Assembly (NCBI GenBank): GCA_000381625.1
Contig: KB906767.1
Span: 4,827,357 to 4,891,356 of the forward strand
DNA length: 64,000 bases
DNA from: Bryobacterales bacterium KBS 96
Lineage (GTDB): Bacteria; Acidobacteriota; Terriglobia; Bryobacterales; Bryobacteraceae
Reading direction: 5' to 3'
The notes under the pieces were generated by a model. It saw only the letters and a list, made by a program, of their open reading frames with translations, was not told the DNA's origin and searched no databases. Within the stretch, counting starts at the first letter, position 1, and each line of letters begins with the position of its first letter. Position numbers and translations under genes: made by a program. Positions 1 to 64,000 of the stretch are shown piece by piece.

Positions 1-1
1 A

Positions 2-307
2 TCGGTCGCCAAAGCCGGTACGGTCGCGATCATCGGGGTATATCCCGAAGCGGCGAGAACATTTCCAATTGGCGCTGCGATGAACAAGAACCTAAGCATC
101 CAAATGGGAAACTGCAACCACCGAAAATACATGCCGCATCTTGTTGAATTGGTGCGGAGTGGCGCTGTCGAGATCGATTCGATTCTCACGCAGGTTGAAC
201 CGTTGGCCGGTGTGCTCGAGGCATATGCAGCCTTCGATCAGCGGCAACCAGGCTGGATGAAAGTGGAACTGATTCCGCAAAGCAAAGCAGCGGTCATGCG
301 GAAATAG
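2..307 (+). CDS. Zinc-dependent alcohol dehydrogenase, C-terminal part (5' cut by window edge)
   Basis: The reading frame is open from base 2, so the start lies outside the window. The visible 101 residues read as the end of a medium-chain dehydrogenase: the last strand of the Rossmann fold (GTVAIIGVY), then the NKNLSIQMGNCNHRKYMPHL segment and the closing helix with EPLAGVLEAYAAFDQR, as in glutathione-independent formaldehyde or threonine dehydrogenase-like enzymes. The catalytic zinc ligands and the GxGxxG motif would be upstream and cannot be checked. The substrate is unknown. It ends about 150 bp before the convergent glcD-type gene, with a palindrome in the gap. Confidence 0.75.
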   Translation, partial: SVAKAGTVAIIGVYPEAARTFPIGAAMNKNLSIQMGNCNHRKYMPHLVELVRSGAVEIDSILTQVEPLAGVLEAYAAFDQRQPGWMKVELIPQSKAAVMRK

Positions 308-327
308 TGTATTTTCAGCAGCTTGGC

Positions 328-385
328 AGGGACGGACCCCAAACCTCCGTTTTCACTGGAGCCTGTCGCGATGGGGTCCGTCCCT
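328..385. repeat. Palindromic element between convergent genes (possible bidirectional terminator)
   Basis: Bases 328-341 (agggacggacccca) and 372-385 (tggggtccgtccct) are perfect 14-bp inverted repeats around a 30-nt loop. The loop holds a small ctcc/ggag stem of its own. It sits between two convergent stop codons, so it could end transcription from both sides, but it has no clear T-tract. The G/C-rich palindrome form also fits a REP- or MITE-like extragenic repeat. Confidence 0.6.
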
Positions 386-456
386 ATTGCAGGCGCATTA
401 TTGCGCCGGATTTTGCTGAGGTGTAGGGCTTTGATCCAGCCGACCGAAACTGGAAT

Positions 457-1893
457 TTAGAGCGACATTTCCACTGGCTGGCGGATTTCCAGGCAGCCCT
501 TCCCGGTGGGCAGCACTTTGCCGGGGTTGAGCCGGCACTGAGGATCGAACAGGGACTTGAAGTTCTTAATCGTGTCGAGCGACTCCTCGGAGAACAGATG
601 TCCCATGATGTCCATCTTTTCCATGCCGACGCCATGTTCGCCGGTAATCGACCCGCCGACGGAGATGCAGTAATCGAGAATTTCCTCGCCGCATAACTGC
701 GCGCGCCTCAGTTCACCCTCTTTGCGCGCGTCGAAGAGAATGATCGGGTGCAGGTTGCCGTCGCCCGCATGGAAGATGTTGCTGATCACCAAGTCGTGCT
801 TCTTTGCGATTTCCCCAATGGCTCGTAGGGTTTGGGCGATCTTAGTCCGCGGCACGACCCCATCCTGCACGTAGTATGTCGGGCTGATGCGGCCGATGGC
901 GCCGAATGCGTTTTTGCGCCCTTTCCACAGCAGATCGCGTTCTTCGGGCGTTTTCGCGATCCGAACCTCGCGCGCTCCGCTTTCCATGCAGACGCGGGTC
1001 ACCCTTTCGGCTTGCTCCTCCACCGCTTCGATCAGCCCCTCCATCTCGATCAGCAGCACAGCCGCCGCGTCCAGCGGGTAACCGGCGTGAGTGGCTTCTT
1101 CGATCATGCGAAGCATGGGGCCGTCCAGCATTTCCAGCGCAACCGGGAGGATTTGACGCGCGGTAAGTTCGCCAACGGTATTGCCGGCTTCTTCCGGCGT
1201 GTTGTAGATAGCGAGCAGCGTCTTGACGGCCTCTGGCTGGCGCATTAAGCGCACTCCGATGCGCGTAATGAGGGCCATGGTGCCTTCCGACCCCGTCAGC
1301 AACCCGGCCAGGTCGTAGCCGGGCAGATCCAGTTCTTTGTCGCCGATCTGTATGACGGCGCCGTCCGCCAGAACAGCTTCCAGACTCACGATGTGGTTAG
1401 TCGTCACGCCATACGCAAGCGTATGGGGTCCACCGGCATTCTCGGCCACGTTCCCGCCGATAGTACACGCTCGCTGGCTGGAAGGATCGGGGGCGAAAAA
1501 GTAGCCGCTTGGCTGTGCCGCCAGCGTGATATCGAGATTGACCACTCCAGGTTGAACGACCGCCCGCTCATTCTCCAGATCGAGCTCGAGAATCCGATTC
1601 ATCCGCGAGAACGAGATGACTACCCCGCCCGCGCGGGGGATCGAGCCTCCGCTTAGACCGGTGCCGGCGCCCCGTCCGACGATAGCCGCGTTGTGCTCCT
1701 TCGCGGTCTTCACGATGAACACGACGTCATCCGTAGTGCGTGGAAAGACAACGATCTCCGGCAGATGCCGGTCTACGCCGCCGTCGTAAGAATAAAGTTT
1801 CAGATCGTGGGCGCTCGACAGCAATCCATCGTTCCCAAAGCGGGAGCGCAGAGCCTCAAGAAGCGCGGCGGTATCGGACGTCGCGGCTGTCAC
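457..1893 (-). CDS. glcD: FAD-linked glycolate/lactate oxidase subunit GlcD
   Basis: A 478-residue flavoprotein of the FAD-binding PCMH/GlcD family, expected to oxidise a 2-hydroxyacid such as glycolate or D-lactate and pass electrons to quinone. The N-terminal FAD domain shows VGRGAGTGLSGG (about 93-104) and the later AENAGGPHTLAYGVT stretch. The C-terminal FAD-oxidase domain has FHAGDGNLHP and the signature GEHGVGMEK, then ends LNPGKVLP. Length is normal. It starts with GTG, overlapping the stop of the thioredoxin gene by GTGA, so the two are translationally coupled. No GlcE or GlcF gene is adjacent, so the electron partner is not evident here. Confidence 0.9.
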   Translation of the reverse strand: MTAATSDTAALLEALRSRFGNDGLLSSAHDLKLYSYDGGVDRHLPEIVVFPRTTDDVVFIVKTAKEHNAAIVGRGAGTGLSGGSIPRAGGVVISFSRMNRILELDLENERAVVQPGVVNLDITLAAQPSGYFFAPDPSSQRACTIGGNVAENAGGPHTLAYGVTTNHIVSLEAVLADGAVIQIGDKELDLPGYDLAGLLTGSEGTMALITRIGVRLMRQPEAVKTLLAIYNTPEEAGNTVGELTARQILPVALEMLDGPMLRMIEEATHAGYPLDAAAVLLIEMEGLIEAVEEQAERVTRVCMESGAREVRIAKTPEERDLLWKGRKNAFGAIGRISPTYYVQDGVVPRTKIAQTLRAIGEIAKKHDLVISNIFHAGDGNLHPIILFDARKEGELRRAQLCGEEILDYCISVGGSITGEHGVGMEKMDIMGHLFSEESLDTIKNFKSLFDPQCRLNPGKVLPTGKGCLEIRQPVEMSL

Positions 1894-2462
1894 AGGAGAC
1901 TCTGTACGTACTGGTCAATATCGCTGGAGAGCCAGTTCTGGTCGGAAATGTATTTCCGCACGACCCGGCCGTCCTTGATGACGTACGTCTCCGGGTACTG
2001 AAATGTGCCGTACGAGGAGCTGATATTAGAATTGGGATCGCGATAGGTTTCGAAGGCGAGCTTGAATCGCTCCAAAAAACGCTTATATTTCTGCGAGTTT
2101 TTGTCAACGCTGACCGCAAGGACGACGACGCCTTTATCGCCGAACTTACGTTGGAACTCATTCAGAGATGGGATTTCGGTGATGCAGGGAGCGCACCACG
2201 TGGCCCAGAAATTGAGCACGAGCACTTTGCCGCCGAAGTGTTCCGGCGTGATCTCCTGGCCCTGGTCGGTGTGGACCGTGAACATCGGAGCGCGGTCGCC
2301 TTCCTGAACGGTGGTGTCCCGTAGATTCCAACCGATGATGGCCAGGAACGCCAGCGTTCCGACGATCAGCAAAACCTTCAGTACGTTGTTAATGGCCCCG
2401 GCAGGGCGCGCAGCTACAGCTTGCATACGGGATAATTTAAGAGTATCCGATCGCAGACTCAC
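1890..2462 (-). CDS. Membrane-anchored TlpA/ResA-type thioredoxin
   Basis: A 190-residue redoxin-fold protein. One membrane segment (about residues 25-45) precedes a periplasmic thioredoxin domain whose active site is WATWCAPCITEIP, a CxxC followed by the cis-Pro region. Such proteins reduce disulfides outside the membrane, often apocytochrome c, and could serve as the CcmG for the ccm operon 4 kb away; that link is inference. A GTG start with an aggtagga ribosome site just upstream was chosen over an internal ATG at 2426 that lacks one. It lies head-to-head with the PTPS gene, only 18 bp apart, and overlaps glcD. Confidence 0.85.
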   Translation of the reverse strand: MSLRSDTLKLSRMQAVAARPAGAINNVLKVLLIVGTLAFLAIIGWNLRDTTVQEGDRAPMFTVHTDQGQEITPEHFGGKVLVLNFWATWCAPCITEIPSLNEFQRKFGDKGVVVLAVSVDKNSQKYKRFLERFKLAFETYRDPNSNISSSYGTFQYPETYVIKDGRVVRKYISDQNWLSSDIDQYVQSLL

Positions 2463-2480
2463 AGCATCCTACCTATAGGT

Positions 2481-2903
2481 ATGTTCATTACGCGCAAAGC
2501 CGAATTCTCCGCGTCCCACGTGTGCCGGGTGCCTTCCTGGAGCGATGCCGCGAACCGGGAAGTCTATGGCGAGGCCGCGAATGAGCATGGGCACGGTCAC
2601 AATTACATTATCGAGGTTACCGTAGCCGGCGATCCCGACCCGGTTACTGGAATGGTTGTCGACCTGAAGCAGCTCAAGGAAATTCTGGAGCGCGAAATTG
2701 TGCAACCGATGGATCACCGTTTTCTCAATTACGAAGTGGAGCCTTTCGATCGCGTGCCGCCGACCGCCGAAAACATAGCGCTCGAAATCTGGAGCCGGCT
2801 AAGGAACCAGCTCACCTCGACGCCAGCGCGCCTGCATCGCGTCAGGCTGTACGAAACGGCGGATCTTTTCGTCGATGTGACTGGCGAGGATTTCGACACA
2901 TGA
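2481..2903 (+). CDS. 6-pyruvoyltetrahydropterin synthase/QueD family protein lacking the usual catalytic Cys
   Basis: A 140-residue T-fold protein. Zinc ligands are visible as FSASH (near residue 12) and HGHGHNY (near 36-42). Comparison with the next gene shows the position of the catalytic cysteine (CNNPYGHGH there) filled by alanine (AANEHGHGH here). A Glu five residues before the first HGH formally gives the ExxxxHGH pattern described for PTPS-III enzymes, which make 6-hydroxymethyl-dihydropterin for folate; the alignment is ambiguous, so this is only a possibility. It is the first gene of a pterin operon, overlapping the next by ATGA. Confidence 0.85.
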   Translation: MFITRKAEFSASHVCRVPSWSDAANREVYGEAANEHGHGHNYIIEVTVAGDPDPVTGMVVDLKQLKEILEREIVQPMDHRFLNYEVEPFDRVPPTAENIALEIWSRLRNQLTSTPARLHRVRLYETADLFVDVTGEDFDT

Positions 2904-3388
2904 GAGCCGCACTCACGCGCCGCTATCAATTTTCGGCTTCGCACCGGCTGCATACCCCTGCCTTAAGCAACGCCGAAAACGAGCGCGTATTTGGAAAGTG
3001 CAACAACCCATACGGGCATGGCCACAACTACCAGCTTGAGGTGACTGCCCACGGAACTGTCGATCCCGAGACAGGGCTCGTACTGGACGTGCGGCAACTA
3101 GACCGGTTTGTGTCCGATCAGGTTCTGAACCGATTTGCGAATCGCAACATCAACATGGATTTGCCGGAGTTCCGGCACTTGATCCCCACGACAGAAAATA
3201 TAGCGATCATGATTGGGAAGGTCCTGGAGGACGGCTGGACCGCGGAATTCGGAGTGCCCGGACCCAAGCTTGTTGGGATACACGTTCAGGAAACGGATCG
3301 CAATGGCTTCGACCTTGTCATCGGCGCCCCGGTTAGTCGCCGCAACGATGCCGTGGTTGAGCCGTCCTTCGTTTCGGTAACAGATTAG
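2900..3388 (+). CDS. 6-pyruvoyltetrahydropterin synthase (PTPS) family enzyme
   Basis: A 162-residue T-fold enzyme with the full PTPS-II-like signature: FSASHRLH for one zinc ligand, then [11 protein letters not shown], giving Cys-x5-His-Gly-His for catalysis and zinc. PTENIA and the C-terminal [11 protein letters not shown] (Glu for pterin binding) are also present. It should convert dihydroneopterin triphosphate to 6-pyruvoyltetrahydropterin. It overlaps its paralogue by four bases and is followed after four bases by folE, so the operon supplies substrate and enzyme for tetrahydrobiopterin-like or queuosine-related pterins. No sepiapterin reductase or queE/queC is visible. Confidence 0.9.
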
Positions 3389-3392
3389 AGAA

Positions 3393-4016
3393 GTGGCAAA
3401 TTCTATGAAAAAGAACAATGCCGTGATCGATTTCCCGCCCAAACCGGAGAATGGGAACATTGCGGAACACATGAAATTCGTGCTGGAAGCGCTGGGCGAG
3501 AATATGCAGCGCGAGGGATTGCGCGATACACCCGAACGCTCGGCAAAAGCGCTTCAGTATTTAACCAGCGGCTATTCCAAAGACGTGCGCGAAGTGGTGA
3601 ATGGAGCGCTATTTCAGGTTAAATACGACGAGATGGTGATCGTGAAAGATATCGAATTCTTCAGCCTCTGCGAGCACCACCTACTGCCGTTCTTCGGGAA
3701 AATGCATGTGGCCTATCTGCCGAATGATCGCGTGATCGGTCTTAGCAAGATCCCCCGCCTGGTCGATGTATTCGCGCGGCGCCTGCAGATCCAGGAGCGG
3801 CTGACGCAGCAGGTCGCCGAAACCATTCAGGAGTTAGTCGATCCGCGGGGCGTCGGAGTCATTTGCGAAGCGAGGCATTTCTGTATGATGATGCGCGGCG
3901 TTGAGAAGCAGCACTCGGGCGCCATTACCAGCGCCATGCTCGGCGCGTTCCGCACCAACAAGGAAACACGCGACGAAATGCTGTCCTTGGTGCAGACGCG
4001 CAATCGGGATTTTTGA
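3393..4016 (+). CDS. folE: GTP cyclohydrolase I
   Basis: Opens GTP to dihydroneopterin triphosphate, the first step of folate and biopterin synthesis. Of 207 residues, the catalytic core shows [18 protein letters not shown] (zinc Cys and the two His), [17 protein letters not shown], and [12 protein letters not shown] with the second zinc Cys. Residues are complete and length is normal. The GTG at 3393 is used as start; an ATG at 3405 (MKKNNAV) is a fair alternative because the agag purine stretch lies very close to the GTG. It is the third gene of the pterin operon. Confidence 0.95.
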
Positions 4017-4089
4017 AGCGGCCTTCCCGCTTAAAAGACCAGCGCGGACGCGTCGAATCAAGTGCTCCGCATGTTAGGATTGGTTTGAA

Positions 4090-4464
4090 ATGCAGGAGCA
4101 TTTTCGCGAGTTCGAAGTAAGTCCCGATCCGTTCGGCCGTACCTGTCACGTGCAGTTCCGCTGGCTTCAGACCGGGATCTCTATCCGTCACGCCGATACG
4201 GTCGATGTCAAATTCATTGTGAAGTTCGACGATGAACCCGAAGAAGAGAAAGTGATCGCGCTCCCTCATGCCGCGCTGATTGAGATTGCCAAACAGCGCA
4301 ACCGGGTTGTCACGGACCCGTGGTGCATGAAGATCGCGGCGCTTCACCTCCGGCACATGATCGAAACGGCGGAAGACATTGAGAAAACAATCGTCACCTT
4401 GAGTCCGGGCGAAATCGCGAACTACGATCGGGAACTGTACGGCGCGCCAGCCGCTGCACGTTAG
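4090..4464 (+). CDS. Conserved hypothetical protein
   Basis: A 124-residue soluble, acidic-to-neutral protein without signal peptide or membrane segment. It opens MQEHFREFEVSPDPFGR, has a beta-rich middle (VDVKFIVKFDDEPEEEKVIALPHAAL) and a helical end (IETAEDIEKTIVTL). I recognise no family. It follows folE by 73 bp on the same strand and precedes the LysW-like gene by 69 bp, so it may be transcribed with either. Confidence 0.65.
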   Translation: MQEHFREFEVSPDPFGRTCHVQFRWLQTGISIRHADTVDVKFIVKFDDEPEEEKVIALPHAALIEIAKQRNRVVTDPWCMKIAALHLRHMIETAEDIEKTIVTLSPGEIANYDRELYGAPAAAR

Positions 4465-4533
4465 CCCGGCTCCGTGTTAAGAATAAAGCTAATCGCTTTA
4501 GATCCCCTGCACAGCTAGTTCGAGAGGACGAAT

Positions 4534-4770
4534 ATGGTCACCTGTCCCAAATGCGAAGCGCCGCTTGATGTGGAAGAAGAGGAATTAGACGAAGGCGACG
4601 TGCTTTCCTGCGATGAATGCGGCGCGTCTTTAAAAGTTGCCAGCGTGAACCCCGTTGAGCTCGAATCTGAAGACGAGGTGGGCGTCGTGGACGAGACCTT
4701 CGACTACGATGACGACGACGAAGACGAGGATGACGCCGAGGACGAGAAAGAAGAGGAGGAGTGGCACTAA
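4534..4770 (+). CDS. LysW-like zinc-ribbon protein with long acidic tail
   Basis: A 78-residue very acidic protein. Residues 1-43 resemble LysW/ArgW amino-group carrier proteins: Cys4-x2-Cys7 and Cys26-x2-Cys29 form one zinc ribbon, followed by SLKVASVNPVELE. True carriers end in EDWGE, whose last Glu is ligated to the substrate; this protein instead continues with a run of Asp/Glu (about residues 58-76) and ends EEEEWH. A carrier role in lysine or arginine synthesis is therefore doubtful. A good gagagga ribosome site stands before the ATG. No LysX/LysZ-type gene is adjacent. Confidence 0.75.
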   Translation: MVTCPKCEAPLDVEEEELDEGDVLSCDECGASLKVASVNPVELESEDEVGVVDETFDYDDDDEDEDDAEDEKEEEEWH

Positions 4771-4836
4771 GCAATCCGACGCGACTGGACGAAACGCCCA
4801 AGGTTCCGGACGTATCCTACAATCAGGGAGCGAAAG

Positions 4837-5214
4837 ATGGTTACGTTACGCCGCTCGGTGTTGCTACTCGCCCTCGGAATTGTTCCAGTGATTATTTTCG
4901 GCCAGCAGCCTGCGCCGCCGCCTCCGGCGCGCACTCCTGACACCGGGGCCCGTTCCGTTCACGGGAAGGTCACGAACCCCGCCGGTGTTGTGGTGAATGG
5001 CGCGGTGGTTCTCCTAAAGGACACCAAGACCCTGCAGGTTCGATCGTTTATCACTCCAAAGGACGGCCAGTATCACTTTTACGGCCTTAGCATGAACGTT
5101 GATTATCAACTGCGGGCCGAATATCAGGGCGCCGCGAGCAACACCAAAACGCTCAGCGTTTTCGACAGCAAAAAAGATAGCGAAATCAATCTCAAGCTCA
5201 AGAACGCGAGTTGA
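4837..5214 (+). CDS. Secreted carboxypeptidase-regulatory-like domain protein
   Basis: 125 residues: a signal peptide (LRRSVLLLALGIVPVIIFG, cleavage near residue 22), a Pro-rich spacer (QQPAPPPPART), then one beta-sandwich of the carboxypeptidase regulatory-like type (VHGKVTNPAGVVVNGAVVLL ... YHFYGLSMNVDYQLRAEYQG). Such domains are common as single modules in Acidobacteria, probably for cell-surface binding. No catalytic domain is present. Confidence 0.8.
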   Translation: MVTLRRSVLLLALGIVPVIIFGQQPAPPPPARTPDTGARSVHGKVTNPAGVVVNGAVVLLKDTKTLQVRSFITPKDGQYHFYGLSMNVDYQLRAEYQGAASNTKTLSVFDSKKDSEINLKLKNAS

Positions 5215-5243
5215 CGCGCTGATGTAGTGTGCTCCGGCGTCTA

Positions 5244-5342
5244 GGGGGCAGGTCCTTGACCTGCGGCGGCCTCACAGGCCACCATCTTTGTGAGCGCAAC
5301 CATGAGTGGCCTGGGACGCCACCGCAGCCTAAGGACCGCCCC
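5244..5342. repeat. Long imperfect palindrome (about 40-bp arms), MITE/REP-like
   Basis: The left arm begins gggggcaggtccttgacctg and the right arm ends taaggaccgcccc. The reverse complement of the right arm matches the left at roughly four of five bases over about 40 bp, with a short loop near 5285-5300. It lies in the 190-bp gap between convergent genes. I see no coding potential. It could fold as a terminator or be a non-autonomous mobile palindrome. Confidence 0.6.
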
Positions 5343-5406
5343 ACATAAATGTCCGCGGCTTTCAACGCTGAAACCGCCTTCGGCCAGCGATATCTAAGAG
5401 GCTACG

Positions 5407-6288
5407 CTAGCTCCAGCGCAATTGGAGCACCTGTCCGTCCGGCGCCATCTCGCCGCCGATCGCGTGCAGTTTGAGCGTGCAGCCGTCGGGCCGAAACACC
5501 GCTTCGGTCCATCCCACCGGTTCACTGTCTTTGAAGTTATACCCAACGGCGGGGATGTTTACGAGATGAAGCTCATCCGATTTCGCGTATTTCCAGGCAT
5601 GCGTGTGCCCGTATAATATGGCCTTCACCGCGCGGGCGGATTTAGCGATATCCAATAGCGCTGCCGCGTCGACGAGCGCGTTATCGTCCTTCGGATCGAG
5701 GTTATGATGCACGAAAATAACGGCCGGCTTGCTGCCGAGAGTGCCGATATAACTCGCCAGCCAGTTCCGCTGGGGGGTTCCAAGCTGTCCCGGCGTCACA
5801 TTCGTGGCCAGCAGCGAATCGAGCAGAATCAGTTGAACCGGGCCGGCGTCGACAGTCGTTACAAGCTTTCGCTCGACGGGTTGTGTCGCGCCCGCCATCT
5901 TCACGATGGCGGCGCGCGTGTTCTTGCGGCTGTCGTGATTCCCGAGCGTGATGGCAAGTGGCATTTTTTGCGCCAGCGGCTCCAGATAGCCGGCAACGCG
6001 CGCGTAATCGTCGGGCTTGCCTAGCAGCCGCGCTAAATCGCCATTGACGAGCAGGCCGTCAAATTGCGTTTCGCTTACTTGTCCCAGAACCCTCGTCAAA
6101 TTGGCGCTCGGACGGAAGCCGCGATAGGTGTCGGCAGGGTCCGCGGCAATGTGGATATCCGAGAGCAGCGCCCAGCGAGCGGCGCTGTTCGCATCGGCGG
6201 CGGAGGCGATGCGCCGTCCGGCGGCGGAGAGGGCAACAGCTCCCAAGGACGATTTGAGAAACGACCGGCGGTCGACGATGAATGGCAT
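5407..6288 (-). CDS. Tat-exported calcineurin-like metallophosphoesterase
   Basis: 293 residues. The N-terminus has a twin-arginine signal (DRRSFLKSSLG, then AVALSAAG). The dimetal core motifs follow in order: LLSDIHIA (D-x-H), NGDLAR, GNHDSR, VHHNLD and GHTHAW. The substrate is unknown; related exported enzymes hydrolyse phosphomonoesters or phosphodiesters. It is last on the minus strand after the ccm genes, 18 bp beyond ccmD, and may be co-transcribed without being part of cytochrome maturation. Confidence 0.9.
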   Translation of the reverse strand: MPFIVDRRSFLKSSLGAVALSAAGRRIASAADANSAARWALLSDIHIAADPADTYRGFRPSANLTRVLGQVSETQFDGLLVNGDLARLLGKPDDYARVAGYLEPLAQKMPLAITLGNHDSRKNTRAAIVKMAGATQPVERKLVTTVDAGPVQLILLDSLLATNVTPGQLGTPQRNWLASYIGTLGSKPAVIFVHHNLDPKDDNALVDAAALLDIAKSARAVKAILYGHTHAWKYAKSDELHLVNIPAVGYNFKDSEPVGWTEAVFRPDGCTLKLHAIGGEMAPDGQVLQLRWS

Positions 6289-6306
6289 GGAAAGGACCGG
6301 TAAAGT

Positions 6307-6513
6307 CTATCCTTGCACGGAGCCGCGGCCATGAGGAAGCGATGCGGTGCGATCTTCCGCGCGAGTTTCTTTCACATCCAGTAGGCGCTTCACATCGTCA
6401 AGCTCGCGCTTCAAGCGGCTGTTCCTCCTGGCGAGCGTGATGATGTAGATCATGACAATCACCCATGCGGCCAGGAAGCCGTAGAACATGAAAAGGAAAT
6501 TACGAGTATCCAT
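6307..6513 (-). CDS. ccmD: CcmD-like small membrane protein with repeat-derived tail
   Basis: 68 residues with one membrane helix (FLFMFYGFLAAWVIVMIYII) followed by a basic segment (LARRNSRLKRELDDVKRLL), the form of CcmD, which releases haem-loaded CcmE from the CcmABC transporter. It follows ccmC by 14 bp. The last residues, SLPHGRGSVQG, are encoded by a palindromic sequence (around 6307-6340) of a kind seen between genes in this phylum, so a mobile repeat seems to have extended the C-terminus. Confidence 0.8.
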   Translation of the reverse strand: MDTRNFLFMFYGFLAAWVIVMIYIITLARRNSRLKRELDDVKRLLDVKETRAEDRTASLPHGRGSVQG

Positions 6514-6527
6514 GAAGCGTTCTCCAG

Positions 6528-7220
6528 TCAGGCGTGAGCGAGGCGCCGCAACGAATCGATCTCACGCTCTATCATCTCCTGCCGCATGCGCACGAGCACG
6601 ATGGCCGCCGCGATCAACAGAAACGCGAGCAGATCGCGATAGATCATGTGCTCCATCGCCGGATCGATATTGCCGCCGCCCGTGCGAATGCTCAATACGG
6701 GGCTAGGATGCTGCGTGCGCCACCATTGAATCGATTTCCACACAATGATGACATCGACAAAACCAAAAATGGACAGCGCCGCGGAAAGTCTGCCTCGTTG
6801 TGTTGGCTCGTCGATGGCTTTGCGAAGCATCAGATATCCGAAGTAGATCAGCAGACACACGAACATGGAGGTGAGGCGCGGGTCCCACGTCCACCAGATG
6901 CCCCAGATAATACGCGCCCAAATGCTGCCGGTCGCAACGTTGACGCATGCAAAGACGAACGAAACTTCGGTCACCGAGGCCGCGGCGGAATCGTACCGCA
7001 GGTCGCCGGTCTTCAGGTACATGGCGCTGAGCACCAGCGCGATAAAGAAGCCGGTAAACGCGGTGATCGCAGCCGGAACGTGAATGAAAATGATCCGGTA
7101 GATCGCGCCTTGCGCCGCTTCGTCCGGCAACACCGTAAAGATGCCGTAAAGGTTCCAGGCCAGCAACACCGCGCCAACGATTGCGAGGATGTAGACCAGT
7201 TTTTCGCGCATAAGTACCAT
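6528..7220 (-). CDS. ccmC: Haem transporter subunit CcmC
   Basis: 230 residues with about six membrane helices and the haem-handling tryptophan-rich motif WGIWWTWDPRLTS, flanked by His residues in loops (FIHVPAA upstream). CcmC loads haem onto CcmE in the periplasm. It follows ccmB by four bases and precedes ccmD. A second Met lies three codons in (MVLMREK). Length is normal for the family. Confidence 0.93.
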   Translation of the reverse strand: MVLMREKLVYILAIVGAVLLAWNLYGIFTVLPDEAAQGAIYRIIFIHVPAAITAFTGFFIALVLSAMYLKTGDLRYDSAAASVTEVSFVFACVNVATGSIWARIIWGIWWTWDPRLTSMFVCLLIYFGYLMLRKAIDEPTQRGRLSAALSIFGFVDVIIVWKSIQWWRTQHPSPVLSIRTGGGNIDPAMEHMIYRDLLAFLLIAAAIVLVRMRQEMIEREIDSLRRLAHA

Positions 7221-7224
7221 ACTC

Positions 7225-7902
7225 CTAGTTCACCAAAATTGTCTCGGCAAGGGCGACCGCGAGCGATGTATAAACAATATCGAACACCAGCAGCACTCTG
7301 CCCCAAAGCAGGCTGTCGGAGGTGACCTGATTCATTAGAAGATTATTCGTCAGTTCAATAGCGGCCATCAGCAGCGGCAGCAGCAACGGGTAGATGAGCA
7401 CGGGCAGCATCAGCTCGCGCAGTTTCAGATTGACGGTCATGGCTCCGAATGCCGCACCGAGGATGGCGATGCCCCAGGTGGCAAGGGCACAAACGGCGAA
7501 AAGCTTCAGCGGATGCAGCCACCAGCGCACATCGTAGAAAAATCCGAAGACGAATAGCGAGACCGCTTCAACGATCAGCAGCAGGACAAAGCTCGTAATA
7601 GCTTTGCCGGCCAGCAGGCTGGAAGCCGAAACGGGCGAAGCGAGCAGGGCGTCCAGACACTCGTTCGGCAACTCGCGGGCAAAGCCGCGATTGAAGATAA
7701 GGGCGCCACCAAAGGCGAAGCAGAGCCACAGAAGGCCGCCTCCAATCGTCGCTACCTCCGGGGAGGCGGGATCGAAGACGAAGCTGAAGAGCAATAAAAT
7801 GACTACCGCGAACGCGCCCGCCGCGTTCAGCGATTCCTTAGTGCGAAACTCAATCGCAAGGTCTTTGCGCGCGACCCAAAGCGCCTGGAGCAGCGGATTC
7901 AT
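7225..7902 (-). CDS. ccmB: Haem exporter membrane subunit CcmB
   Basis: 225 residues, six predicted membrane helices, opening with the cytoplasmic VARKDLAIEFRTKESLN typical of CcmB. FNRGFARELPNECLDALLASPVS gives the conserved stretch of the ABC permease. It forms the CcmAB ATP-driven complex that releases haem-CcmE. It follows ccmA by three bases. Confidence 0.93.
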   Translation of the reverse strand: MNPLLQALWVARKDLAIEFRTKESLNAAGAFAVVILLLFSFVFDPASPEVATIGGGLLWLCFAFGGALIFNRGFARELPNECLDALLASPVSASSLLAGKAITSFVLLLIVEAVSLFVFGFFYDVRWWLHPLKLFAVCALATWGIAILGAAFGAMTVNLKLRELMLPVLIYPLLLPLLMAAIELTNNLLMNQVTSDSLLWGRVLLVFDIVYTSLAVALAETILVN

Positions 7903-7905
7903 CGA

Positions 7906-8616
7906 TCAGAAGCCGCCCAACTCGGTGTGTTCCCGGTAAAGATGCCCCGGATCGTCGAGCATCTCCTGTGTGCGCACCCCGGAGTAGCGCAGCTTGCCCT
8001 GCTCGATCAGCGTGACGTGCGATGCGATGACCATTGCTTCGCGAATCTGGTGAGTGGAGAAGAGGATGGTGGCTCCGCCGGCGCGAGCGTCCCGCAACAG
8101 TTCACCCATCATCGCGATGGCGCGGTCGTCCAGCGACGTGAATGGCTCGTCTAGCAGCAGGATGCGGGGACTTGCCAGAAAGGTCCGAGCGAGCGCGAGG
8201 CGCTGGCGCATGCCGCGCGAATATTGGCGGACGGGGATATCGGCGACCCGAGCCAAATCGACGCGCTCGAGCCAGCTGGAAATCGGCGAGTGTGCTTGCT
8301 TCATGCCGGCGACGGTTGCAAAGAAGCGCAGATTCTCGCGCGCGCTCAGGTCCTCGTAGACGCCGATGCCGTGTCCGAGAAATCCGGTATTCCGGCGCGC
8401 TTCGCCGCTCCGGGGTTTCCAGCCGAGCAGCGAAATATCTCCCTTCTGGAACGGCGAGAGGCCGGCGAGCACGCGCAGCAGAGTTGTCTTGCCCGCGCCA
8501 TTGCGGCCCAATAACGCGCAGCAATCTCCTTCGGCGACCTGCAGCGTGTAATTGCGCAGCGCCGGATAGTCGCCGTAATATTTCCAGACTGCTTCGAGTC
8601 GAATCGCTGGCGGCAT
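7906..8616 (-). CDS. ccmA: Haem exporter ATP-binding subunit CcmA
   Basis: 236-residue ABC ATPase. Walker A GRNGAGKTTLL (about 38-48), signature QYSRGMRQRLALA, Walker B ILLLDEPFTSLD and the H-loop STHQ are all intact. With CcmB it powers release of haem-loaded CcmE. The position directly before ccmB-ccmC-ccmD separates it from other ABC families. The carboxypeptidase-like gene ends eight bases upstream. Confidence 0.93.
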   Translation of the reverse strand: MPPAIRLEAVWKYYGDYPALRNYTLQVAEGDCCALLGRNGAGKTTLLRVLAGLSPFQKGDISLLGWKPRSGEARRNTGFLGHGIGVYEDLSARENLRFFATVAGMKQAHSPISSWLERVDLARVADIPVRQYSRGMRQRLALARTFLASPRILLLDEPFTSLDDRAIAMMGELLRDARAGGATILFSTHQIREAMVIASHVTLIEQGKLRYSGVRTQEMLDDPGHLYREHTELGGF

Positions 8617-8624
8617 TCGTTCGA

Positions 8625-9629
8625 TTATTCGCCTGCCGCGCGTACGGGAGAGGAGCGGTACAAAATCAGAAGGCCGAGCGCGAGTATGCCCAGCGCCAGA
8701 CCGATGAGCCAGCCGAGATGGTGGTATACGGGAGGGTTTCTCTCCACAACCTGCGGCACGTCGGCGTCGCTTTCGTCGGTGTTGTTGTTCTGGTTCAGGC
8801 TGCCCGTTCCCTTTACGTCCACCGTGTAGGCCGATCCGGTGAGATTGTAAATGATCGCCTGCGTTCGCGGCTCCCGGCCAAGCGACTGGATATCTTTGCT
8901 TTCGAGTGTCACTCCTGGTGGGACCACAAAACGAACGGGGCCGGGAGGCTGTCCTTTTATGTTCACGATGCGTCCGCGCAGCGTTTCGGGCGATCCGACC
9001 GGCAGCACATAACTCAAGCTGAACTGTGTTTCGCCCGGCTTCACCGGAAAATCGACCTTAAAAACGTTACTTTCATTTGTCTTTATCGCCGGGCGGGGAA
9101 GCGGCATGCCGGCGGGGCCCTGAACGGAAACACGCACCTGACCATCGGCGGAGGGCGGCAGATAAAACCGAATGCCTCCCAACTCCGAATTTGCGAACGT
9201 TTGTTTCGTGGAGTTTTCGACAATGAGAGTTTCGTTGACCGCCGTCTGGCTTTCGGAAGGCTCGACGACAATCATGTGCTGGGCGATGCGAGTAACGGCG
9301 GGCGATTTCGTCGCATCGTAGATGCGGACGTCGACCCCCGAGGTCGGGATGTTCGGCGTCAGCAGCGTGGTGTACGTGACGTCTTGGTAATCCACTTGTA
9401 TGAGCTGAGGGCCGCCGCCGGGCTCGTCTTTATCGAAATGGAATTGGCCCTGTGCGTCCGAGGTAGTCGTGCCTAGCGTGCGCATGCCGCCCTGTCCGGG
9501 CTTCACGAGCGTGAGGGTGACGTTCGGCTGCGGCTGATTGCTGGTGCCGTTAGTGACCGTACCGTCGATTGCGCCGAAGGCGAGTCCGGCCGCAAGAAAG
9601 GGAATGCACAGCAACCTGGCGATTCTCAT
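8625..9629 (-). CDS. Carboxypeptidase-regulatory-like membrane protein embedded in the ccm operon
   Basis: 334 residues from the ATG that overlaps the previous stop (ATGA). Signal peptide MRIARLLCIPFLAAGLAFG, then an N-terminal beta-sandwich (DGTVTNGTSNQPQPNVTLTL) with a transthyretin-like pattern, a long beta-rich middle, and a C-terminal membrane helix (LGWLIGLALGILALGLLILY). Most of it should be outside the membrane. It is not a standard ccm gene. Its tight coupling with zinc-ribbon protein, ccmH and ccmA suggests a role in haem delivery or apocytochrome handling in this lineage; this is inference from position only. Confidence 0.75.
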   Translation of the reverse strand: MRIARLLCIPFLAAGLAFGAIDGTVTNGTSNQPQPNVTLTLVKPGQGGMRTLGTTTSDAQGQFHFDKDEPGGGPQLIQVDYQDVTYTTLLTPNIPTSGVDVRIYDATKSPAVTRIAQHMIVVEPSESQTAVNETLIVENSTKQTFANSELGGIRFYLPPSADGQVRVSVQGPAGMPLPRPAIKTNESNVFKVDFPVKPGETQFSLSYVLPVGSPETLRGRIVNIKGQPPGPVRFVVPPGVTLESKDIQSLGREPRTQAIIYNLTGSAYTVDVKGTGSLNQNNNTDESDADVPQVVERNPPVYHHLGWLIGLALGILALGLLILYRSSPVRAAGE

Positions 9630-10051
9630 GACGCCATCGCCTTTCCGCATTCGCCGCAGAATTTCATCGGCCCCGAAAACTTCGCGCCGCAATGCGGGCA
9701 CATAGGGGCTTCCGGCTGTGGCGCCGGTTTCGCGGGCTGCTGCTTTGGAGCCGGAGGGGCGGAGCGTCTCGTCATGACTCCGAGCCGTTTTGCCGTCTCC
9801 TCTATCTCGGCGAGCACGCCGGCGAGTTCCTTCTGAAGAGTCAATTTCGTTTGCTGGTAATCGGCGTCCGAGAGTTTGCCAACCCGGTATTCAAACTGCA
9901 GATCGCGCAGATTTTCATAGATGGCCGCCTTCCGGTCCTCCAGGTGCTGAAACGGAGAGACCGGAGCCGGTTCAGGAACGTCCTGAGCCCGGATGAAGAG
10001 CGTGAATACAAGAATCCCTATGGTCAGGGCAACAGCAAGGACGATGATCAT
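9626..10051 (-). CDS. Membrane-anchored zinc-ribbon protein in the ccm operon (possible CcmI substitute)
   Basis: 141 residues: N-terminal membrane helix (IIVLAVALTIGILVFTLFI), a coiled, charged segment (about 35-90: EDRKAAIYENLRDLQFEYRVGKL), a Pro/Ala linker, and a C-terminal ribbon CPHCGAKF...KFCGECGKA with two CxxC pairs. CcmI proteins start with a similar helix and an ENLRDL-like helical segment and follow ccmH, so this may be a reduced CcmI. It overlaps ccmH and the next gene by four bases each. Confidence 0.7.
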   Translation of the reverse strand: MIIVLAVALTIGILVFTLFIRAQDVPEPAPVSPFQHLEDRKAAIYENLRDLQFEYRVGKLSDADYQQTKLTLQKELAGVLAEIEETAKRLGVMTRRSAPPAPKQQPAKPAPQPEAPMCPHCGAKFSGPMKFCGECGKAMAS

Positions 10052-10566
10052 TTCTTCCCGTTCGGGCCGCCCCCGGCTGTGTCGGATTCGCCCATCTCGG
10101 TTTCAATCTGGCCGCGAAAACGGTCGAGGAGCGCGCGGTCCGCATCGCTGACCGCTTTCGGTTCGGGCCGGTTGCGCCGCACCCACCAGGAGTAGACCAG
10201 AAAGCCGAGCAGCAACGCGACCCCCGGCATCACCCATGTAAACAGTCCCCAACCTTCGGCGGGAGGCGCGGCAAGCGCGACTACCCCTTGCTCCTTTACG
10301 ACCGTTTTGATGATGTTCTGATCCGTGACGCCCTGATCCTGCATGCCCTTGATCCTGGCCCGCATCGGCCCGCTGTACTCGCAGTGCAGCATGGGGCATG
10401 TGGCGACCGTATTCCGGCAAACGCCGCAGCGGCAAGCGAGATGGTCCCCGACGCGCGCAACGCCGGGTGTCATCACCGAGGTCGGGTCCTGTGCAAGAAG
10501 GCAGGCGAACGAGAGAAAAAACGTGGCGACGAGTCTAAGACTGCACCGTCGCAGGCTTACTGGCAA
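10048..10566 (-). CDS. ccmH: Cytochrome c maturation protein CcmH, cysteine-rich variant
   Basis: 172 residues with signal peptide, a three-helix CcmH domain and a C-terminal membrane helix (WVMPGVALLLGFLVYSWWV). CcmH reduces and presents apocytochrome for haem ligation. The usual LRCxxCQ motif reads LACRCGVCRNTVATCPMLHC, giving Cys45, 47, 50, 57 and 62 instead of two. The extra cysteines could bind a metal or second disulfide. It starts with TTG, overlapping the ccmF end by 32 bases. Confidence 0.85.
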   Translation of the reverse strand: MPVSLRRCSLRLVATFFLSFACLLAQDPTSVMTPGVARVGDHLACRCGVCRNTVATCPMLHCEYSGPMRARIKGMQDQGVTDQNIIKTVVKEQGVVALAAPPAEGWGLFTWVMPGVALLLGFLVYSWWVRRNRPEPKAVSDADRALLDRFRGQIETEMGESDTAGGGPNGKK

Positions 10567-12547
10567 TTCCTACTACCTCCGTTCGCGCATATTGATAGCG
10601 CACTTTGCTCGGGACGAGACAGATGAGGGTCCCGAACAGCACAATCCAGAAGCCGATCCAAATCCATGAAACCAGCGGTAATTGATAGAACTGGAACGTC
10701 GCTTTACTTCCGTCCGGCAGAACACCGGAGTAGACGACGTATAAATCTTCGTTCAGCGCCCGGCGGAGGCCGACAATCGTATTTTGCGACTGGCTGGCTT
10801 TGTAGAGCCGGATCTCGGGTTCGAGCAGCGCGATCTGCCGGCCATGGCGGCGGATTTCAAGCGCCGCATGACTGAATTCGTAGTTGTCATTCGAGCCATC
10901 GTTCACGCTGGAGAGCTTAATGTCATAGTGCCCGAAGCGCGTGGTTTGTCCCAGTCCCAGGTTCTGGACTACATGTAAATTGAACGCGCTGCCGGTGAAT
11001 CCGACGAACATGGCCACAATGCCAAGATGGACGAGATAGCCGCCATAACGTCGCGTATTCCGCCAGGTCAGCTCGAAGGCGGCTTTTGGCAGCGGCATGC
11101 TCTCTTTTGTTTGTATCGAGCGAGAGCCCTTCCAGAACTCTCGCAGAATCGTTGTGGTGACAAAGGCGGCCAGTCCGAACGCGGTCAGGGCGGCGATGTG
11201 GTGGATGCCGCCGAAGCCAAGTCCGGCGGCGACGGCAATGCCAACCAGAGTGGGCACAAGGAATGCGCGGCGCAAACTGTCGAGGGAACTCTTACGCCAG
11301 GCGATCAGCGGCCCGACGCCGGTCAGAAACAGCAGGAAAAGCGCGATAGGCACTTCGACACGCAAATAATACGGTGTATCGATGGTTTCTTTCTCATTGG
11401 TCAGCGCTTCCATAATCACCGGAAACAACGTGCCCCAGAGAATGGCGAAGCAGCTTGCCAGCAGAATCAGATTGTTGAACAGGAAGCTAGACTCGCGCGA
11501 AACGACGCTCTCGAGCTTGGATTCGCTCTTCAAGAACTTCAGGTTGGTCGAGATTGCGACGATCACCAACACCAAGGCTGTCAATAGAAACGTAGTGAAG
11601 TACGGTTTGATGGGCGATTGCGCAAACGCATGAACCGACGCGACCAGGCCGGTGCGTGTCAGGGTCGTGCCCAGAATGCTCAACAGGAACGTGGCGGACA
11701 CCAGCACCATGTTCCAGATCTTCATCATGCCCTTCTTTTCCTGCATCATTACGGAATGCAGAAAGGCTGTGGCGGTGATCCAGGGCATTAACGAAGCGTT
11801 TTCAACCGGGTCCCATCCCCAATAGCCGCCCCAGGAGAGCACGGTGTATGCCCAACCCATTCCGAGTGTGATCCCGGTGGTCTGAAACAGCCACGTGACA
11901 ATGGCCCAGCGGCGCGTGGTGTGAATCCAGCCTTCGCCTGGCTGACGGGTCACCAGCGATGCCATCGCGAACGCGAACGGCACGATGGAACCCACGTAGC
12001 CGAGATAAAGCATCGGCGGGTGAATGGCCATTGTCCACCACTGCAACAGCGGATCGAGGCCGCGGCCGTCGGGCACGCTGATAATGCCGTTGCCAGCCAT
12101 CAATACATGGAAGGGGCTGAGCACGAACGTGATTAGCCCGGTGAAGAAAGCCTGCGTCGTCATCAGAATGGCAATGACGATGGGCATCATGTTTCGGAAC
12201 TTACGGCGGCTGGTCCAGACCGCGACGGCGGAATAGCTTGCGAGAATCCAGCTCCACAGAAGCAGGGAACCTTCCTGACCGCCCCACCATGCCGTGAATT
12301 TGTAGAGCGGCGACATCGCGCGATCGCTGTGCGCCTGCACGTAGGCAATCCGGAAATCGCCGGTAATGAGCGAATATACAAGCAGACCGGCGGCTACGGT
12401 CAGCAGCACCCAGACGCTGTATACAGCGCGTTCGCCGCTGACGGCCAGAAACGGGCGGCGACCGTATTTACCTGCGAGGGAGGCGGCTACCGCGAATAAA
12501 GACAGGCAAAAGGCGAGCAGGATGGCAAGCGCGCCCAGATTTTCCAT
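10535..12547 (-). CDS. ccmF: Haem lyase component CcmF
   Basis: 670 residues with about fifteen membrane helices. The WWD haem-handling domain reads TVLSWGGYWGWDPVENASLMPW (near residues 235-255), preceded by HPPMLYLGYVG. CcmF with CcmH ligates haem to CxxCH sites of apocytochromes. The large periplasmic domain lies in the C-terminal quarter. Length is normal. It follows ccmE by 22 bp. Confidence 0.95.
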   Translation of the reverse strand: MENLGALAILLAFCLSLFAVAASLAGKYGRRPFLAVSGERAVYSVWVLLTVAAGLLVYSLITGDFRIAYVQAHSDRAMSPLYKFTAWWGGQEGSLLLWSWILASYSAVAVWTSRRKFRNMMPIVIAILMTTQAFFTGLITFVLSPFHVLMAGNGIISVPDGRGLDPLLQWWTMAIHPPMLYLGYVGSIVPFAFAMASLVTRQPGEGWIHTTRRWAIVTWLFQTTGITLGMGWAYTVLSWGGYWGWDPVENASLMPWITATAFLHSVMMQEKKGMMKIWNMVLVSATFLLSILGTTLTRTGLVASVHAFAQSPIKPYFTTFLLTALVLVIVAISTNLKFLKSESKLESVVSRESSFLFNNLILLASCFAILWGTLFPVIMEALTNEKETIDTPYYLRVEVPIALFLLFLTGVGPLIAWRKSSLDSLRRAFLVPTLVGIAVAAGLGFGGIHHIAALTAFGLAAFVTTTILREFWKGSRSIQTKESMPLPKAAFELTWRNTRRYGGYLVHLGIVAMFVGFTGSAFNLHVVQNLGLGQTTRFGHYDIKLSSVNDGSNDNYEFSHAALEIRRHGRQIALLEPEIRLYKASQSQNTIVGLRRALNEDLYVVYSGVLPDGSKATFQFYQLPLVSWIWIGFWIVLFGTLICLVPSKVRYQYARTEVVGIASKPATVQS

Positions 12548-12569
12548 GAGGTGGTGGTTTCCTTAATTC

Positions 12570-13043
12570 TTAACTGCCAGAGCGAGAAGCGAGAGCCGGG
12601 ACCTTGACCTCCGTTATCTTTGACGGAGTTGACGCTTCATGAGTGAGATTCTGCGGAGGTTTCGCCTCATACTTCGATGCACATTTGGCTTGAATTTTGT
12701 TGGCTTCGAAAACCCCGTCGGGGCCGAGATGGCCGTCGGCGAGCGCCTGAGCGCCAGCTTTAAACGTATCCGGCAGCGGGTCGTTTCCGTTGTACGCCAC
12801 TTTCAGGTGCTGAGCACCTTGTTCCAGAACGAAGGTCACCCGGCTACCATTTTTCAGGATTGAGCCGGCTTCGACGTTGCCGCCGACACGCAATCGCTGG
12901 CCTTCAGCCTGCGTCCCCATCTTCTGCAATTCAGGGATTGTCTTGTAATATGTTTGCGTCTCGCTGATGCCTCCCATGGCCAGCCACACCAGTGAGCCCA
13001 CAATCAGAACAGTCAAGATCCCAAACTTGGCGTACGTCTTCAT
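12570..13043 (-). CDS. ccmE: Haem chaperone CcmE, CxxxY type
   Basis: 157 residues: one N-terminal membrane anchor (FGILTVLIVGSLVWLAMGG) and an OB-fold domain (QRLRVGGNVEAGSI ... VAYNGNDPLPDTFKAGAQALADG ... GVFEANKIQAKCASKYEAKP). In the classic protein a His in LAKHDENY binds haem covalently; here the position is Cys121 with Tyr125, the CxxxY variant described from archaea and Desulfovibrio. In those organisms the variant goes with absence of CcmH, but here ccmH is in the same operon. Confidence 0.92.
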   Translation of the reverse strand: MKTYAKFGILTVLIVGSLVWLAMGGISETQTYYKTIPELQKMGTQAEGQRLRVGGNVEAGSILKNGSRVTFVLEQGAQHLKVAYNGNDPLPDTFKAGAQALADGHLGPDGVFEANKIQAKCASKYEAKPPQNLTHEASTPSKITEVKVPALASRSGS

Positions 13044-13106
13044 AGAGGGAAACCTTAATTCACCAGTATAGACTCCATTGCGCGGCGGCAGGATAGTGCC
13101 GGTCAG

Positions 13107-13685
13107 TTAGGGTTCCCTGATGGCCGTGGCGCGGGGCGCCTTTGCGATGCCGCGAACTGCCAGGACAGCCTGCAGCAACTTTTCGAATACCACTAATCCG
13201 CTCGCCAATCCAGCACGAACCCGTTCCGGATCAGCCGTTACCAGCATGCCCACCGCGCCCACGGCCTGCGCCGCTTGCCCGTCCTCGACTTTGTCGCCGA
13301 TCAGAAAACTATCGGCCAGCGAGAGGTCCAGATCCTCCTGGGCCCGAAGCAACAAACCGGGCAGCGGCTTGCGGCAATCGCAGCCTGCGTCCGGGGAATG
13401 CGGGCAATAGTAAACGCCGTCGAAGGCGATGCCCGCGTGGCTAAATACTTCGCGGAATTGCGCATCCACGGCGGCGGCCTGCGCCTCGGTAATGAATCCG
13501 CGGCCTACTCCAGACTGATTGCTGACGACCACAAGCGCGAACCCCATCGCCTGGAGTTGGTGCAGAGCTTCGGCTACGCCTGGAATCGCCGCGACCCCGG
13601 CGGGATCGGACGGATAATTTGCGTCCCGGATTAACGTGCCGTCACGGTCGAGGAAAATGGCCGCGCGCCTCCGCGGATCAGGCAC
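13107..13685 (-). CDS. gmhB: D-glycero-D-manno-heptose 1,7-bisphosphate phosphatase
   Basis: 192-residue HAD phosphatase. Motif I FLDRDGTLI, motif II VVVSNQSG, the zinc loop CPHSPDAGCDCRKP (Cys, His, Cys, Cys) and motif IV LIGDKVEDGQAA are all present; the zinc loop marks GmhB. It removes the 7-phosphate in ADP-heptose synthesis for lipopolysaccharide core or glycoproteins. It starts with GTG and overlaps the heptose kinase gene by eight bases. Confidence 0.92.
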   Translation of the reverse strand: MPDPRRRAAIFLDRDGTLIRDANYPSDPAGVAAIPGVAEALHQLQAMGFALVVVSNQSGVGRGFITEAQAAAVDAQFREVFSHAGIAFDGVYYCPHSPDAGCDCRKPLPGLLLRAQEDLDLSLADSFLIGDKVEDGQAAQAVGAVGMLVTADPERVRAGLASGLVVFEKLLQAVLAVRGIAKAPRATAIREP

Positions 13686-14658
13686 GAACCGGCTCCGGGA
13701 TTTCGCAATGCTGCAGCAATTCGTCGAGACTCACGGCCACGGTCCCGTGTTTGCCGACCGCGATCCCAGCCGCAACATTCGCCAACCGCATGGCCTCCCG
13801 CATCGACAGCCCGGCGGCAAGCGCAATCGCTAGGGCGGCCATGGCTGTATCGCCCGCGCCGACCACATCGAAAACTTGCTGCGCGATGGTCGGCACGGTG
13901 ATGGGCGCCTCGCCCGGCTCGAACAGCGTCATGCCATCGGGGCCGCGGGTGACCATCACGGACGATCCCGGCAGTTGCCTCAACAGCTTCATGCCTGCTT
14001 CGAACAGACCCGCTTCAGAGTCGATCGCGATGTTCGCGGCGTGGCCCGCTTCCGTCAGATTGGGCTTGATGAGACTGCACCCCGTGTACTTCGTATAATC
14101 CAAGCCTTTTGGATCTACCAGGACGCGTCTGTCTCTGGCTTGCGCTTGCGCCAGCGCCGAGCGGCAAAATTCGGTCGAAACGGCGCCTTTGCCGTAATCC
14201 GAAAAGATACAGATGTCGCACGTATCCGACAAAGCCGCAAAGTTGTCCTGCAGTTCCGCGCGATAGGCGGCAGGCAAGGCGGAGCGATCTTCCGTATCCA
14301 CGCGAACAATTTGCTGCTGCCCCGCCATCACTCGAATCTTGGACGTGGTTGGCCGGTCCGGACACAGAACCAGCGTTGATGTATCGATGCCAATGCCGGC
14401 CAGCAACTCCCGGAGAACATCTCCGGCGCGATCCTGGCCGCAAACGCCGATCAGATGCACCTGCGCGCCCAGGCTCAGCACGTTCGCCGCGACATTCGCC
14501 GCTCCGCCGGCCACGTACTTGCGATCGCTCACATCCACTACCGGAACGGGCGCCTCAGGCGAAATCCGGCGTACAGTTCCGGTGAGGTACTCGTCCAGCA
14601 TCAAATCGCCGGCGACGAGCACCTGAACGGACCGGAAGCGGTTCGGCAAATCCTGCAT
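13678..14658 (-). CDS. hldA: D-glycero-beta-D-manno-heptose-7-phosphate kinase (HldE kinase domain)
   Basis: 326-residue PfkB-family sugar kinase similar to the N-terminal half of HldE/RfaE. It shows VLVAGDLMLDEYL, the substrate strand GGAANVAANVLSLGA, and the anion hole VGAGDTAMAALA. It makes heptose 1,7-bisphosphate, the substrate of GmhB next to it. The adenylyltransferase half is absent, so a separate hldC-type gene must exist elsewhere. The ATG at 14658 is used; an upstream in-frame TTG at 14679 would add seven residues. Confidence 0.92.
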   Translation of the reverse strand: MQDLPNRFRSVQVLVAGDLMLDEYLTGTVRRISPEAPVPVVDVSDRKYVAGGAANVAANVLSLGAQVHLIGVCGQDRAGDVLRELLAGIGIDTSTLVLCPDRPTTSKIRVMAGQQQIVRVDTEDRSALPAAYRAELQDNFAALSDTCDICIFSDYGKGAVSTEFCRSALAQAQARDRRVLVDPKGLDYTKYTGCSLIKPNLTEAGHAANIAIDSEAGLFEAGMKLLRQLPGSSVMVTRGPDGMTLFEPGEAPITVPTIAQQVFDVVGAGDTAMAALAIALAAGLSMREAMRLANVAAGIAVGKHGTVAVSLDELLQHCEIPEPVRA

Positions 14659-14691
14659 ATAACGATTGTGTGAGTTCAACTTCTGAACTTA

Positions 14692-14707
14692 CTAGTCTAT
14701 AGATTAG
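14692..14707. promoter_or_regulatory. 16-bp near-perfect palindrome between divergent genes
   Basis: The sequence ctagtctatagattag is a palindrome apart from one base pair and lies between the heptose kinase start (minus) and the PAP2 gene (plus). Its place suggests an operator or overlapping divergent promoter. No regulator is identified. Confidence 0.35.
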
Positions 14708-14720
14708 TGCGGGGTCTGTT

Positions 14721-15632
14721 CTGAAAGACTTCAAGGCCTGTTCGTTCCTTTTTCTAGCGCTGCTGCTCCCTGGTACAGCGCGTTCCGATCCGGTTTCGAG
14801 CGCGCTTCCTCCCGGCCGGAGCATTCTTTTCGTTTCCGCGAACAGTTACTTCGAGGGCGATCCGGCTGCGGGAGCGCCATCCTTATCCTCACCGGGATTG
14901 ACCGTCAAGGGCCTGCCGCGCCGGGTTCTGTCCGATCAAAAGGCTATCTGGACTAGCCCGGCCAGATTGCAAAAGAGAGATCTGCGCTGGATTCTGCCGC
15001 TGGGCTCCACGCTCGGAGTCCTAATTGGAACGGACGAGCATGTCATGACCGCCTACGCTCCCGCCGATCCGGCGCTCGAAAGCCATTTGAACACCGTTGG
15101 TAACTCCGGCTTTGCCGTGCTAGCGGGCCTTCCGGTGGCGTTTTACGCATCCACCCTGTTCACACATAATGAACGTGCTCGTGAAACCGGCATCATCGGC
15201 GTTGAGGCGGTGGCCGACGCGGCGATAGTCGGAGTGGTCATGAAATTCGTCACGCAGCGGGAACGGCCGTATCAGAATCTCGAAGGAAGGTTCTGGAACA
15301 GCCCGTCTGTGCTGAATTCATCATTTCCGTCCGAGCACTCGCTGCTGAGCTGGACGGCCGCGACGGTGATCGCGGAAGAGTATCCCCGGCCATTGACCCG
15401 ATGGCTGGCCTACGGACTGGCCGCGGCCGTCAGCGGCAGCCGGGTGGCCGCGGAACGGCACTTTCCCTCGGACGCGGTAATCGGCATTGCCGCCGGCTAT
15501 CTAATCGGCCATTACGTTTTCAAAGCGCATCACGATCGGGACTTAGCTGAGGATACAGCGCCCGTTGAACCGCTCGTTCGCGTTAAACCGCCCTCAATTG
15601 CCGCCGCCGTGCCTTCGGTTCCCACTCGCTGA
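14721..15632 (+). CDS. Secreted or membrane PAP2-type phosphatase
   Basis: The core carries the PAP2 phosphatase motifs KFVTQRERPY (Kx6RP), FPSEHSLLSW (PSxH) and SRVAAERHFPSD (SRx5Hx3D), so it should hydrolyse a lipid or small phosphate such as undecaprenyl diphosphate. A TTG at 14898 would leave out a clear signal peptide encoded in frame upstream: KDFKACSFLFLALLLPGTARS. No ATG, GTG or TTG precedes this part before the TAG at 14700, so a CTG at 14721 behind ggggt, or ATT at 14703, is the probable start. The 15633-15865 gap holds a dispersed repeat. Confidence 0.8.
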   Translation: MKDFKACSFLFLALLLPGTARSDPVSSALPPGRSILFVSANSYFEGDPAAGAPSLSSPGLTVKGLPRRVLSDQKAIWTSPARLQKRDLRWILPLGSTLGVLIGTDEHVMTAYAPADPALESHLNTVGNSGFAVLAGLPVAFYASTLFTHNERARETGIIGVEAVADAAIVGVVMKFVTQRERPYQNLEGRFWNSPSVLNSSFPSEHSLLSWTAATVIAEEYPRPLTRWLAYGLAAAVSGSRVAAERHFPSDAVIGIAAGYLIGHYVFKAHHDRDLAEDTAPVEPLVRVKPPSIAAAVPSVPTR

Positions 15633-15706
15633 GGATCTCCACCTGAGAATCTTGCCCTCGTTTCCGGACTAGTTATCTTGAGCCGGATGAAGATGTCCGG
15701 TTGCCT

Positions 15707-15736
15707 GCACCGAACCGCGACCGTAAGGGAGCGGAC
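15707..15736 (+). repeat. Copy of a 30-bp dispersed repeat
   Basis: It begins gcaccgaaccgcgaccg and ends gggagcggac. A copy in the opposite orientation at 19541-19570 matches 29 of 30 bases. It lies between the PAP2 gene and wecB in otherwise non-coding DNA, as expected for an intergenic REP-like family. Confidence 0.65.
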
Positions 15737-15865
15737 GTTTTTACCGGCGTCTTCAACCGTGCTGGTTATGCACTTGGGCAAGCGGCGAGCGCGTCTGGCG
15801 AAGTGGACGAGCCCGATCATCGGCAAGTGTCTCCAGAGGTGGTGACGGGAAACAACTGCAAACGG

Positions 15866-17023
15866 ATGAAAATACTTGCCATACTCGGCACCCGGCCGGA
15901 AGCGGTGAAATTCGCTCCGGTGATTCATGCCGCCGCGCGCCAGCAGGGCATCGAGATGCAGGTGTGCGTCACCGGGCAGCATCGGTCCCTTGTCGATCCC
16001 GTACTGAAATTCTTCGACATTGGCGTAAATCATCGTTTAAGCGTCATGCGCCACAACCAGGACCTGAGTGGCCTGACAACGCGGGTTCTTGAGGGTGTGC
16101 GAGGCGTTCTATTGGCGGACCGTCCCGATCTGATGCTGGTGCACGGGGACACCGCCACTTGCTTCGCGTCGGCGTTGGCCGCTTTTTATGAACGCGTGCC
16201 CGTGGGGCATATCGAGGCGGGTCTACGAACGCATGACTTGAGTTCACCTTTCCCGGAGGAAGGCATGCGGCAGATGGTCAGCCGGCTGGCGGCATTCCAC
16301 TTTGCGCCGACAGCGGCGAACGTCGCCACGCTCGAACAGGAAGGTATTCCGGCCGAAAGGATCTTTCTGACAGGGAATACCGGTATTGACGCCGTTCTTT
16401 GGGCGCGCGAGCGCATCCGACGGGCGGACCCGCTGGCATCCCTCGAAAAGAACAAACGAAGCCAAATCCGATCCGCAAAGCGCCGCGTTCTCATCACCAG
16501 CCACCGGCGCGAGAACTTCGGCGCGGGCATTCGCAACATCTGTGAAGCTATTGCCACGCTCGCCGCCCGGCATCCCGCAACGGCATGGGTGTTCCCGGTG
16601 CATCCAAACCCGGAAGTGACCCACTGCGCGCAGTCGCGCCTCGGGACTCTTGCGAACGTGGCGCTTCTTCCCCCCCTCGAATATCCTCAGTTCGTGGCGC
16701 TCATGGATCAAAGCTATTTCCTGATCTCGGATTCCGGAGGAGTTCAGGAAGAAGCGGCGGCTCTGCAAAAGCCCGTGCTTGTGACTCGACGGACCACCGA
16801 GCGCGCCGAGGCTGTTTGGGGCGGTCACGCGTTGCTCGTCGGAACGGCGCACGATAGCATCGTTAACGCCGTCGACCGGCTGCTCACCTCGCGCGTTTTG
16901 TACGATCGCATGTGCTCCGGGACATGCCCATTCGGGGACGGGGCGGCGGCAAACCGGATTCTCGGCATTATCGCGCGCGAGGCGGGACCCACCGGCAAAT
17001 CGCACTTAGCCGCGACTGCCTGA
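15866..17023 (+). CDS. wecB: UDP-N-acetylglucosamine 2-epimerase (non-hydrolysing)
   Basis: 385 residues. It opens MKILAILGTRPEAVKFAPVI, has VHGDTATCFASALAAFY, GHIEAGLRTHDLSSPFPEE (catalytic Asp/Glu region), LITSHRRENFG and SDSGGVQEEAAALQKPVL, the complete signature of WecB/MnaA. It interconverts UDP-GlcNAc and UDP-ManNAc for surface polysaccharides. The frame is open 55 codons further upstream, but the motif start and an ATG after aacgg at 15866 fix the N-terminus. It stands alone, away from the polysaccharide cluster at 51 kb. Confidence 0.93.
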   Translation: MKILAILGTRPEAVKFAPVIHAAARQQGIEMQVCVTGQHRSLVDPVLKFFDIGVNHRLSVMRHNQDLSGLTTRVLEGVRGVLLADRPDLMLVHGDTATCFASALAAFYERVPVGHIEAGLRTHDLSSPFPEEGMRQMVSRLAAFHFAPTAANVATLEQEGIPAERIFLTGNTGIDAVLWARERIRRADPLASLEKNKRSQIRSAKRRVLITSHRRENFGAGIRNICEAIATLAARHPATAWVFPVHPNPEVTHCAQSRLGTLANVALLPPLEYPQFVALMDQSYFLISDSGGVQEEAAALQKPVLVTRRTTERAEAVWGGHALLVGTAHDSIVNAVDRLLTSRVLYDRMCSGTCPFGDGAAANRILGIIAREAGPTGKSHLAATA

Positions 17024-17109
17024 TAATCGTACGTGGATACGGCGGGCGCGGAAGCGGACTGCTAATTGCCTTATCAATAATAGCGAGCGGAAGCGTTCCA
17101 GGAGCCGCC

Positions 17110-17147
17110 AGTGCCAAAGCAGTACAATAGTGCCAAAGCAGTACAAT
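17110..17147. repeat. Tandem duplication of 19 bp before a metallothionein-like gene
   Basis: The unit agtgccaaagcagtacaat occurs twice without gap (17110-17128, 17129-17147), ending 12 bases before the ATG at 17160. It may duplicate a promoter or operator element, or be a recent slippage event. Confidence 0.7.
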
Positions 17148-17159
17148 AAAGAGACAACC

Positions 17160-17321
17160 ATGGCCGACCGGTATCGGTGCCCGAATACGCCCTGTAAGTG
17201 CAAGGTAGACCGTGAGGGCGCTTATTGCAGTGAGTATTGCGCGCAGGCCGTGGAACAGGCGATTCAGCGGGATTATTGCCAATGCGAACACCCGGAGTGC
17301 GCCGGGCAGGCGGAGCGGTAA
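17160..17321 (+). CDS. Metallothionein-like Cys-rich small protein
   Basis: 53 residues with nine cysteines: CPNTPCKCKV, YCSEYCAQA, and YCQCEHPECAG. The order (CxxxxCxC, then YC...CA, then CxCxHxxxC) follows bacterial metallothioneins of the SmtA/BmtA type, which bind zinc or cadmium. The ATG at 17160, preceded by aaagaga, is preferred; a GTG ten codons upstream lies inside the tandem 19-bp repeat. It is followed by the convergent rhaB. Confidence 0.75.
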   Translation: MADRYRCPNTPCKCKVDREGAYCSEYCAQAVEQAIQRDYCQCEHPECAGQAER

Positions 17322-17428
17322 TTGCCCGTTTCCGCGTGTCAAACGATCCGATAAAATTTACGAGCCCGGAAGAATATCCCGTATCCAAACCGTTACTTCT
17401 TTCGTTTTTTATACGAGCGGATTCCGGC

Positions 17429-18850
17429 TTATCTTCGAGGCCGGAACTCCTCGACATCGAACGATCGTCTGACGATTTCGCGCAATTCTTCGAGGGACGA
17501 TATATCTCCCGTGCTTAGCGCCTGCGTGAGAGCGTTTCCCGCAGCAGTCGCTTCCGCCGGTCCCGCGATCACGCGCCGCCCGGTCACGTCGGCGGCCATC
17601 TGGTTCAATAATTTGTTGCGTGCGCCGCCGCCCACGATGTGAATGACATCGATGCGGCGTCCCGTCAACGATTCAAGGAGTTGAAGAACCTCTGTATAGC
17701 GAACCGCCAGGCTGTGGATGATGACGCGGCACACGGCTCCGGCGTCTTTCGGCACGCATTGGCCGGTTTTGCGGCAATAGTCTTGAATGCGTTCCGGATG
17801 ATGGCCCGGCGTATAGAACGCGTCCAGATCGAGCACTGTGTCGGTGGGCGCGGCGGCCTCGGCCATGGCCATCAACTCCGCGTACGTGTACTCTCGCCCT
17901 TCTTTGGCCCAGGCGCGGCGGCACTCTTGCAAAAGCCAGAGTCCGGCAATATTTTTTAAAAAGCGAATCTTTCCATCGACGCCAACTTCGTTTGTCAGAT
18001 TCGCCGCGAGCGAGGCGCCGTTGATGACCGGCTCATCCAGTTCAACGCCCATCAGCGACCAGGTGCCGGAGCTGATATAACACCAGTTCTCGCCGCCCTC
18101 GGTGGGCGCTGCGGCAACGGCAGAGGCTGTATCGTGGCCGCCTACAGTGTAAACGGCTGTATCTTCGGAAAGCCCGCACTGTTCGACTATTTGCGGTAGC
18201 ACGGGGCCGAGGTATGTGCCGGGTTCAACGAGTCTTGCCAGAAATCCCGCCGTGATCCCCAATCTGCGCAGCATGTCCGTTGCGAATGTCTTCGTCGCCG
18301 GGTTGTAAAACTGCGACGTGCTCGCGATGGTCCTCTCCGAACACTGCTCGCCGGTGAAAAAGTAATTCAACAGGTCCGGCATGAACAGAAGTTTGTGCGC
18401 ATGCTCCAGCAGCCACGGCGTTTCGAGCTGAATCGCGTAGAGCTGATAGAGAGAATTGATCTCCATGACCTGAATACCCGTTTCGCGAAATACTTCCTCG
18501 CGAGGAACCGTTTCAAACAGTTTTGCGGTCAGACCATGCGTGCGTGCGTCGCGGTAATGCCGCGGATTTTCGATCAGCGCGCCGTCCGGGCCAAGTAACC
18601 CGAAGTCGACGCCCCACGTATCGACCGCGATGCCGTCGAGCTTTTCGGCTTCTCGCGCGGCGATCCTGAGACCTTCGCAGAGTTCATGAAAAAGCCGCAA
18701 GGTATCCCAGTAAAGTCCCGTTGGCAGTGAAACAGGGGTATTCGCAAAACGGTGAAGCTCCTGCAGGCCCAGCTTGCGGTCATTGAGCGTTGCAAGCATC
18801 GCGCGGCCACTCTCCGCGCCAAGATCGAAGGCAACGTAACGGCGGGTCAT
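17429..18850 (-). CDS. rhaB: Rhamnulokinase
   Basis: 473-residue FGGY-family kinase. RRYVAFDLGAESGRAMLATL gives the N-terminal phosphate loop with the Glu-Ser typical of RhaB; DTWGVDFGLLG and HDTASAVAAAP are the substrate and hinge motifs; IHIVGGGARNKLLNQ is the C-terminal ATP motif. It phosphorylates L-rhamnulose. The start is the ATG before TRRYVAFD; fourteen further codons are open upstream but have no family counterpart. No rhaA or rhaD is visible, so the kinase stands alone. Confidence 0.9.
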   Translation of the reverse strand: MTRRYVAFDLGAESGRAMLATLNDRKLGLQELHRFANTPVSLPTGLYWDTLRLFHELCEGLRIAAREAEKLDGIAVDTWGVDFGLLGPDGALIENPRHYRDARTHGLTAKLFETVPREEVFRETGIQVMEINSLYQLYAIQLETPWLLEHAHKLLFMPDLLNYFFTGEQCSERTIASTSQFYNPATKTFATDMLRRLGITAGFLARLVEPGTYLGPVLPQIVEQCGLSEDTAVYTVGGHDTASAVAAAPTEGGENWCYISSGTWSLMGVELDEPVINGASLAANLTNEVGVDGKIRFLKNIAGLWLLQECRRAWAKEGREYTYAELMAMAEAAAPTDTVLDLDAFYTPGHHPERIQDYCRKTGQCVPKDAGAVCRVIIHSLAVRYTEVLQLLESLTGRRIDVIHIVGGGARNKLLNQMAADVTGRRVIAGPAEATAAGNALTQALSTGDISSLEELREIVRRSFDVEEFRPRR

Positions 18851-18939
18851 CGTTTGCGAGTATAGCGCTGGACCTTGCGAGAATCGCCGCATTGCACGGA
18901 GGCCAATTTTACTTTGGAGGCCGCGTTAGCCTGAAATAA

Positions 18940-19481
18940 ATGAAGCGAATCGCCATCGACATGGATGAAGTCATCGCCGACGCTCTTGCGGAGCATCTTC
19001 AGCGATACAACACCGATTTCAATGCGAAATTAACCAAGCAGGACGTCATTGGCAAACGAATCGCCGAACTGGCGCCGGCGGAGCATTTGTCCCGTCTGCG
19101 CAGCTACTTCCATGAAGAGAGCTTTTTCCGCGATCTCGATGTGATGGAGGGCAGCCAGGAAGTAATACGCGATCTCATGGATCGCTATGAGGTCTATATA
19201 GTGACGGCGGCGATGGAAGTTCCGTGCTCGTTTACGGCTAAGTTTCAGTGGCTCGAAAGGCATTTTCCGTTTCTGCCACCGGATAACATCGTCTTCTGTG
19301 GGAATAAAGGCATCATCGCGGCTGATTATCTGATCGACGACAACGTGTATCAGCTCGATCGGTTTCGCGGCGAGGCATCTTGTTTACGACGCCGCACAAT
19401 TTCTACGAATCGAAATACAAGCGAGTGGACGACTGGCAGGACGTGCGGAAATTGTTCCTGGATTTGCCCGAAATGCGCTAG
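18940..19481 (+). pseudogene. 5'(3')-deoxyribonucleotidase-like HAD protein with a frameshift near its end
   Basis: The first 145 residues are a typical 5'-nucleotidase (NT5C) HAD protein: MKRIAIDMDEVIADAL (motif I DMDEV), VYIVTAAMEVP, and DYLIDDNVYQLDRF. After GE at 19372-19374 the frame changes: the same strand shifted by one base continues as ILFTTPHNFYESKYKRVDDW and ends DLPEMR with TAG at 19479-19481, as the family does. One base appears missing at 19375-19376. Unshifted, translation would run on to 19509 with an unrelated tail. This may be a true lesion or an assembly error. Confidence 0.8.
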
Positions 19482-19540
19482 TGGATGCGCGGAATTTGGT
19501 TTGCGGTAACGGTCTGACTGAACGCCGCTCCGTTGAAGAC

Positions 19541-19570
19541 GTCCGCTCCCTGACGGTCGCGGTTCGGTGC
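19541..19570 (-). repeat. Second copy of the 30-bp dispersed repeat
   Basis: Reverse-oriented copy of the element at 15707-15736, one mismatch in 30. It lies just after the nucleotidase gene. The 19482-19720 gap contains no gene I can support. Confidence 0.65.
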
Positions 19571-19622
19571 TGGTAACCGCACGTCTTCATCCGATTCCGC
19601 GGCCCCCGGGGCCATGAGTACT

Positions 19623-19689
19623 CCTTGACAGTCGCGGTTCGGTGCTAATCGAGATGTGGCCCGGTCACCTGCACCCTGAGGGAGCGGAC
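19623..19689. repeat. Partial, opposed copies of the same dispersed repeat
   Basis: Bases near 19624-19645 (ttgacagtcgcggttcggtg) repeat one half of the element on the minus strand, and 19671-19689 (gcaccctgagggagcggac) repeat both ends on the plus strand with the middle deleted. Together with the full copy at 19541 they form a decayed inverted array. Confidence 0.5.
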
Positions 19690-19720
19690 ATTCAACGGAG
19701 CAGGCGTTTACAATAAAAAA

Positions 19721-20962
19721 CTAATGCACGGTCCGCGTCTTGCGGTTCATGTAATCCATCAGCAGATATTCGCCGAGCGTATATGGTGTGGTGAAATACG
19801 CCTTCCCGCGGCACATCTCGGTTACCTTCTGAACAAACTGAACCAAGCCGTAATCGCTGGCGAGCATGAATGTGTTGATGAGAATGCCCTGCCGCTTGCA
19901 GCGCGCGACTTCTTCGAGTGTCTGGCTGATCACGAGCGGGTCCAGCCCGAACGCATTCTTGTAAATGCGCCCGTCCTCAAGCGTCAAGGCCGACGGTTTA
20001 CCATCGGTGATCATGACGATCTGTTTCATGTCTTTCTTTTCACGATTCAGCAGCCGCTGCGCCAATATCAGGCCGTCGCGCGTGTTCGTGTAATAGGGAC
20101 CTACCTGTACGCGCGCTAATTCGGATATTCGCAACTCTTCCGCCGAGTCGTGAAAAAGCACGCAGCGTAACGAATCGCCTGGGTACTGCGTTCGAATCAA
20201 GTGCGACAGCGCGAGCGCCACGCGCTTCGCTGGAGTAAAGCGGTCCTCGCCGTAGAGAATCATGCTGTGGCTGCAATCGAGAAGCAGCACGGTCGCGCAG
20301 GAACTCTGATATTCGGCCTGGTGTACGTGAAGATCGGAGTATTCGAGATTCAACGGCAGCGTCACGCCTTCCCGCTGCATCGCGGAGAACAGGGTTGCGC
20401 TGATGTCGAGGTTCAGCACGTCTCCGAATTCGTAGGATTTCGCGCCGCCGCTCGCGTCGATGCCCGTCGCCAGCTCACGCGTATCGTGAGCGCCGAAGCT
20501 CGATTTGCCAAGCGAACCGAGAAGGTCCTTTAGCGTCTTGAAACCGAGAAAATCGATGGCCTTATCCGTCACCTCGAACTGCACTTGCGGGCCGTCGCGC
20601 CCGCTACCTTGTCCCGGCGCATTCGCTTCTTCAGGCGGAGGGCCGTCGAAGCTGACGTAGCCCGAGTCTTCCAGTTTTTGAACAAGCTTCTGGATCAGCT
20701 TCTCGCGCTGCTCCGCGTTCATCTGTTGCAGCCGCTCGCGCATTTGTTCGAGCTGTTCCGGGTTGAACATCTCACCGCTCTCGAGTGCGCGTTCAATCGC
20801 CTGCTTCAGATCGTCAAGCGTGCGGCGGTTCATCTCCGAAAACTGCATGTACGGATCTTCGAAACCGCTTTGGAGGAAGAAATCGGACAGCGCGCTCAAC
20901 AGTTCGTCGAGCCCGATTCCGAGATCTTCCTCATTGAATTTCGTGTAATTGATCCACTTCAT
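19721..20962 (-). CDS. VWA-domain protein, partner of a MoxR-type ATPase
   Basis: 413 residues. The C-terminal half is a von Willebrand A domain with an intact metal site: [16 protein letters not shown] (DxSxS), then TRDGLILAQ and [10 protein letters not shown]. The N-terminal half is helical and charged ([22 protein letters not shown]). Such proteins work with the AAA+ ATPase encoded just upstream, as in magnesium chelatase ChlD/ChlI or CoxE/CoxD, to remodel a protein or insert a metal. The target here is not known. Confidence 0.85.
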
Positions 20963-20979
20963 GCAACTCTCGAATCGGC

Positions 20980-22497
20980 TCAGTTCAGATTGCGGCGGCC
21001 TCCGCCCGGTCCTCGTCTCTGTTCGAAACCGCGACGGAACTCCTCCTCGGGGCGTTCGTTTCGCGCCGGCCGCTCGGTCGCCGTGAACGCCTGTTCTTCA
21101 TTCCGGCTGATGCGCTTGTGCGCATACAGGCCTTCCAAGATAAATTCGGCGGCTGAGGCGCGCATGGCGTCGCTCTCGCTCTCGCCGAGCCCCAGCTTAC
21201 CGGTGAATTCGAACAGGTTCTGAATTCCTTCGAGCTGCCGCACCATTTCCGATGCCGGCATGCGTTCATCCAGGCGCAGCGTGCCGCCAAGTTCGAACCA
21301 TTGCACGACCTGGCGCAAATTGACTCCATCGAGATAGGAGCTGAAAACCTTGCCAACGGCGCTGCGAATGATCTCGCGGGCCACCGTCTCGCCTCCCTTC
21401 AGCTCTCCTTCGTATTCGAGCTCCAGCTTTCCGGTGATAGAGGGCAGAGCGGCGTAAAGATCGAGAATCCGGGGCACGGCCTCGTTCTCTTTCGTGAGTA
21501 AAGCCCTGCGTTCCGCATTGGACACCAAGTTCTCCATTGCGGAGATGGGGAGGCGCTGAGAAACGCCGGAACGTTTGTCTACGCGCTTGTCTTCCCGGGC
21601 CAGAAACGCGACTTGCTCCACCACTTCGCGCATAAACGGCGGCACCTGAACGGCAATGGGCGATCGCCGGCTGAACCACGCCTCCTGTTCCGTGATGGCC
21701 ATGCCGTGTTGCACGGTTTGCGGATAATGCGTGCGGATCTCGCTGCCAATGCGGTCCTTCAGCGGCGTAATGATCTTTCCGCGGGCGGTGTAGTCTTCGG
21801 GATTCGCCGTGAAGACCAGAAGCACATCGAGAGGCAATCGTATCGGATAACCTTTGATCTGTACGTCGCCTTCCTGCATCACATTGAATAAGCCAACCTG
21901 AACTTTGCCTGCGAGATCGGGCAATTCATTGATCGCGAAGATGCTGCGATTCGCTCGCGGAACAAGACCGTAGTGGATGGTGAGTTCGTTTGAGATATCC
22001 CGGCCGGTGCGCGCCGCTTTGATCGGATCGATGTCGCCGATCATGTCGGCAATGGTTACATCCGGCGTCGCCAGTTTCTCAACGTAGCGTTCTTCGGGCC
22101 GGAGCCACGCGATTGGCGACTCGTCGCCCAGTTCGTCAAACAGATCCCGGCATCGCTTGCAGATAGGGCTGAACGGATGGTCGCGGATCTCGCAACCGGC
22201 GATGTATGGCATTGCCGGATCGAGTAGGCGGGTCAGAAGGCGAGCGATTTTCGTCTTTGCCTGGCCGCGCAGTCCGAGAAGAATGAAATTGTGGCGTGAG
22301 AGGATCGCATTGACAATTTGCGGAATGACGGTGTCTTCGTAACCGGTCACGCCGGGAAAGAGTGTCTCGTTCCGTTCCAGTTTGCAGATAAGATTAGAAC
22401 GAATTTCTTCTTTGAGGTCGCGCTCGGGCGCTAGGCGTTCGGCAAAACGGCTGGCGCGAAGGGCGCCCAAAGTAGTAGGAAGGTCGTGCTGCTGCAT
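20980..22497 (-). CDS. AAA+ ATPase of the MoxR/ChlI type
   Basis: 505 residues. Walker A reads GLRGQAKTKIARL; the Walker B region is SIFAINELPDLAGKVQVGLF; sensor 1 is FTANPEDYTARGK. An insertion after Walker A holds a cysteine cluster (CEIRDHPFSPICKRCRDLF) that may bind zinc. The C-terminal part after residue 330 is helical. It lies 17 bp before the VWA gene on the same strand, the usual MoxR-VWA pairing. TrmB is divergent upstream. Confidence 0.85.
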   Translation of the reverse strand: MQQHDLPTTLGALRASRFAERLAPERDLKEEIRSNLICKLERNETLFPGVTGYEDTVIPQIVNAILSRHNFILLGLRGQAKTKIARLLTRLLDPAMPYIAGCEIRDHPFSPICKRCRDLFDELGDESPIAWLRPEERYVEKLATPDVTIADMIGDIDPIKAARTGRDISNELTIHYGLVPRANRSIFAINELPDLAGKVQVGLFNVMQEGDVQIKGYPIRLPLDVLLVFTANPEDYTARGKIITPLKDRIGSEIRTHYPQTVQHGMAITEQEAWFSRRSPIAVQVPPFMREVVEQVAFLAREDKRVDKRSGVSQRLPISAMENLVSNAERRALLTKENEAVPRILDLYAALPSITGKLELEYEGELKGGETVAREIIRSAVGKVFSSYLDGVNLRQVVQWFELGGTLRLDERMPASEMVRQLEGIQNLFEFTGKLGLGESESDAMRASAAEFILEGLYAHKRISRNEEQAFTATERPARNERPEEEFRRGFEQRRGPGGGRRNLN

Positions 22498-22664
22498 GAT
22501 TGGGGCGAGTGGCTCCCTTATCTGCCCACGATTCTATCAGCGGCCATTGAGGCGGCGCCGAGTGTAGATTGCCTCGACTCAGAGACACTTTGCGTGAGCA
22601 AGCGGGTTCGGCCGACCACACAACCTGCGGCTCCCGCTGGATACCCATATTGTGATATCTTCAC

Positions 22665-23501
22665 GTGTTCGTGAAGCCCGAACTTCCTTCATCCCACTTC
22701 CCGACCGATTTCCAGCTCAACTGGCGGAAACTGCAGCAAGTCGGCCTCAATGCGTACGAGGCCCGTTCCTATTTGGTTTTGATCGGGCATCCGCGATTTA
22801 AGGCGCTCGAACTCGCGGCGCGCTCTCACGTTCCGCGACAGAAGATTTATGAAGTTCTCGATAGCCTGGTGGAGAAGGGATTCGCTCAAGTCATACAAGA
22901 AAAAACGAAGCTGTTCTCGGCGGTCGATCCCAGTCTCGCGGTTCCCGGCTATCTGGCCAGGCGCAACCGTGCGCTGCAAAATGAATTGACCGAGCAGGCG
23001 CGAATCGCCAACGGACTGATCGAAGATCTTCGCCGTGGATACGAAGAAGGGCAGGGTGGTCGCGGCGCGCTCGATTTTCTGAGTCTGGTAAACGATCCCA
23101 CGCAGACCGCTTTTCATTACCGCCGTATGCTGGCGGAGGCGCACGTTCAATACGCTGAATTCTCGCGCCCGCCGTTCGCCGTGGATCCTCTCGACGAGCA
23201 GTTGGTCAAGGATGCAATCTCCCGCGGCGTACACTGCCGGCTATTAATAGAGGACGGCCCAATGGACGATGCTCATCGAGAGCGATTGAAGGATTACGAG
23301 GCCGCCGGCATCGAGACCCGCTTTCAAGAGAAACTTCCACTGAAGCTCGCGCTGTTCGACAACAAATCGGGACTGGTGGCGCTCCTTGATCCCGTGCTTA
23401 CGAAGCCTTCCTGGACATCGGTGATCTTCGAACATGACGGATTCGCGGAGGCGATGGCCGGCTTGTTCGAGAACTATTGGAGTAAAGGCCGGAAGGTATG
23501 A
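22665..23501 (+). CDS. TrmB-family transcriptional regulator
   Basis: 278 residues. The N-terminal winged helix shows LNAYEARSYLVLIGHPRFKALELAARSHVPRQKIYEVLDSLVEKGFAQ, the TrmB domain, followed by a coiled linker (NELTEQARIANGLIEDLRR) and a C-terminal effector domain with the phospholipase-D-like fold expected for TrmB proteins. They usually sense sugars. The GTG at 22665 is used; GTG at 22671 also fits. The preceding ttgtgatatcttcac is partly palindromic and could be an autoregulatory site. Confidence 0.85.
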   Translation: MFVKPELPSSHFPTDFQLNWRKLQQVGLNAYEARSYLVLIGHPRFKALELAARSHVPRQKIYEVLDSLVEKGFAQVIQEKTKLFSAVDPSLAVPGYLARRNRALQNELTEQARIANGLIEDLRRGYEEGQGGRGALDFLSLVNDPTQTAFHYRRMLAEAHVQYAEFSRPPFAVDPLDEQLVKDAISRGVHCRLLIEDGPMDDAHRERLKDYEAAGIETRFQEKLPLKLALFDNKSGLVALLDPVLTKPSWTSVIFEHDGFAEAMAGLFENYWSKGRKV

Positions 23502-23512
23502 TGAGCGCCGGT

Positions 23513-24496
23513 TCAGAGCGCCGCGCTGCTGGTTTCGTGCGTCCACGCACTCCAGCAAACGCTCACGCGCTTTCTCCATTGCTTCGGTTTGTCCGCGTAT
23601 AGCCGTCGGCCCAGTATTTCGGCCTGTTCGCGCAGCTCCTGCTGATACGCATCGATCAGCGGCATCAAAGCTTGCAATTGTTCGTCTGCTCCAAATCGAT
23701 CCGGCGATTGCAAAACCGTGTCCCGCAGAACGGCAACGTTGTGATCGTCGCCCAAGTGCTGCTCCAGATCTCTCGCGCTCTCTTCATACGCCGCAAACAC
23801 GGCCGGCCACGCTTTGCCCAGAAGGCCTAACTGATAGCGCAGATCCTTCGCGCGCTTTCGCCATTCATGGAAATTTTCCGGACGCGGATTCGCACTGGCC
23901 TGGTCGAAAGCCCTTTTCCCTCGCCTGACGCTGGCGGCAATCCCGTTTAGCGCGGCGGACAGATCCATATTGTCCATGGGCCAATTTCCGATGCGCTCGC
24001 ACACTTCATGTAACGTCTCGACTATCGCGGGGAGATCTCCGCTCGTGTGGAATCGCTTTGAAAGTTGCGTCTTTCGCTGAACCAGTCCATGCCGGACCGG
24101 CATTAACGTCCGGTTGCCCAGGCTGTTTCGATATTTCGCGTTCAGCCGATCGAATATTTCAATCAGCGCTTGCGCATCGCGCAACTCCGAAAGCTTCCGG
24201 CTCACTTCCTGGAGCGTTCGGTTCTCGCGCCGGTAGAGCTTTCCAATGGCGCTTCGCAAGAGGCGTAACACCGCGCGCGTCTTCTTCACATTCTTCCGCG
24301 CTTCGTGTACCCGCGCGTCGAGGGATTCGCCGTTTCGCGACAATTGTTGGATTGCGGCGGTAATCTGCTCGCTGGCGATTCGGCCGAAACCTTTGCCGAT
24401 TGGTTCTCCGTGCTTCAGGTGATATTTCGGCTCGACATGGCCGCCAGCCCGATTTGAGGAAGGGGCGCAACGTTTTCGCTTAGTATTGGCGCCCAT
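23513..24496 (-). CDS. CHAD-domain protein
   Basis: 327 residues rich in His, Arg and Lys helices: LDARVHEARKNVKKTRAVLRLLR and FHEWRKRAKDLRYQLGLL are the two repeated positive helices of the CHAD fold, which binds polyphosphate. No CYTH domain is fused or adjacent. Its stop is 11 bp from that of the convergent TrmB gene. Confidence 0.88.
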   Translation of the reverse strand: MGANTKRKRCAPSSNRAGGHVEPKYHLKHGEPIGKGFGRIASEQITAAIQQLSRNGESLDARVHEARKNVKKTRAVLRLLRSAIGKLYRRENRTLQEVSRKLSELRDAQALIEIFDRLNAKYRNSLGNRTLMPVRHGLVQRKTQLSKRFHTSGDLPAIVETLHEVCERIGNWPMDNMDLSAALNGIAASVRRGKRAFDQASANPRPENFHEWRKRAKDLRYQLGLLGKAWPAVFAAYEESARDLEQHLGDDHNVAVLRDTVLQSPDRFGADEQLQALMPLIDAYQQELREQAEILGRRLYADKPKQWRKRVSVCWSAWTHETSSAAL

Positions 24497-24532
24497 TATC
24501 TTCGCGCGCGGCGATTTAGGATGAACGTTGTT

Positions 24533-25048
24533 TTACTGAATCAGCCGCCTCACGCCGTCGGTGGTCACGCCATACACAAGGTGAGAGAGCAGGGCCGAGA
24601 TATGCGATGATGCCGGATACTCACAGAACTGCTTAGAGAGATTTAGAGCCGGAACCGCTCCTTCGTCCGCGATTGCCCACACCGCGGCCCCCAATGGCAA
24701 ACCCGCTCCAATGCCTGCCTGCGGTAACGCGTCCGCGATTACGCCGTAGATGGCGCCCGTGACCGCTCCCATCGCGTAATGCATCGCCTGTCCGGCGGGC
24801 TCCTTTTCCGATTGCTCCAACGGTCTGCTCAAGATTCTCCCGGCGATTGCGTCGGCAGCCTTGACGGTGGCGGGTTCGCTGCTTGCGGGTTGCTGGCCGC
24901 TGTTCTCCTGCCGCGAACCGCCGCCGGAGGACAAGCCCCCAAGGAACGCTTGAAACAGGTCCATGGCGTATGCCCCGGCGATTCCGGCCAGAAGTCCGAC
25001 TCCCGCTCCGCGCCAAAGGTTTGTGGAACACCGTCCGTCGTACGCCAT
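24533..25048 (-). CDS. DUF1440-like small membrane protein
   Basis: 171 residues with about four membrane stretches: GAGVGLLAGIAGAYAMDLFQAFL, MGAVTGAIYGVIADALP, a hydrophobic GAGLPLGAAVWAIADEGAVPAL and HISALLSHLVYGVTTDGVRRLI. The pattern fits the YagU/DUF1440 family of inner-membrane proteins of unknown function. A hydrophilic Ser/Gln segment (about 40-60) interrupts it. Confidence 0.7.
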   Translation of the reverse strand: MAYDGRCSTNLWRGAGVGLLAGIAGAYAMDLFQAFLGGLSSGGGSRQENSGQQPASSEPATVKAADAIAGRILSRPLEQSEKEPAGQAMHYAMGAVTGAIYGVIADALPQAGIGAGLPLGAAVWAIADEGAVPALNLSKQFCEYPASSHISALLSHLVYGVTTDGVRRLIQ

Positions 25049-25239
25049 TGAATTTCTCCGCCGACCGTGTGACTGGCCAGCTTCAGGTTCTGTTACGCCC
25101 CTATCTCACACAGCGGTTCACTTTCGACTACACTAGGCGCGCTGGCGCATCTAAACAGCGTTCCGGCCAAATGACAACCGCGGGTCGATCACCGTTACTC
25201 GGGTATCCTTGTGAGCAGGAAGGTTAGGCCGCTGCGTTC

Positions 25240-25950
25240 ATGCGACGCGATTATCACAATTGGAACAGCCCGCGGCTCGACCGCCAAATGGAACTTCTCG
25301 TCTACGGGCACTCGGGCCTGCCGATGCTCGTGTTTCCGACGGCCGCGGGACGTTCAAACGACTACGAAGACCATGGCATGATCCGCCAAGTCGCTCCGAA
25401 GGTGGAAAACGGCGAGTTACAAATTTTTTGCATCGACGGCGTAGATCAGGAGAGCTGGCTGAACCAGGACATCCAGCCATACGCGCGCCCGATGCGTCAT
25501 CTCGCATACGAAGGCTATGTACTGTACGAAGTGCTTCCATTGATTCAGGGCGTCGCCACATCGGCTCAACTACGAGCGACGGGGTGCGGGTTCGGAGGCT
25601 ATCACGCTCTGAATTTCACACTGAAACACCCGGACGTCGCGACGGATTGCGTAGCCATGAGCGGCTGCTATGACCTAAAGCGATATATGGACGGCCATTA
25701 CGACGACAACGTGTACTTTAACTGCCCTTTGGATTATGTCCCGAATTTAAACGACTCATGGTTTCTAGACCGTTATCGAACCATGCGAATCGTGCTGGCC
25801 GACGGCGATCAGGGCAAATGCCGCGACGAAAGTTCCCGCATGGCCGGCATCTTTCACGAAAAAGGCATACCATACACTCTCGACATTTGGACCGGCGGAG
25901 AGCGTGACGATTGGCCGCTCTGGCAACGCATGGCGGTAAAATTCTTCTGA
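25240..25950 (+). CDS. Esterase-fold protein with the catalytic triad replaced
   Basis: 236 residues of the alpha/beta-hydrolase putative esterase family (PF00756-like): MELLVYGHSGLPMLVFPTAAGR, CIDGVDQESW and YFNCPLDYVPNL are family features. The nucleophile elbow, GCSFGG in relatives, reads GCGFGG, so Ser is Gly117. The Asp loop reads DGDQGKC where relatives have GEHDIC. The final HDWP reads DDWP (223-226). All three triad positions appear lost, so a binding or structural role is more likely than hydrolysis. An ATP-grasp gene follows after 44 bp. Confidence 0.85.
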   Translation: MRRDYHNWNSPRLDRQMELLVYGHSGLPMLVFPTAAGRSNDYEDHGMIRQVAPKVENGELQIFCIDGVDQESWLNQDIQPYARPMRHLAYEGYVLYEVLPLIQGVATSAQLRATGCGFGGYHALNFTLKHPDVATDCVAMSGCYDLKRYMDGHYDDNVYFNCPLDYVPNLNDSWFLDRYRTMRIVLADGDQGKCRDESSRMAGIFHEKGIPYTLDIWTGGERDDWPLWQRMAVKFF

Positions 25951-25994
25951 CTTTGAACAGCTTACGATGCAGCAGACGGAAACGCGAGGAAGTT

Positions 25995-26957
25995 ATGCCG
26001 AAGATCGGAATCATCTACGGGATGGAGAATACGTTCCCTCCTGCGCTCGTGGACCGTATTAACGGCAAGCGCATTCACGGCGTGGTGGCGGAGCATATCA
26101 AAACCGGCGTGGCTCGCATGGCCGAGCCGTCCGGCTATCGTGTCATTGTCGACCGTATCTCGCATCACATCGATTTTTATCGCGCTTATTTGAAAAACGC
26201 GATGCTCAACGGGACAATTGTCATCAATAACCCGTTCTGGGCGAGCGCCGACGACAAATTTTTCAATTATGCGCTGGCCAATAAGCTGGGAGTCGCGGTC
26301 CCGCGCACGGCTGTTCTTCCGCATAAACAGCATCCGCCCGGGACATCCGTCCACTCGATGAGAAATCTCGTTTTCCCCCTTGACTGGGATTCCGTCTTCC
26401 ATTACATCGGGTTCCCTGCGTTTCTGAAACCTCTGGCGGGCGCATCCTGGAGGTCCGCCGCCAAAGTTCACAATCCGGACGAGTTCTTCAAGGCGTACGA
26501 CGAAACCGGAGACCGTTGCATGACTTTACAGCAGTCCATCGAGTTCGATAAGTGCTTCCGGTGCTGTGTAGTCGGCCAGGAGAAAGTACACGTAATGCGA
26601 TACGATCCGCGGTTGCCGCATCAGCAGCGCTATCTCAGCGATACAACCTCCGAACCAGAGCCGTTGGAAGACCGGCTGGTGGCCGATTCACTCACGCTCT
26701 GCCGGGCTTTGGGCTACGATTTCAACACCGTTGAATTTGCCGTGCAAGACGGCATTCCGTACGCGACCGATTTCATGAATGCCGCGCCCGAAGCGGAAGC
26801 CCATTCCGTCGGAGAAGCGAATTTTGAATGGATTATCGAGAACGTGGCGCAACTGGCAATCGAAAAAGCGCTTGGCGACGAGCGGCCGCAACTCCAGTAT
26901 CGCTGGTTCCATTTCCTCGATCCGGAACCGATGAAAGCGGAGCCCCAAAGCGTCTGA
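25995..26957 (+). CDS. ATP-grasp enzyme of unknown substrate
   Basis: 320 residues. The ATP-grasp core is visible as FPAFLKPLAGASWRSAAKV (nucleotide Lys), EFDKCFRCCVVGQEKVHVMRYDP (strand with basic residues) and NTVEFAVQDGIPYATDFMNAAPEAE (metal-binding Glu/Asp/Asn). It should join a carboxylate to an amine or thiol through an acyl phosphate. A gaggaag ribosome site precedes the ATG at 25995. It follows the esterase-like gene closely; the two probably form one operon and act together. The substrate cannot be told from sequence. Confidence 0.82.
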   Translation: MPKIGIIYGMENTFPPALVDRINGKRIHGVVAEHIKTGVARMAEPSGYRVIVDRISHHIDFYRAYLKNAMLNGTIVINNPFWASADDKFFNYALANKLGVAVPRTAVLPHKQHPPGTSVHSMRNLVFPLDWDSVFHYIGFPAFLKPLAGASWRSAAKVHNPDEFFKAYDETGDRCMTLQQSIEFDKCFRCCVVGQEKVHVMRYDPRLPHQQRYLSDTTSEPEPLEDRLVADSLTLCRALGYDFNTVEFAVQDGIPYATDFMNAAPEAEAHSVGEANFEWIIENVAQLAIEKALGDERPQLQYRWFHFLDPEPMKAEPQSV

Positions 26958-26975
26958 ACGGCGTAAGCCGCCGTT
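26957..26975. terminator. Short hairpin between convergent genes
   Basis: AACGGCG, loop taagc, CGCCGTT: a perfect 7-bp stem between the ATP-grasp stop and the CADD-type gene stop. No long T-run follows, so it is a weak bidirectional terminator candidate. Confidence 0.4.
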
Positions 26976-26978
26976 AAC

Positions 26979-27671
26979 CTAGTTACAGATTGCGTGGCGG
27001 CTGCAAACAGCGGAGAGCAAACTCCAAAGGCGGCTCAGCACGACGTCCACCGCGTGCAGCGAAATTTCGCAATTTTGTGGCGTCACGCAATCTTCCAAAA
27101 GCTGCCGCTCGATCTGCGAATGTTCTCGATCCGCTTCGATGTGAACGCTGAAATAGCGATATCCGTCCGGATCGTCAAAGCCATAGAACTTTTGCAAGCC
27201 CCGAATTTTGCTCTCCGACACTGCCGGAATTTGACTCTCGTAGGCGTACAAGGCCGATAACCCCGCCGCCGTGCCATTCTCGCGGCAGACCCTCCGAAAC
27301 CCTTGAATCAAGGAGCGAGTCTCGGGCCAGACTTCCGTCGTTTCGACTTGCTCGCGCGTCAGCCCTAGCTGTTCGGCAAATGCCATCCAGAGTTCAGGAT
27401 GATTGGGTGAACCGGCCTCTTCTTCCATGAGGTTGTTTAAAATGTGCCGCCGGGTTGCCTGATCGTCCGTTTGCGAATGTACCGCCGACAGGTATGTGGG
27501 GAACGCGGCGACATGGTGATAATACTGCGCTGCATAGTCGCGAAGCGCTTCCAAAGAAAGCGTGCCTGCCGTCCACGCCTGGTAAAACGGGTGCTTCAGC
27601 AGGTGACGTTCTTCGACGCATGCGTCGATTGTGGAAAGGATCTGGAGCGCCGTCGAGGTAGTTGTAGCCAT
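26979..27671 (-). CDS. CADD-type (CT610-like) putative self-sacrificing p-aminobenzoate synthase
   Basis: 230 residues of the haem-oxygenase-like dimetal fold. Against published Chlamydia CADD numbering, all key positions recur with a constant shift of three: metal ligands Glu84, His91, Glu145, His177, Asp181, His184; sacrificed Tyr30 in HPFYQ; and amine-donor Lys155 in SESKI. CADD makes p-aminobenzoate for folate from its own Tyr and Lys with oxygen. The same function is inferred here. The ATG at 27671 matches the family N-terminus; fifteen more codons are open upstream. Confidence 0.85.
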   Translation of the reverse strand: MATTTSTALQILSTIDACVEERHLLKHPFYQAWTAGTLSLEALRDYAAQYYHHVAAFPTYLSAVHSQTDDQATRRHILNNLMEEEAGSPNHPELWMAFAEQLGLTREQVETTEVWPETRSLIQGFRRVCRENGTAAGLSALYAYESQIPAVSESKIRGLQKFYGFDDPDGYRYFSVHIEADREHSQIERQLLEDCVTPQNCEISLHAVDVVLSRLWSLLSAVCSRHAICN

Positions 27672-27712
27672 TGCATTAATTAAAGCAAACCGCGTCCGTC
27701 TCGCGCCAAGGT

Positions 27713-29833
27713 TCACTTCGCCGGCAAAGCGTGCAGGAACGGCCCAATGGCATTCGACATTTGATAATTATTGCGCCGGTCTTCATTAATGGCCCAGAAC
27801 ATGGCGCCCTTAAACGTGGGATAGCCGGATGGCCGGCGTAACCGGTACTCAGCCCCGGCATACGGTCTCCCTTCGATCAGATAACGCAGGGCGTTTTCAA
27901 TGGCCGGGATTTCCGTATAATTTCTCGCTGACGTAGGCGTGGCGGGAAGCCCGATGGCGACTTGGGCTGGAGGAAGCGGCGGGAAAATCTCTTTGGGGTT
28001 GCCGCCCACCGGAAAGCCATGCACCAGCATCTCGGATAAGGCGACGTGGTAATCCGCGTTTCCCGGAAAATAGTAGTTCCCATCGAGGCCTTCCAGCGGA
28101 GGAGTGTTGTAGTCCTGGGCATCCACAAAGGAGAGAATGTCGCGCGTGCCGTAAATCACCGGCAGAAATGATCCGAACTGGCCACCGTAAGCTTGCATGC
28201 CCGCCTGCGCCTGTGCCGCTTCCGGCACTTCACCGATCATGAACTTCGGGCCGAAATGCTCCCGCATCCGATGCATTGCCGTAATCAGGTTCACAATCGA
28301 AGGAGTCGTGGGCTTGCGAAAATCGGTGTCACCGGGATTGATCAACAGGGAAGGCGTTTCGATGTCGAGATCGACGCCGTCAAATCCGTATTTCTCCACA
28401 ATCGCCGAAACCGAGCTGACGAAATTGTGAAGATCGTCGGCCGTATTCAGCGTCACGACCTGGCCGCCGCCGCCCAACGAGATCAATACCTTCCTGCCTT
28501 TCGATTGCAGGTAAGCAACATCCGCTTTAAATTGTTCGTCGCCCAAACCTTCGGGCGGCTCGAAATGCAGCAAACTTGTCGAACCTTTCACCGGGGCGGC
28601 GAAGGTTGCGATGACGATGTCCCATTGCGGGGACACATCTCTCAGAGGGATTGTTTCCTTGGCCGAACCGTAGCCTTCCCAATATCCGATTAAGGCGTGT
28701 CCATTCGGCGGCTCCGTCCGCGCCACCGGCGAAGCGGTCGGCTGTGCATTCCGGTTCCGGGAACCCGAACACGGTTGCGCATGAGCCTGCAGCGCCTTTG
28801 TATTGGGGAAACTGTACCCTCCGTCATAAGTTTCGTCAGCGGCGCTCTGCGCGAACCAGGGTAGCAGCGCCATGTTTTCCAGGTGGTACACATTGCCGTG
28901 AGCGGTGACTTGTGTCGAATTTGCGGCCGGCAAATAGTCGGTGGGCTGCTCCAAAAGATACGAGCTGCTTTCGCTTTTACCTCCGCAGCCAACGTTCGAT
29001 GGCGGCTTGAGCCAGCGCGGAAACTCATTCGTCCGGTAGCCGTTCAGCGGATCGTTCATCCACTCGGCAATCTGCTGCGTGATGCCTTGTATGTCGGTGT
29101 AATGCGGCATCACGCCCTTATCGAAATACGAGGCGACCACAAACGCTTGCGCCGATGTCCCCGAAGAATCGAGCTGCGCGCCATGCGTGCCAACCGAGCA
29201 GCACACGGTCGCATCACCGAGCGAATAAAACGCCACGTTTTTGGTTAGCGCAATCAGAAGTTTGTCAGGCCCGGCGCCGATACTCGCCAGTTGCTGGAAT
29301 AGCTGTTTTTGAACGAAGTCGAGATCCACCACAGCCAGCGACTTTCCGGTTCGCTTGGAATGCAGCACATATCCATTGGCCACTGGAATTTCAATTTGAA
29401 TCGGCGACGCCACATGCGGTCTCCCGAGTAATGTGTGCCATTCGGTCTTTGCGACGGTCTTATGAAACTGAGCGCGTTGCACCGCGTCGGTATACTGCGT
29501 GTTTCCGGTTGCGAATTCGTACGGTTGAAAGATGGGCGAGTGCAGAACGTTGCGCACATCGGTTGCCGCGTTCATCACCACGCGGTGTCCGCTTCGTCCG
29601 CCAGTCGAATCAAACGAAAGGGACAGTGGGACAAGCACCGTCGGAATGGTTGTCGTGCCGCCCGATTCCGGCCTTTGACCCGCAATCGTGTAGAAATACT
29701 GTTTGCCATTTGTCACAAAAGAGCCTGTGAATGTGGGAATGGTGCGGACAATTTGCGACGGCGGATTTTGTGGAAGCGCGGGCTGCAGCGTGAAGCCGAT
29801 ACCGAGGAGCAGGCACAGTGAAAGGATTCGCAT
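27713..29833 (-). CDS. Secreted glycoside hydrolase family 18 (chitinase-like) protein with a novel N-terminal region
   Basis: 706 residues from MRILSLCLLLGIG, a signal peptide; the frame is open further upstream but without a secretion signal. Residues about 25-350 form a region I do not recognise (GKQYFYTIAGQRPESGG ... PHYTDIQGITQQIAEWMNDP). The GH18 barrel starts near HALIGYWEGYG and has the catalytic DGVDLDIE (DxxDxDxE) near residue 485, then YNTPPLEG and GAMFWAINED. It should cleave chitin or a related N-acetylglucosamine polymer outside the cell. Confidence 0.85.
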   Translation of the reverse strand: MRILSLCLLLGIGFTLQPALPQNPPSQIVRTIPTFTGSFVTNGKQYFYTIAGQRPESGGTTTIPTVLVPLSLSFDSTGGRSGHRVVMNAATDVRNVLHSPIFQPYEFATGNTQYTDAVQRAQFHKTVAKTEWHTLLGRPHVASPIQIEIPVANGYVLHSKRTGKSLAVVDLDFVQKQLFQQLASIGAGPDKLLIALTKNVAFYSLGDATVCCSVGTHGAQLDSSGTSAQAFVVASYFDKGVMPHYTDIQGITQQIAEWMNDPLNGYRTNEFPRWLKPPSNVGCGGKSESSSYLLEQPTDYLPAANSTQVTAHGNVYHLENMALLPWFAQSAADETYDGGYSFPNTKALQAHAQPCSGSRNRNAQPTASPVARTEPPNGHALIGYWEGYGSAKETIPLRDVSPQWDIVIATFAAPVKGSTSLLHFEPPEGLGDEQFKADVAYLQSKGRKVLISLGGGGQVVTLNTADDLHNFVSSVSAIVEKYGFDGVDLDIETPSLLINPGDTDFRKPTTPSIVNLITAMHRMREHFGPKFMIGEVPEAAQAQAGMQAYGGQFGSFLPVIYGTRDILSFVDAQDYNTPPLEGLDGNYYFPGNADYHVALSEMLVHGFPVGGNPKEIFPPLPPAQVAIGLPATPTSARNYTEIPAIENALRYLIEGRPYAGAEYRLRRPSGYPTFKGAMFWAINEDRRNNYQMSNAIGPFLHALPAK

Positions 29834-29967
29834 ATGCTGTCTCAATTGTCGTCCAAAGAAATTCCAATCTGAGCCGGGAAACGTGAGCGACCGCTGCGAA
29901 GCCTTCTGTCGACTCTGTTTGCCGGCGCTTCGCGGCTCGGATGGCACGCCGGATTCGCGCGCACGAA

Positions 29968-30327
29968 TCACCCGGCCGGCGTGCTGAGCATCGCCTTCCA
30001 GGAATTCTCATCGTGACCGGCGCTGAGTTGGTTGCCCGCGCGGACCAGCGGCAGCCGTAGTAGTTTCGGATCTCGTTCGATCCGGGCCAGTAGTTCGGTA
30101 TCGGAAAGCTTCAGGTATTTGAGCCCGGCGTCAACGTAGGCTTTGCTTTCGCTATCGAGCAGTCCGGCCAACCCGAAGCGCTGGATGAACCTTCCGATCT
30201 CGCCTGGCGCCATGGGCTTGCGCTTCAAATCGATCAGGTGAACGGCGGCCCGGCGCTCTTTGAAGAACCGCTCGGCGGCGCGAGTCGCCTGTGAGTTCTT
30301 CACGCCGAAGATCTGGACGTTCACCAT
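29968..30327 (-). CDS. ArsC/Spx-fold protein without the catalytic cysteine
   Basis: 119 residues with the ArsC/Spx thioredoxin-like fold: VNVQIFGVKNSQATRAAERFFKERR, then HLIDLKRKPMAPGEIGRFIQRFGL and LLRLPLVRAGNQLSAGHDENSWKAML. In the family the first loop carries C-x-x-C or at least one Cys; here it reads KNSQAT and the whole protein has none. It cannot reduce arsenate by the usual thiol chemistry. It lies 53 bp downstream of patatin on the same strand. Confidence 0.8.
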   Translation of the reverse strand: MVNVQIFGVKNSQATRAAERFFKERRAAVHLIDLKRKPMAPGEIGRFIQRFGLAGLLDSESKAYVDAGLKYLKLSDTELLARIERDPKLLRLPLVRAGNQLSAGHDENSWKAMLSTPAG

Positions 30328-30380
30328 ATTCGATTTTCAGCGGCAGAACCCAGTCTATCGATCATCCTGCCGGCGCCGAG

Positions 30381-31430
30381 CTAAGCGAATGTCGTTCGGA
30401 CCCAGTTTTCCGCGTCCGACCAGCAGGAGGTTTTCATGTAATCCGTGGCCGCTGTCACGAGTTGCGGCACGGCCTGGTAATCGTCGAGCGGGACCGCGGA
30501 TGTGAGCGGCACTTGCAGACGCTGAAATTTCGAGCCGAGGAGTTGCTGGCAGATGAACGCGTCGGCGCTCGCGACTCCGTCCATCAGGATGGAAAGGATG
30601 GGCGAGGCGGGCGTAGAACCGTAAGCAATCGGCAGCATCCACATCAGCGGCCCATAGTCGGTGGCCGGCGGAGTAATCTGCACATTCTCAGGATTCATGC
30701 CGGTTCCGAGGGAAAGCATAACGATGTCGGAGAGCGCAACGCCGGAGTTGAGGGCCGCGGCAATTGCCATACAACCGGGATTGTTGGCGTAGACGCCGCC
30801 ATCGGCGCAATAGCCGAATGTAGGGTGTTGATACGGCGGGAAATAGGTTGGCGCGGCGGAAGTGCTCAGCGCGGCGTCAATGGGGTAAGTGGCGGCCCCG
30901 GGATCGTCGGGGAAATTGCTGATGGTGATGGGAGCCCAGTTGCCGGTCTTGGAGTTGTTGAGTTGAAACGTAGTGACCAGCACTCGATTCGTAAGCTGCT
31001 TTAGCGGCGTACTGGGCAGCAAACTTTTGAGCAGCGCCTGGAGCCCCGTGTTGTTGTACTTCACGTAGAGGAGGTCGTCGAGCAACTCCTCGAAATGCTC
31101 GATGACCCACTCGTACCACGATTCGCTGGCGGCGCCGGCGCCCCGCTCCTGCAATGAGGCACGAAGTTTGGCAACATCAACTGCCGATACAGCGGAGGCG
31201 TTGAATGGCGTGAAGATTTGACTGCCGTCATTCTGGAAGAGCGAAACGACCTTCGCTGTCGAAACCCCGCTGGCGAGCGCCAGCGAGACGAGGCCGCCTG
31301 CCGAGGTTCCGGCAAATAAGCTGACGCTGCCCAGAAAGGACGGGATGTCGGTGGAGAGTTGCTGGATGAGCAAAGCGGGTAGAAGTCCGCGAATACCGCC
31401 GCCATCGCAGCTAAGAATGCAATAAGCCAT
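30381..31430 (-). CDS. Patatin-like phospholipase
   Basis: 349 residues. DGGGIRGLLPALL is the oxyanion glycine loop, GTSAGG (GxSxG) holds the nucleophile Ser, and ADGGVYANNP holds the catalytic Asp of the DGG motif, so the Ser-Asp dyad is complete. It should act as a lipid acyl hydrolase in the cytoplasm; no signal peptide is seen. An insertion sequence sits 56 bp upstream of the ATG and separates it from its former upstream DNA, part of which survives at 33183. A decayed partial copy is at 35086-35346. Confidence 0.92.
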   Translation of the reverse strand: MAYCILSCDGGGIRGLLPALLIQQLSTDIPSFLGSVSLFAGTSAGGLVSLALASGVSTAKVVSLFQNDGSQIFTPFNASAVSAVDVAKLRASLQERGAGAASESWYEWVIEHFEELLDDLLYVKYNNTGLQALLKSLLPSTPLKQLTNRVLVTTFQLNNSKTGNWAPITISNFPDDPGAATYPIDAALSTSAAPTYFPPYQHPTFGYCADGGVYANNPGCMAIAAALNSGVALSDIVMLSLGTGMNPENVQITPPATDYGPLMWMLPIAYGSTPASPILSILMDGVASADAFICQQLLGSKFQRLQVPLTSAVPLDDYQAVPQLVTAATDYMKTSCWSDAENWVRTTFA

Positions 31431-31486
31431 AAGGCGATTTTATTATTTCGTAAAGCAGTCGGATTTTCAAATGCGAGGTAGGGGAT

Positions 31487-33167
31487 TATCAAGCCTCGTT
31501 GAAAATGTCCCCGGTTTTACCTCGTTAGAAATGTCCCCTTTTGCAGCGCGGCCAAGCAGGCTGCTGGTAGAGTAATTAGCGCGCATCGGGGTCGCGCCCG
31601 ACACGTACCCAAGACCGAAGCGACGGACTGGCTCCGGGGCAATCGGTTCAATCAAACCCTTCTGGTGATCAGGAGGGTTTTATTGTTTCGGCATTGCCAT
31701 GGTGAAGCTCCCGAGCCGAGGTCTTGGGTTAGTAAACGCGAAGACAGCCGGGCCGGTTTTGCCCGGCTGTCCTTATGGATTTCCGAGTTTCTGCGAAGCC
31801 TGAAGCGCTTTGCGCGCCAGCATTTGCTGATAGCTCTTCTGCTTGAACGGATGATCCATAGGCAGCGCCTTGCTCTTACGATGTTGCGCGAGTGATTTGC
31901 GGATGACCGCCGGAGGCGCGGTAGCCGGCCGTTGTCCGATCTCGTCCCATTCCATCCGTTGCTCGCGATAGTAGATTTCGATCCGGCCGTCCTGCCATTC
32001 GCAAACAGTGACTTTGCTGCGCGCCGGAGCATGTTGCCGGCTATTGCGCGGAATCTGGAACAGCCGGGCATGATAGCTGACTACCCAGTCGTTACTGATG
32101 GTGCGCGTCTCTTCCAGCCGGAAGATCTCGTCTAAGTCCAGGCCCTTCGGCACGGCCGTGTGAAAATCTTCGGGCGCTTGCGGCGCACTCACGAAGCGGC
32201 GGTTGTGGTCCGCCAAATAGCCGGGCAGAAAATGGTTGCCGTCGTCCCTCGAAGCGATCTGCTTCAGACGCATCTTCTTGATTAAGCGGCCCTGATGTGT
32301 GCCGTGGTTTCGCTCCACCCGTCCTTTCGCCTGGGGCGAACTGGCGGCGATGATACGGATTCCCAGCTTCGCGCACATGCGCCCAAATTGCGTTACCGGT
32401 ACTTCTCCACGCAATTGTTGCTTGGGTGTCGGCTCTTGCACGTATACGTTCTTCCAGTCCGTATACAAGGCCTTCGGAATGCCGTATTTACTCACCCATT
32501 TGCGCAGCACCGTCACCGCCGCCCAGATCGTCTCTGCCTCGCTGAAGAGCGCCTCCGTCCGGCTGGTCGCATCATCGACCATGTTCATCAGAAAGCACTT
32601 GGTGCCGCGCTCCTCAAACCAAGCATGCTGGCTGCCATCGAACTGCACCAATTCTCCGAAGTGCTTCTGCCGTTCCCGTCGCTTACGATGCGCTTTGTGC
32701 TTGCGCTGACGGCTCCATAAGCCTGCTTCGAGCATCCAGCGCCGTAACGTTTCCGGATGCACCTCCAAGCCATCATCACTGCTCAGATGCTCAGCCGCCA
32801 ACGTCGGACCAAATCGTTCGCCGATCTTGCCGCTATACTTCTCCCGGATCAGCGCTAGTGCCCGCGCCCGCAACTTCTTTGGCTTGCTCCAGCTGGAGGG
32901 CCGTCCCGCGCTGCGATGTACCAACCCGGGCGCGCCTCCCTCCCGATACCGCTTCCAGATCCGCTTCGCCTGCCGGTAGCTCACCTCCATCAGCGTTGCC
33001 GCGTCTTCTAATCCGATCTCTTTTCGGCTGGCCCGGCCCATCACTTCGTGCCGCTTCAGCTCCCTCACACTCATCCCTGTCCTTCCCAACCCAAGCCCTC
33101 TGCTGACCCAGGTTAGGGGACATTTCTAATGTGGCCTCATGGGGACATTATCAAAGTGGCGCAACAG
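31487..33167 (-). mobile_element. ISNCY-type insertion sequence, about 1.68 kb, with flanking direct repeats
   Basis: The termini are imperfect inverted repeats of about 45 bp that each contain two spaced copies of an aaatgtcccc/aatgtcccc motif (31503-31537 at the left; 33112-33146, inverted, at the right). Direct repeats flank it: tgcgaggtaggggat (31472-31486) and tgcgaggtgggggat (33168-33182), 14 of 15 identical. The uninterrupted sequence is preserved in the duplicate near 35303-35346, confirming the insertion point upstream of the patatin gene. Confidence 0.85.
31773..33074 (-). CDS. DDE transposase (ISNCY-like, integrase core)
   Basis: 433 residues from the ATG after ggaaggacaggg; a TTG five codons upstream is possible. 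The N-terminus is a helix-turn-helix (LEDAATLMEVSYRQAKRIWKRY), then a second DNA-binding segment, and the rve integrase core with VQFDGSQHAWF (first Asp), ALYTDWKNVYV (second Asp) and SSPQAKGRVERNHGTHQ (Glu). The frame is unbroken, so the element could still be active. Confidence 0.9.
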   Translation of the reverse strand: MSVRELKRHEVMGRASRKEIGLEDAATLMEVSYRQAKRIWKRYREGGAPGLVHRSAGRPSSWSKPKKLRARALALIREKYSGKIGERFGPTLAAEHLSSDDGLEVHPETLRRWMLEAGLWSRQRKHKAHRKRRERQKHFGELVQFDGSQHAWFEERGTKCFLMNMVDDATSRTEALFSEAETIWAAVTVLRKWVSKYGIPKALYTDWKNVYVQEPTPKQQLRGEVPVTQFGRMCAKLGIRIIAASSPQAKGRVERNHGTHQGRLIKKMRLKQIASRDDGNHFLPGYLADHNRRFVSAPQAPEDFHTAVPKGLDLDEIFRLEETRTISNDWVVSYHARLFQIPRNSRQHAPARSKVTVCEWQDGRIEIYYREQRMEWDEIGQRPATAPPAVIRKSLAQHRKSKALPMDHPFKQKSYQQMLARKALQASQKLGNP

Positions 33168-33305
33168 TGCGAGGTGGGGGATGTGAGCGCATTAATGTCC
33201 GAGTGGCCGACGACACGGTAGCAACTCGGAAAGCAATACGAGACTAGCCGTCAGCGCGCCATGTGGGTCGTGTTGGTTTGCGAGGATAAATGCGTGAAGG
33301 CCACC

Positions 33306-33818
33306 ATGCAGGATTTCATCAGCGAAGCTCGCCAGTACTGCGCTCTGATCGAAGGTTCGCAAGCCCAAAAGAATTCATGGACTTTCGCGAACGAGTGCTT
33401 GCGATCTGTGTTGCGTCTATATAGCGCGGCGCTAGCTCTGCCCGAAGCGGATCCAGAAAACAATCATGCACTGGATATCGGAATCGGGCACGCAGACTGG
33501 CAAGCGATGCGAACGAGTGTGGCTGAGAAGCTGTCAAGGGATGTCTACTGGAAGATATTTGAGCCCTTGGAGGCGCAACCTCCCGAGGCAGTATTAGGTT
33601 CGATTTCGGACGACCTTGCCGACATTTGACGCGACGTCAAGCCGGCCTCACTCGTAGAGGTTAATGCAGGAGCGGCAGTATGGGACTGGCGTTTCTCAAT
33701 GGAAACGCACTGGGCGCGACACGCCGTGGGCGTTGCGTCTGCACTGACAGCTCTCTGTTTCGGCCCGCAAGCAGATCAAGCGAGACCGACAACGGCACGT
33801 CCAGGCAAAGCCGATTGA
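33306..33818 (+). pseudogene. DUF5063-family gene interrupted by an in-frame TGA
   Basis: MQDFISEARQYCALIEGSQ, SWTFANECLRSVLRLYSAALALPE and DVYWKIFEPLE are DUF5063 features. At 33627-33629 a TGA follows SISDDLADI. The same frame goes on for 62 codons as RDVKPASLVEV, then AAVWDWRFSMETHWARHAVG, the conserved family end, before TGA at 33816-33818. Relatives have an aromatic residue at this point (DIYRD), so TGG to TGA is a likely change. Either a nonsense mutation or readthrough. The frame is also open from ATG 33261. Confidence 0.75.
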
Positions 33819-33930
33819 TTCTTTTAACGGATCCTGAGCACAGGCCGCTTACAATGCTGCCTCGCGTTATGTTCAGATCGCCGACTATTGAGAAATGGCT
33901 GACTGTACACTTGTCTCATCGCTCTGACGC

Positions 33931-34484
33931 ATGTCTACCAAAGAGAAGATGCTGGCGGTCTGGAAGTTCTGCATGTCATTCCGCAAACACGACTGGGAAC
34001 CCGGCGATTATCCGGTGGTCGTCCGGGAGCAGGCCGTTGAAAACGGGTCTGGACCGTCTCATTCACAAAGTGTTCAGCCGCGTTATCTGGCGAGAATCGT
34101 CAATTGGTGGGTAATGACCGGGGGGGCGAGACACCCACACAATCAATGGCAGACTTGGTGGACCAGTTTCGTCGAATAAAGAAGGCACGCCTGAGTGAAG
34201 GTAAAGGGATGCCTCGACCGGGAACCAAAGTGCCTGTCGAATTTGCCTCATCTAATCGTATATCTGCTGACCCGGAACTGAGAGATGATTTCATTCAGCG
34301 CATCCTCGGTTTGGATTGGGCTTTCGTATCCGATGAATCCACTCTGTGGGATTTCCACACTGAAAACAGTAACGAGGCCCTGAATGCGAAAATCAAAGCA
34401 ACGTACGGAGTAGACGTCTCGGATCTGGAATCTGGCAATTTGGCTGACATTCTTGACCAGATTGCAGCGAAACGGAAGAGCTAA
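33931..34484 (+). pseudogene. Hypothetical gene split by a frameshift in a run of seven G
   Basis: The upstream part (from ATG 33931: EKMLAVWKFCMSFRKHDWEPGDYPVVVRE ... RYLARIVNWWVMTGG) and the downstream part (ETPTQSMADLVDQFRRIKKARLSEGKG to DQIAAKRKS) are in different frames that meet at the G-run 34120-34126. Adding one G joins them into a single 184-residue protein without other breaks. Alternatively the 3' part is its own gene from ATG 34146 (112 residues, ADPELRDDFIQRILGLDWAFVSDES). I do not recognise the family. Confidence 0.6.
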
Positions 34485-34688
34485 CCACCGAACATAGGTG
34501 AACTGCTTCATTCTTGTCGGATCATGCGCCACTCGGAACTTGGCTGACGTGATGCTGACTTGCCGTTCCGTACCTGGCGGACGCTTTCCGTGTCGCCGAC
34601 CAGGTGGGAGCAGTCGAGCATCAAGCCCTCGCCTTTGATATTCCGCTTACTGGATTCCGGCAACCGACGTGGCGGGCAACAACTTGCC

Positions 34689-35085
34689 GGCGTCATTGCC
34701 AGAGACCTGTTTTTCGTTGCTCCTACTCCCTCACGCCCTTCCCCTCGACAATGGTGACGATCTTATTCACCTGCGCGTCCGCGACCTTGTCCGTCTGTCC
34801 GCTGGGCCAGTGAATCTCGAGCGAGCGTTGCTTCGCGTTGCTCAAACCGAAGTGCAGGCGCAGATCGCTTTGTGAAATGTAGCTGCCGCCGCTGCGCACT
34901 TCCTGCATCTGGTTATGGCCCTGGTTGTTATCCGCAGTCCGGCAATATATGCGCGCGCCGATTGCGCTCCTGTTCGATTTCACTCCAATCAGCTTGATCT
35001 TGATCCAGTTGTGTTTCAGAGTGCTGTCGCAGCGCAGCAATTGCGGAACATCGTTCATGCAGTTGACCAGCACATCGACATCGCC
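34689..35085 (-). pseudogene. Duplicate of the 3' end of the FG-GAP/ASPIC gene
   Basis: About 395 bp, roughly 90% identical to 37789-38187, covering the last 120 codons of the FG-GAP gene (DVLVNCMNDVPQLLRCDSTL to VNKIVTIVEGKG) plus about 35 bp beyond its stop. It keeps an open frame to a stop at 34723 but lacks the rest of the gene, and is fused at 35085 to a piece of the patatin gene. Confidence 0.85.
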
Positions 35086-35346
35086 TTCGCTGTCGAAACC
35101 CCGCTGGCGAGCGCCAGTGAGACGAGGCCGCCCGCCGAGGTTCCGGCAAATAAGCTGACGCTGCCCAGGAAGACGGGATATCGGCGGAGAGTTGCTGGAT
35201 GAGCAAAGCGGGTAGAAGTCCGCGAATGCTGCCGCCATCGCAGCTAAGAATGCAATAAGCCATAAGGCGATTTTATTATTTCGTAAAGCAGCGGAATTCT
35301 CCAATGCGAGGTTGGGGATGTGTGAGCGCAGTAATGTCCGAGTGGC
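35086..35346 (-). pseudogene. Duplicate of the patatin gene 5' end and its upstream region
   Basis: Matches 31250-31486 and, beyond the insertion point, 33183-33210. It begins at the patatin ATG (35263) as MAYCILSCDGGSIRGLLPAL and shifts frame after SADIPS through small deletions, so it is decayed. Its upstream part is the empty site of the insertion sequence. The joint to the FG-GAP fragment lies in tcgcc/ttcgctg at 35085. Confidence 0.85.
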
Positions 35347-35421
35347 CCACCATTCCGACACAATCCAAATGCATCGCGATTAGTCACGAACTACTAAAAC
35401 GTCCGGGTATAGTAATATTCC

Positions 35422-35451
35422 TTGACACGACTATTCTCATAGAGGCATACT
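35422..35451 (+). promoter_or_regulatory. Sigma-70-type promoter of the ArsR gene, probably leaderless
   Basis: TTGACA (35422-35427) and CATACT (35446-35451) are 18 bp apart. Start of transcription would fall at about 35458, next to the ATG at 35459, implying a leaderless message. Opposed atagt/actat half-sites (35409-35413, 35430-35434) overlap the -35 box and could be an autoregulatory operator. Confidence 0.55.
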
Positions 35452-35458
35452 ATCCCTG

Positions 35459-35818
35459 ATGCTTGAGGTGTTTAGAGCGCTCGCCGAGCCCAGTCGGCTC
35501 CAAATCATCGATCTTCTGCTTAGCGAGCCGCTGCCGGTGGGATCGGTTGCCGGACGCCTTGGGATCAGACAACCGCAAGCCTCAAAACACCTTCGGGCAC
35601 TCGCTGACGCGGGTCTGCTTGAGGTACAGCATGACGCCCAGCGCAGGATCTACGCCCTACGTGCACAGCCATTTCAACAACTAGATCAGTGGCTTGAGCG
35701 ATATCGAAACCTGTTCGAGGGTCAGTTCGAGCGGTTGGACCGGGTGCTCGAAGAACTACAGGCCGGCAAATCTAAAAAGGAGAAACGGCGGCTTCCAAGG
35801 CGCCGGCCGCGCTCATGA
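35459..35818 (+). CDS. ArsR-family transcriptional regulator
   Basis: 119 residues. The winged helix reads FRALAEPSRLQIIDLLLSEPLPVGSVAGRLGIRQPQASKHLRALADAGLLEV, the ArsR type. No metal-binding cysteines are present, so it is not a classic metal sensor. Its pairing with the AHSA1 gene 18 bp downstream is a common arrangement, the regulator often controlling that gene. The C-terminus is very basic (KKEKRRLPRRRPRS). Confidence 0.9.
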   Translation: MLEVFRALAEPSRLQIIDLLLSEPLPVGSVAGRLGIRQPQASKHLRALADAGLLEVQHDAQRRIYALRAQPFQQLDQWLERYRNLFEGQFERLDRVLEELQAGKSKKEKRRLPRRRPRS

Positions 35819-35836
35819 ATCGCGGTTCAACGAGTT

Positions 35837-36346
35837 ATGAAAAATACAGGAACTTTGACCGTCAGTCTTCCCAGCGAATGTGAGATCGCTCTTACACGCG
35901 TTTTCAAAGCACCTCGTCAACTGGTCTACCGGGCATTCAGTGAACCTCAGATTCTTAAGCGCTGGTTCGGCCCGCGGGGTTGGACTCTGGTCGTGTGCGA
36001 GATCGACGCGCGCGTTGGAGGCAGCTTCCGCTTTATATTGCGGGCTCCGGATGGCCGTACCTTAGGAATGCACGGCACGTATCGGGAACTGTCGCCGCCT
36101 GAGCGATCTGTGTCCACCGAGGGATTTGACGATTTCCCTGGGGAGTCAGTCGTCACGTCAAAATTCACCGAGCAAGACGGGCAGACAACCCTCGTCGCCA
36201 CGATACGGTACGCGTCCAAAGAAATCCGCGACGCCGTGATCAAGTCGGGCATGGAGCACGGCGCGGCGGAAAGCTATGACAAACTTGCGGAACTGCTCGA
36301 GACTGCTGAGGATGTTTGCGCGCTTGCAGGAGATTTTGTGCGATGA
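35837..36346 (+). CDS. AHSA1/SRPBCC-domain protein
   Basis: 169 residues of the START-like SRPBCC fold: IALTRVFKAPRQLVYRAFSEPQILKRWFGPRGW, then GGSFRFILRAPDGRTLGMHGTYREL and a closing helix MEHGAAESYDKLAELLE. The ligand is unknown. It lies between ArsR and a hydrolase gene, overlapping the latter by ATGA, so the three form one operon. Confidence 0.9.
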   Translation: MKNTGTLTVSLPSECEIALTRVFKAPRQLVYRAFSEPQILKRWFGPRGWTLVVCEIDARVGGSFRFILRAPDGRTLGMHGTYRELSPPERSVSTEGFDDFPGESVVTSKFTEQDGQTTLVATIRYASKEIRDAVIKSGMEHGAAESYDKLAELLETAEDVCALAGDFVR

Positions 36347-37284
36347 CGGGCTCCGTCTTAAGAATCATCGGTTTCATATTGGCCGGCCTATTCGTAGTGA
36401 TTCTTGGCATCCGCTTCGCTATTGCGAAGAAGTTCAGTACAGGCGGCGCCCCGCCGGACGCAATCCAAAGAACGGCAATTTCGAAAGATGGGACGCCGAT
36501 CGCCTACGAGCAGACCGGGAGCGGGCCACTGCTCGTTCTGGTGTCAGCCGCACTCACAGATCGAGACGGCGATCGTCCGTTGGCGAAGCAACTGGCATCG
36601 TCCTTCACGGTCCTGAATTATGACCGCCGGGGTCGCGGCAAGAGCGCAAATACGCCGCCCTATGCGGTCGAACGCGAAATAGAAGATCTGGAGACTCTCG
36701 TCAACGCCAGCGCCGGGCCCGTATATATCTTTGGTAGCTCGTCCGGTGCAGTTCTCGCGTTGGACGCCGCCAACCGACTCGGTACGAAGGTGGCCAAAGT
36801 GTTCTTGTACGAACCGCCCTTCATCGTCGATAACAGCCGCCCTCCGTTGCCCCAGTCCCTCTTGGATGAGGTCAATGCCGCTTTGGCAGCGAACAAGCGA
36901 GAGGAGGCTGTCACTCTTTTCTTTACTAAGGGAATGAGCATACCCAAGCCGGGCGTGCTCTTCATGCGGCTCCTGGTGCCCGCCTGGGCAGACATGATCA
37001 GGTTAGCCCACACTGTTCCATATGACCTGATGATTCTCGCTGGCACTCAATCGGGCAAACCATTGCCCCGCGACCGTTGGCTCCACGCGAAGGCGCCTAC
37101 GATGGTAGCAATAGGCGCCAAAAGCGAGCCATTCTTTCGCAGCGGCGCCAAAGCGCTCGTCGGATTGCTTCCCGCTGCGACCTATAAGTCCCTCGATGGC
37201 TTGGATCACTCCGCTGTCCTGACGGCTCCTCAGCCACTTGCGGCCGCTGTGCGCCAGTTTTTCGCGGTAATTAGTCCCAGCTAA
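36343..37284 (+). CDS. Membrane-anchored alpha/beta hydrolase
   Basis: 313 residues. One N-terminal membrane helix (LRIIGFILAGLFVVILGI) precedes a hydrolase domain with DGTPIAYEQTGSGPLLVLV, FGSSSGAVLAL (GxSxG nucleophile) and GLDHSAVL (His). The catalytic set looks complete. The ATG at 36343 overlaps the previous stop, so it is translationally coupled. The substrate is unknown. Confidence 0.85.
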   Translation: MTGSVLRIIGFILAGLFVVILGIRFAIAKKFSTGGAPPDAIQRTAISKDGTPIAYEQTGSGPLLVLVSAALTDRDGDRPLAKQLASSFTVLNYDRRGRGKSANTPPYAVEREIEDLETLVNASAGPVYIFGSSSGAVLALDAANRLGTKVAKVFLYEPPFIVDNSRPPLPQSLLDEVNAALAANKREEAVTLFFTKGMSIPKPGVLFMRLLVPAWADMIRLAHTVPYDLMILAGTQSGKPLPRDRWLHAKAPTMVAIGAKSEPFFRSGAKALVGLLPAATYKSLDGLDHSAVLTAPQPLAAAVRQFFAVISPS

Positions 37285-37546
37285 CCTCAAGGAGAAACTC
37301 AAGAATGGAGCAGTCTGGGAGGATGTCGAAATTAAGGAACGGAGAGTTTCCGAATAGATACCGAGCGGACGGGCAATCCGGAGATTGGAAGAGTAACCGG
37401 GAATGCAGGGGTTAGCGCAGGCACGATTGCAAACATCCGCGCATTCGCTGAATGCCTCAGTTCGCATAATGCGCCTCGGCGCTCCAAGCCGCTCAAGCAA
37501 AACGCCCGACCTTGACGCTATGCCGGCCTTTGCCACGATACATTCC

Positions 37547-37712
37547 TTAGTTTAAATCCAAAACCTTTCCGGGATTCAAGCGATTATCAGGGTCGAGGGC
37601 CTTCTTTATTATTTATTCTCATCATTTCTACGGCATTGCCGTGCTCGTCTGCAAGATACTTCATCTTTCCGATTCCGATGCCATGCTCGCCGGTACAGGT
37701 GCCTGACATTCG
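37547..37712 (-). pseudogene. Remnant of a GlcD/D-lactate dehydrogenase-like gene (C-terminus only)
   Basis: On the minus strand CTGEHGIGIGKMKYLADEHG is followed, after a one-base frame change, by KKALDPDNRLNPGKVLDLN and TAA at 37547-37549. This is the end of the FAD-oxidase C-terminal domain, also seen in glcD at 457. No upstream part is found. The rest of the 37285-37824 gap shows nothing else coding; its right end is the start of the region duplicated at 34689. Confidence 0.8.
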
Positions 37713-37824
37713 AAGCGCCCGCCCTACAGTCCGCTCGGAAAATCGACTGGCCGCGTCCAGTTCCGCCGGATACTACTTGACCACTGGCGGCGTCATTGCC
37801 GGAGAGCTGTTTCTTTCGTCGCCC

Positions 37825-39549
37825 CTACGCCTTCACGCCCTTTCCCTCGACAATCGTGATGATCTTATTCACCGGCGCATCCGCGACCTTGTCCGTCTGA
37901 CCGCTCGGCCAGCGAATTTCGAGCGAGCACTGCTTCGCGCTGCCCAAACCGAAGTGCAGGCGCAGATCGCTTTGTGAAATGTAGCTGCCGCCGCTGCGCA
38001 CTTCCTGCATCTGGTTATGGCCCTGGTTGTTATACGCGCTCCGGCAATACACGCGCGTACCAATTGCGCTCCGGTTCGATTTCACTCCAATCAGCTTGAT
38101 CTTGATCCAGTTGTGTTTCAGAGTGCTGTCGCAGCGCAGCAATTGCGCAACATCGTTTATGCAGTTGACCAGCACATCGATATCGCCGTCATTATCGAAA
38201 TCGCCGAACGCGCAGCCGCGCGCGGGAGCGAGTTCCGTAATGCCGGGCCCCATCTTCATTGAGACATCTTCGAATTTTCGGTTGCCGAGGTTGTGATAGA
38301 CGATTTTGCGTTCGCGGTAGCCCGATTCCAGCGCGGATTCGCGCACTTCCGGATACACGTGGCCGTTGCACACCAGGATGTCGGCCCAGCCGTCATTGTC
38401 GTAATCGAGAAAGCCGGCGCCCCAACCGAGAAACCGCGTATTTTTGCCGAGACCCGCCTGAAACGTTTGGTCGTCGAAGGTCATATTGCCCGTGTTGCGG
38501 TAGAGGCTCGAAGTGTCGCCGGCGAAGTTCGTCTTCACCACGTCGAAGAGCCCGTCGCAATCGTAGTCGGCCGCGTCCACGCCCATGCCTGCCTGGGATT
38601 TGCCGTCGGCGCTGTAGGCAACCCCGGATTCTATGCCGATATCCGTGAACGTGCCATCGTGATTGTTCTTATATAAGATCGACGAAGTGGAATCGTCCGC
38701 CACATAAATGTCGGGCCAGCCGTCGTTGTCGAAGTCGCAAACCAGAACACCGAGGCCGTAGGTCCCATCGGTTTTGAGGATGCCCGATTTTTCGGAAACA
38801 TCGGTAAAGCCTCCGTCGCCGTTGTTGTGGAACAGAATATTTTTGCCGCCTTTCAATCCGGGCGGCCCGCACGCGACCACCAGCCCTTTATATAAACAGG
38901 GGCCCGATTCGGGCAGCGGCGCGGTTTTCGGATCGAAATCGATGTAATTGGCGACGAACAGGTCGAGGTTGCCGTCGCGATCGTAATCGACAAATGCACA
39001 CCCGCTGTTCCATCGCTTCAGTCCCGGCATGCGCGTCGTCACTCCCGCTTTTTCCGCAACATCGGTGAATGTGCCGTCGCCGTTATTGCGATATAGCGAG
39101 CAGTCGCCCCAATAGGTGACAAACAGGTCGTCCCATCCGTCGTTGTTGTAGTCGCCGATGCAGCAGCCTTGTCCCCAGCCCGTTCGGCCGACTCCGGCCT
39201 TGATCGTGATATCGGTGAACGTGCCGTCGCGATTGTTCTTATAAAGACGGCTGACGGGCGCTTCGCCCGGCGCATACTGCGCTTCGAAGCGGGTTCCGTT
39301 CACCAGGAATATGTCGAGCCAGCCGTCGTTATCGAAATCGTAGAATGCGGCTCCGCACCCGGTTGTTTCGAGCAGATAAGTATTGCGCCGGGTTCCGCCG
39401 AAGATCGTTTTTCGATGGAGGCCGGCCTCGCGGGCAATATTAACGAACTGCACCGGAAGCGGCGTGGGAACGGCGCGGATCAATTGGTCGAAGGTGAAGA
39501 CGGCGGCCGTGCGGCTGATGGACTGGATGAACTCGCGCCGGGACCTCAA
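37825..39549 (-). CDS. Tat-exported FG-GAP/VCBS repeat protein with ASPIC/UnbV C-terminus (CRTAC1-like)
   Basis: 574 residues. The TTG start leads into RSRREFIQSISRTAAVF, a twin-arginine signal. Seven or so FG-GAP repeats follow, each with a DYDNDGWxDI or CDFDNDGWPDIYV calcium-type loop, forming a beta-propeller. The C-terminal 110 residues are the ASPIC/UnbV domain (WIKIKLIGVKSNRSAIGTRVYC to SLEIRWPSGQTDKV). Proteins like this are surface or periplasmic binding proteins, very numerous in Solibacter. A part copy of its 3' end is at 34689. Confidence 0.9.
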   Translation of the reverse strand: MRSRREFIQSISRTAAVFTFDQLIRAVPTPLPVQFVNIAREAGLHRKTIFGGTRRNTYLLETTGCGAAFYDFDNDGWLDIFLVNGTRFEAQYAPGEAPVSRLYKNNRDGTFTDITIKAGVGRTGWGQGCCIGDYNNDGWDDLFVTYWGDCSLYRNNGDGTFTDVAEKAGVTTRMPGLKRWNSGCAFVDYDRDGNLDLFVANYIDFDPKTAPLPESGPCLYKGLVVACGPPGLKGGKNILFHNNGDGGFTDVSEKSGILKTDGTYGLGVLVCDFDNDGWPDIYVADDSTSSILYKNNHDGTFTDIGIESGVAYSADGKSQAGMGVDAADYDCDGLFDVVKTNFAGDTSSLYRNTGNMTFDDQTFQAGLGKNTRFLGWGAGFLDYDNDGWADILVCNGHVYPEVRESALESGYRERKIVYHNLGNRKFEDVSMKMGPGITELAPARGCAFGDFDNDGDIDVLVNCINDVAQLLRCDSTLKHNWIKIKLIGVKSNRSAIGTRVYCRSAYNNQGHNQMQEVRSGGSYISQSDLRLHFGLGSAKQCSLEIRWPSGQTDKVADAPVNKIITIVEGKGVKA

Positions 39550-39695
39550 GTCCTTTATTGTACGGGCTCGTTCACGCTTCGCGGCTCAGTATCGAAAATT
39601 CAAGAATCCCGTCCCGAGCCTGAAATCGTAGGTTGTTGGGCGAGGTATGCCTCGATCGTTCCGGCACGGCAGACACCCGCATGCGACTGAAGCCC

Positions 39696-40502
39696 TTAAA
39701 CCAGAACGACTTCGATTCCGCGCTCCTGCAATTGCTCCACCACGTGAAATGGCGCATTGATATCGGTGATGACGCGATGGATCTGCTCGAGACGCGCGCT
39801 CACCGCCAGCGTGCGTTGGCCGAACTTGCTGGAATCGGCAATAACGGTGACCTGCCTCGCCGCACTCACCATCTTCGAATTCAACTGTGCTTCGAGGATG
39901 TCAATGGTCGTTGGGCCGATGTCCGCATCCAAACCCACGGTGCTGAGGAACAGGTGATCGGCATGCAGCGAACCCATCATGTGCTCCGCCTGCGGGCCGA
40001 CGAAGGCGTTGGAGACCTGGCGGAGGATGCCGCCGATCATCAGCAGCGAAAGGTTGGGCGATTCGGCCAGACGCGCGGCAACATTCAGAGCATGGGTAAT
40101 CACAATCAGACTATCCAGCGAAGAACGCCGTATCTGATTCGCCAGTTCGAGCGAGGTAGAGCCGCTGCACAAAATGACGGTTTGGCCGGGGCGGATCAAC
40201 TCAACGGCGGCTCTAGCAATCCGGGCCTTTTCTTCGCGGCGTATATTTTCGCGCACTTTGAGCGGATAATCCGGGCCTGCATCCAGCGGGCGAATGCCGC
40301 CGCCATGAGAGCGAATCAGTAATCCGTTCGCGGAAAGCGCATCCAGGTCGGCCCGTGCCGTGACCGCCGATATTCCGAACCGCCGCCGGACTTCATCGAC
40401 CGTAATGCGGCCCTGTTGTTCCAGAATTCCGGCGATTTCGCGCCGCCGCTCCTCGGTCAGGAGACGGGGCGCCTTGGTGAGCATTGTTTCCATCAGGGCC
40501 AT
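39696..40502 (-). CDS. DeoR-family transcriptional regulator
   Basis: 268 residues. The N-terminal helix-turn-helix reads RRREIAGILEQQGRITVDEVRRRFGISAVTARADLDALSANGLL; the C-terminal sugar-phosphate sensing domain has LCSGSTSLELANQI and STVGLDADIGPT and ends near VTVIADSSKFGQRTLAVSARL. It probably represses a sugar operon and is released by a sugar phosphate; no such operon is adjacent. The 40503-40695 gap upstream holds nothing I can identify. Confidence 0.9.
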   Translation of the reverse strand: MALMETMLTKAPRLLTEERRREIAGILEQQGRITVDEVRRRFGISAVTARADLDALSANGLLIRSHGGGIRPLDAGPDYPLKVRENIRREEKARIARAAVELIRPGQTVILCSGSTSLELANQIRRSSLDSLIVITHALNVAARLAESPNLSLLMIGGILRQVSNAFVGPQAEHMMGSLHADHLFLSTVGLDADIGPTTIDILEAQLNSKMVSAARQVTVIADSSKFGQRTLAVSARLEQIHRVITDINAPFHVVEQLQERGIEVVLV

Positions 40503-40695
40503 AGGGAGCCGCTGCGCTGTGAAGCGACTGTTGACGAACCATTTAAGCGAACTCGCCCCAAGAATGCAAGCGTCTCCCCCGTCTGGTATTGAAAATGCCA
40601 GCGTACGGATGCAAAGAGGCCAGGCAAGCCCAAACCCGCTTAAAAGACGCGACGGTCTAACTGAGGAGCTTCAGATCTGTTCGCCACTGCCGGAG

Positions 40696-41127
40696 CTAAT
40701 GCACCGGGGGCGCGGCAAAGGGTTGAAGACCCCGTTCCTTATTCTGTATCGCGGCAGTGCTCTGCGTGCGAAATTCGTATTGCTGGATTTGAAGCGCTAA
40801 ACTGCCCGATTCCTGGCGTGTTACGCGTCCTCGCGCCACCAGATTTAACAGACATTTTTCATTAAGCTGCGCCGGCCAGCTAATCGATACCTCCAGGCGT
40901 GTGCCGACCGGCAAATCGTGATCTGCCGTAAATAGCACACCAGAACTGCTGATGTTCAAGGTCCTTCCCACGCCTTGAAGCATCTCTGAACGTTGGCTCA
41001 ACGTTTTGTAACGTATCTCGCGCTCGATCGGGAAACGACTCGACCGGCGCCTCTCGACGTTGTCGTTACGCGGAGTTTCCGACACAATCTCCTTCTCTAC
41101 TGTATAGCTTACACAAAATCTCGGCAT
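40696..41127 (-). CDS. PilZ-domain protein (c-di-GMP binding)
   Basis: 143 residues. RRSSRFPIEREIRY supplies the RxxxR motif and TLNISSSGVLF the (D/N)xSxxG motif, so the c-di-GMP site looks intact. No output domain is attached. Its ATG shares one base with the rarA stop (TAATG), so it is the last gene of the TrmH-RarA-PilZ operon. Confidence 0.88.
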   Translation of the reverse strand: MPRFCVSYTVEKEIVSETPRNDNVERRRSSRFPIEREIRYKTLSQRSEMLQGVGRTLNISSSGVLFTADHDLPVGTRLEVSISWPAQLNEKCLLNLVARGRVTRQESGSLALQIQQYEFRTQSTAAIQNKERGLQPFAAPPVH

Positions 41128-42497
41128 TATCTCGAATTGTTCGTGGAGTCTTCCCCCAAATTCGCTTTTAATTCTCCCGATTTCAATTCCTCTTTTCTGG
41201 CCTTCAGCCAGCGCAGCCGTTCCGATAGTTGCCTCTCGAAGCCCCGCTCCATCGGTTCGTAGAACACGAATTGGGAAAGCGATTCAGGCAAGCAGTCCAT
41301 CGCAGTCACGGCGCCAACGTTTTTGTGGGCATGTTGATAACCAGCACCGTATCCAAAGCCCTTCATCAAAGGCGTGGGCGCGTTCCGGAGATGCAGCGGA
41401 ACCGGTTCCGCCCGGGTCGAATCGATTGCTGCATTTGCCCTGTTGAGGGCCTGATAGGCCGCATCCGATTTCGGAGCCAGCGCCAGATAAAGCGCCAATT
41501 GCGCCAAGGCCTGATCGCCTTCGGGAATACCCAAAAAATGAACCGTCCGCATGCACGCAATCGCCTGTTCCACGGCGCGCGGATCAGCCAACCCAATGTC
41601 TTCAATGGCCATACGCACCAATCGCCGGGACAGATATAACCTGTCTTCCCCGGCCTTCATCATCCGGGCGAGCCAATAAAGCGCGGCGTCCGGATCGCTA
41701 GACCTTACCGATTTATGAAGCGCAGAAATGAGATTATAATGCTCTTCGCCGCTTTTGTCGTACAAAAGAATTTTTTGCTGAAGAGCATCCGAGACAGCTT
41801 CTTTCGGAATGGCGCCTTCTTTGGATAATCCGGCCGCCAATTCCAGCGTGTTCAAAGCGGATCGAGCGTCGCCGGCCGATGCGACGGCGATTTCCTCAAG
41901 TAGAGCCGGTTCCACTTGCAATTGCAAATGGCCCAGACCTCGCTCCGGCGTTTCGAGCGCGCGCCGCAAAACGGTTACGATTTCCGCCGTTTCCAGCGCG
42001 CGCAAGGCGTACACTTTCGTTCGCGACAGCAGAGCCGAGATGACTTCAAACGAGGGATTTTCCGTCGTGGCGCCAATTAAGATGACAGCGCCGCGCTCGA
42101 CATAAGGCAGGAAGGCGTCCTGCTGCGCTTTATTGAAGCGATGAATCTCGTCGATAAAGAGGACCGTTTTCCGGCCCGCGCGGCGGGATTTTTCCGCATC
42201 CGCCATGACCGCCTTTATCTCTTTCATTCCGCTGAGAACTGCGCTAAATGGGATGAAATCGGCCTTGCTGTGTCGCGCCATCAGTGAGGCGAGCGTGGTC
42301 TTACCAACTCCCGGCGGCCCCCAAAGAATCAGCGAAGCGAGCTGGCCGCTTTCGATCTGTGTCCGCAGCGGCTTGCCGGGAGCGAGAATGTGATCCTGCC
42401 CTACAAATTCGTCGAGCGTGCGCGGGCGGATACGATCGGCCAAGGGGCGCCCGGAATCGTCTTCCGATTTGAGCGGCGCGGTATCGAACAGGCTCAT
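41127..42497 (-). CDS. rarA: Replication-associated recombination protein RarA
   Basis: 456-residue AAA+ clamp-loader-like ATPase. RPRTLDEFVGQDHIL, Walker A GPPGVGKTTLASLMA, Walker B LFIDEIHRFNKAQQDAFLP and sensor 1 GATTENPSFEV are present; the C-terminal tetramerisation region includes LARMMKAGEDRLYLSRRLVRMAIEDIG. It acts at stalled replication forks. It overlaps the upstream methyltransferase gene by ATGA. Confidence 0.95.
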   Translation of the reverse strand: MSLFDTAPLKSEDDSGRPLADRIRPRTLDEFVGQDHILAPGKPLRTQIESGQLASLILWGPPGVGKTTLASLMARHSKADFIPFSAVLSGMKEIKAVMADAEKSRRAGRKTVLFIDEIHRFNKAQQDAFLPYVERGAVILIGATTENPSFEVISALLSRTKVYALRALETAEIVTVLRRALETPERGLGHLQLQVEPALLEEIAVASAGDARSALNTLELAAGLSKEGAIPKEAVSDALQQKILLYDKSGEEHYNLISALHKSVRSSDPDAALYWLARMMKAGEDRLYLSRRLVRMAIEDIGLADPRAVEQAIACMRTVHFLGIPEGDQALAQLALYLALAPKSDAAYQALNRANAAIDSTRAEPVPLHLRNAPTPLMKGFGYGAGYQHAHKNVGAVTAMDCLPESLSQFVFYEPMERGFERQLSERLRWLKARKEELKSGELKANLGEDSTNNSR

Positions 42498-43285
42498 AGA
42501 GCCTCCCTCTGCCTGCTCGCTTCAAACAACGCGATGGAGCACGCAACGGCGACATTGAGCGACTCAACACCGGACGTGGGAATCCGAACGGCTGTTGCCG
42601 CATCGAGGACCTCGCGCGATACACCCGCTCCTTCGCTACCGCCGATCAGGACGGAGGGGATTGTCAGATCGGCATCCGTAAGGCAGATTCCGGCATCGCC
42701 CGCAAGGGCGTAGAGATGGGCTCCGGCCAGGCGCGCTTCTCGAATGAGTTCTTCCGGTTCGATTGCGTCGCGGACAGGCAAGCGGAACAGCGAGCCGGCC
42801 GCGGCGCGTATCAGCTTGGCATTCGAGATGCGGACGGAGTCCCGCAACAGGGTTGCTCCGGTGGCTCCGAATGCCTCCGCGGAACGGATGGCAGCGCCGG
42901 CGTTTCCGGGGTCCTGAACGCCGTCCAAAGCGAGGACAAGCGCGCGCTTTTCGAGCAGTTCCGCCCAGCGCCAGGCCCTTGGACGAGCCAGCGCCATTAC
43001 GCCCTGCGCCGTTTCGGTTCCCGAGAGATACGCAAATGTCTTCTCCGGAACGAGGATCGTTTCGATGCCGATTTGCCGGACCCGATCCTCCCAATCCGCG
43101 AATGCTCCCGGCGTAAATAACGCCTTTTCAATGCTCCACCGGCTGTGGAGTAATTCCTCAAGCAGATGAGGCCCTTCGGCAACATACAGCCCGTCGTCGG
43201 TGGGATGCCCGCCCGTTACAGCACGTCGAATCTCCTGAATAGCGGGATTTTGGGTGCTGCTGATCTGGAGAATCCGGAAGGGCAT
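42494..43285 (-). CDS. TrmH/SpoU-family RNA 2'-O-methyltransferase
   Basis: 263 residues. The N-terminal substrate-binding part (LYVAEGPHLLEELLHS) is followed by the SPOUT knot: LALDGVQDPGNAGAAIRSAEAFG (motif 1), LIGGSEGAGVSREVL (motif 2) and VESLNVAVACSIALFEASRQ (motif 3). It methylates a ribose in rRNA or tRNA with S-adenosylmethionine; the exact site is not predictable. First gene of the operon with rarA. Confidence 0.9.
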   Translation of the reverse strand: MPFRILQISSTQNPAIQEIRRAVTGGHPTDDGLYVAEGPHLLEELLHSRWSIEKALFTPGAFADWEDRVRQIGIETILVPEKTFAYLSGTETAQGVMALARPRAWRWAELLEKRALVLALDGVQDPGNAGAAIRSAEAFGATGATLLRDSVRISNAKLIRAAAGSLFRLPVRDAIEPEELIREARLAGAHLYALAGDAGICLTDADLTIPSVLIGGSEGAGVSREVLDAATAVRIPTSGVESLNVAVACSIALFEASRQREAL

Positions 43286-43343
43286 CGTCGCAAGTCGTAG
43301 ACTTAAATTTCAAACTCGGTAAAATGGGGCGCCGAAATCAAAA

Positions 43344-43934
43344 GTGAGGAAGCGAGTCATCGCCGGAATCGGCGTCCTGATCGTTGCCTTGATCTTAGCC
43401 TACCTGCTGGTGGTTGCCGCGGAAATCAGGCGCGAATCCGACATCGACGAAGCGCACAAAGCGGATGTGATTATCGTGCTTGGCGCGGCCGAATATCGGG
43501 GAAAACCGTCGCCCGTGTTGCAGGCGCGGCTGAATCACGCGCTCGTGCTGTATCTGCAGGGCCTGGCTCCTTACATCATGACAACCGGCGGCGCCGGCGG
43601 CGATCCCATATACACGGAGGGTGAAGTGGGCCGCGCTTACCTGACGCAGCACGGGGTGCGGTCGGAGGCGATTATCGCGGAACCGGAAGGATCGACCACC
43701 GGCGAAACTATCGCCGCCGCCGTCGAGATTATGCATCGTATGAGCCTTCGTTCATGCATTGTGGTTAGCGACGGATATCACATTTTCCGGGTGAAGAGGA
43801 TGCTGGAGGGCCGCGGCATCACGGTCTACGGCTCGCCTCGTCCAAGCAGCGCGAACGGACAGGCAGACCTCGCCTGGCTTTATTTTCGGCAGGCAGTTGG
43901 TTACGCACTCTGGCGCATCGGAATCAATATCTAG
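43344..43934 (+). CDS. YdcF/DUF218-family membrane-anchored protein
   Basis: 196 residues: a GTG start, an N-terminal membrane helix (VIAGIGVLIVALILAYLLVV), then the DUF218 domain with ADVIIVLGAAEYRGKPSPVLQARLNHAL, TTGGAGGD, SEAIIAEPEGSTTGETI and VVSDGYHIFRVKRML. The family includes SanA and ElyC-related envelope proteins. A role in the cell envelope is likely; the ligand is unknown. Confidence 0.88.
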   Translation: MRKRVIAGIGVLIVALILAYLLVVAAEIRRESDIDEAHKADVIIVLGAAEYRGKPSPVLQARLNHALVLYLQGLAPYIMTTGGAGGDPIYTEGEVGRAYLTQHGVRSEAIIAEPEGSTTGETIAAAVEIMHRMSLRSCIVVSDGYHIFRVKRMLEGRGITVYGSPRPSSANGQADLAWLYFRQAVGYALWRIGINI

Positions 43935-43949
43935 AGGAAAGGTTCACGA

Positions 43950-44753
43950 ATGACACAAGAAGGTAAAGCGCGAATGTTTGCGGCTATGCATACCAACACT
44001 TTCGTGCTGCCGAATGCCTGGGATGCCGCGAGCGCGCGCATTTTTCAAGAAGAGAAGTTCGCTGCGATCGGCACGACATCCGCGGGAGTCGCTTTTGCGC
44101 ACGGCTACGCCGATGGCCAGCGCATACCAGCGCCGGAGATGCTGGCGGCGGTGAAACGGATCGCCGGCGCCGTCGATGTTCCCGTCAGCGCGGATATGGA
44201 AGCCGGTTATGGGGATCCAATCGGCACGGCGCAGCGCGCCTGGGAAGCTGGAGCTGTTGGCGTCAACCTTGAAGACACTGTCGGCGAAAGCGAATCGGCT
44301 CAGACCCCAATTGAACAGCAGGCTGAAGTGATTCGCCGCATTCGCTCGGCTGTGCCCGACCTGGTTGTCAACGCAAGAACGGACATTTTCCTGAAGGGCG
44401 TGGGCGAGGAGGAAAGCCGGATTGCCAAAGCGATTGAACGGCTGAGGGCCTATCGAGATGCGGGCGCGCATTGCCTTTTTGCGCCGGGCATCAAGAGTTC
44501 ACAGACGATTGCGGCGCTGGCGTCGGAGTTACAGGCTCCGCTGAACATACTGGCGGTGCCCGGCTTGCCATCTATCGATCAAATGCGCAAACTGGGCGTG
44601 AAGAGAATCAGCTTAGGCTCGGGGCCGATGCGCGCCTGCATGGGACTTATTGTGCGAATCGCTCAGGAAATACAGAACGTGGGAACCTATCAGGCCGTTG
44701 TCGATAGCCAGTATCCATACAACGAAGCCAACCGCTTATTTACGCGCGGATGA
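43950..44753 (+). CDS. Isocitrate lyase/PEP mutase-family enzyme
   Basis: 267-residue TIM-barrel protein: FVLPNAWDAASARIF, GTTSAGVAFAHGYADGQ, VSADMEAGYGD (metal-binding Asp/Glu), VGVNLEDTVGES and VNARTDIFLKG. This subfamily lacks the long isocitrate lyase signature and usually acts as oxaloacetate decarboxylase or 2,3-dimethylmalate-like lyase. A strong agaggaaagg ribosome site precedes the ATG. Confidence 0.88.
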   Translation: MTQEGKARMFAAMHTNTFVLPNAWDAASARIFQEEKFAAIGTTSAGVAFAHGYADGQRIPAPEMLAAVKRIAGAVDVPVSADMEAGYGDPIGTAQRAWEAGAVGVNLEDTVGESESAQTPIEQQAEVIRRIRSAVPDLVVNARTDIFLKGVGEEESRIAKAIERLRAYRDAGAHCLFAPGIKSSQTIAALASELQAPLNILAVPGLPSIDQMRKLGVKRISLGSGPMRACMGLIVRIAQEIQNVGTYQAVVDSQYPYNEANRLFTRG

Positions 44754-44759
44754 ACGAGC

Positions 44760-44773
44760 GCCGGAACTCCGGC
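44760..44773. terminator. Small hairpin between convergent genes
   Basis: gccgg-aact-ccggc forms a 5-bp stem (six pairs if the loop closes to two bases) between two convergent stops. Short and without a T-tract, so only a weak terminator candidate. Confidence 0.25.
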
Positions 44774-44788
44774 TTGCGAGCGGGCAGC

Positions 44789-46525
44789 CTACGTCATTCT
44801 TGGCATGCCCTTCCAGAATGTGCCCGGCGGAGACAGGTTATAGCGTATCGGCGGCTGTGTCATATCTCTCGAATTTGAATTGAAGATGCGGTCCCCCTGG
44901 GAGATCAGATAATCCGCCGTTCGCGCCGCGAGCGCCTGAATTGTCAGGCCGGGATTTGCCGAGCCTTGCGTCGGGAGTACACTGCCATCGCAGACGAACA
45001 GGTTTGCGATGTCATGCGTGCGTCCGAACCGATCGACGACGGATGTCTCCGGATCGCTTCCCATTCTGCTGGCGCCGACCAGATGCGCGTACCTGTCCTC
45101 CTGCACCACGTCCTCTGCTCCAGCGGCCCACATCACCTCCATCACCTTGTTTTTTCCGAACTCAATCAGCTTCTTGTCGTTGTCGTGCAGGTTGAACGTC
45201 ACTTTTGCGACCGGAATGCCGAACTGGTCCGTTTCGCTCGCAAGCTCCACGCGGTTATCCGCCCATGGCAGGATTTCGCCCAACACGGCGATGCTGGACC
45301 AATGATTGTAGTCCATCATGACGCGGCGCATTCCCCAGCCCCACGCGCCTTTCGCCACCATCATTTGCTTGGCGAACGCAATCGGCAGCGGCCCCACTGT
45401 TTGAATCGCGAACCCTCGCGCAAAGCCGCGCTTAGGGTCGGTTTCGTAAAACTCCTCCGTCATCGCATGCGCCGGTGGCGCTTTATAGAGGCGGACCAGG
45501 TGATCGAATCGCCCGAGAATCACGTTGCCAGCCTGGGCCATCAGATAGCGTCCGAGCGTGCCGCTCGAATTCGCCAGACCCGCGCTGAACCCAGGGCAGG
45601 CTGAATTCAAAAGCAGACGCGGTGTCTCGATTGCGTATCCGGAGACAATCACGGCCTTCGCTTTCTGGAAGTGCTCGCGGCCCTCTCTGTCGAAATAATG
45701 CACTCCTTTCACCCGCCGGTCCGGTCCGAGTTCAATGCGCGATGCCATCGAGCAATCCCGCACTTCTCCGCCAGATTCAAGCGCATTAGGAACATGCGTA
45801 ATCAGTGTGCTGGCCTTGGCGCCCACTTTGCAGCCCTGAATACAGAAGCCCCGGTAGATGCAGTGCGGGCGATCGCCGCGCGATCCTGAAAGAATTGCGA
45901 CCGGACCTCCCGCCGACACGCGAATCCCCAGCTTCGTGCAGCCGCGAATTAACGAATTTCCGACTCCGCCCATCGGATGCGGACCGTATGGATAGCCATG
46001 CGGATCGCCCCAGGGAAAGTACGCCGGACCCGCGATGGGAATCTCGCGCTCCAGCAGTTCGTAGTAGGGTTTCAGGTCGTCATAGGAAATGGGCCAGTCC
46101 GCTCCCACGCCGTCTTCGGTATATACGCGGAAATCCGACGGATGGAAGCGCGGCGCGAATGCCGCCCAATGCACCGATCCGCCGCCGACTCCTTTTCCGC
46201 TGTTATTTTCACCAAGCGACAGCGGATGCTCGCCGCCCGTAATCCGCAAATCGGTCCAGTACAGTTGGTGCGATCCCTTTTCGTCGCTGACCCAGTCGCG
46301 TTCCGTATCCCAGAACGGGCCCGCTTCGATGCCGACGACCTGAAAGCCGGCGCGAGATAGCCGCTGGAGCAAAACGCCGCCCGCCGAGCCGACGCCGACA
46401 ATGCAGTAATCCACCTCATCGGTGTCTCTGAACCGGCGCATGACGGTCCTGATGCTTTGCATCGGCCCCAGCCGACGGCTATTCTCTTCAGGGAGCCCGA
46501 ACGCGCCCAGCAGAGGCTCCTTCAA
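44789..46525 (-). CDS. GMC-family oxidoreductase (gluconate 2-dehydrogenase alpha-like)
   Basis: 578 residues from a TTG that overlaps the stop of the preceding gene (TTGA). DYCIVGVGSAGGVLLQRLSRAGFQVVGIEAG binds FAD; GKGVGGGSVHWAAFAPRFHPSDF and the C-terminal GSVLPTQGSANPGLTIQALAARTADY complete the GMC_oxred signatures. It probably oxidises a sugar or sugar acid outside the cytoplasm. The longer open frame upstream, out to 46801, has no family match. Third gene of the operon. Confidence 0.88.
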   Translation of the reverse strand: MKEPLLGAFGLPEENSRRLGPMQSIRTVMRRFRDTDEVDYCIVGVGSAGGVLLQRLSRAGFQVVGIEAGPFWDTERDWVSDEKGSHQLYWTDLRITGGEHPLSLGENNSGKGVGGGSVHWAAFAPRFHPSDFRVYTEDGVGADWPISYDDLKPYYELLEREIPIAGPAYFPWGDPHGYPYGPHPMGGVGNSLIRGCTKLGIRVSAGGPVAILSGSRGDRPHCIYRGFCIQGCKVGAKASTLITHVPNALESGGEVRDCSMASRIELGPDRRVKGVHYFDREGREHFQKAKAVIVSGYAIETPRLLLNSACPGFSAGLANSSGTLGRYLMAQAGNVILGRFDHLVRLYKAPPAHAMTEEFYETDPKRGFARGFAIQTVGPLPIAFAKQMMVAKGAWGWGMRRVMMDYNHWSSIAVLGEILPWADNRVELASETDQFGIPVAKVTFNLHDNDKKLIEFGKNKVMEVMWAAGAEDVVQEDRYAHLVGASRMGSDPETSVVDRFGRTHDIANLFVCDGSVLPTQGSANPGLTIQALAARTADYLISQGDRIFNSNSRDMTQPPIRYNLSPPGTFWKGMPRMT

Positions 46526-47295
46526 TGCGTGCCCCCCTGGCCGGGATGGCCCTTTTGCTCCGAGTCGCCGCCAGCCGGTTCGTACACGTCGGAAAGGGAA
46601 TCGGGCGGCGTCTGCCATTCGTAGCGAACTTCGTCCACTTCCCACGGTTCGGGCTCGCCGCCCTCCAACCGCATATAGCCGCGTGGATAGGCTGGGCCGC
46701 CAAATCCAATTTCGTCCCACGCCCATGGATGAGAGTAATAGGCGGACGCGCAATCGGACACCAGCCCTTTCCAGAAGCGCTGGATCGACATGTGATTCCA
46801 AATCTCCTGGGCCGCGGGCGCGTTGCCGTCGTGGATCGATTTCAATACTTCGTCCTGCCTGCGCGCATCGAGATTCACGAAACGCAGGCCGCCGCGGTCC
46901 TGCGCCAACATGTCGATGGCCTGCAAACCGAGCCGGTATACGTCTCGATCGGCGGGCATGTTCTCGTAACGGAAGCCATCGATTTTGTCTTCGTGCAGCC
47001 GTTCGTCAATGTAGTTGACGATGGGAATACGATAGGCCGGGTCGCGGTCGTCCTGCGGAATGATCCGATCGCATACGGCTTTCATCAGGGCCGCTTGCTC
47101 AGAATCAAAGAAACGGATGGGCGGCGTATGGTTCACCCGGTGAAGAATCACGGATCGCGTCTTCGCGTCCCAGAATGTCTGCTGCGCAAGCGTGCTGTAT
47201 CCGGGATAGTAGCCAGGTTGGCGAACGGGAGGAAGCGGTTCGTGGGTGTTGGGGTCGATGGGGAGGCTCTTCCGCCCGGTTGACGCGCCGTTCAT
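46522..47295 (-). CDS. Gluconate 2-dehydrogenase subunit 3 family protein
   Basis: 257 residues from the ATG that overlaps the membrane-protein stop. The subunit 3 domain shows FFDSEQAALMKAVCDRIIPQDD, IVNYIDERLHE and HMSIQRFWKGLVSDCASAYYSHP followed by WDEIGFGGPAYPRGYMRL. It is the small partner of the GMC flavoprotein. No Tat signal is evident at the N-terminus, unlike many gamma subunits; the neighbouring membrane protein may take over anchoring. Confidence 0.85.
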   Translation of the reverse strand: MNGASTGRKSLPIDPNTHEPLPPVRQPGYYPGYSTLAQQTFWDAKTRSVILHRVNHTPPIRFFDSEQAALMKAVCDRIIPQDDRDPAYRIPIVNYIDERLHEDKIDGFRYENMPADRDVYRLGLQAIDMLAQDRGGLRFVNLDARRQDEVLKSIHDGNAPAAQEIWNHMSIQRFWKGLVSDCASAYYSHPWAWDEIGFGGPAYPRGYMRLEGGEPEPWEVDEVRYEWQTPPDSLSDVYEPAGGDSEQKGHPGQGGTH

Positions 47296-48227
47296 TTCGG
47301 TTCTCTCCGCAGAATGCTTGCTAGCAGGCCCAGAGTTCCGCAGGCGGCAAACAGCAGAGGAGCGAAAATCGGCGGCCCATACATGACGTTGTAGATCCAT
47401 TTCTTCAAGCCGCCCGGCCGCCGGACGATTCCTCGGGCGTGATAGTAGAATCCGATGCTGCCGTTCGCAATCGTGACGATCGACACGGCCGGTAAGATTT
47501 TCTTTGCAACCGTGCGGCTCGGGATTGACGCAGCAGCCGTCGCCATCAATACTGGCGTGAGCAGCACCGGCGTCCATTGAACCTTGTATTTGAAATTGTT
47601 CTTGTAGTGCGAGTAACAAGCTTCAAAACCGGAGAAGAACGACCAGAACACGGTGACGGCCGCGACGTGTTTTTGAAACCGCCCTTCACGCAATTCCTGC
47701 TTCCAGTTAGTTCCTATGGCGCCTTGACGGGCGGCGATATTGTCACTCTCCGGCGCATCCCCCCTGCGCATGTACGATCCCAGCAAGCCGAGGTATGCGC
47801 TGGTCCCAAAGAGAAGCGGCGCGAAAATCGGCGGCCCCATCACGATATTGACGATGGGTATCCGCCAACCGCCTGGCTTCCGTTGAATCCCTCTGATGTG
47901 GAAGCAGAAACCGGTGACCGAATCGAGCAGAGTGATCGCTGAAGTGATCCGCAGAGCTTTGCGGCCGGCCTTTCCGCCAAAGGACGCCCAGATGCCAACG
48001 CCTGTGAGAACGCCGCTCAACAGAACGGGCGAGTACATGATCGGGTTGCCATAGCCCGCGCGATAGTGCTCGTAACCAACTTCGAGACCGCTCAGAATAC
48101 TGGAAAGCCCGGCCATGAGAGCTAAGCCTCGCTCAAACCGCCCTTCGCGAATATCGTCGTAAATCGCTTGGAACTCTCCCTCCACAGTGGCGGCTGCCGA
48201 GCGATTCTGTTCGGCGAAGGATTGCAT
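47292..48227 (-). CDS. Membrane protein with an internal tandem duplication, GMC operon
   Basis: 311 residues from ATG 48227 (a TTG at 48248 would add seven). The two halves repeat each other: REGRFERGLALMAGLSSILSG / REGRFQKHVAAVTVFWSFFSG, VGYEHYRAGY / ACYSHYKNNF, and MGPPIFAPLLFGTSAYLGLL / YGPPIFAPLLFAACGTLGLL. Each half has about four membrane helices with conserved His and Tyr (YEHY, FHIRG). It overlaps the subunit 3 gene and may anchor the dehydrogenase and carry electrons, which is inference. I recognise no named family. Confidence 0.8.
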   Translation of the reverse strand: MQSFAEQNRSAAATVEGEFQAIYDDIREGRFERGLALMAGLSSILSGLEVGYEHYRAGYGNPIMYSPVLLSGVLTGVGIWASFGGKAGRKALRITSAITLLDSVTGFCFHIRGIQRKPGGWRIPIVNIVMGPPIFAPLLFGTSAYLGLLGSYMRRGDAPESDNIAARQGAIGTNWKQELREGRFQKHVAAVTVFWSFFSGFEACYSHYKNNFKYKVQWTPVLLTPVLMATAAASIPSRTVAKKILPAVSIVTIANGSIGFYYHARGIVRRPGGLKKWIYNVMYGPPIFAPLLFAACGTLGLLASILRREPK

Positions 48228-48455
48228 TCCCGCTCCATTACGTGGCAAAAGCCACGGTGATTTCCGGTCGGCCGGTCCTCTGCGATGCCGCTTAATGGCC
48301 GTCTGAGTGGCCGCCTATCCCGCGAATAGATTCTGCATTCACCCGATGCCCGGAAGCACCGCGTCCAAATTGTAGATGAGCCAGCCACGGGATTGTTGCA
48401 GGCATCCGGAGCAACGGCCGGGGCAATTGACCCATCCGCGCGATCTAATAGGTGT

Positions 48456-49820
48456 ATGGCTATCGCTTCCATTAATCCGGCATCCGGGAAGTTGCTCGCG
48501 GAATTTGCGCCGCTTTCCTCCAGCGAGCTGAATTTGAAGCTGGATCGCGCTGTGGAAGCGTTCCACCACGTCCGAAAATTGCCATTTCGCACGCGAGCGG
48601 AGCGGATGACGAAAGCGGCGGATGTCCTCGAGAGCGGAAAGCGCAAGTTCGCGGAAATTATGACTGCCGAGATGGGCAAAACACTGACCTCAGCTGTCGC
48701 CGAAGTCGAAAAATGTGCATCGGCGTGCCGCTATTATGCGGCCAATGCAGAGAGGCAACTCGCGGACGAAACGATTGAGACGAATGCGTCGCGAAGTTTT
48801 GTTCATTACCAGCCCCTCGGACCCGTGCTGGCGATTATGCCGTGGAACTTTCCCTTTTGGCAGGTGTTCCGCTTTGCCTCTCCAGCCTTGATGGCAGGGA
48901 ATGTTGGGCTGCTGAAGCACGCATCGAACGTGCCGCAATGCGCGCTCGCGATAGAACGGATCTTCATGCAGGCGGGGTTTCCGGAAGGGGGTATTCAGAC
49001 GCTTTTGATTGACACGAAGCAAGTGGAACAGGTCCTCGACGATGCGCGCGTGATGGCCGCTACGTTAACCGGAAGCGAGCGTGCCGGGCAGTCCGTGGCC
49101 GCGCGTGCCGGAAGAAACATCAAGAAAACCGTTCTCGAACTTGGAGGAAGCGACCCCTTCATCGTGATGCCGACAGCGAATTTCGAAGACGCCGTTTCGA
49201 CCGCCGTGAAGGCCCGGACGATCAACAACGGCCAGTCCTGCATCGCCGCCAAGCGATTCATTATCGCGGATGAAATTTACGACGCTTTTGAAGCGAACTT
49301 CGTTGAGCGGATGCGCTCGTTGAGAGTCGGCGATCCCATGGACCCGGTAACTGAAATTGGTCCGCTGGCTACGGATCGCGTCCGCGACGATCTCGATTTA
49401 CAGGTGAAATCGGCGCTGGAATCCGGCGCGCGCGTCTTAACGGGCGGCAGGAAAATCGAAGGCGCCGGCAATTTCTACGAGCCCACGGTGCTCGTCAATG
49501 TACACAGTAATTCGACTGTCTTCCGGCAGGAGTTGTTCGGTCCTGTCGCGATGCTGTTTCGCGCCCGTGACATGGAAGAGGCCATTGAAATTGCGAACGA
49601 TTCAAATTTCGGACTTGCTTCGAGCTTCTGGTCGAATGATGCCGACGAAATTGCAAGGGCAATTGATGAACTACAAGCAGGACAGGTATTCGTCAACAGC
49701 ATGGTGGCTTCGGATCCGCGCTTGCCGTTCGGCGGCATTAAGCGGTCCGGCTATGGGCGAGAATTGGGATCCTTTGGCATAAAGGAGTTTGTGAACGTCA
49801 AAACGGTCTCGCTAATGTGA
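48456..49820 (+). CDS. NAD(P)-dependent aldehyde (succinate-semialdehyde) dehydrogenase
   Basis: 454 residues. MPWNFPFWQVFRFASPALMAGN, LTGSERAGQSVAARAG, ELGGSDPFIV (catalytic Glu), NNGQSCIAAKRF (catalytic Cys) and FGPVAMLFRARD are the aldehyde dehydrogenase motifs; the short length and FVNSMVASDPRLPFGGIKRSGYGRELG end match the succinate-semialdehyde dehydrogenase group. The ATG at 48456 after taggtg was chosen; the frame is open 21 codons further up. Confidence 0.9.
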   Translation: MAIASINPASGKLLAEFAPLSSSELNLKLDRAVEAFHHVRKLPFRTRAERMTKAADVLESGKRKFAEIMTAEMGKTLTSAVAEVEKCASACRYYAANAERQLADETIETNASRSFVHYQPLGPVLAIMPWNFPFWQVFRFASPALMAGNVGLLKHASNVPQCALAIERIFMQAGFPEGGIQTLLIDTKQVEQVLDDARVMAATLTGSERAGQSVAARAGRNIKKTVLELGGSDPFIVMPTANFEDAVSTAVKARTINNGQSCIAAKRFIIADEIYDAFEANFVERMRSLRVGDPMDPVTEIGPLATDRVRDDLDLQVKSALESGARVLTGGRKIEGAGNFYEPTVLVNVHSNSTVFRQELFGPVAMLFRARDMEEAIEIANDSNFGLASSFWSNDADEIARAIDELQAGQVFVNSMVASDPRLPFGGIKRSGYGRELGSFGIKEFVNVKTVSLM

Positions 49821-51238
49821 AGTGCCCCTCATAACGAAGTTTGTGAAATTAAATTAACGAGCTGGTGGATTGGGCCGCAACCAGGCGGTACTTTGTATCC
49901 TACCATACTCATCTGACTCGGGCGTTCGCTATCCAAGCCGCGGTTCGCTAACTAATTGGTTAACGCCATTAACCAAATGGTTAGTCGCGGACAGTGTCAA
50001 CTCTAAAGCTTCATTAGTGCAAAAAGGAATCGCTCTATTACGCCGTGCATGGGATGTGTGCGCAGGCGCCGCTTCCGCCAGAACTTCCGATGGACGGTGC
50101 ACGCGATTTGCATTTGAAATGCAGTAAGCACTCCCTGGGACAGATGGCGGAGCGTCTGTAACCGCAACCGGCATCTGAAAATCGAACTGGCGAAAGTGCG
50201 GTAAGCCGTCGTTCAGTGCGAGACCAACGATGACAAGTGGACTCGAGATGAAACACTTTGCGGCAATTTGCGTCTCACAGAAACGAATACTCATTGGCTC
50301 AGATTGGGCCCCTCGGAAGCTGCGTACAAGTACTATCAGTACATGTAAGTTGTTGAGATTGCGAGGAAAACCGTTGACAGGCTCGCTGTCTATCAGGCAT
50401 TCTGGTAATGCTGGGTCAGAGAACTGTTCCTTTGCTCAGATGGGAAATTCCCGGCGGCAGCCTACCTTCTTGCGGTGACGAGGACTTGGCCTGTGTGCTC
50501 GCCAGTTCGTTACTGTTGCTCCACCGTTCTTCCGCGTTCGAAGTCTGCCAAGCGCGTTGCTGCGCGGCGTGAAACTTTCTATGCCGGAAAACGTGTCCCG
50601 ATCGCCAGGATTTTTGCGGGAAAAACAATGACGGAACTGTACAGGTTGGCGCGAGATTCGGGTGACGTCACAGCGTCTCAATGTAGGGAATGGAATCGGC
50701 TCCGATCTGTTCTGATGATATTGCGTGGCACTTGTTCGCAACTTACCAACGGTTCGTCGCGCTCGAATTGCATACTAAAAAGTGGGTATGTATCCAGTTA
50801 TTTCTCAATTACTCGGGAAATTACGAGATTCACCACCAAGTGCTGCTATCCGCCTTATCGGCAATTTACTGTTCTGACGGAAACTTTTCGAGGAAAATTC
50901 GACTGTTGGATTCGCTGGTCCAAATTGCAATCATATCGAAACGCAACTCGTTCAAAATTAGGAGAGGAGAACATTTACGTAGTGGCGTGTCGGCTCCCAG
51001 TGCATGGCGCCCAGATGCGCGAGACGCGCGTACACGAGAAAAGGCGTGACGCCGTCCGCATTAGTGAGCGCATTGCAGGGAAGTTGGCTGGCTGGTTCGA
51101 AGAGTTGTCGATTGCGCTCTGCTATCGAACCGGCGCGGTGGCATCCCAAATTCTCTCGCGGGTTTGCCGCGGTGAAATGACGACGCCCAAGCTGGCGTCC
51201 TTTGGCCGGTAACCTCGATGAGATATCGAAGAGGAATT
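49821..51238. other. 1.4-kb region without a convincing gene, ahead of the polysaccharide cluster
   Basis: This DNA is visibly richer in A/T than its neighbours. The longest plus-strand frame (50475-51212, 245 codons) reads as Cys/Arg/Ser-rich sequence without domain, ribosome site or family pattern, and frames on the other strand are no better. It holds an inverted repeat at 49956-49976. It could be a long leader or regulatory region of the polysaccharide genes, or a decayed gene. Confidence 0.5.
49956..49976. promoter_or_regulatory. Perfect 8-bp inverted repeat, possible operator
   Basis: ttggttaa-cgcca-ttaaccaa, extended outward by partly matching ctaa/ttag ends. It lies 136 bp after the aldehyde dehydrogenase stop in an A/T-rich gap. 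The form fits a dimeric repressor site; the regulator is unknown. Confidence 0.35.
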
Positions 51239-52243
51239 ATGCTGAGGAGTTTTGTTTTACTTTTGTCGACATTTCTGGTTTCAGTAGGCTTCGCTTTTTC
51301 GAGCGATTCACCGAACCAGCCAGTCGCCGCTACCGCCATTCCGGCGACAACCCTGCCCGAGCCGGCGTCATCCCAAAGCGGATCCGTGGTGCTTGGTCCT
51401 CACGACCAAATCACGCTCGCCGCGCCCGAGATCCAGGAACTCGACAAGCGGCAGCTTAACATCAGTTCCGATGGAACGGTCAGTGTTCCTCTAGTGGGTC
51501 GCATCAAAGCGGCCGGATTGACCACCGAGCAATTCGAAGCGCGAGTAACTCAGGATTTAAAGAAGCTTTATCTGGACCCGCAAGTTTCTGTAAGTTCGGT
51601 GGAATACAGTAGCAAAGCCGTATCGGTGTTAGGTTCCGTCAATAAGCCGGGCGTCGAACAGGCAGACGGGCAAAAGTCTCTGCTCGAGATGCTGTCGCTT
51701 GCCGGCGGCCTCCGTACCGATGCGGGTCCGGTAATCAATTTGACCAGACCCGCCGATAGCCCGACGCCATTGCCGGCTGCCGTAAATCCGACGCCTTCTG
51801 GGAAATACGTCACGGGCCAGGTATCCGTGGCGAGCCTGCTTGAGGCGCGCGACCCGGCGGCCAACGTCAAGATCGAGCCCGGCGATGTCATCACGGTGCC
51901 GAAGGGCAAGATGATTTACGTTGTCGGCGATGTAAAGAGAGCGGGTGGATTTGTCATTGGTGAAAACGACAGTCTTACTGTGCTGAAAGCTATTTCACTC
52001 GCCGAAGGGCTGAACGGAACCGCGGATTCGGCTCATGCTCGCATCCTGCGAAGCACGGGGGCGGGTCAGCACGCGGAAGAGCCGTTCGACGTAAGAAAGC
52101 TGCTGGCCGGCAAGACACAGGACGTGCCGTTGCGGGCGGACGACATTCTTTTCATTCCCAGCAGTACGACCAAGAAGGTCGCGTCACGCGTGATTGAGGC
52201 CGCTATTGCGACGGGCACCGGAATCGCCATCTGGCATTTCTAA
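51239..52243 (+). CDS. Wza-type polysaccharide export protein (SLBB domains)
   Basis: 334 residues from ATG 51239 behind gaagagga; an ATG seven codons upstream is possible. Signal peptide MLRSFVLLLSTFLVSVGFAFS, Poly_export domain (VVLGPHDQITLAAPEIQELDKR ... VSVPLVGRIKAAGLTTEQFE), then two SLBB domains (SKAVSVLGSVNKPGV ... and GKMIYVVGDVKRAGGF). It forms the periplasmic/outer-membrane channel for exopolysaccharide. First gene of a plus-strand series running to the window end. Confidence 0.9.
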   Translation: MLRSFVLLLSTFLVSVGFAFSSDSPNQPVAATAIPATTLPEPASSQSGSVVLGPHDQITLAAPEIQELDKRQLNISSDGTVSVPLVGRIKAAGLTTEQFEARVTQDLKKLYLDPQVSVSSVEYSSKAVSVLGSVNKPGVEQADGQKSLLEMLSLAGGLRTDAGPVINLTRPADSPTPLPAAVNPTPSGKYVTGQVSVASLLEARDPAANVKIEPGDVITVPKGKMIYVVGDVKRAGGFVIGENDSLTVLKAISLAEGLNGTADSAHARILRSTGAGQHAEEPFDVRKLLAGKTQDVPLRADDILFIPSSTTKKVASRVIEAAIATGTGIAIWHF

Positions 52244-52270
52244 TCGGTCCGGCCAGAAAGCAGAAGATTG

Positions 52271-54565
52271 ATGACCAATTTCGAGATCGAGAGCAGACGT
52301 AATTCGCGCGGAATACCCGAAAGGAGAGTTCAGGAGGGGTATCTTGCCGAGTCCAATCAGGGCTGGAATCACGTTCCGCAGGACCAGGCGGCCGAAGAGG
52401 TTGAGTTGGTTCGCTTACTGCGCATTGTTTGGGCGCGCAAAGTTATTATTCTCGCGGCAGGCTTGGTGTGCGCCGCGATTGGCCTTTTTATCGCGCTGAA
52501 GCAGACTCCTATTTATCGAAGTTCCGCAACGGTCGAATTACTGGGCATCAATGAGAATTTTATGAACATGCGCGACGTGGATCCCAACACGAAAGTGGCG
52601 GGCTCAACCAGTGACGCTCACGTACAGACCGAAGTCCAGTTACTGCGGAGTCATGCGCTCATTGGCCGCGTTGTGCAGAAACTCGGCATGGTTCAGCCCG
52701 CGCCGGCCGATCACGGACCAGGTTTTTTGTCGCGTCTGAATCCCTTTTCCTCGCCGCGTCCCCGGAAAATCGATCCGGTCACCGCGGCCGTCGATGGGGC
52801 GCTATCGAATCTCAGAATCGAACAGATCGGCGACTCGAATATGCTGCGGCTCACTTACGACGACACGGATCCCGAGCGGGCGGCCGAATTTGTCAATACG
52901 CTCGCGCAGCAGGCCATTCAGGTGAACGTCGATGAGCGCGGCAATCTGAACCAGCGCGTCGGCGGATGGCTCTCCAAACAGGTCGAATTGCTGCGGAACC
53001 ACATGGAGCAGGCGGAAAGTGAATTGCAAGCTTACAGCAGAAAGACCGGCCTGCTGTACACCGGCGATGACAAAACGAACGTGGCCGACACCCGCCTGCA
53101 GCAGATCGAGACGGAACTCGCCGCGGCTCAGGGGGCGCGTATCCAGAGCGAATCTCAGTACACGCTCGCAAAAGGAGCCGATCCGGACACGCTGCCGCAG
53201 GTCCTCGACAACGGATCGTTGAAGAGCTACCAGGCGAAACTGGCCGACCTGGAGAGGCAAAAGGCGGAACTCGAAGCAACCTTGACGCCGCAGAACCCGA
53301 AGGTAAAGCAGGTGGTGGCGCAGATCAATCAGCTTCAAACTACGATCGCGCGCGAGCGAAAGGACGTACTGACGCGCATCGGCAACGAGTACAACACGGC
53401 GAAGAAACGCGAAGCGCTGCTGACCGCCGCCTATCAGGCGCAGACCGGCGTTGTGTCGGATCAGGCTCAAAAGGCGATTCATTACAATACGTTGAAACAT
53501 GAGGTGGATACCACGCGCGAGCTCTACGAAGCGATGCTGCGCCGCGTCAACGACGCGGAAGTGGTTTCAGCCATTCGGGCGAGCGACTTGAGAGTTGTCG
53601 ATGCGGCCAACCCAGCCTCCGCGCCGCACAGTCCGGATAAACCGCTGCTTACCGGCATCGGCCTCGTCAGCGGATTATTGATCGGACTTATGTTTGTCTT
53701 TGTGCAGGAGCAGAAGGACCGAACTATTCAACAGCCGGGCCACTCCGCTCTGCTTCTCGATATCACCGAGCTCGGCGTCATTCCCTCCGCCAAATCGTCA
53801 GGCGCGAAGTTGCTTTCCGGTCCGCCGAAGCCGGAACAGGCGCCGGCCGGACCCAAGTCGCTGTTGACGATGAACCGGAAAACGATGGGACTTGAATCCG
53901 CGGTCGCCGCCAGCGGGCATTCACTTTTTACCGATTCTTTTCGCGGGGTGGTGAACTCCATTCTGTTCAGCGGCGGCGAGCATGCCGCAATGCGGACGCT
54001 CCTGGTAAGCAGCCCGAACGAAGGAGAAGGAAAGACCACTTCGGTCTGCAATCTTGGGGCGGCGTTCGCCGAAATCGGCCGGCGTGTTCTGTTGATCGAC
54101 GCGGATTTTCGGAAGCCGCGCATGCATGAGATCTTTTCCGTGCCGAACGACCGCGGCCTTCTGAATCTGCTTTCCGGAGACGAAGGTTCTTTAGATCCTC
54201 TCGATTTGGTGCGCGAAACCGGAACCGAGCGGCTCTCGATTCTTCCGGCGGGCACGACGTCCCGCCCGCTCTCCACGCTGATCCACTCTGAGCGTCTCGG
54301 CACCCTGCTGAACCGGCTGCGGAGTCAGTACGATCTGATTCTCATCGATTCCGCGCCGTTGCTTCTGGTTCCGGAATCCCGAGTGCTCGCGCGTTCGGCC
54401 GACGCTCTCGTGCTCGTGCTGCGCGCCGGTGTGACGACAGTGGATGTCGCCATGGCAGCCCGGCGCAGAGCCGTCGAAGATCGCGTTCCACTGATCGGCA
54501 CCATCCTGAACGATTGGAAGCCGGAAATAACGGGCTACGGCTATTACCCGAAAAAGCGAGCATAG
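52271..54565 (+). CDS. Wzc-type polysaccharide co-polymerase with tyrosine autokinase
   Basis: 764 residues. The Wzz chain-length domain begins VELVRLLRIVWARKVIILAAGLVCAAIG (first membrane helix), a coiled periplasmic part follows (about 220-400, QVELLRNHMEQAESELQAYSRKTG), and a second helix (TGIGLVSGLLIGLMFVF). The BY-kinase domain has Walker A SSPNEGEGKTTSVCNL, Walker A' LLIDADFRKPR and Walker B LILIDSAPLLL. The C-terminus has only three Tyr (GYGYYPKK), fewer than in E. coli Wzc. It works with the Wza-type protein just upstream. Confidence 0.93.
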   Translation: MTNFEIESRRNSRGIPERRVQEGYLAESNQGWNHVPQDQAAEEVELVRLLRIVWARKVIILAAGLVCAAIGLFIALKQTPIYRSSATVELLGINENFMNMRDVDPNTKVAGSTSDAHVQTEVQLLRSHALIGRVVQKLGMVQPAPADHGPGFLSRLNPFSSPRPRKIDPVTAAVDGALSNLRIEQIGDSNMLRLTYDDTDPERAAEFVNTLAQQAIQVNVDERGNLNQRVGGWLSKQVELLRNHMEQAESELQAYSRKTGLLYTGDDKTNVADTRLQQIETELAAAQGARIQSESQYTLAKGADPDTLPQVLDNGSLKSYQAKLADLERQKAELEATLTPQNPKVKQVVAQINQLQTTIARERKDVLTRIGNEYNTAKKREALLTAAYQAQTGVVSDQAQKAIHYNTLKHEVDTTRELYEAMLRRVNDAEVVSAIRASDLRVVDAANPASAPHSPDKPLLTGIGLVSGLLIGLMFVFVQEQKDRTIQQPGHSALLLDITELGVIPSAKSSGAKLLSGPPKPEQAPAGPKSLLTMNRKTMGLESAVAASGHSLFTDSFRGVVNSILFSGGEHAAMRTLLVSSPNEGEGKTTSVCNLGAAFAEIGRRVLLIDADFRKPRMHEIFSVPNDRGLLNLLSGDEGSLDPLDLVRETGTERLSILPAGTTSRPLSTLIHSERLGTLLNRLRSQYDLILIDSAPLLLVPESRVLARSADALVLVLRAGVTTVDVAMAARRRAVEDRVPLIGTILNDWKPEITGYGYYPKKRA

Positions 54566-55831
54566 ATGGCCTCCGCGACCCTAGCGAGAGAAGCTTACGC
54601 CGCATCGCTGGTGCATAGCCGCGTGCGAACACCCTCGCGTCTGTTCCTGAGAGCAACAGGATTAACGATGGCGGTGAGCTGTTTCGTCATGGTCGAGCCC
54701 GCGCCGGTCGATATTCTTGTCCTCGGATTGCTGCTGCTCGGCATTGTTTCGGGCATACTCACGCTGAAAGGCTTGCCCCCGCTGCCCAGCACGCTCATGG
54801 CGGTGTTGATCCTCGCCAATATCGTCTCGTTTTACAACCCGATCGATTTGGAAAGGGCCTTTTGGTACATCTTCGTCACAGCCTATCTGGTGCTGTCGTG
54901 GTTCTTCTTTGTCGCATTCCTGCAGCGATACGAGACCCGAGGGATGGAGGTGCTGGTTCGCGCGTACACCTTTTCGGCGGTAGTGTGCGTTACGCTCGGA
55001 ACTCTTTCTTACTTCCACTTCATCGGTTTCCAGGATCGCCTCCTTCTGGTCGGGAGGCTAAAAGGGCTGTTCAAAGATCCCAACGTTTGTGGCCCCTATC
55101 TGATTCCGGTTGCGTTATTCGCGCTGGCCGGCGTCATCCGTAAAAAGCCGGGTTTGTCAACCGCGATCTTCCATCTCGCCGTGCTGGCCATTGCGAGCCT
55201 TGGCGTGCTGCTTAGCTATTCGCGAGCTTGTTGGATCAATTATTCAATTTCAGTTGTCGCGTATTTTGCGTTCAGCTATTTGCTCCGGCCCGTCGGTACA
55301 AAGCCGCCATTCTCGATGACGCGGGCGCTGCTGTTCGCCGTGCTGGCGGTTGTCTCCATCCTTGGAATTCTGAAGCTCCCGGCGGTTCAAGCCATGATGG
55401 CGGAACGGGTAACGTCAACGGGGCTGCAAGGTTATGATCGGGACCGTTTCCATACTCAGCGAATGGCTTTTCAGTCGGCGCTCGTGCGCCCCCTGGGCAT
55501 TGGACCCGGTCAGGCGGAGCAGCAATTCGATTATGCGACGCACAGCAGCTACATGCGCGTGCTCAGTGAAAACGGCTTTGTAGGGTTTGTTGCTTACACC
55601 GGCTTCGTGCTCCTGTCGCTGGGGAGATCGCTGGTAATGACACAACGAACTAAGAGTGTTTTTTGGAGGAGGATTTATTTGATTGCGGCCGCATGCATTA
55701 TCGGCCACATGGTGAACAGTGGAGTGGTGGACACCGTCCACTGGCGCCACTACTGGTTCTTACTCGCTCTCCCTTGGTATACGCCATTGGAATCAAGAAT
55801 GCGGGGCCATAACCATGTTGGAATTGCATAA
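54566..55831 (+). CDS. O-antigen ligase/polymerase-family membrane protein
   Basis: 421 residues with ten or more membrane helices and the Wzy_C/O-antigen ligase pattern: FKDPNVCGPYLIPVALFALAG, SYSRACWINYSISVVAY (long periplasmic Arg loop region) and PLGIGPGQAEQQFDYATHSSYMRVLSENGFVGF with the conserved His. It should polymerise or ligate the lipid-linked glycan in the periplasm. It begins immediately after the kinase stop. Confidence 0.88.
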   Translation: MASATLAREAYAASLVHSRVRTPSRLFLRATGLTMAVSCFVMVEPAPVDILVLGLLLLGIVSGILTLKGLPPLPSTLMAVLILANIVSFYNPIDLERAFWYIFVTAYLVLSWFFFVAFLQRYETRGMEVLVRAYTFSAVVCVTLGTLSYFHFIGFQDRLLLVGRLKGLFKDPNVCGPYLIPVALFALAGVIRKKPGLSTAIFHLAVLAIASLGVLLSYSRACWINYSISVVAYFAFSYLLRPVGTKPPFSMTRALLFAVLAVVSILGILKLPAVQAMMAERVTSTGLQGYDRDRFHTQRMAFQSALVRPLGIGPGQAEQQFDYATHSSYMRVLSENGFVGFVAYTGFVLLSLGRSLVMTQRTKSVFWRRIYLIAAACIIGHMVNSGVVDTVHWRHYWFLLALPWYTPLESRMRGHNHVGIA

Positions 55832-55977
55832 CGCCGGCAGGTTTCGAGTTTCGAGATACCGGACACAAGCAACGGCTGTGGTGGACGATCTTGATCTTTG
55901 ATGTAAACGCACGAAGCCTCGTCGAGCTTCTGTTTAGGGCTCAATACCCCCGGAGACGTTTATCTTGAGAGGAAAAA

Positions 55978-57420
55978 ATGACAGGCGCTATCGCACAACC
56001 AGCACTAGTCGCACGACCGATTGCAACCAAGCCGTACTATATGCTCGGCACCCTTATTCTTACGGATGCAATCGCTCTTGTCGCTTCCGTCGCGCTCAGT
56101 GTTGGATTCAAACTTCTATTTCAGCCCGAAGTCCATTTGGCCGGTTATCTCCGGCTCTGGCCGTTTTTATTCGTTTTTCTCGCGTTTTATAGCGCCGTGG
56201 GCCTTTATTCCGGCGCCGCATTGACCCCGCCGGAGGAATTAAGGCGAGCCACGTTTTCATCGTTCTTTCTTTTCCCGGTGATCGAGGTTCTCACCGCTTC
56301 GTGGCGCGGCCCCTCTCACTATCTGACTTGGACGATGATTCTGGCCATGCTGTTCAGCGTAGTCATGGTGCCGCTGCTGCGAGCACAAGCCCGGACGTGT
56401 TTCGCAAAAAAGGACTGGTGGGGCTATCCGACGGTCATTTTCGGAGCGGGCGACACCGCCAAGCTTGTCGCCGAAACGCTAATGAACGAAGCCGGTTTCG
56501 GACTGAAGCCCATTGCCGTTTTCGACCAGACGTGGACCGACGCGCCGCCGATTCCAGGCGTTCCTGTCATGCGGGATTTCGCGCTGGCGGCGGAAGTCGC
56601 TTCAAACCTGCGTGCTCCCTATGCCGTGATTGCGATGCATGGCGAGACGCCGGAAAGCGTTATTGCCACCATTGAAAATTACATTTCGCCGTATTTCGCG
56701 CGAATCCTGATTATTCCGGACCTGTTCCGCTGGTCTAGTCTTTGGGTTAAACCGAAGAGCTTCGGCGACATACTTGGCCTGGAAGTTGTCCAGCAGGCGG
56801 CGCTGCCCGATCGTCAGCTTCCGAAGCGCATCCTCGATGTAGTCGTCAGCTCACTGGCGTTGTTGTTCCTGGCTCCAGTGCTGGTCGCCATCGCCATTGC
56901 GATCAAGCTGGAATCGCGGGGACCGGCAATCTTCGGTCATGTCCGCATCGGCCGCAACGGCATGCCGTTCAAGGCCTGGAAATTTCGAACCATGGTCACC
57001 AACTCGGAGGAGATCCTGGACGAATACCTGGCCAATAATCCCCGCGCTATGGCGGAGTGGGAAAGCGATTACAAGCTGCGCGATGATCCGCGCGTGACAC
57101 TTGTCGGACGGGTGCTCCGCCGGACCAGTCTCGACGAACTGCCTCAACTCTGGAACGTGCTCATGAGTGAGATGAGCCTCGTTGGTCCTCGTCCGATTGT
57201 CGAAGCGGAAATTCCGAAATACGGAGCCACTTACTCGCTTTATACTCGCGTGAAGGGCGGCGTCACCGGCCTTTGGCAGGTTTCGGGCCGCAACGACATC
57301 TCCTACGAAACGCGCGTGAAGCTCGACAGTTTCTATGTGCGTAACTGGTCGGTCTGGCTGGACTTGTGCATCCTTTATAAGACCATTGGCACGGTTCTGT
57401 TCAGAAACGGTGCTTATTAG
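55978..57420 (+). CDS. wbaP: WbaP-type undecaprenyl-phosphate hexose-1-phosphate transferase
   Basis: 480 residues: four to five N-terminal membrane helices, a Rossmann-like middle (PTVIFGAGDTAKLVAETLMNEAGFGL), and the polyprenol phosphotransferase domain from KRILDVVVSSLALLFLAPVLV, with FGHVRIGRNGMPFKAWKFRTM, TSLDELPQLWNVLMSEMSLVGPRP and VKGGVTGLWQVSGRN. It loads the first sugar phosphate on undecaprenyl phosphate. WcaJ-like glucose enzymes share this layout, so the sugar is uncertain. The 146-bp gap before it has a strong gagaggaaa ribosome site. Confidence 0.92.
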   Translation: MTGAIAQPALVARPIATKPYYMLGTLILTDAIALVASVALSVGFKLLFQPEVHLAGYLRLWPFLFVFLAFYSAVGLYSGAALTPPEELRRATFSSFFLFPVIEVLTASWRGPSHYLTWTMILAMLFSVVMVPLLRAQARTCFAKKDWWGYPTVIFGAGDTAKLVAETLMNEAGFGLKPIAVFDQTWTDAPPIPGVPVMRDFALAAEVASNLRAPYAVIAMHGETPESVIATIENYISPYFARILIIPDLFRWSSLWVKPKSFGDILGLEVVQQAALPDRQLPKRILDVVVSSLALLFLAPVLVAIAIAIKLESRGPAIFGHVRIGRNGMPFKAWKFRTMVTNSEEILDEYLANNPRAMAEWESDYKLRDDPRVTLVGRVLRRTSLDELPQLWNVLMSEMSLVGPRPIVEAEIPKYGATYSLYTRVKGGVTGLWQVSGRNDISYETRVKLDSFYVRNWSVWLDLCILYKTIGTVLFRNGAY

Positions 57421-57547
57421 AAGCGAAGTTACTCGAACTCTGGTTGCGTCGTTTTGCCCGCATGGAGATTTTTCGAAAACACCGGCGCCAGCCGGAACGA
57501 AGAAGCATGAGTCGGGTATTTAGAACGGTTTCGCCGGATTGATCGTT

Positions 57548-58669
57548 ATGAACATACTTTATGTGATCACTCGGGCTGAGATGGGCGGATCGCAGATGCA
57601 CTTGCTGGATCTGCTCCACGGCTTCCGCGACAGGCACGATCTGTCGCTTGCCACCGGCGAGCACGGCTTCCTCACAGAAGAAGCGGCCCGGCTCGGTGTG
57701 CGCGTGCATGTGTTGCCCGACCTGGTGCAGCCGCTCCGTCCTCATCGCGACGCCAAAGCCTTAATGTCCACTTATGGGCTGATCCGGCGGACGCGGCCGG
57801 ATCTGATCCATTGCCATACATCGAAAGCGGGTATTGTCGGCCGCACAGCCGCCAGAATGGCTCGTGTCCCCGCGATCTTCACCGCCCATACGTGGAGCTT
57901 CGCGGAGGGAACCTCGCCCTTATGGAAGCTAGTGGGCACTCCGTGCGAACGCCTTGCGGCGCGCTGGTCGGAGAGCATCATTGCCGTCTCGGAATCAAAC
58001 CGTTCTCTCGCTTTGCGCCGCCGCGTTGCTCCGGGCGGCAAAATCGTGACCGTGCATAACGGCGTGCTCGATACTGTGCATCGTGCGCGCCCCGGCGCTA
58101 GCATTGTGCCGCGCATTGTCATGGTTGCGCGATTCGCCGCGCAAAAGAACCAGGCCCAACTGATCCAGGCCGTTGCCGGCGTTCAACAGCCGTTCCATCT
58201 CACCTTCGTGGGTGACGGCCCAACCCGGCCGGCGGCAGAGGAACTGACCAGGTCGCTCGGGCTACAGGATCGAGTGGAATTCGCTGGAGTGCGCACCGAC
58301 ACGGATCGCATCTTGAGCGAATCGAGCATCTTCGTTTTGGCTACGAACTGGGAAGGATTCCCAATCACGATTCTCGAAGCGATGCGCGCCGGTTTGCCCG
58401 TGGTTGCGACCGACGTCGATGGCGTCCGCGAAGCTCTCGTGGATGGCGAAACGGGTTGTCTTTATCCAAAAGGCGCTATGGCGCCGCTACGTTCTATTTT
58501 GCAGGCCCTGCTTATCGATCCGGCTACTCGCATCCGGCTCGGTCAGGCGGGGCGCAAGCGTTACGAGGCCGAATTCACGCGATCCGCCATGCTCAGGAAG
58601 ATACTGGCAGTTTACGAACACGTTGTTCCAGGAATGCGCGAATCGCAATCGGCCTTACTGTCCGCGTAA
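57548..58669 (+). CDS. Glycosyltransferase family 4
   Basis: 373 residues of the GT-B fold. MNILYVITRAEMGGSQMHLLDLL starts the acceptor domain; the donor domain has VMVARFAAQKNQAQLIQAV, FVGDGPTRPAAEEL, and NWEGFPITILEAMRAGLPVVATDVDGVREAL, with the E-x7-E motif. It adds a sugar from a nucleotide donor to the lipid-linked glycan. The ATG at 57548 is preferred to a TTG three codons up. The 57421-57547 gap shows no other feature. Confidence 0.92.
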   Translation: MNILYVITRAEMGGSQMHLLDLLHGFRDRHDLSLATGEHGFLTEEAARLGVRVHVLPDLVQPLRPHRDAKALMSTYGLIRRTRPDLIHCHTSKAGIVGRTAARMARVPAIFTAHTWSFAEGTSPLWKLVGTPCERLAARWSESIIAVSESNRSLALRRRVAPGGKIVTVHNGVLDTVHRARPGASIVPRIVMVARFAAQKNQAQLIQAVAGVQQPFHLTFVGDGPTRPAAEELTRSLGLQDRVEFAGVRTDTDRILSESSIFVLATNWEGFPITILEAMRAGLPVVATDVDGVREALVDGETGCLYPKGAMAPLRSILQALLIDPATRIRLGQAGRKRYEAEFTRSAMLRKILAVYEHVVPGMRESQSALLSA

Positions 58670-58705
58670 ATCGCGCGACGGTGCTTTTGTCGGAGGAAAT
58701 ACGTC

Positions 58706-60541
58706 ATGTTGGACGATAGTGTTGGTGGCGCGGAGTCCTTCGTGTCCACCGCGGCCAGCGTCTGGCGGCACGCCGTGGAGCGGCCGGGCGCCGTTGCAAT
58801 CCGATGGGATGGCGGCCAGGTCACGTTTGCGGAACTGGTCTCTCGCGCATCTGCTTTGGCCGCTTCGTTCGCGAAATTGGCCGGCGGCAATACGGCGCCA
58901 ATTGCCCTTGCAACCAATAATTCCGTGCAGATGATCACGGCTGCGCTTGCCGCATGGAAGATGGGACGCGCGTATCTGCCGGTTGACCCATTAGGCCCTC
59001 CCGAGCGGCTGCGCCACATGCTTGCCGAAGCGCGCGTCTCGCTTGTCGCGGTCAACGGCAGCCCGGAAGGCCGCCTCCCGTTGGGGCCTTGGAGGTTTGC
59101 GGATATTGACGCGTGCGCCATCTCGTGCTCCGGCGCTCCAACGTTTGCAGCCGGAGCATCCGTACCGGTCAATGCCGCCGGCGATTTGGCTTACATCGTC
59201 TATACCTCCGGCTCCACCGGCCAGCCGAAGGGCGTCGCTGTCACTCATGGCAATCTGACGAACCTGATCCGCTGGTATGGTGAGGCTTTTGAAGTTACTG
59301 AAGCCGATCGGGGCACTCAGTTCTCCGCGCTGACCTTCGATGCCGCCGTTCTTGAAACCTGGCCCGTCCTGGCGGCCGGCGCGAGCCTGTATATCCTACC
59401 TCCCTCCATCGCATTGGTCTCTGAACAGTTGCGCGATGCTCTTGTATCCCATGGCGTCACGTTGTGTTTTGCAGCCACGCCGGTTGCCGAACAGTTGCTT
59501 GCGCTCGAGTGGCCCGATAACACGAAATTACGCTACCTATTAACCGGCGCCGATGTTTTGCACACTTTTCCGCCGGCAACGCTTCCGTTCCGCCTCGTCA
59601 ACAACTACGGTCCGACGGAGTGTACGGTGCTTGTGACCTCGGGGATAGTTCCCACGCACAGTCCGTATCGTGTTCCCACGCTCGGAAGGCCGATATCGGG
59701 AGCAGACGTCTATGTGCTCGATGCAAATCTTTCGCCGATGCCGGATGGCGAGAGTGGCGAGATCTGCATCGCTGGCGAACCGGTAGCCGCGGGTTATAGC
59801 GGACGTCCGGATCTGACCGCCGATCGTTTTGTCGATAATCCATTTGGAGCGCCCGGATCGACGTTATACCGCACCGGTGATGTGGGTCGAAAATTGCCGG
59901 GCGGGGAATTGGAATTTTTAGGACGCCTCGACGAGCAGATTAAAATTCGCGGCTATCGTATCGAGCCTGGCGAGATCGTTGCCGCTCTGCGAAGCCATGC
60001 AGCCGTGAGCGCGGCGGCCGTCGCCGCAATCGAATCCGGCGTGAACAAAAGTCTTGCCGCGTATGTGGTCTTGCGATCACAGGTGAGCGGAGCGGAACTC
60101 CGGAGCCACTTAGTCTCCCGGCTGCCCTCTTACATGGTCCCGCAATATCTTGTGCGCCTGGACAGTATGCCGGTGACCGGGCATGGAAAAATCGACAAGC
60201 TCAGGTTGCCCGCGCCGGGGAATTCGGATCTGCTCGAACCAGTTGAACATTTGGCTGAGCCGGAATCGGAAATACAGACCGAGGTGGCGTCCATCCTCTC
60301 CGTTCTTCTGGAAGGCCGCCCGGTCGGTCTTCACGATAACTTCTTCCGGCTCGGCGGCCACTCCCTGCTTGCGGCGCAAGTGATCGCCCGCGTGCGAAAT
60401 GCATTCGGCGTCGAACTGCCGCTTCGCACGGTCTTTGAATCACCGACCGTTGCCGAGCTTTCCGATCAGATCGAGAAGCGCATCCTCGAGATAGTAGCGT
60501 CGCGGCCCGCTGAGGGACCAGCGGACAGCGCCGCACAGTAA
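58706..60541 (+). CDS. NRPS adenylation-peptidyl carrier (A-PCP) protein
   Basis: 611 residues. Adenylation motifs in order: YIVYTSGSTGQPKGVAVTH (A3), FDAAVLETW (A4), NNYGPTECTV (A5), CIAGEPVAAGYSGRPDLTADRF (A6), YRTGDVGRK (A7), KIRGYRIEPGEI (A8) and GHGKIDK with the A10 Lys. The carrier domain follows with DNFFRLGGHSLLAAQ, whose Ser takes phosphopantetheine. No condensation or thioesterase domain is attached. The amino acid cannot be named safely. A cggaggaa ribosome site precedes the ATG. A P450 gene follows by 22 bp. Confidence 0.93.
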   Translation: MLDDSVGGAESFVSTAASVWRHAVERPGAVAIRWDGGQVTFAELVSRASALAASFAKLAGGNTAPIALATNNSVQMITAALAAWKMGRAYLPVDPLGPPERLRHMLAEARVSLVAVNGSPEGRLPLGPWRFADIDACAISCSGAPTFAAGASVPVNAAGDLAYIVYTSGSTGQPKGVAVTHGNLTNLIRWYGEAFEVTEADRGTQFSALTFDAAVLETWPVLAAGASLYILPPSIALVSEQLRDALVSHGVTLCFAATPVAEQLLALEWPDNTKLRYLLTGADVLHTFPPATLPFRLVNNYGPTECTVLVTSGIVPTHSPYRVPTLGRPISGADVYVLDANLSPMPDGESGEICIAGEPVAAGYSGRPDLTADRFVDNPFGAPGSTLYRTGDVGRKLPGGELEFLGRLDEQIKIRGYRIEPGEIVAALRSHAAVSAAAVAAIESGVNKSLAAYVVLRSQVSGAELRSHLVSRLPSYMVPQYLVRLDSMPVTGHGKIDKLRLPAPGNSDLLEPVEHLAEPESEIQTEVASILSVLLEGRPVGLHDNFFRLGGHSLLAAQVIARVRNAFGVELPLRTVFESPTVAELSDQIEKRILEIVASRPAEGPADSAAQ

Positions 60542-60563
60542 TGCCCATGCTCGGAGCGATACG

Positions 60564-61841
60564 ATGCTGAATTCAACTCTGCCGGCGCAAGGCGATCTCG
60601 AAGCCAGCCTCAGTCTCTACCAGCTTTTAGATCCCGAAGTGCTTGCGAATCCCTATCCGCTGTTTCACCGGATTCGCTCGGCGGATCCCGTCCATTGGGA
60701 CGTGTTTTTGCATTCCTGGGTGGTGACGCGATATGACGACGTAATCCGCGTGCTCCGGACGTTTTCGGCCGATCGGACGCCCACGCCTGAACAGCTTAGC
60801 TCCATGGGACTGGAACAGTTAAGCCCCATCGCGGCGCTCATGGTGAAGCAGATGCTTTTCATGGACGCGCCCATGCACACGCGCATCCGAAGCCTCGCCT
60901 CATTCGCCTTCACTCCAAGCCGCGTTACCGTTCTGCGCGATCGAATCGTGAGGGTTGCCGATCAGCTGCTCGCCCGCGTGCTCGATGCCGGCGAGATGGA
61001 TGTCATTGCTCAGTTCGCCAGTCCGCTGCCGGCCATCATCACTGCCTCCATGCTGGGCGTTCCCGAGGAAGATCACGAGCAGCTGAAAGCCTGGTCCGCC
61101 AGTTTCGCCGAAATGCTCGGGAATTTTCAGCACAATCCCGATCGCATTCCCGGCATTCTGAAGACGGTCGAGGACATGACGGCCTACTTTCGAGATCGCA
61201 TTCGCGAACAGAAGCGCAGCCCCCGGGAAGGATTGGTGCATTCGCTTTTAACGGCCGAGGTCAATGGGGATAAGTTGACCGAGGAAGAGGTCGTTGCAAA
61301 CTGCATTATCACCATGGTCGGAGGCCAGGAGACGACCACCAATCTGATTGGGAACGGCGTGCTGATGCTGCTTCGGCATCCTCGTGAACTGGAGCGGCTT
61401 CGTTCCGATCGCGCGCTTTTACCGTCGGCCGTCGAGGAACTTCTTCGCTACGATTCTCCCAGCCAGCATACGGCTCGAATCGCGCCGTCCAATCAGATGA
61501 TAGGAGATAAGGAAATTCGCGCGGGCCAGGCGGTAATCGCCGTGATGGCCGCCGCCAACCGCGATCCCGATCGATTTCCCGATCCGGATCGTCTCGATCT
61601 CGGACGTACGGACAATCGTCATCTTGCTTTTGGCTGGGCCAGCCATTTTTGTTTCGGCGCGCCTCTCGCGAGACTGGAAGGCCAGATCGCGTTCGAGCGG
61701 CTCGTCCAACTTCCCAATTTGCATCTTCAGCCCACCCCGCTCTCCTGGCGCAGCAATCTGGGGCTGCGAGGGCTTACTGCGCTTCCGGTCGCATTCGGTC
61801 GCCTGGCATCGCTTCCGCGGTTTGAAAGCTACAAGAACTGA
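60564..61841 (+). CDS. Cytochrome P450
   Basis: 425 residues, bacterial class I. The I-helix oxygen motif is MVGGQETTTNL, the K-helix ExxR is EELLRYDSP, and the haem loop reads FGWASHFCFGAPLAR with the Cys ligand (about residue 362). Placed directly between an A-PCP protein and a condensation protein, it is likely to hydroxylate an amino acid tethered to the carrier, as NovI does with NovH; this is inference from context. No ferredoxin gene is adjacent. Confidence 0.93.
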   Translation: MLNSTLPAQGDLEASLSLYQLLDPEVLANPYPLFHRIRSADPVHWDVFLHSWVVTRYDDVIRVLRTFSADRTPTPEQLSSMGLEQLSPIAALMVKQMLFMDAPMHTRIRSLASFAFTPSRVTVLRDRIVRVADQLLARVLDAGEMDVIAQFASPLPAIITASMLGVPEEDHEQLKAWSASFAEMLGNFQHNPDRIPGILKTVEDMTAYFRDRIREQKRSPREGLVHSLLTAEVNGDKLTEEEVVANCIITMVGGQETTTNLIGNGVLMLLRHPRELERLRSDRALLPSAVEELLRYDSPSQHTARIAPSNQMIGDKEIRAGQAVIAVMAAANRDPDRFPDPDRLDLGRTDNRHLAFGWASHFCFGAPLARLEGQIAFERLVQLPNLHLQPTPLSWRSNLGLRGLTALPVAFGRLASLPRFESYKN

Positions 61842-61849
61842 TATTGCCC

Positions 61850-63370
61850 ATGGACGACGGCGAATCACGCGCTCGCGCGCTTTCCCGCTATTTAGAACAG
61901 GCGAGGGCGAGGCGCGGACAAGCGGAATACGCGATACCGGTGCGCGAACGCGATGTTGAGGTTGAGGCGACCGGCGGGCAGCAGCAATTATGGCTGCATT
62001 CGGAACTCGCGTCCGGCAGCCCGATTTACAACGAGCCGGTCACCATTCATTTTCATGGTGCATTGAATGCGGCGGCGCTCGAGCGGGCTTTTAACGAGAT
62101 CCTGCGAAGGCACGAAGCATGGCGGACCGGGTTTCGTTTTACGGAGGGTAAACTCGTTCAGGTCGTAGCGCCGAAGCTGTCGATTCCCTTGCCGGTGACC
62201 GATCTTCGCCCTCTGCCGGAACGCCATCGCGAATCGCGCGCTGTCCAACTGGCGACGGAAGACGCCAAATTGCCATTTGACCTGGCGCGGCCGCCCCTTA
62301 TTCGCGTCCAGCTTATTCGGCTGGCGGAACGCGAGTACCGCCTGTTTCTCACGCTGCATCACATCATTTTCGACGCCTACTCTCTGTATCGGATCTTTTT
62401 GCCTGAGTTGCAGGCGTGTTATGCCGGGTTCTTAAACGGAACCGATCCCGGTCTTCCGGCACTGAGTGTGCAATATCCCGATTACGCCTTGTGGCGAAAA
62501 CGCGTGTACTCGACCAGAGCCAGCGAGCCGCATTTATGCTATTGGGAGGCACAGCTCTCCGGCCACCTTCCCGTCCTCAATTTGCCGTTCGATCGTCCAC
62601 GGCCCGTTGACAGAACGTATAAGGGCGGCATGCAGACGTTCTCCACCCCTCGAAACGTCGTAGAGCGCCTGAAAGAAATCGGGGCGGAGCGCGGCGCAAC
62701 TCTGTATATGACGGTTCTCGCTGCGTTCAACGTCCTGCTTTATAGCGAGACCGCCCAGTGCGATGCGATCGTCGGCAGCGTCAGTTCAAGCCGTAAGCAT
62801 CCGGAGACAGAGAAGATGCTCGGTTATTTCTTAAACAGCATCGTCCTGCGCATTCAAATTTCGCCGGAGGAGCGTTTCTCGGACCTGATCTTACGCGTGC
62901 GCGAGGTTGTCATTGGGGCGCTCAGTCACGATGATTTGCCTTTCGAATTGCTTGTCTCCCGATTCGAGAAGCATCGCCAACCCGGCGTGCATCCTCTCTT
63001 CCAGGTCATGTTTTCGCTTGGACCGCCGCTCCCGCGCTTCTCTCCGGAATGGGGATTTACGAAGACGGATGTTGACACCGGTGCGGCGAAAATGGATCTA
63101 TGGCTGGATCTGGACGAGTGTGACAGTGGTTTCATCGGACGGTTTATTTACTCGCAAGAACTCTTCGATTCGTTAACTATTACACGATTCAGCGCACGCT
63201 GGGTAATACTGCTTGATATGATTTCAAAGTATCCGAGTAAAAGTATTGAGGAGTTGGCGCGTGGGCTGAGGGAAAGCCATTTTCAGGCTTCTGCGGCGCC
63301 CCGCCGTGCCAGCGGGCGATTGATGGGATTTCTGCCGAAGTGGGCCCGACAGATCTGGCCTCGAAGATAA
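61850..63370 (+). CDS. Free-standing NRPS condensation-domain protein
   Basis: 506 residues from ATG 61850 (a TTG two codons up is possible). C-domain motifs: GGQQQLWLHSEL (C1), RRHEAWRTGF (C2), LTLHHIIFDAYSLY (C3, HHxxxDA instead of HHxxxDG), YPDYALWR, GYFLNSIVLRIQ and HDDLPFELLV with HPLFQVMFSL. The second catalytic His and Asp are intact. It should join carrier-bound substrates. The C-terminal RRASGRLMGFLPKWARQIWPRR is a basic amphipathic tail that could touch the membrane. Confidence 0.9.
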   Translation: MDDGESRARALSRYLEQARARRGQAEYAIPVRERDVEVEATGGQQQLWLHSELASGSPIYNEPVTIHFHGALNAAALERAFNEILRRHEAWRTGFRFTEGKLVQVVAPKLSIPLPVTDLRPLPERHRESRAVQLATEDAKLPFDLARPPLIRVQLIRLAEREYRLFLTLHHIIFDAYSLYRIFLPELQACYAGFLNGTDPGLPALSVQYPDYALWRKRVYSTRASEPHLCYWEAQLSGHLPVLNLPFDRPRPVDRTYKGGMQTFSTPRNVVERLKEIGAERGATLYMTVLAAFNVLLYSETAQCDAIVGSVSSSRKHPETEKMLGYFLNSIVLRIQISPEERFSDLILRVREVVIGALSHDDLPFELLVSRFEKHRQPGVHPLFQVMFSLGPPLPRFSPEWGFTKTDVDTGAAKMDLWLDLDECDSGFIGRFIYSQELFDSLTITRFSARWVILLDMISKYPSKSIEELARGLRESHFQASAAPRRASGRLMGFLPKWARQIWPRR

Positions 63371-63443
63371 GACGGCTGTTCACGGCAGCGTTTCTCAACT
63401 AGGCTGGAATCGCGCTGGAATTTCGGAAGAAAGGCGAGCAAGA

Positions 63444-64000
63444 ATGGCGTCTGGCTCTGAATGTGTTTCGGAAGATGGCGAGTTTGCCTGGTGCAGACGC
63501 GTTGACAAGCTGTTCCGTATGTGGGCAGCCTGCCAGCCCGAGGCCGTCGCCCTGCAGGCGGAAGAGAACTGCTGGTCCTATTCGAAACTGGATCGCTCCT
63601 CGAATTATCTTGCGAATCAGATCCGGAAGCATTCAGTCGAGCCAGGCTCGTTCGTGGCGGTGTGTGCTCGGCGGTCGCCGGAAGCGATTGCCGCGTTCCT
63701 GGGGGTTCTGAAGGCGGGAGCCGCCTACCTACCGCTGGATCTGAATTATCCCGCGGAAAGGCTGCGTTACATGCTTGCCGATGCGGGCGTGCGCTGCATT
63801 CTCGCGGACAGAGCCGGAATCCTCGCCCTAACAGGCATATCCAGTTCAGAATGCCGGGTTCTGGAATTGCCGGATTTAGAAGGCGAGAGCGAAGCCGGTC
63901 CCGCAGTTCCCACTGATGAACGCGATCTCGCGTATTTAATGTACACGTCGGGATCGACCGGCGCCCCCAAAGGCGCCATGATCGAGCATCGCGGCATCGT
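63444..64000 (+). CDS. NRPS adenylation domain, N-terminal part (cut by window end)
   Basis: The frame from ATG 63444 is open to the last base, giving 185 residues: FRMWAACQPEAVALQAEENCWSY (start of A domain), LGVLKAGAAYLPLDLNYPAERLRYMLADAG (A2) and LAYLMYTSGSTGAPKGAMIEHRG (A3). It lies 73 bp after the condensation gene on the same strand. The carrier and later modules, if any, are beyond the window, so the full product cannot be read. Confidence 0.9.
   Translation, partial: MASGSECVSEDGEFAWCRRVDKLFRMWAACQPEAVALQAEENCWSYSKLDRSSNYLANQIRKHSVEPGSFVAVCARRSPEAIAAFLGVLKAGAAYLPLDLNYPAERLRYMLADAGVRCILADRAGILALTGISSSECRVLELPDLEGESEAGPAVPTDERDLAYLMYTSGSTGAPKGAMIEHRGI

Follow-up and report, generated by a model that had tools for sequence, protein, structure and literature searches.

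Background

Amino acids can be oxidised while bound to a carrier domain, as by NovH and NovI, an adenylation-peptidyl carrier (A-PCP) protein and cytochrome P450 that together form such a unit. Adenylation and carrier domains can likewise serve the cell surface, DltA and DltC being responsible for the D-alanylation of teichoic acids. Surface polymers themselves are the products of loci such as Wzx/Wzy exopolysaccharide operons, with their Wza, Wzc, Wzy-like, WbaP and glycosyltransferase genes, or of XrtA/PEP-CTERM exopolysaccharide loci that include an AMP-ligase. In the available excerpts of the report on polyoxypeptin A, PlyR and NikQ are P450s paired with PCP-bound amino acids and described as hydroxylases (PMC3943440). 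The same excerpts propose that PlyR generates 3-hydroxyleucine, leucine being also the residue proposed for the locus described here, and that the building block is released by a discrete thioesterase (TE) and then re-activated (PMC3943440).

Here we describe a locus of Bryobacterales bacterium KBS 96 (genome G000; Acidobacteriota) that combines elements of these systems. The DNA analysed, hereafter the window, is 64,000 nt long, and all coordinates are positions within it. Five polysaccharide genes are followed on one strand by an A-PCP gene, a P450, a lone condensation (C) domain and a further adenylation gene; this order was proposed in an initial annotation, and open reading frames (ORFs) and profile matches bear it out for all nine genes. 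The further proposal that no described system has this exact order agrees with the portions of the literature searched, in which no description of the arrangement was found, but the arrangement does recur in other genomes and lineages. A layout unique to the window is ruled out by a second genome of the genus (G159) and by these more distant relatives.

Organisation of the locus

Both the ORF list and the profile matches place all nine genes on the + strand. The first encodes a Wza-like polysaccharide export protein (Poly_export and SLBB; PF02563, PF22461; 51218..52243), 82% identical to its counterpart in G159; the ORF list starts it at 51218, and the second ATG in the same frame, at 51239, is equally plausible. 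There follow a Wzc-like chain-length/BY-kinase protein (Pfam Wzz, GNVR and AAA_31; 52268..54565; 89% identity with G159), scoring above the cut-off of TIGR01007 and below that of TIGR01005, a Wzy or O-antigen ligase-like polymerase (PF04932; 54566..55831), a WbaP-like initiating phosphoglycosyl transferase (PF02397; TIGR03022 above cut-off, 499 bits; 55978..57420) and a GT4 glycosyltransferase (PF13439, PF00534; 57539..58669). With ORF-list starts, the successive gaps are 24, 0, 146 and 118 nt. By Pfam and TIGRFAM profiles, the Wzx/Wzy core set of Wza, Wzc, Wzy-like protein and initiating transferase is present. The locus differs from Wzx/Wzy operons in its single glycosyltransferase, in the complete non-ribosomal peptide synthetase (NRPS) attached to it and in the lack of a Wzx flippase among the profile matches of the nine genes (51218-66212). 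Pfam matches within the locus also include no recognised transferase for attaching a peptide to a sugar.

The two halves meet at a 36 nt gap (58670..58705) that could be aligned with G159. Beyond it lie A1-T1, an adenylation and peptidyl carrier protein (PF00501, PF13193, PF00550; 58706..60541), the P450 (PF00067; 60564..61841), the stand-alone C domain (PF00668, 307 bits; 61844..63370) and a 922 aa protein (63444..66212), separated by 22, 2 and 73 nt, again with ORF-list starts. The window ends at 64000, and the last gene was therefore read in its own genome (contig G000:C1). The adenylation domain previously assigned to it is there, but a lone domain is ruled out, as the reading to 66212 gives an A-PCP-TE protein (A2-T2-TE). 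The first long ORF after it (66446-68122) is encoded on the opposite strand.

A strong terminator and separate promoter in 58670-58706 would part the two halves; in the gap, the promoter and terminator scan detected nothing promoter-like or terminator-like on the + strand, and in all it gave 2 and 18 matches where shuffled sequence averaged 4.6 and 16.1. An Rfam scan of the window gave 0 matches. The common strand, the short gaps, the absence of separating signals and a nine-gene order under purifying selection favour a single polysaccharide operon, presumably transcribed as one, with a built-in complete NRPS whose product would be a hydroxyleucine-type dipeptide made for the polysaccharide or covalently attached to it. 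We prefer this explanation tentatively, judging it about evenly balanced; it is weakened by the lack, within the locus, of a flippase and of a recognised peptide-sugar transferase, and by the single glycosyltransferase.

If it is true, the locus resembles DltA/DltC in that adenylation and carrier domains load a surface polymer with an amino acid; it has, in addition, a P450 for oxidation, a C domain and a second module. DltB-type transfer was not upheld, there being no MBOAT acyltransferase match among the nine genes. Nor was membership of the XrtA/PEP-CTERM family: several window proteins match XrtA-type polysaccharide and ligase models, but below the curated cut-offs, whereas both A domains pass that of the NRPS model TIGR01733.

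NRPS domains and predicted chemistry

Since the last ORF continues as A-PCP-TE beyond the window, the NRPS is, on its predicted domains, complete, dissociated and two-module. T1 and T2 both carry the motif LGGHSL, the TE (PF00975, 104 bits) has GFSAGG, a GxSxG motif, and the P450 has FGWASHFCFG. The C domain reads HHIIFDA, with A in place of the usual G after HHIIFD, a change common to G000 and G159 only among 58 C domains. It is the sole condensation domain found in its genome, which has two ACPS-superfamily matches, candidates for the phosphopantetheinyl transferase that the carriers require, neither close to the locus.

Pocket codes were extracted from an in-house alignment with positions set from GrsA motifs, and 4 of 88 A1 and 1 of 55 A2 domains were left out as repeats. 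The code DAWFLGNVV, which we take to specify leucine, occurs in 72 of the 84 distinct A1 domains despite a median identity of 51%; the window's DALFLGNVL departs from it at two of nine positions. By comparison, the 54 A2 domains have 26 codes, a few of them gapped, containing X or possibly misaligned, that of the window being DAFFIGGTF, presumably valine-like. A nearly invariant A1 code alongside diverse A2 codes suggests that the starter of the cassette, an oxidised leucine, stays constant and the second module varies. That the window's own A1 code and C motif depart from the common forms weakens the preferred explanation.

As in the NikQ, NovH/NovI and PlyR units, the A-PCP stands beside a P450, and this peptide-making machinery behind the polysaccharide genes probably oxidises a leucine-like amino acid. 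In the mechanism we propose, A1-T1 would activate a leucine-type amino acid and hold it as a thioester, the P450 would oxidise the carrier-bound residue, most likely by side-chain hydroxylation, the lone C domain would couple it to a valine-type residue on A2-T2, and the TE would release the product or hand it to an acceptor. Unlike those units, this one leads directly into a stand-alone C and an A-PCP-TE and recurs in polysaccharide loci, and its P450 is nearest among solved structures to P450BioI (3ejb), with PksS also among the best by sequence; no P450sky entry was recognised among 60 solved-structure rows, many of which have general names only. P450BioI cleaves carrier-bound acyl chains, and this proximity raises the possibility that the enzyme instead desaturates or cleaves its substrate, giving a dehydro- or shortened residue, whichever product the locus makes. 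We think this unlikely, given the hydroxylation of PCP-bound amino acids ascribed to PlyR and NikQ in the excerpts cited (PMC3943440).

Conservation and distribution

Synteny extends to G159, which has the identical nine-gene order with open frames, and related cassettes lie in Terriglobia polysaccharide loci. Between G000 and G159, dN/dS is 0.05-0.19 in every one of the nine genes and dS is similar along the locus (0.72-1.06). Given the shared order, open frames, low dN/dS and even dS, the locus is under purifying selection and is neither a chance assembly nor decaying; a decayed or recently inserted NRPS is ruled out. The Wzc has a single relative outside the genus at E<=1e-170 (G128, 45%) among 237 genomes.

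The wider comparison covered 88 distinct loci chosen by P450 similarity, drawn from the best 80 of 250 relatives plus phylum loci, with 5 of 93 loci left out as repeats. In some of the high-GC loci the longest-ORF caller chose antisense frames, and features were counted from frame-by-frame matches. A-PCP directly precedes the P450 in 81 of the 88 and C directly follows it in 64; in L115 P450-C-A-T-TE are fused as one protein. Some polysaccharide loci instead pair A-PCP and P450 with a double-GNAT acyltransferase. The cassette's C domain is the only one of its genome in 10 of 30 cassette-bearing genomes, which, as the window genome also has no other, argues that the cassette is not spill-over from NRPS-rich genomes and rules out that explanation for the window.

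In many relatives no polysaccharide marker turned up in the stretch examined. A polysaccharide marker was scored as a match of >=40 bits to the window's Wza, Wzc, Wzy or WbaP or to one MurJ-like protein, glycosyltransferases being left out of the counts. In the P450 tree, 47 of 74 scored rows have no marker (24 of 98 rows were left unscored), a figure to be read knowing that this rule, with its window-derived queries, misses distant forms, that a 'no' required 8 kb upstream while the downstream stretch was often shorter, and that six labels were set by hand (L072 and L077 yes; L036, L038, L039 and L071 no). The outside relative closest by P450, G030, has A-T-TE, P450 and phosphopantetheinyl transferase genes, and no marker was found there.

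Judged by gene neighbourhood, the cassette is thus an independent unit, a module of its own, and the suggestion that the NRPS is tied to polysaccharide genes fails in part. The marker-free rows and G030 weaken the case for a single operon and fit instead two neighbouring units, the NRPS making a free secreted dipeptide, linear or TE-cyclised, and the adjacency reflecting a shared role in surface growth or a chance joining in the ancestor of the genus. The presence of a TE, and the Chloroflexota cassettes that run into longer multimodular NRPSs (L124, L135), are also in keeping with this explanation, which we consider possible but doubtful.

Association with polysaccharide genes

What speaks against separate units is the recurrent close placement of related cassettes in the polysaccharide loci of several other lineages, some of them flanked by WbaP and a Wzx-fold gene, and an enrichment of polysaccharide genes relative to other NRPS clusters. 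Among the 30 cassette-bearing genomes, 9 of 31 cassettes but 2 of 33 other C clusters have a Bac_transf (phosphoglycosyltransferase) gene within 15 kb (one-sided Fisher 0.016), and 6 of 31 but 0 of 33 have one within 5 kb (one-sided Fisher 0.0098), the controls having been grouped by hand, with G196:C298 left out because a P450 remnant adjoins it. Seven of the nine co-located genes are on the cassette's strand. Several of the nine genomes are kin (G000/G159; G320/G445/G586; G405/G450), and the counts therefore overstate the number of independent cases.

A WbaP match stands 93-190 nt before A1-T1 in 11 loci, and a Wzx-fold gene follows the A2 module in 11, with three more Wzx-fold genes elsewhere in their loci. 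Both flanks are found in nine loci, which all belong to one Terriglobia clade of the P450 tree and may therefore represent a single event. Over the whole tree, 12 changes of the polysaccharide label are required, and starred branches force at least 3 of them.

Small-molecule MATE exporters share the flippase fold of the Terriglobia loci; this and the window's lone glycosyltransferase would suit a glycosylated small peptide, or one exported by the Wza/Wzc/flippase route, the polysaccharide-type genes then serving a glycopeptide and not a polymer. This seems very improbable, as the window has a Wzc-type co-polymerase and a Wzy-like polymerase, and the Terriglobia loci also hold Wzy-like, GH10 and sulfotransferase genes that fit a long polymer.

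The initial annotation had offered either one locus for an amino-acid- or peptide-decorated polysaccharide or a glycolipopeptide, or two adjacent clusters. The single operon gains from the signal-free gap, the order in G159, the recurrence in polysaccharide loci and the Bac_transf enrichment over other C clusters, and loses from cassettes found without polysaccharide markers.

Implications

A broader and more speculative proposal, which we regard as somewhat doubtful, is that bacterial exopolysaccharides widely bear an unrecognised substituent in which a leucine-type starter, oxidised by a P450 on its carrier, is linked to a variable second residue. NRPS-made dipeptides, or in the GNAT variant an oxidised leucine or its N-acyl form, would be transferred to lipid-linked sugar units, at the flipping step or ahead of it, and swaps of the second module would give lineage-specific decoration.

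With no second condensation domain in the genome, the near-invariant leucine-type starter and P450 offer a clean experimental handle. Should the single-operon explanation fail, the A-PCP/P450 pair, with its fixed code and variable partners, would still be a useful, widespread oxidised-leucine starter module. Should it hold, genes commonly classed as a small orphan NRPS would gain a predictable role, and several bacterial lineages would use non-ribosomal peptide chemistry to alter their structural polysaccharides; the relatives of the NRPS found in their polysaccharide clusters hint that a means of decorating bacterial slime has been overlooked.

Organisation and conservation of the locus

Nine genes on the forward strand of the 6.69 Mb KBS 96 genome, at positions 51218-66212 counted from the start of the window, encode in order Wza, Wzc, a Wzy-like protein, WbaP, a GT4 glycosyltransferase, an A-PCP protein (A1-T1), a P450, a stand-alone condensation (C) domain and A2-T2-TE. 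The run of polysaccharide genes into A-PCP, P450, C and adenylation genes on one strand is as described in the initial annotation; the last of these does carry an adenylation domain and, read beyond 64000, where it had appeared incomplete, is a complete A2-T2-TE gene ending at 66212. The 36 nt between GT4 and A1-T1, where a strong terminator and a separate promoter would have spoken against one locus, contain no promoter-like or terminator-like match on the forward strand. The first long ORF past A2-T2-TE is on the opposite strand. The locus includes a single glycosyltransferase and no flippase, and its C domain is the only one in the genome.

Ahead of wza, no gene was recognised by inspection in the 1.4 kb at 49821-51217, whose last 420 bases can be aligned to G159, the only other genome of the genus in the set examined. 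Beyond this lie minus-strand ORFs (44789-49820), including an aldehyde dehydrogenase (48393-49820, PF00171) and, by eye, a GMC-type oxidoreductase-like ORF with a partner, which are apparently unrelated to the nine genes. Rfam gave no matches over the window.

All nine genes are open in G159, in identical order and with 70-93% identity. Comparison of the two genomes gives dN/dS values of 0.05-0.11 across the polysaccharide genes and 0.06 in the P450, against 0.18-0.19 in A1-T1, C and A2-T2-TE. As dS is 0.72-1.06 throughout, the sequences fit joint inheritance of the nine genes since the two genomes diverged.

Distribution and specificity of the NRPS cassette

Relatives of the P450 occur in 18 of 237 family genomes (E<=1e-90) and, counting that of the window, in 13 of 396 sampled phylum genomes (E<=1e-100). 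The best 80 of 250 hits retained from a scan of named genomes were mainly from Acidobacteriota, with others from Rokubacteria, Chloroflexota, Verrucomicrobiota, Planctomycetota, Actinomycetota and Pseudomonadota. One contig labelled Akkermansia muciniphila holds a cassette with a P450 very near that of another Verrucomicrobiota record (L171 and L167, respectively); this label may be wrong. Among 88 distinct loci, selected by P450 similarity and many on short contigs, such that the fractions apply to this sample only, A-PCP lies directly upstream of the P450 in 81 and C directly downstream in 64, with matches to a phosphopantetheinyl transferase in 27, a GNAT-type protein in 10 and at least one polysaccharide marker (Wza, Wzc, Wzy, WbaP or a MurJ-like protein) in 24.

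The A1 pocket code is DAWFLGNVV, a leucine code, in 72 of 84 distinct domains, DAWFLGNVL in five and DALFLGNVL in three (window, G159 and the genome G030), four further codes being found once each, even though median A1 protein identity is only 51%. The 54 A2 domains have 26 codes, with patterns of glycine, serine, threonine and valine types, and a median identity of 39%; the code of the window is DAFFIGGTF. Read most simply, these sequences point to a constant first residue served by a P450 of its own, and to a second residue that would be freely chosen. Of the 58 C domains compared, 39 have HH, 10 HQ and nine neither form, and the motif of the window, HHxxxDA, recurs in G159 alone. The closest solved structure to the P450 by sequence is P450BioI (3ejb), which acts on carrier-bound acyl chains. 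The published parallel is PlyR from the polyoxypeptin A pathway, whose likeness to NikQ led to the proposal that it hydroxylates leucine while this is bound to a PCP (PMC3943440).

Association with polysaccharide genes

The 30 genomes that carry a cassette have phosphoglycosyl transferase genes (PF02397) at 148 places. Nine of 31 cassette P450s have such a gene within 15 kb (0.81 expected from density), on the same strand in seven of the nine, and six have one within 5 kb (0.30 expected); the nine include kin, with G000 (KBS 96) and G159 of one genus, G320, G445 and G586 of one family, and G405 and G450 of one genus. Other condensation-domain clusters in these genomes have one within 15 kb in 2/33 cases and within 5 kb in 0/33 (one-sided Fisher 0.016 and 0.0098). 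On a 98-row P450 tree (27 rows with a marker, 47 without, 24 not scored), the polysaccharide label requires 12 changes against a shuffle mean of 22.1, at least three being forced by starred branches.

Most scored rows (47/74) show no marker, in part the outcome that the initial annotation had named as refuting its reading; yet the placement of the cassette in polysaccharide loci is recurrent. In G030, the nearest outside relative by P450, A-PCP-TE is one protein alongside a divergent P450 and a phosphopantetheinyl transferase (L068:13715-18504), with no marker at the locus; this set possibly makes a free oxidised amino acid. Such loci indicate that the cassette is able to stand alone and, with linkage in the window's own branch seen only in its genus, lend weight to the cassette and polysaccharide genes being neighbouring but separate units, a somewhat less likely alternative given the repeated placement of cassettes in polysaccharide loci. 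The reading tentatively preferred is that the NRPS is part of the polysaccharide operon. Against it weigh also the lack of a flippase at the KBS 96 locus, its single glycosyltransferase and its unusual C motif.

Variant arrangements

Terriglobia loci such as L098, L115 and L175 have the order Wza, Wzz-like, ATPase, Wzc, acyl-CoA dehydrogenase, AMP-ligase, WbaP, A1-T1, P450-C-A-T-TE and flippase-like, the Wzz being called by eye and the early order varying, as in L115; several of this kind continue with a sulfotransferase, GH10 and Wzy. L115 encodes a single 1797-aa protein that spans P450, C, A, PCP and TE (L115:9953-15343), which A-PCP adjoins within the polysaccharide locus; L098, L175 and L181 have similarly long frames, their domains assigned by match only. 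WbaP matches lie 93-190 nt ahead of A1-T1 in 11 loci, and a flippase-like gene follows the A2 module in 11; both flank the cassette in nine, all in a single clade of the P450 tree, so this sandwich may represent one event. The flippase-like family (L115:15396-16781 and 13 relatives, about 480 aa) had no Pfam match in the two members scanned; a model built from the 14 sequences (mean pLDDT 85.4) matches MOP-superfamily transporters, with WzxE top by target-normalised TM-score (0.82) among the 50 matches listed, and suggests a WzxE/MATE-type fold.

In six genomes (G025, G026, G066, G078, G148 and G201), a GT4-A1T1-P450 unit has no C match in the surrounding sequence available, and is followed by a gene of around 370 aa, cut by the contig end in G148. 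The G025 locus also has Wza, Wzc, a Wzy-like gene and a membrane protein MurJ/Wzx-like by eye. The predicted structure of the 370-aa protein (pLDDT 89.4) resembles the double-GNAT folds of N-myristoyltransferase and Eis (TM-scores about 0.5-0.6), and it seems that in some polysaccharide loci an N-acyltransferase, rather than a C domain, would handle the oxidised leucine-type residue. Units of GT4, A-PCP, P450 and double-GNAT-like acyltransferase, again without a condensation domain, recur in L069 (11018-15245), L070, L073, L074 and L118, a Planctomycetota record, adjoining polysaccharide genes in L069 and L118.

Implications

The literature searched, which mostly excluded subscription journals, yielded no description of polysaccharide loci that contain an NRPS/P450 cassette. 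Term searches gave no mention of exopolysaccharide, saccharide, P450, leucine or glycosyltransferase in PMC9723581 and PMC7298704, nor of exopolysaccharide, hydroxyleucine or leucine in PMC6497799, where P450 appears four times. The locus is classed as a carrier-bound oxidation NRPS unit inside a Wzy-type polysaccharide operon. The shared-locus interpretation has gained from the recurrence of the cassette in polysaccharide loci and lost from its independent occurrence; on that recurrence, a functional link between the NRPS and the polysaccharide would be about as likely as all its rivals together.
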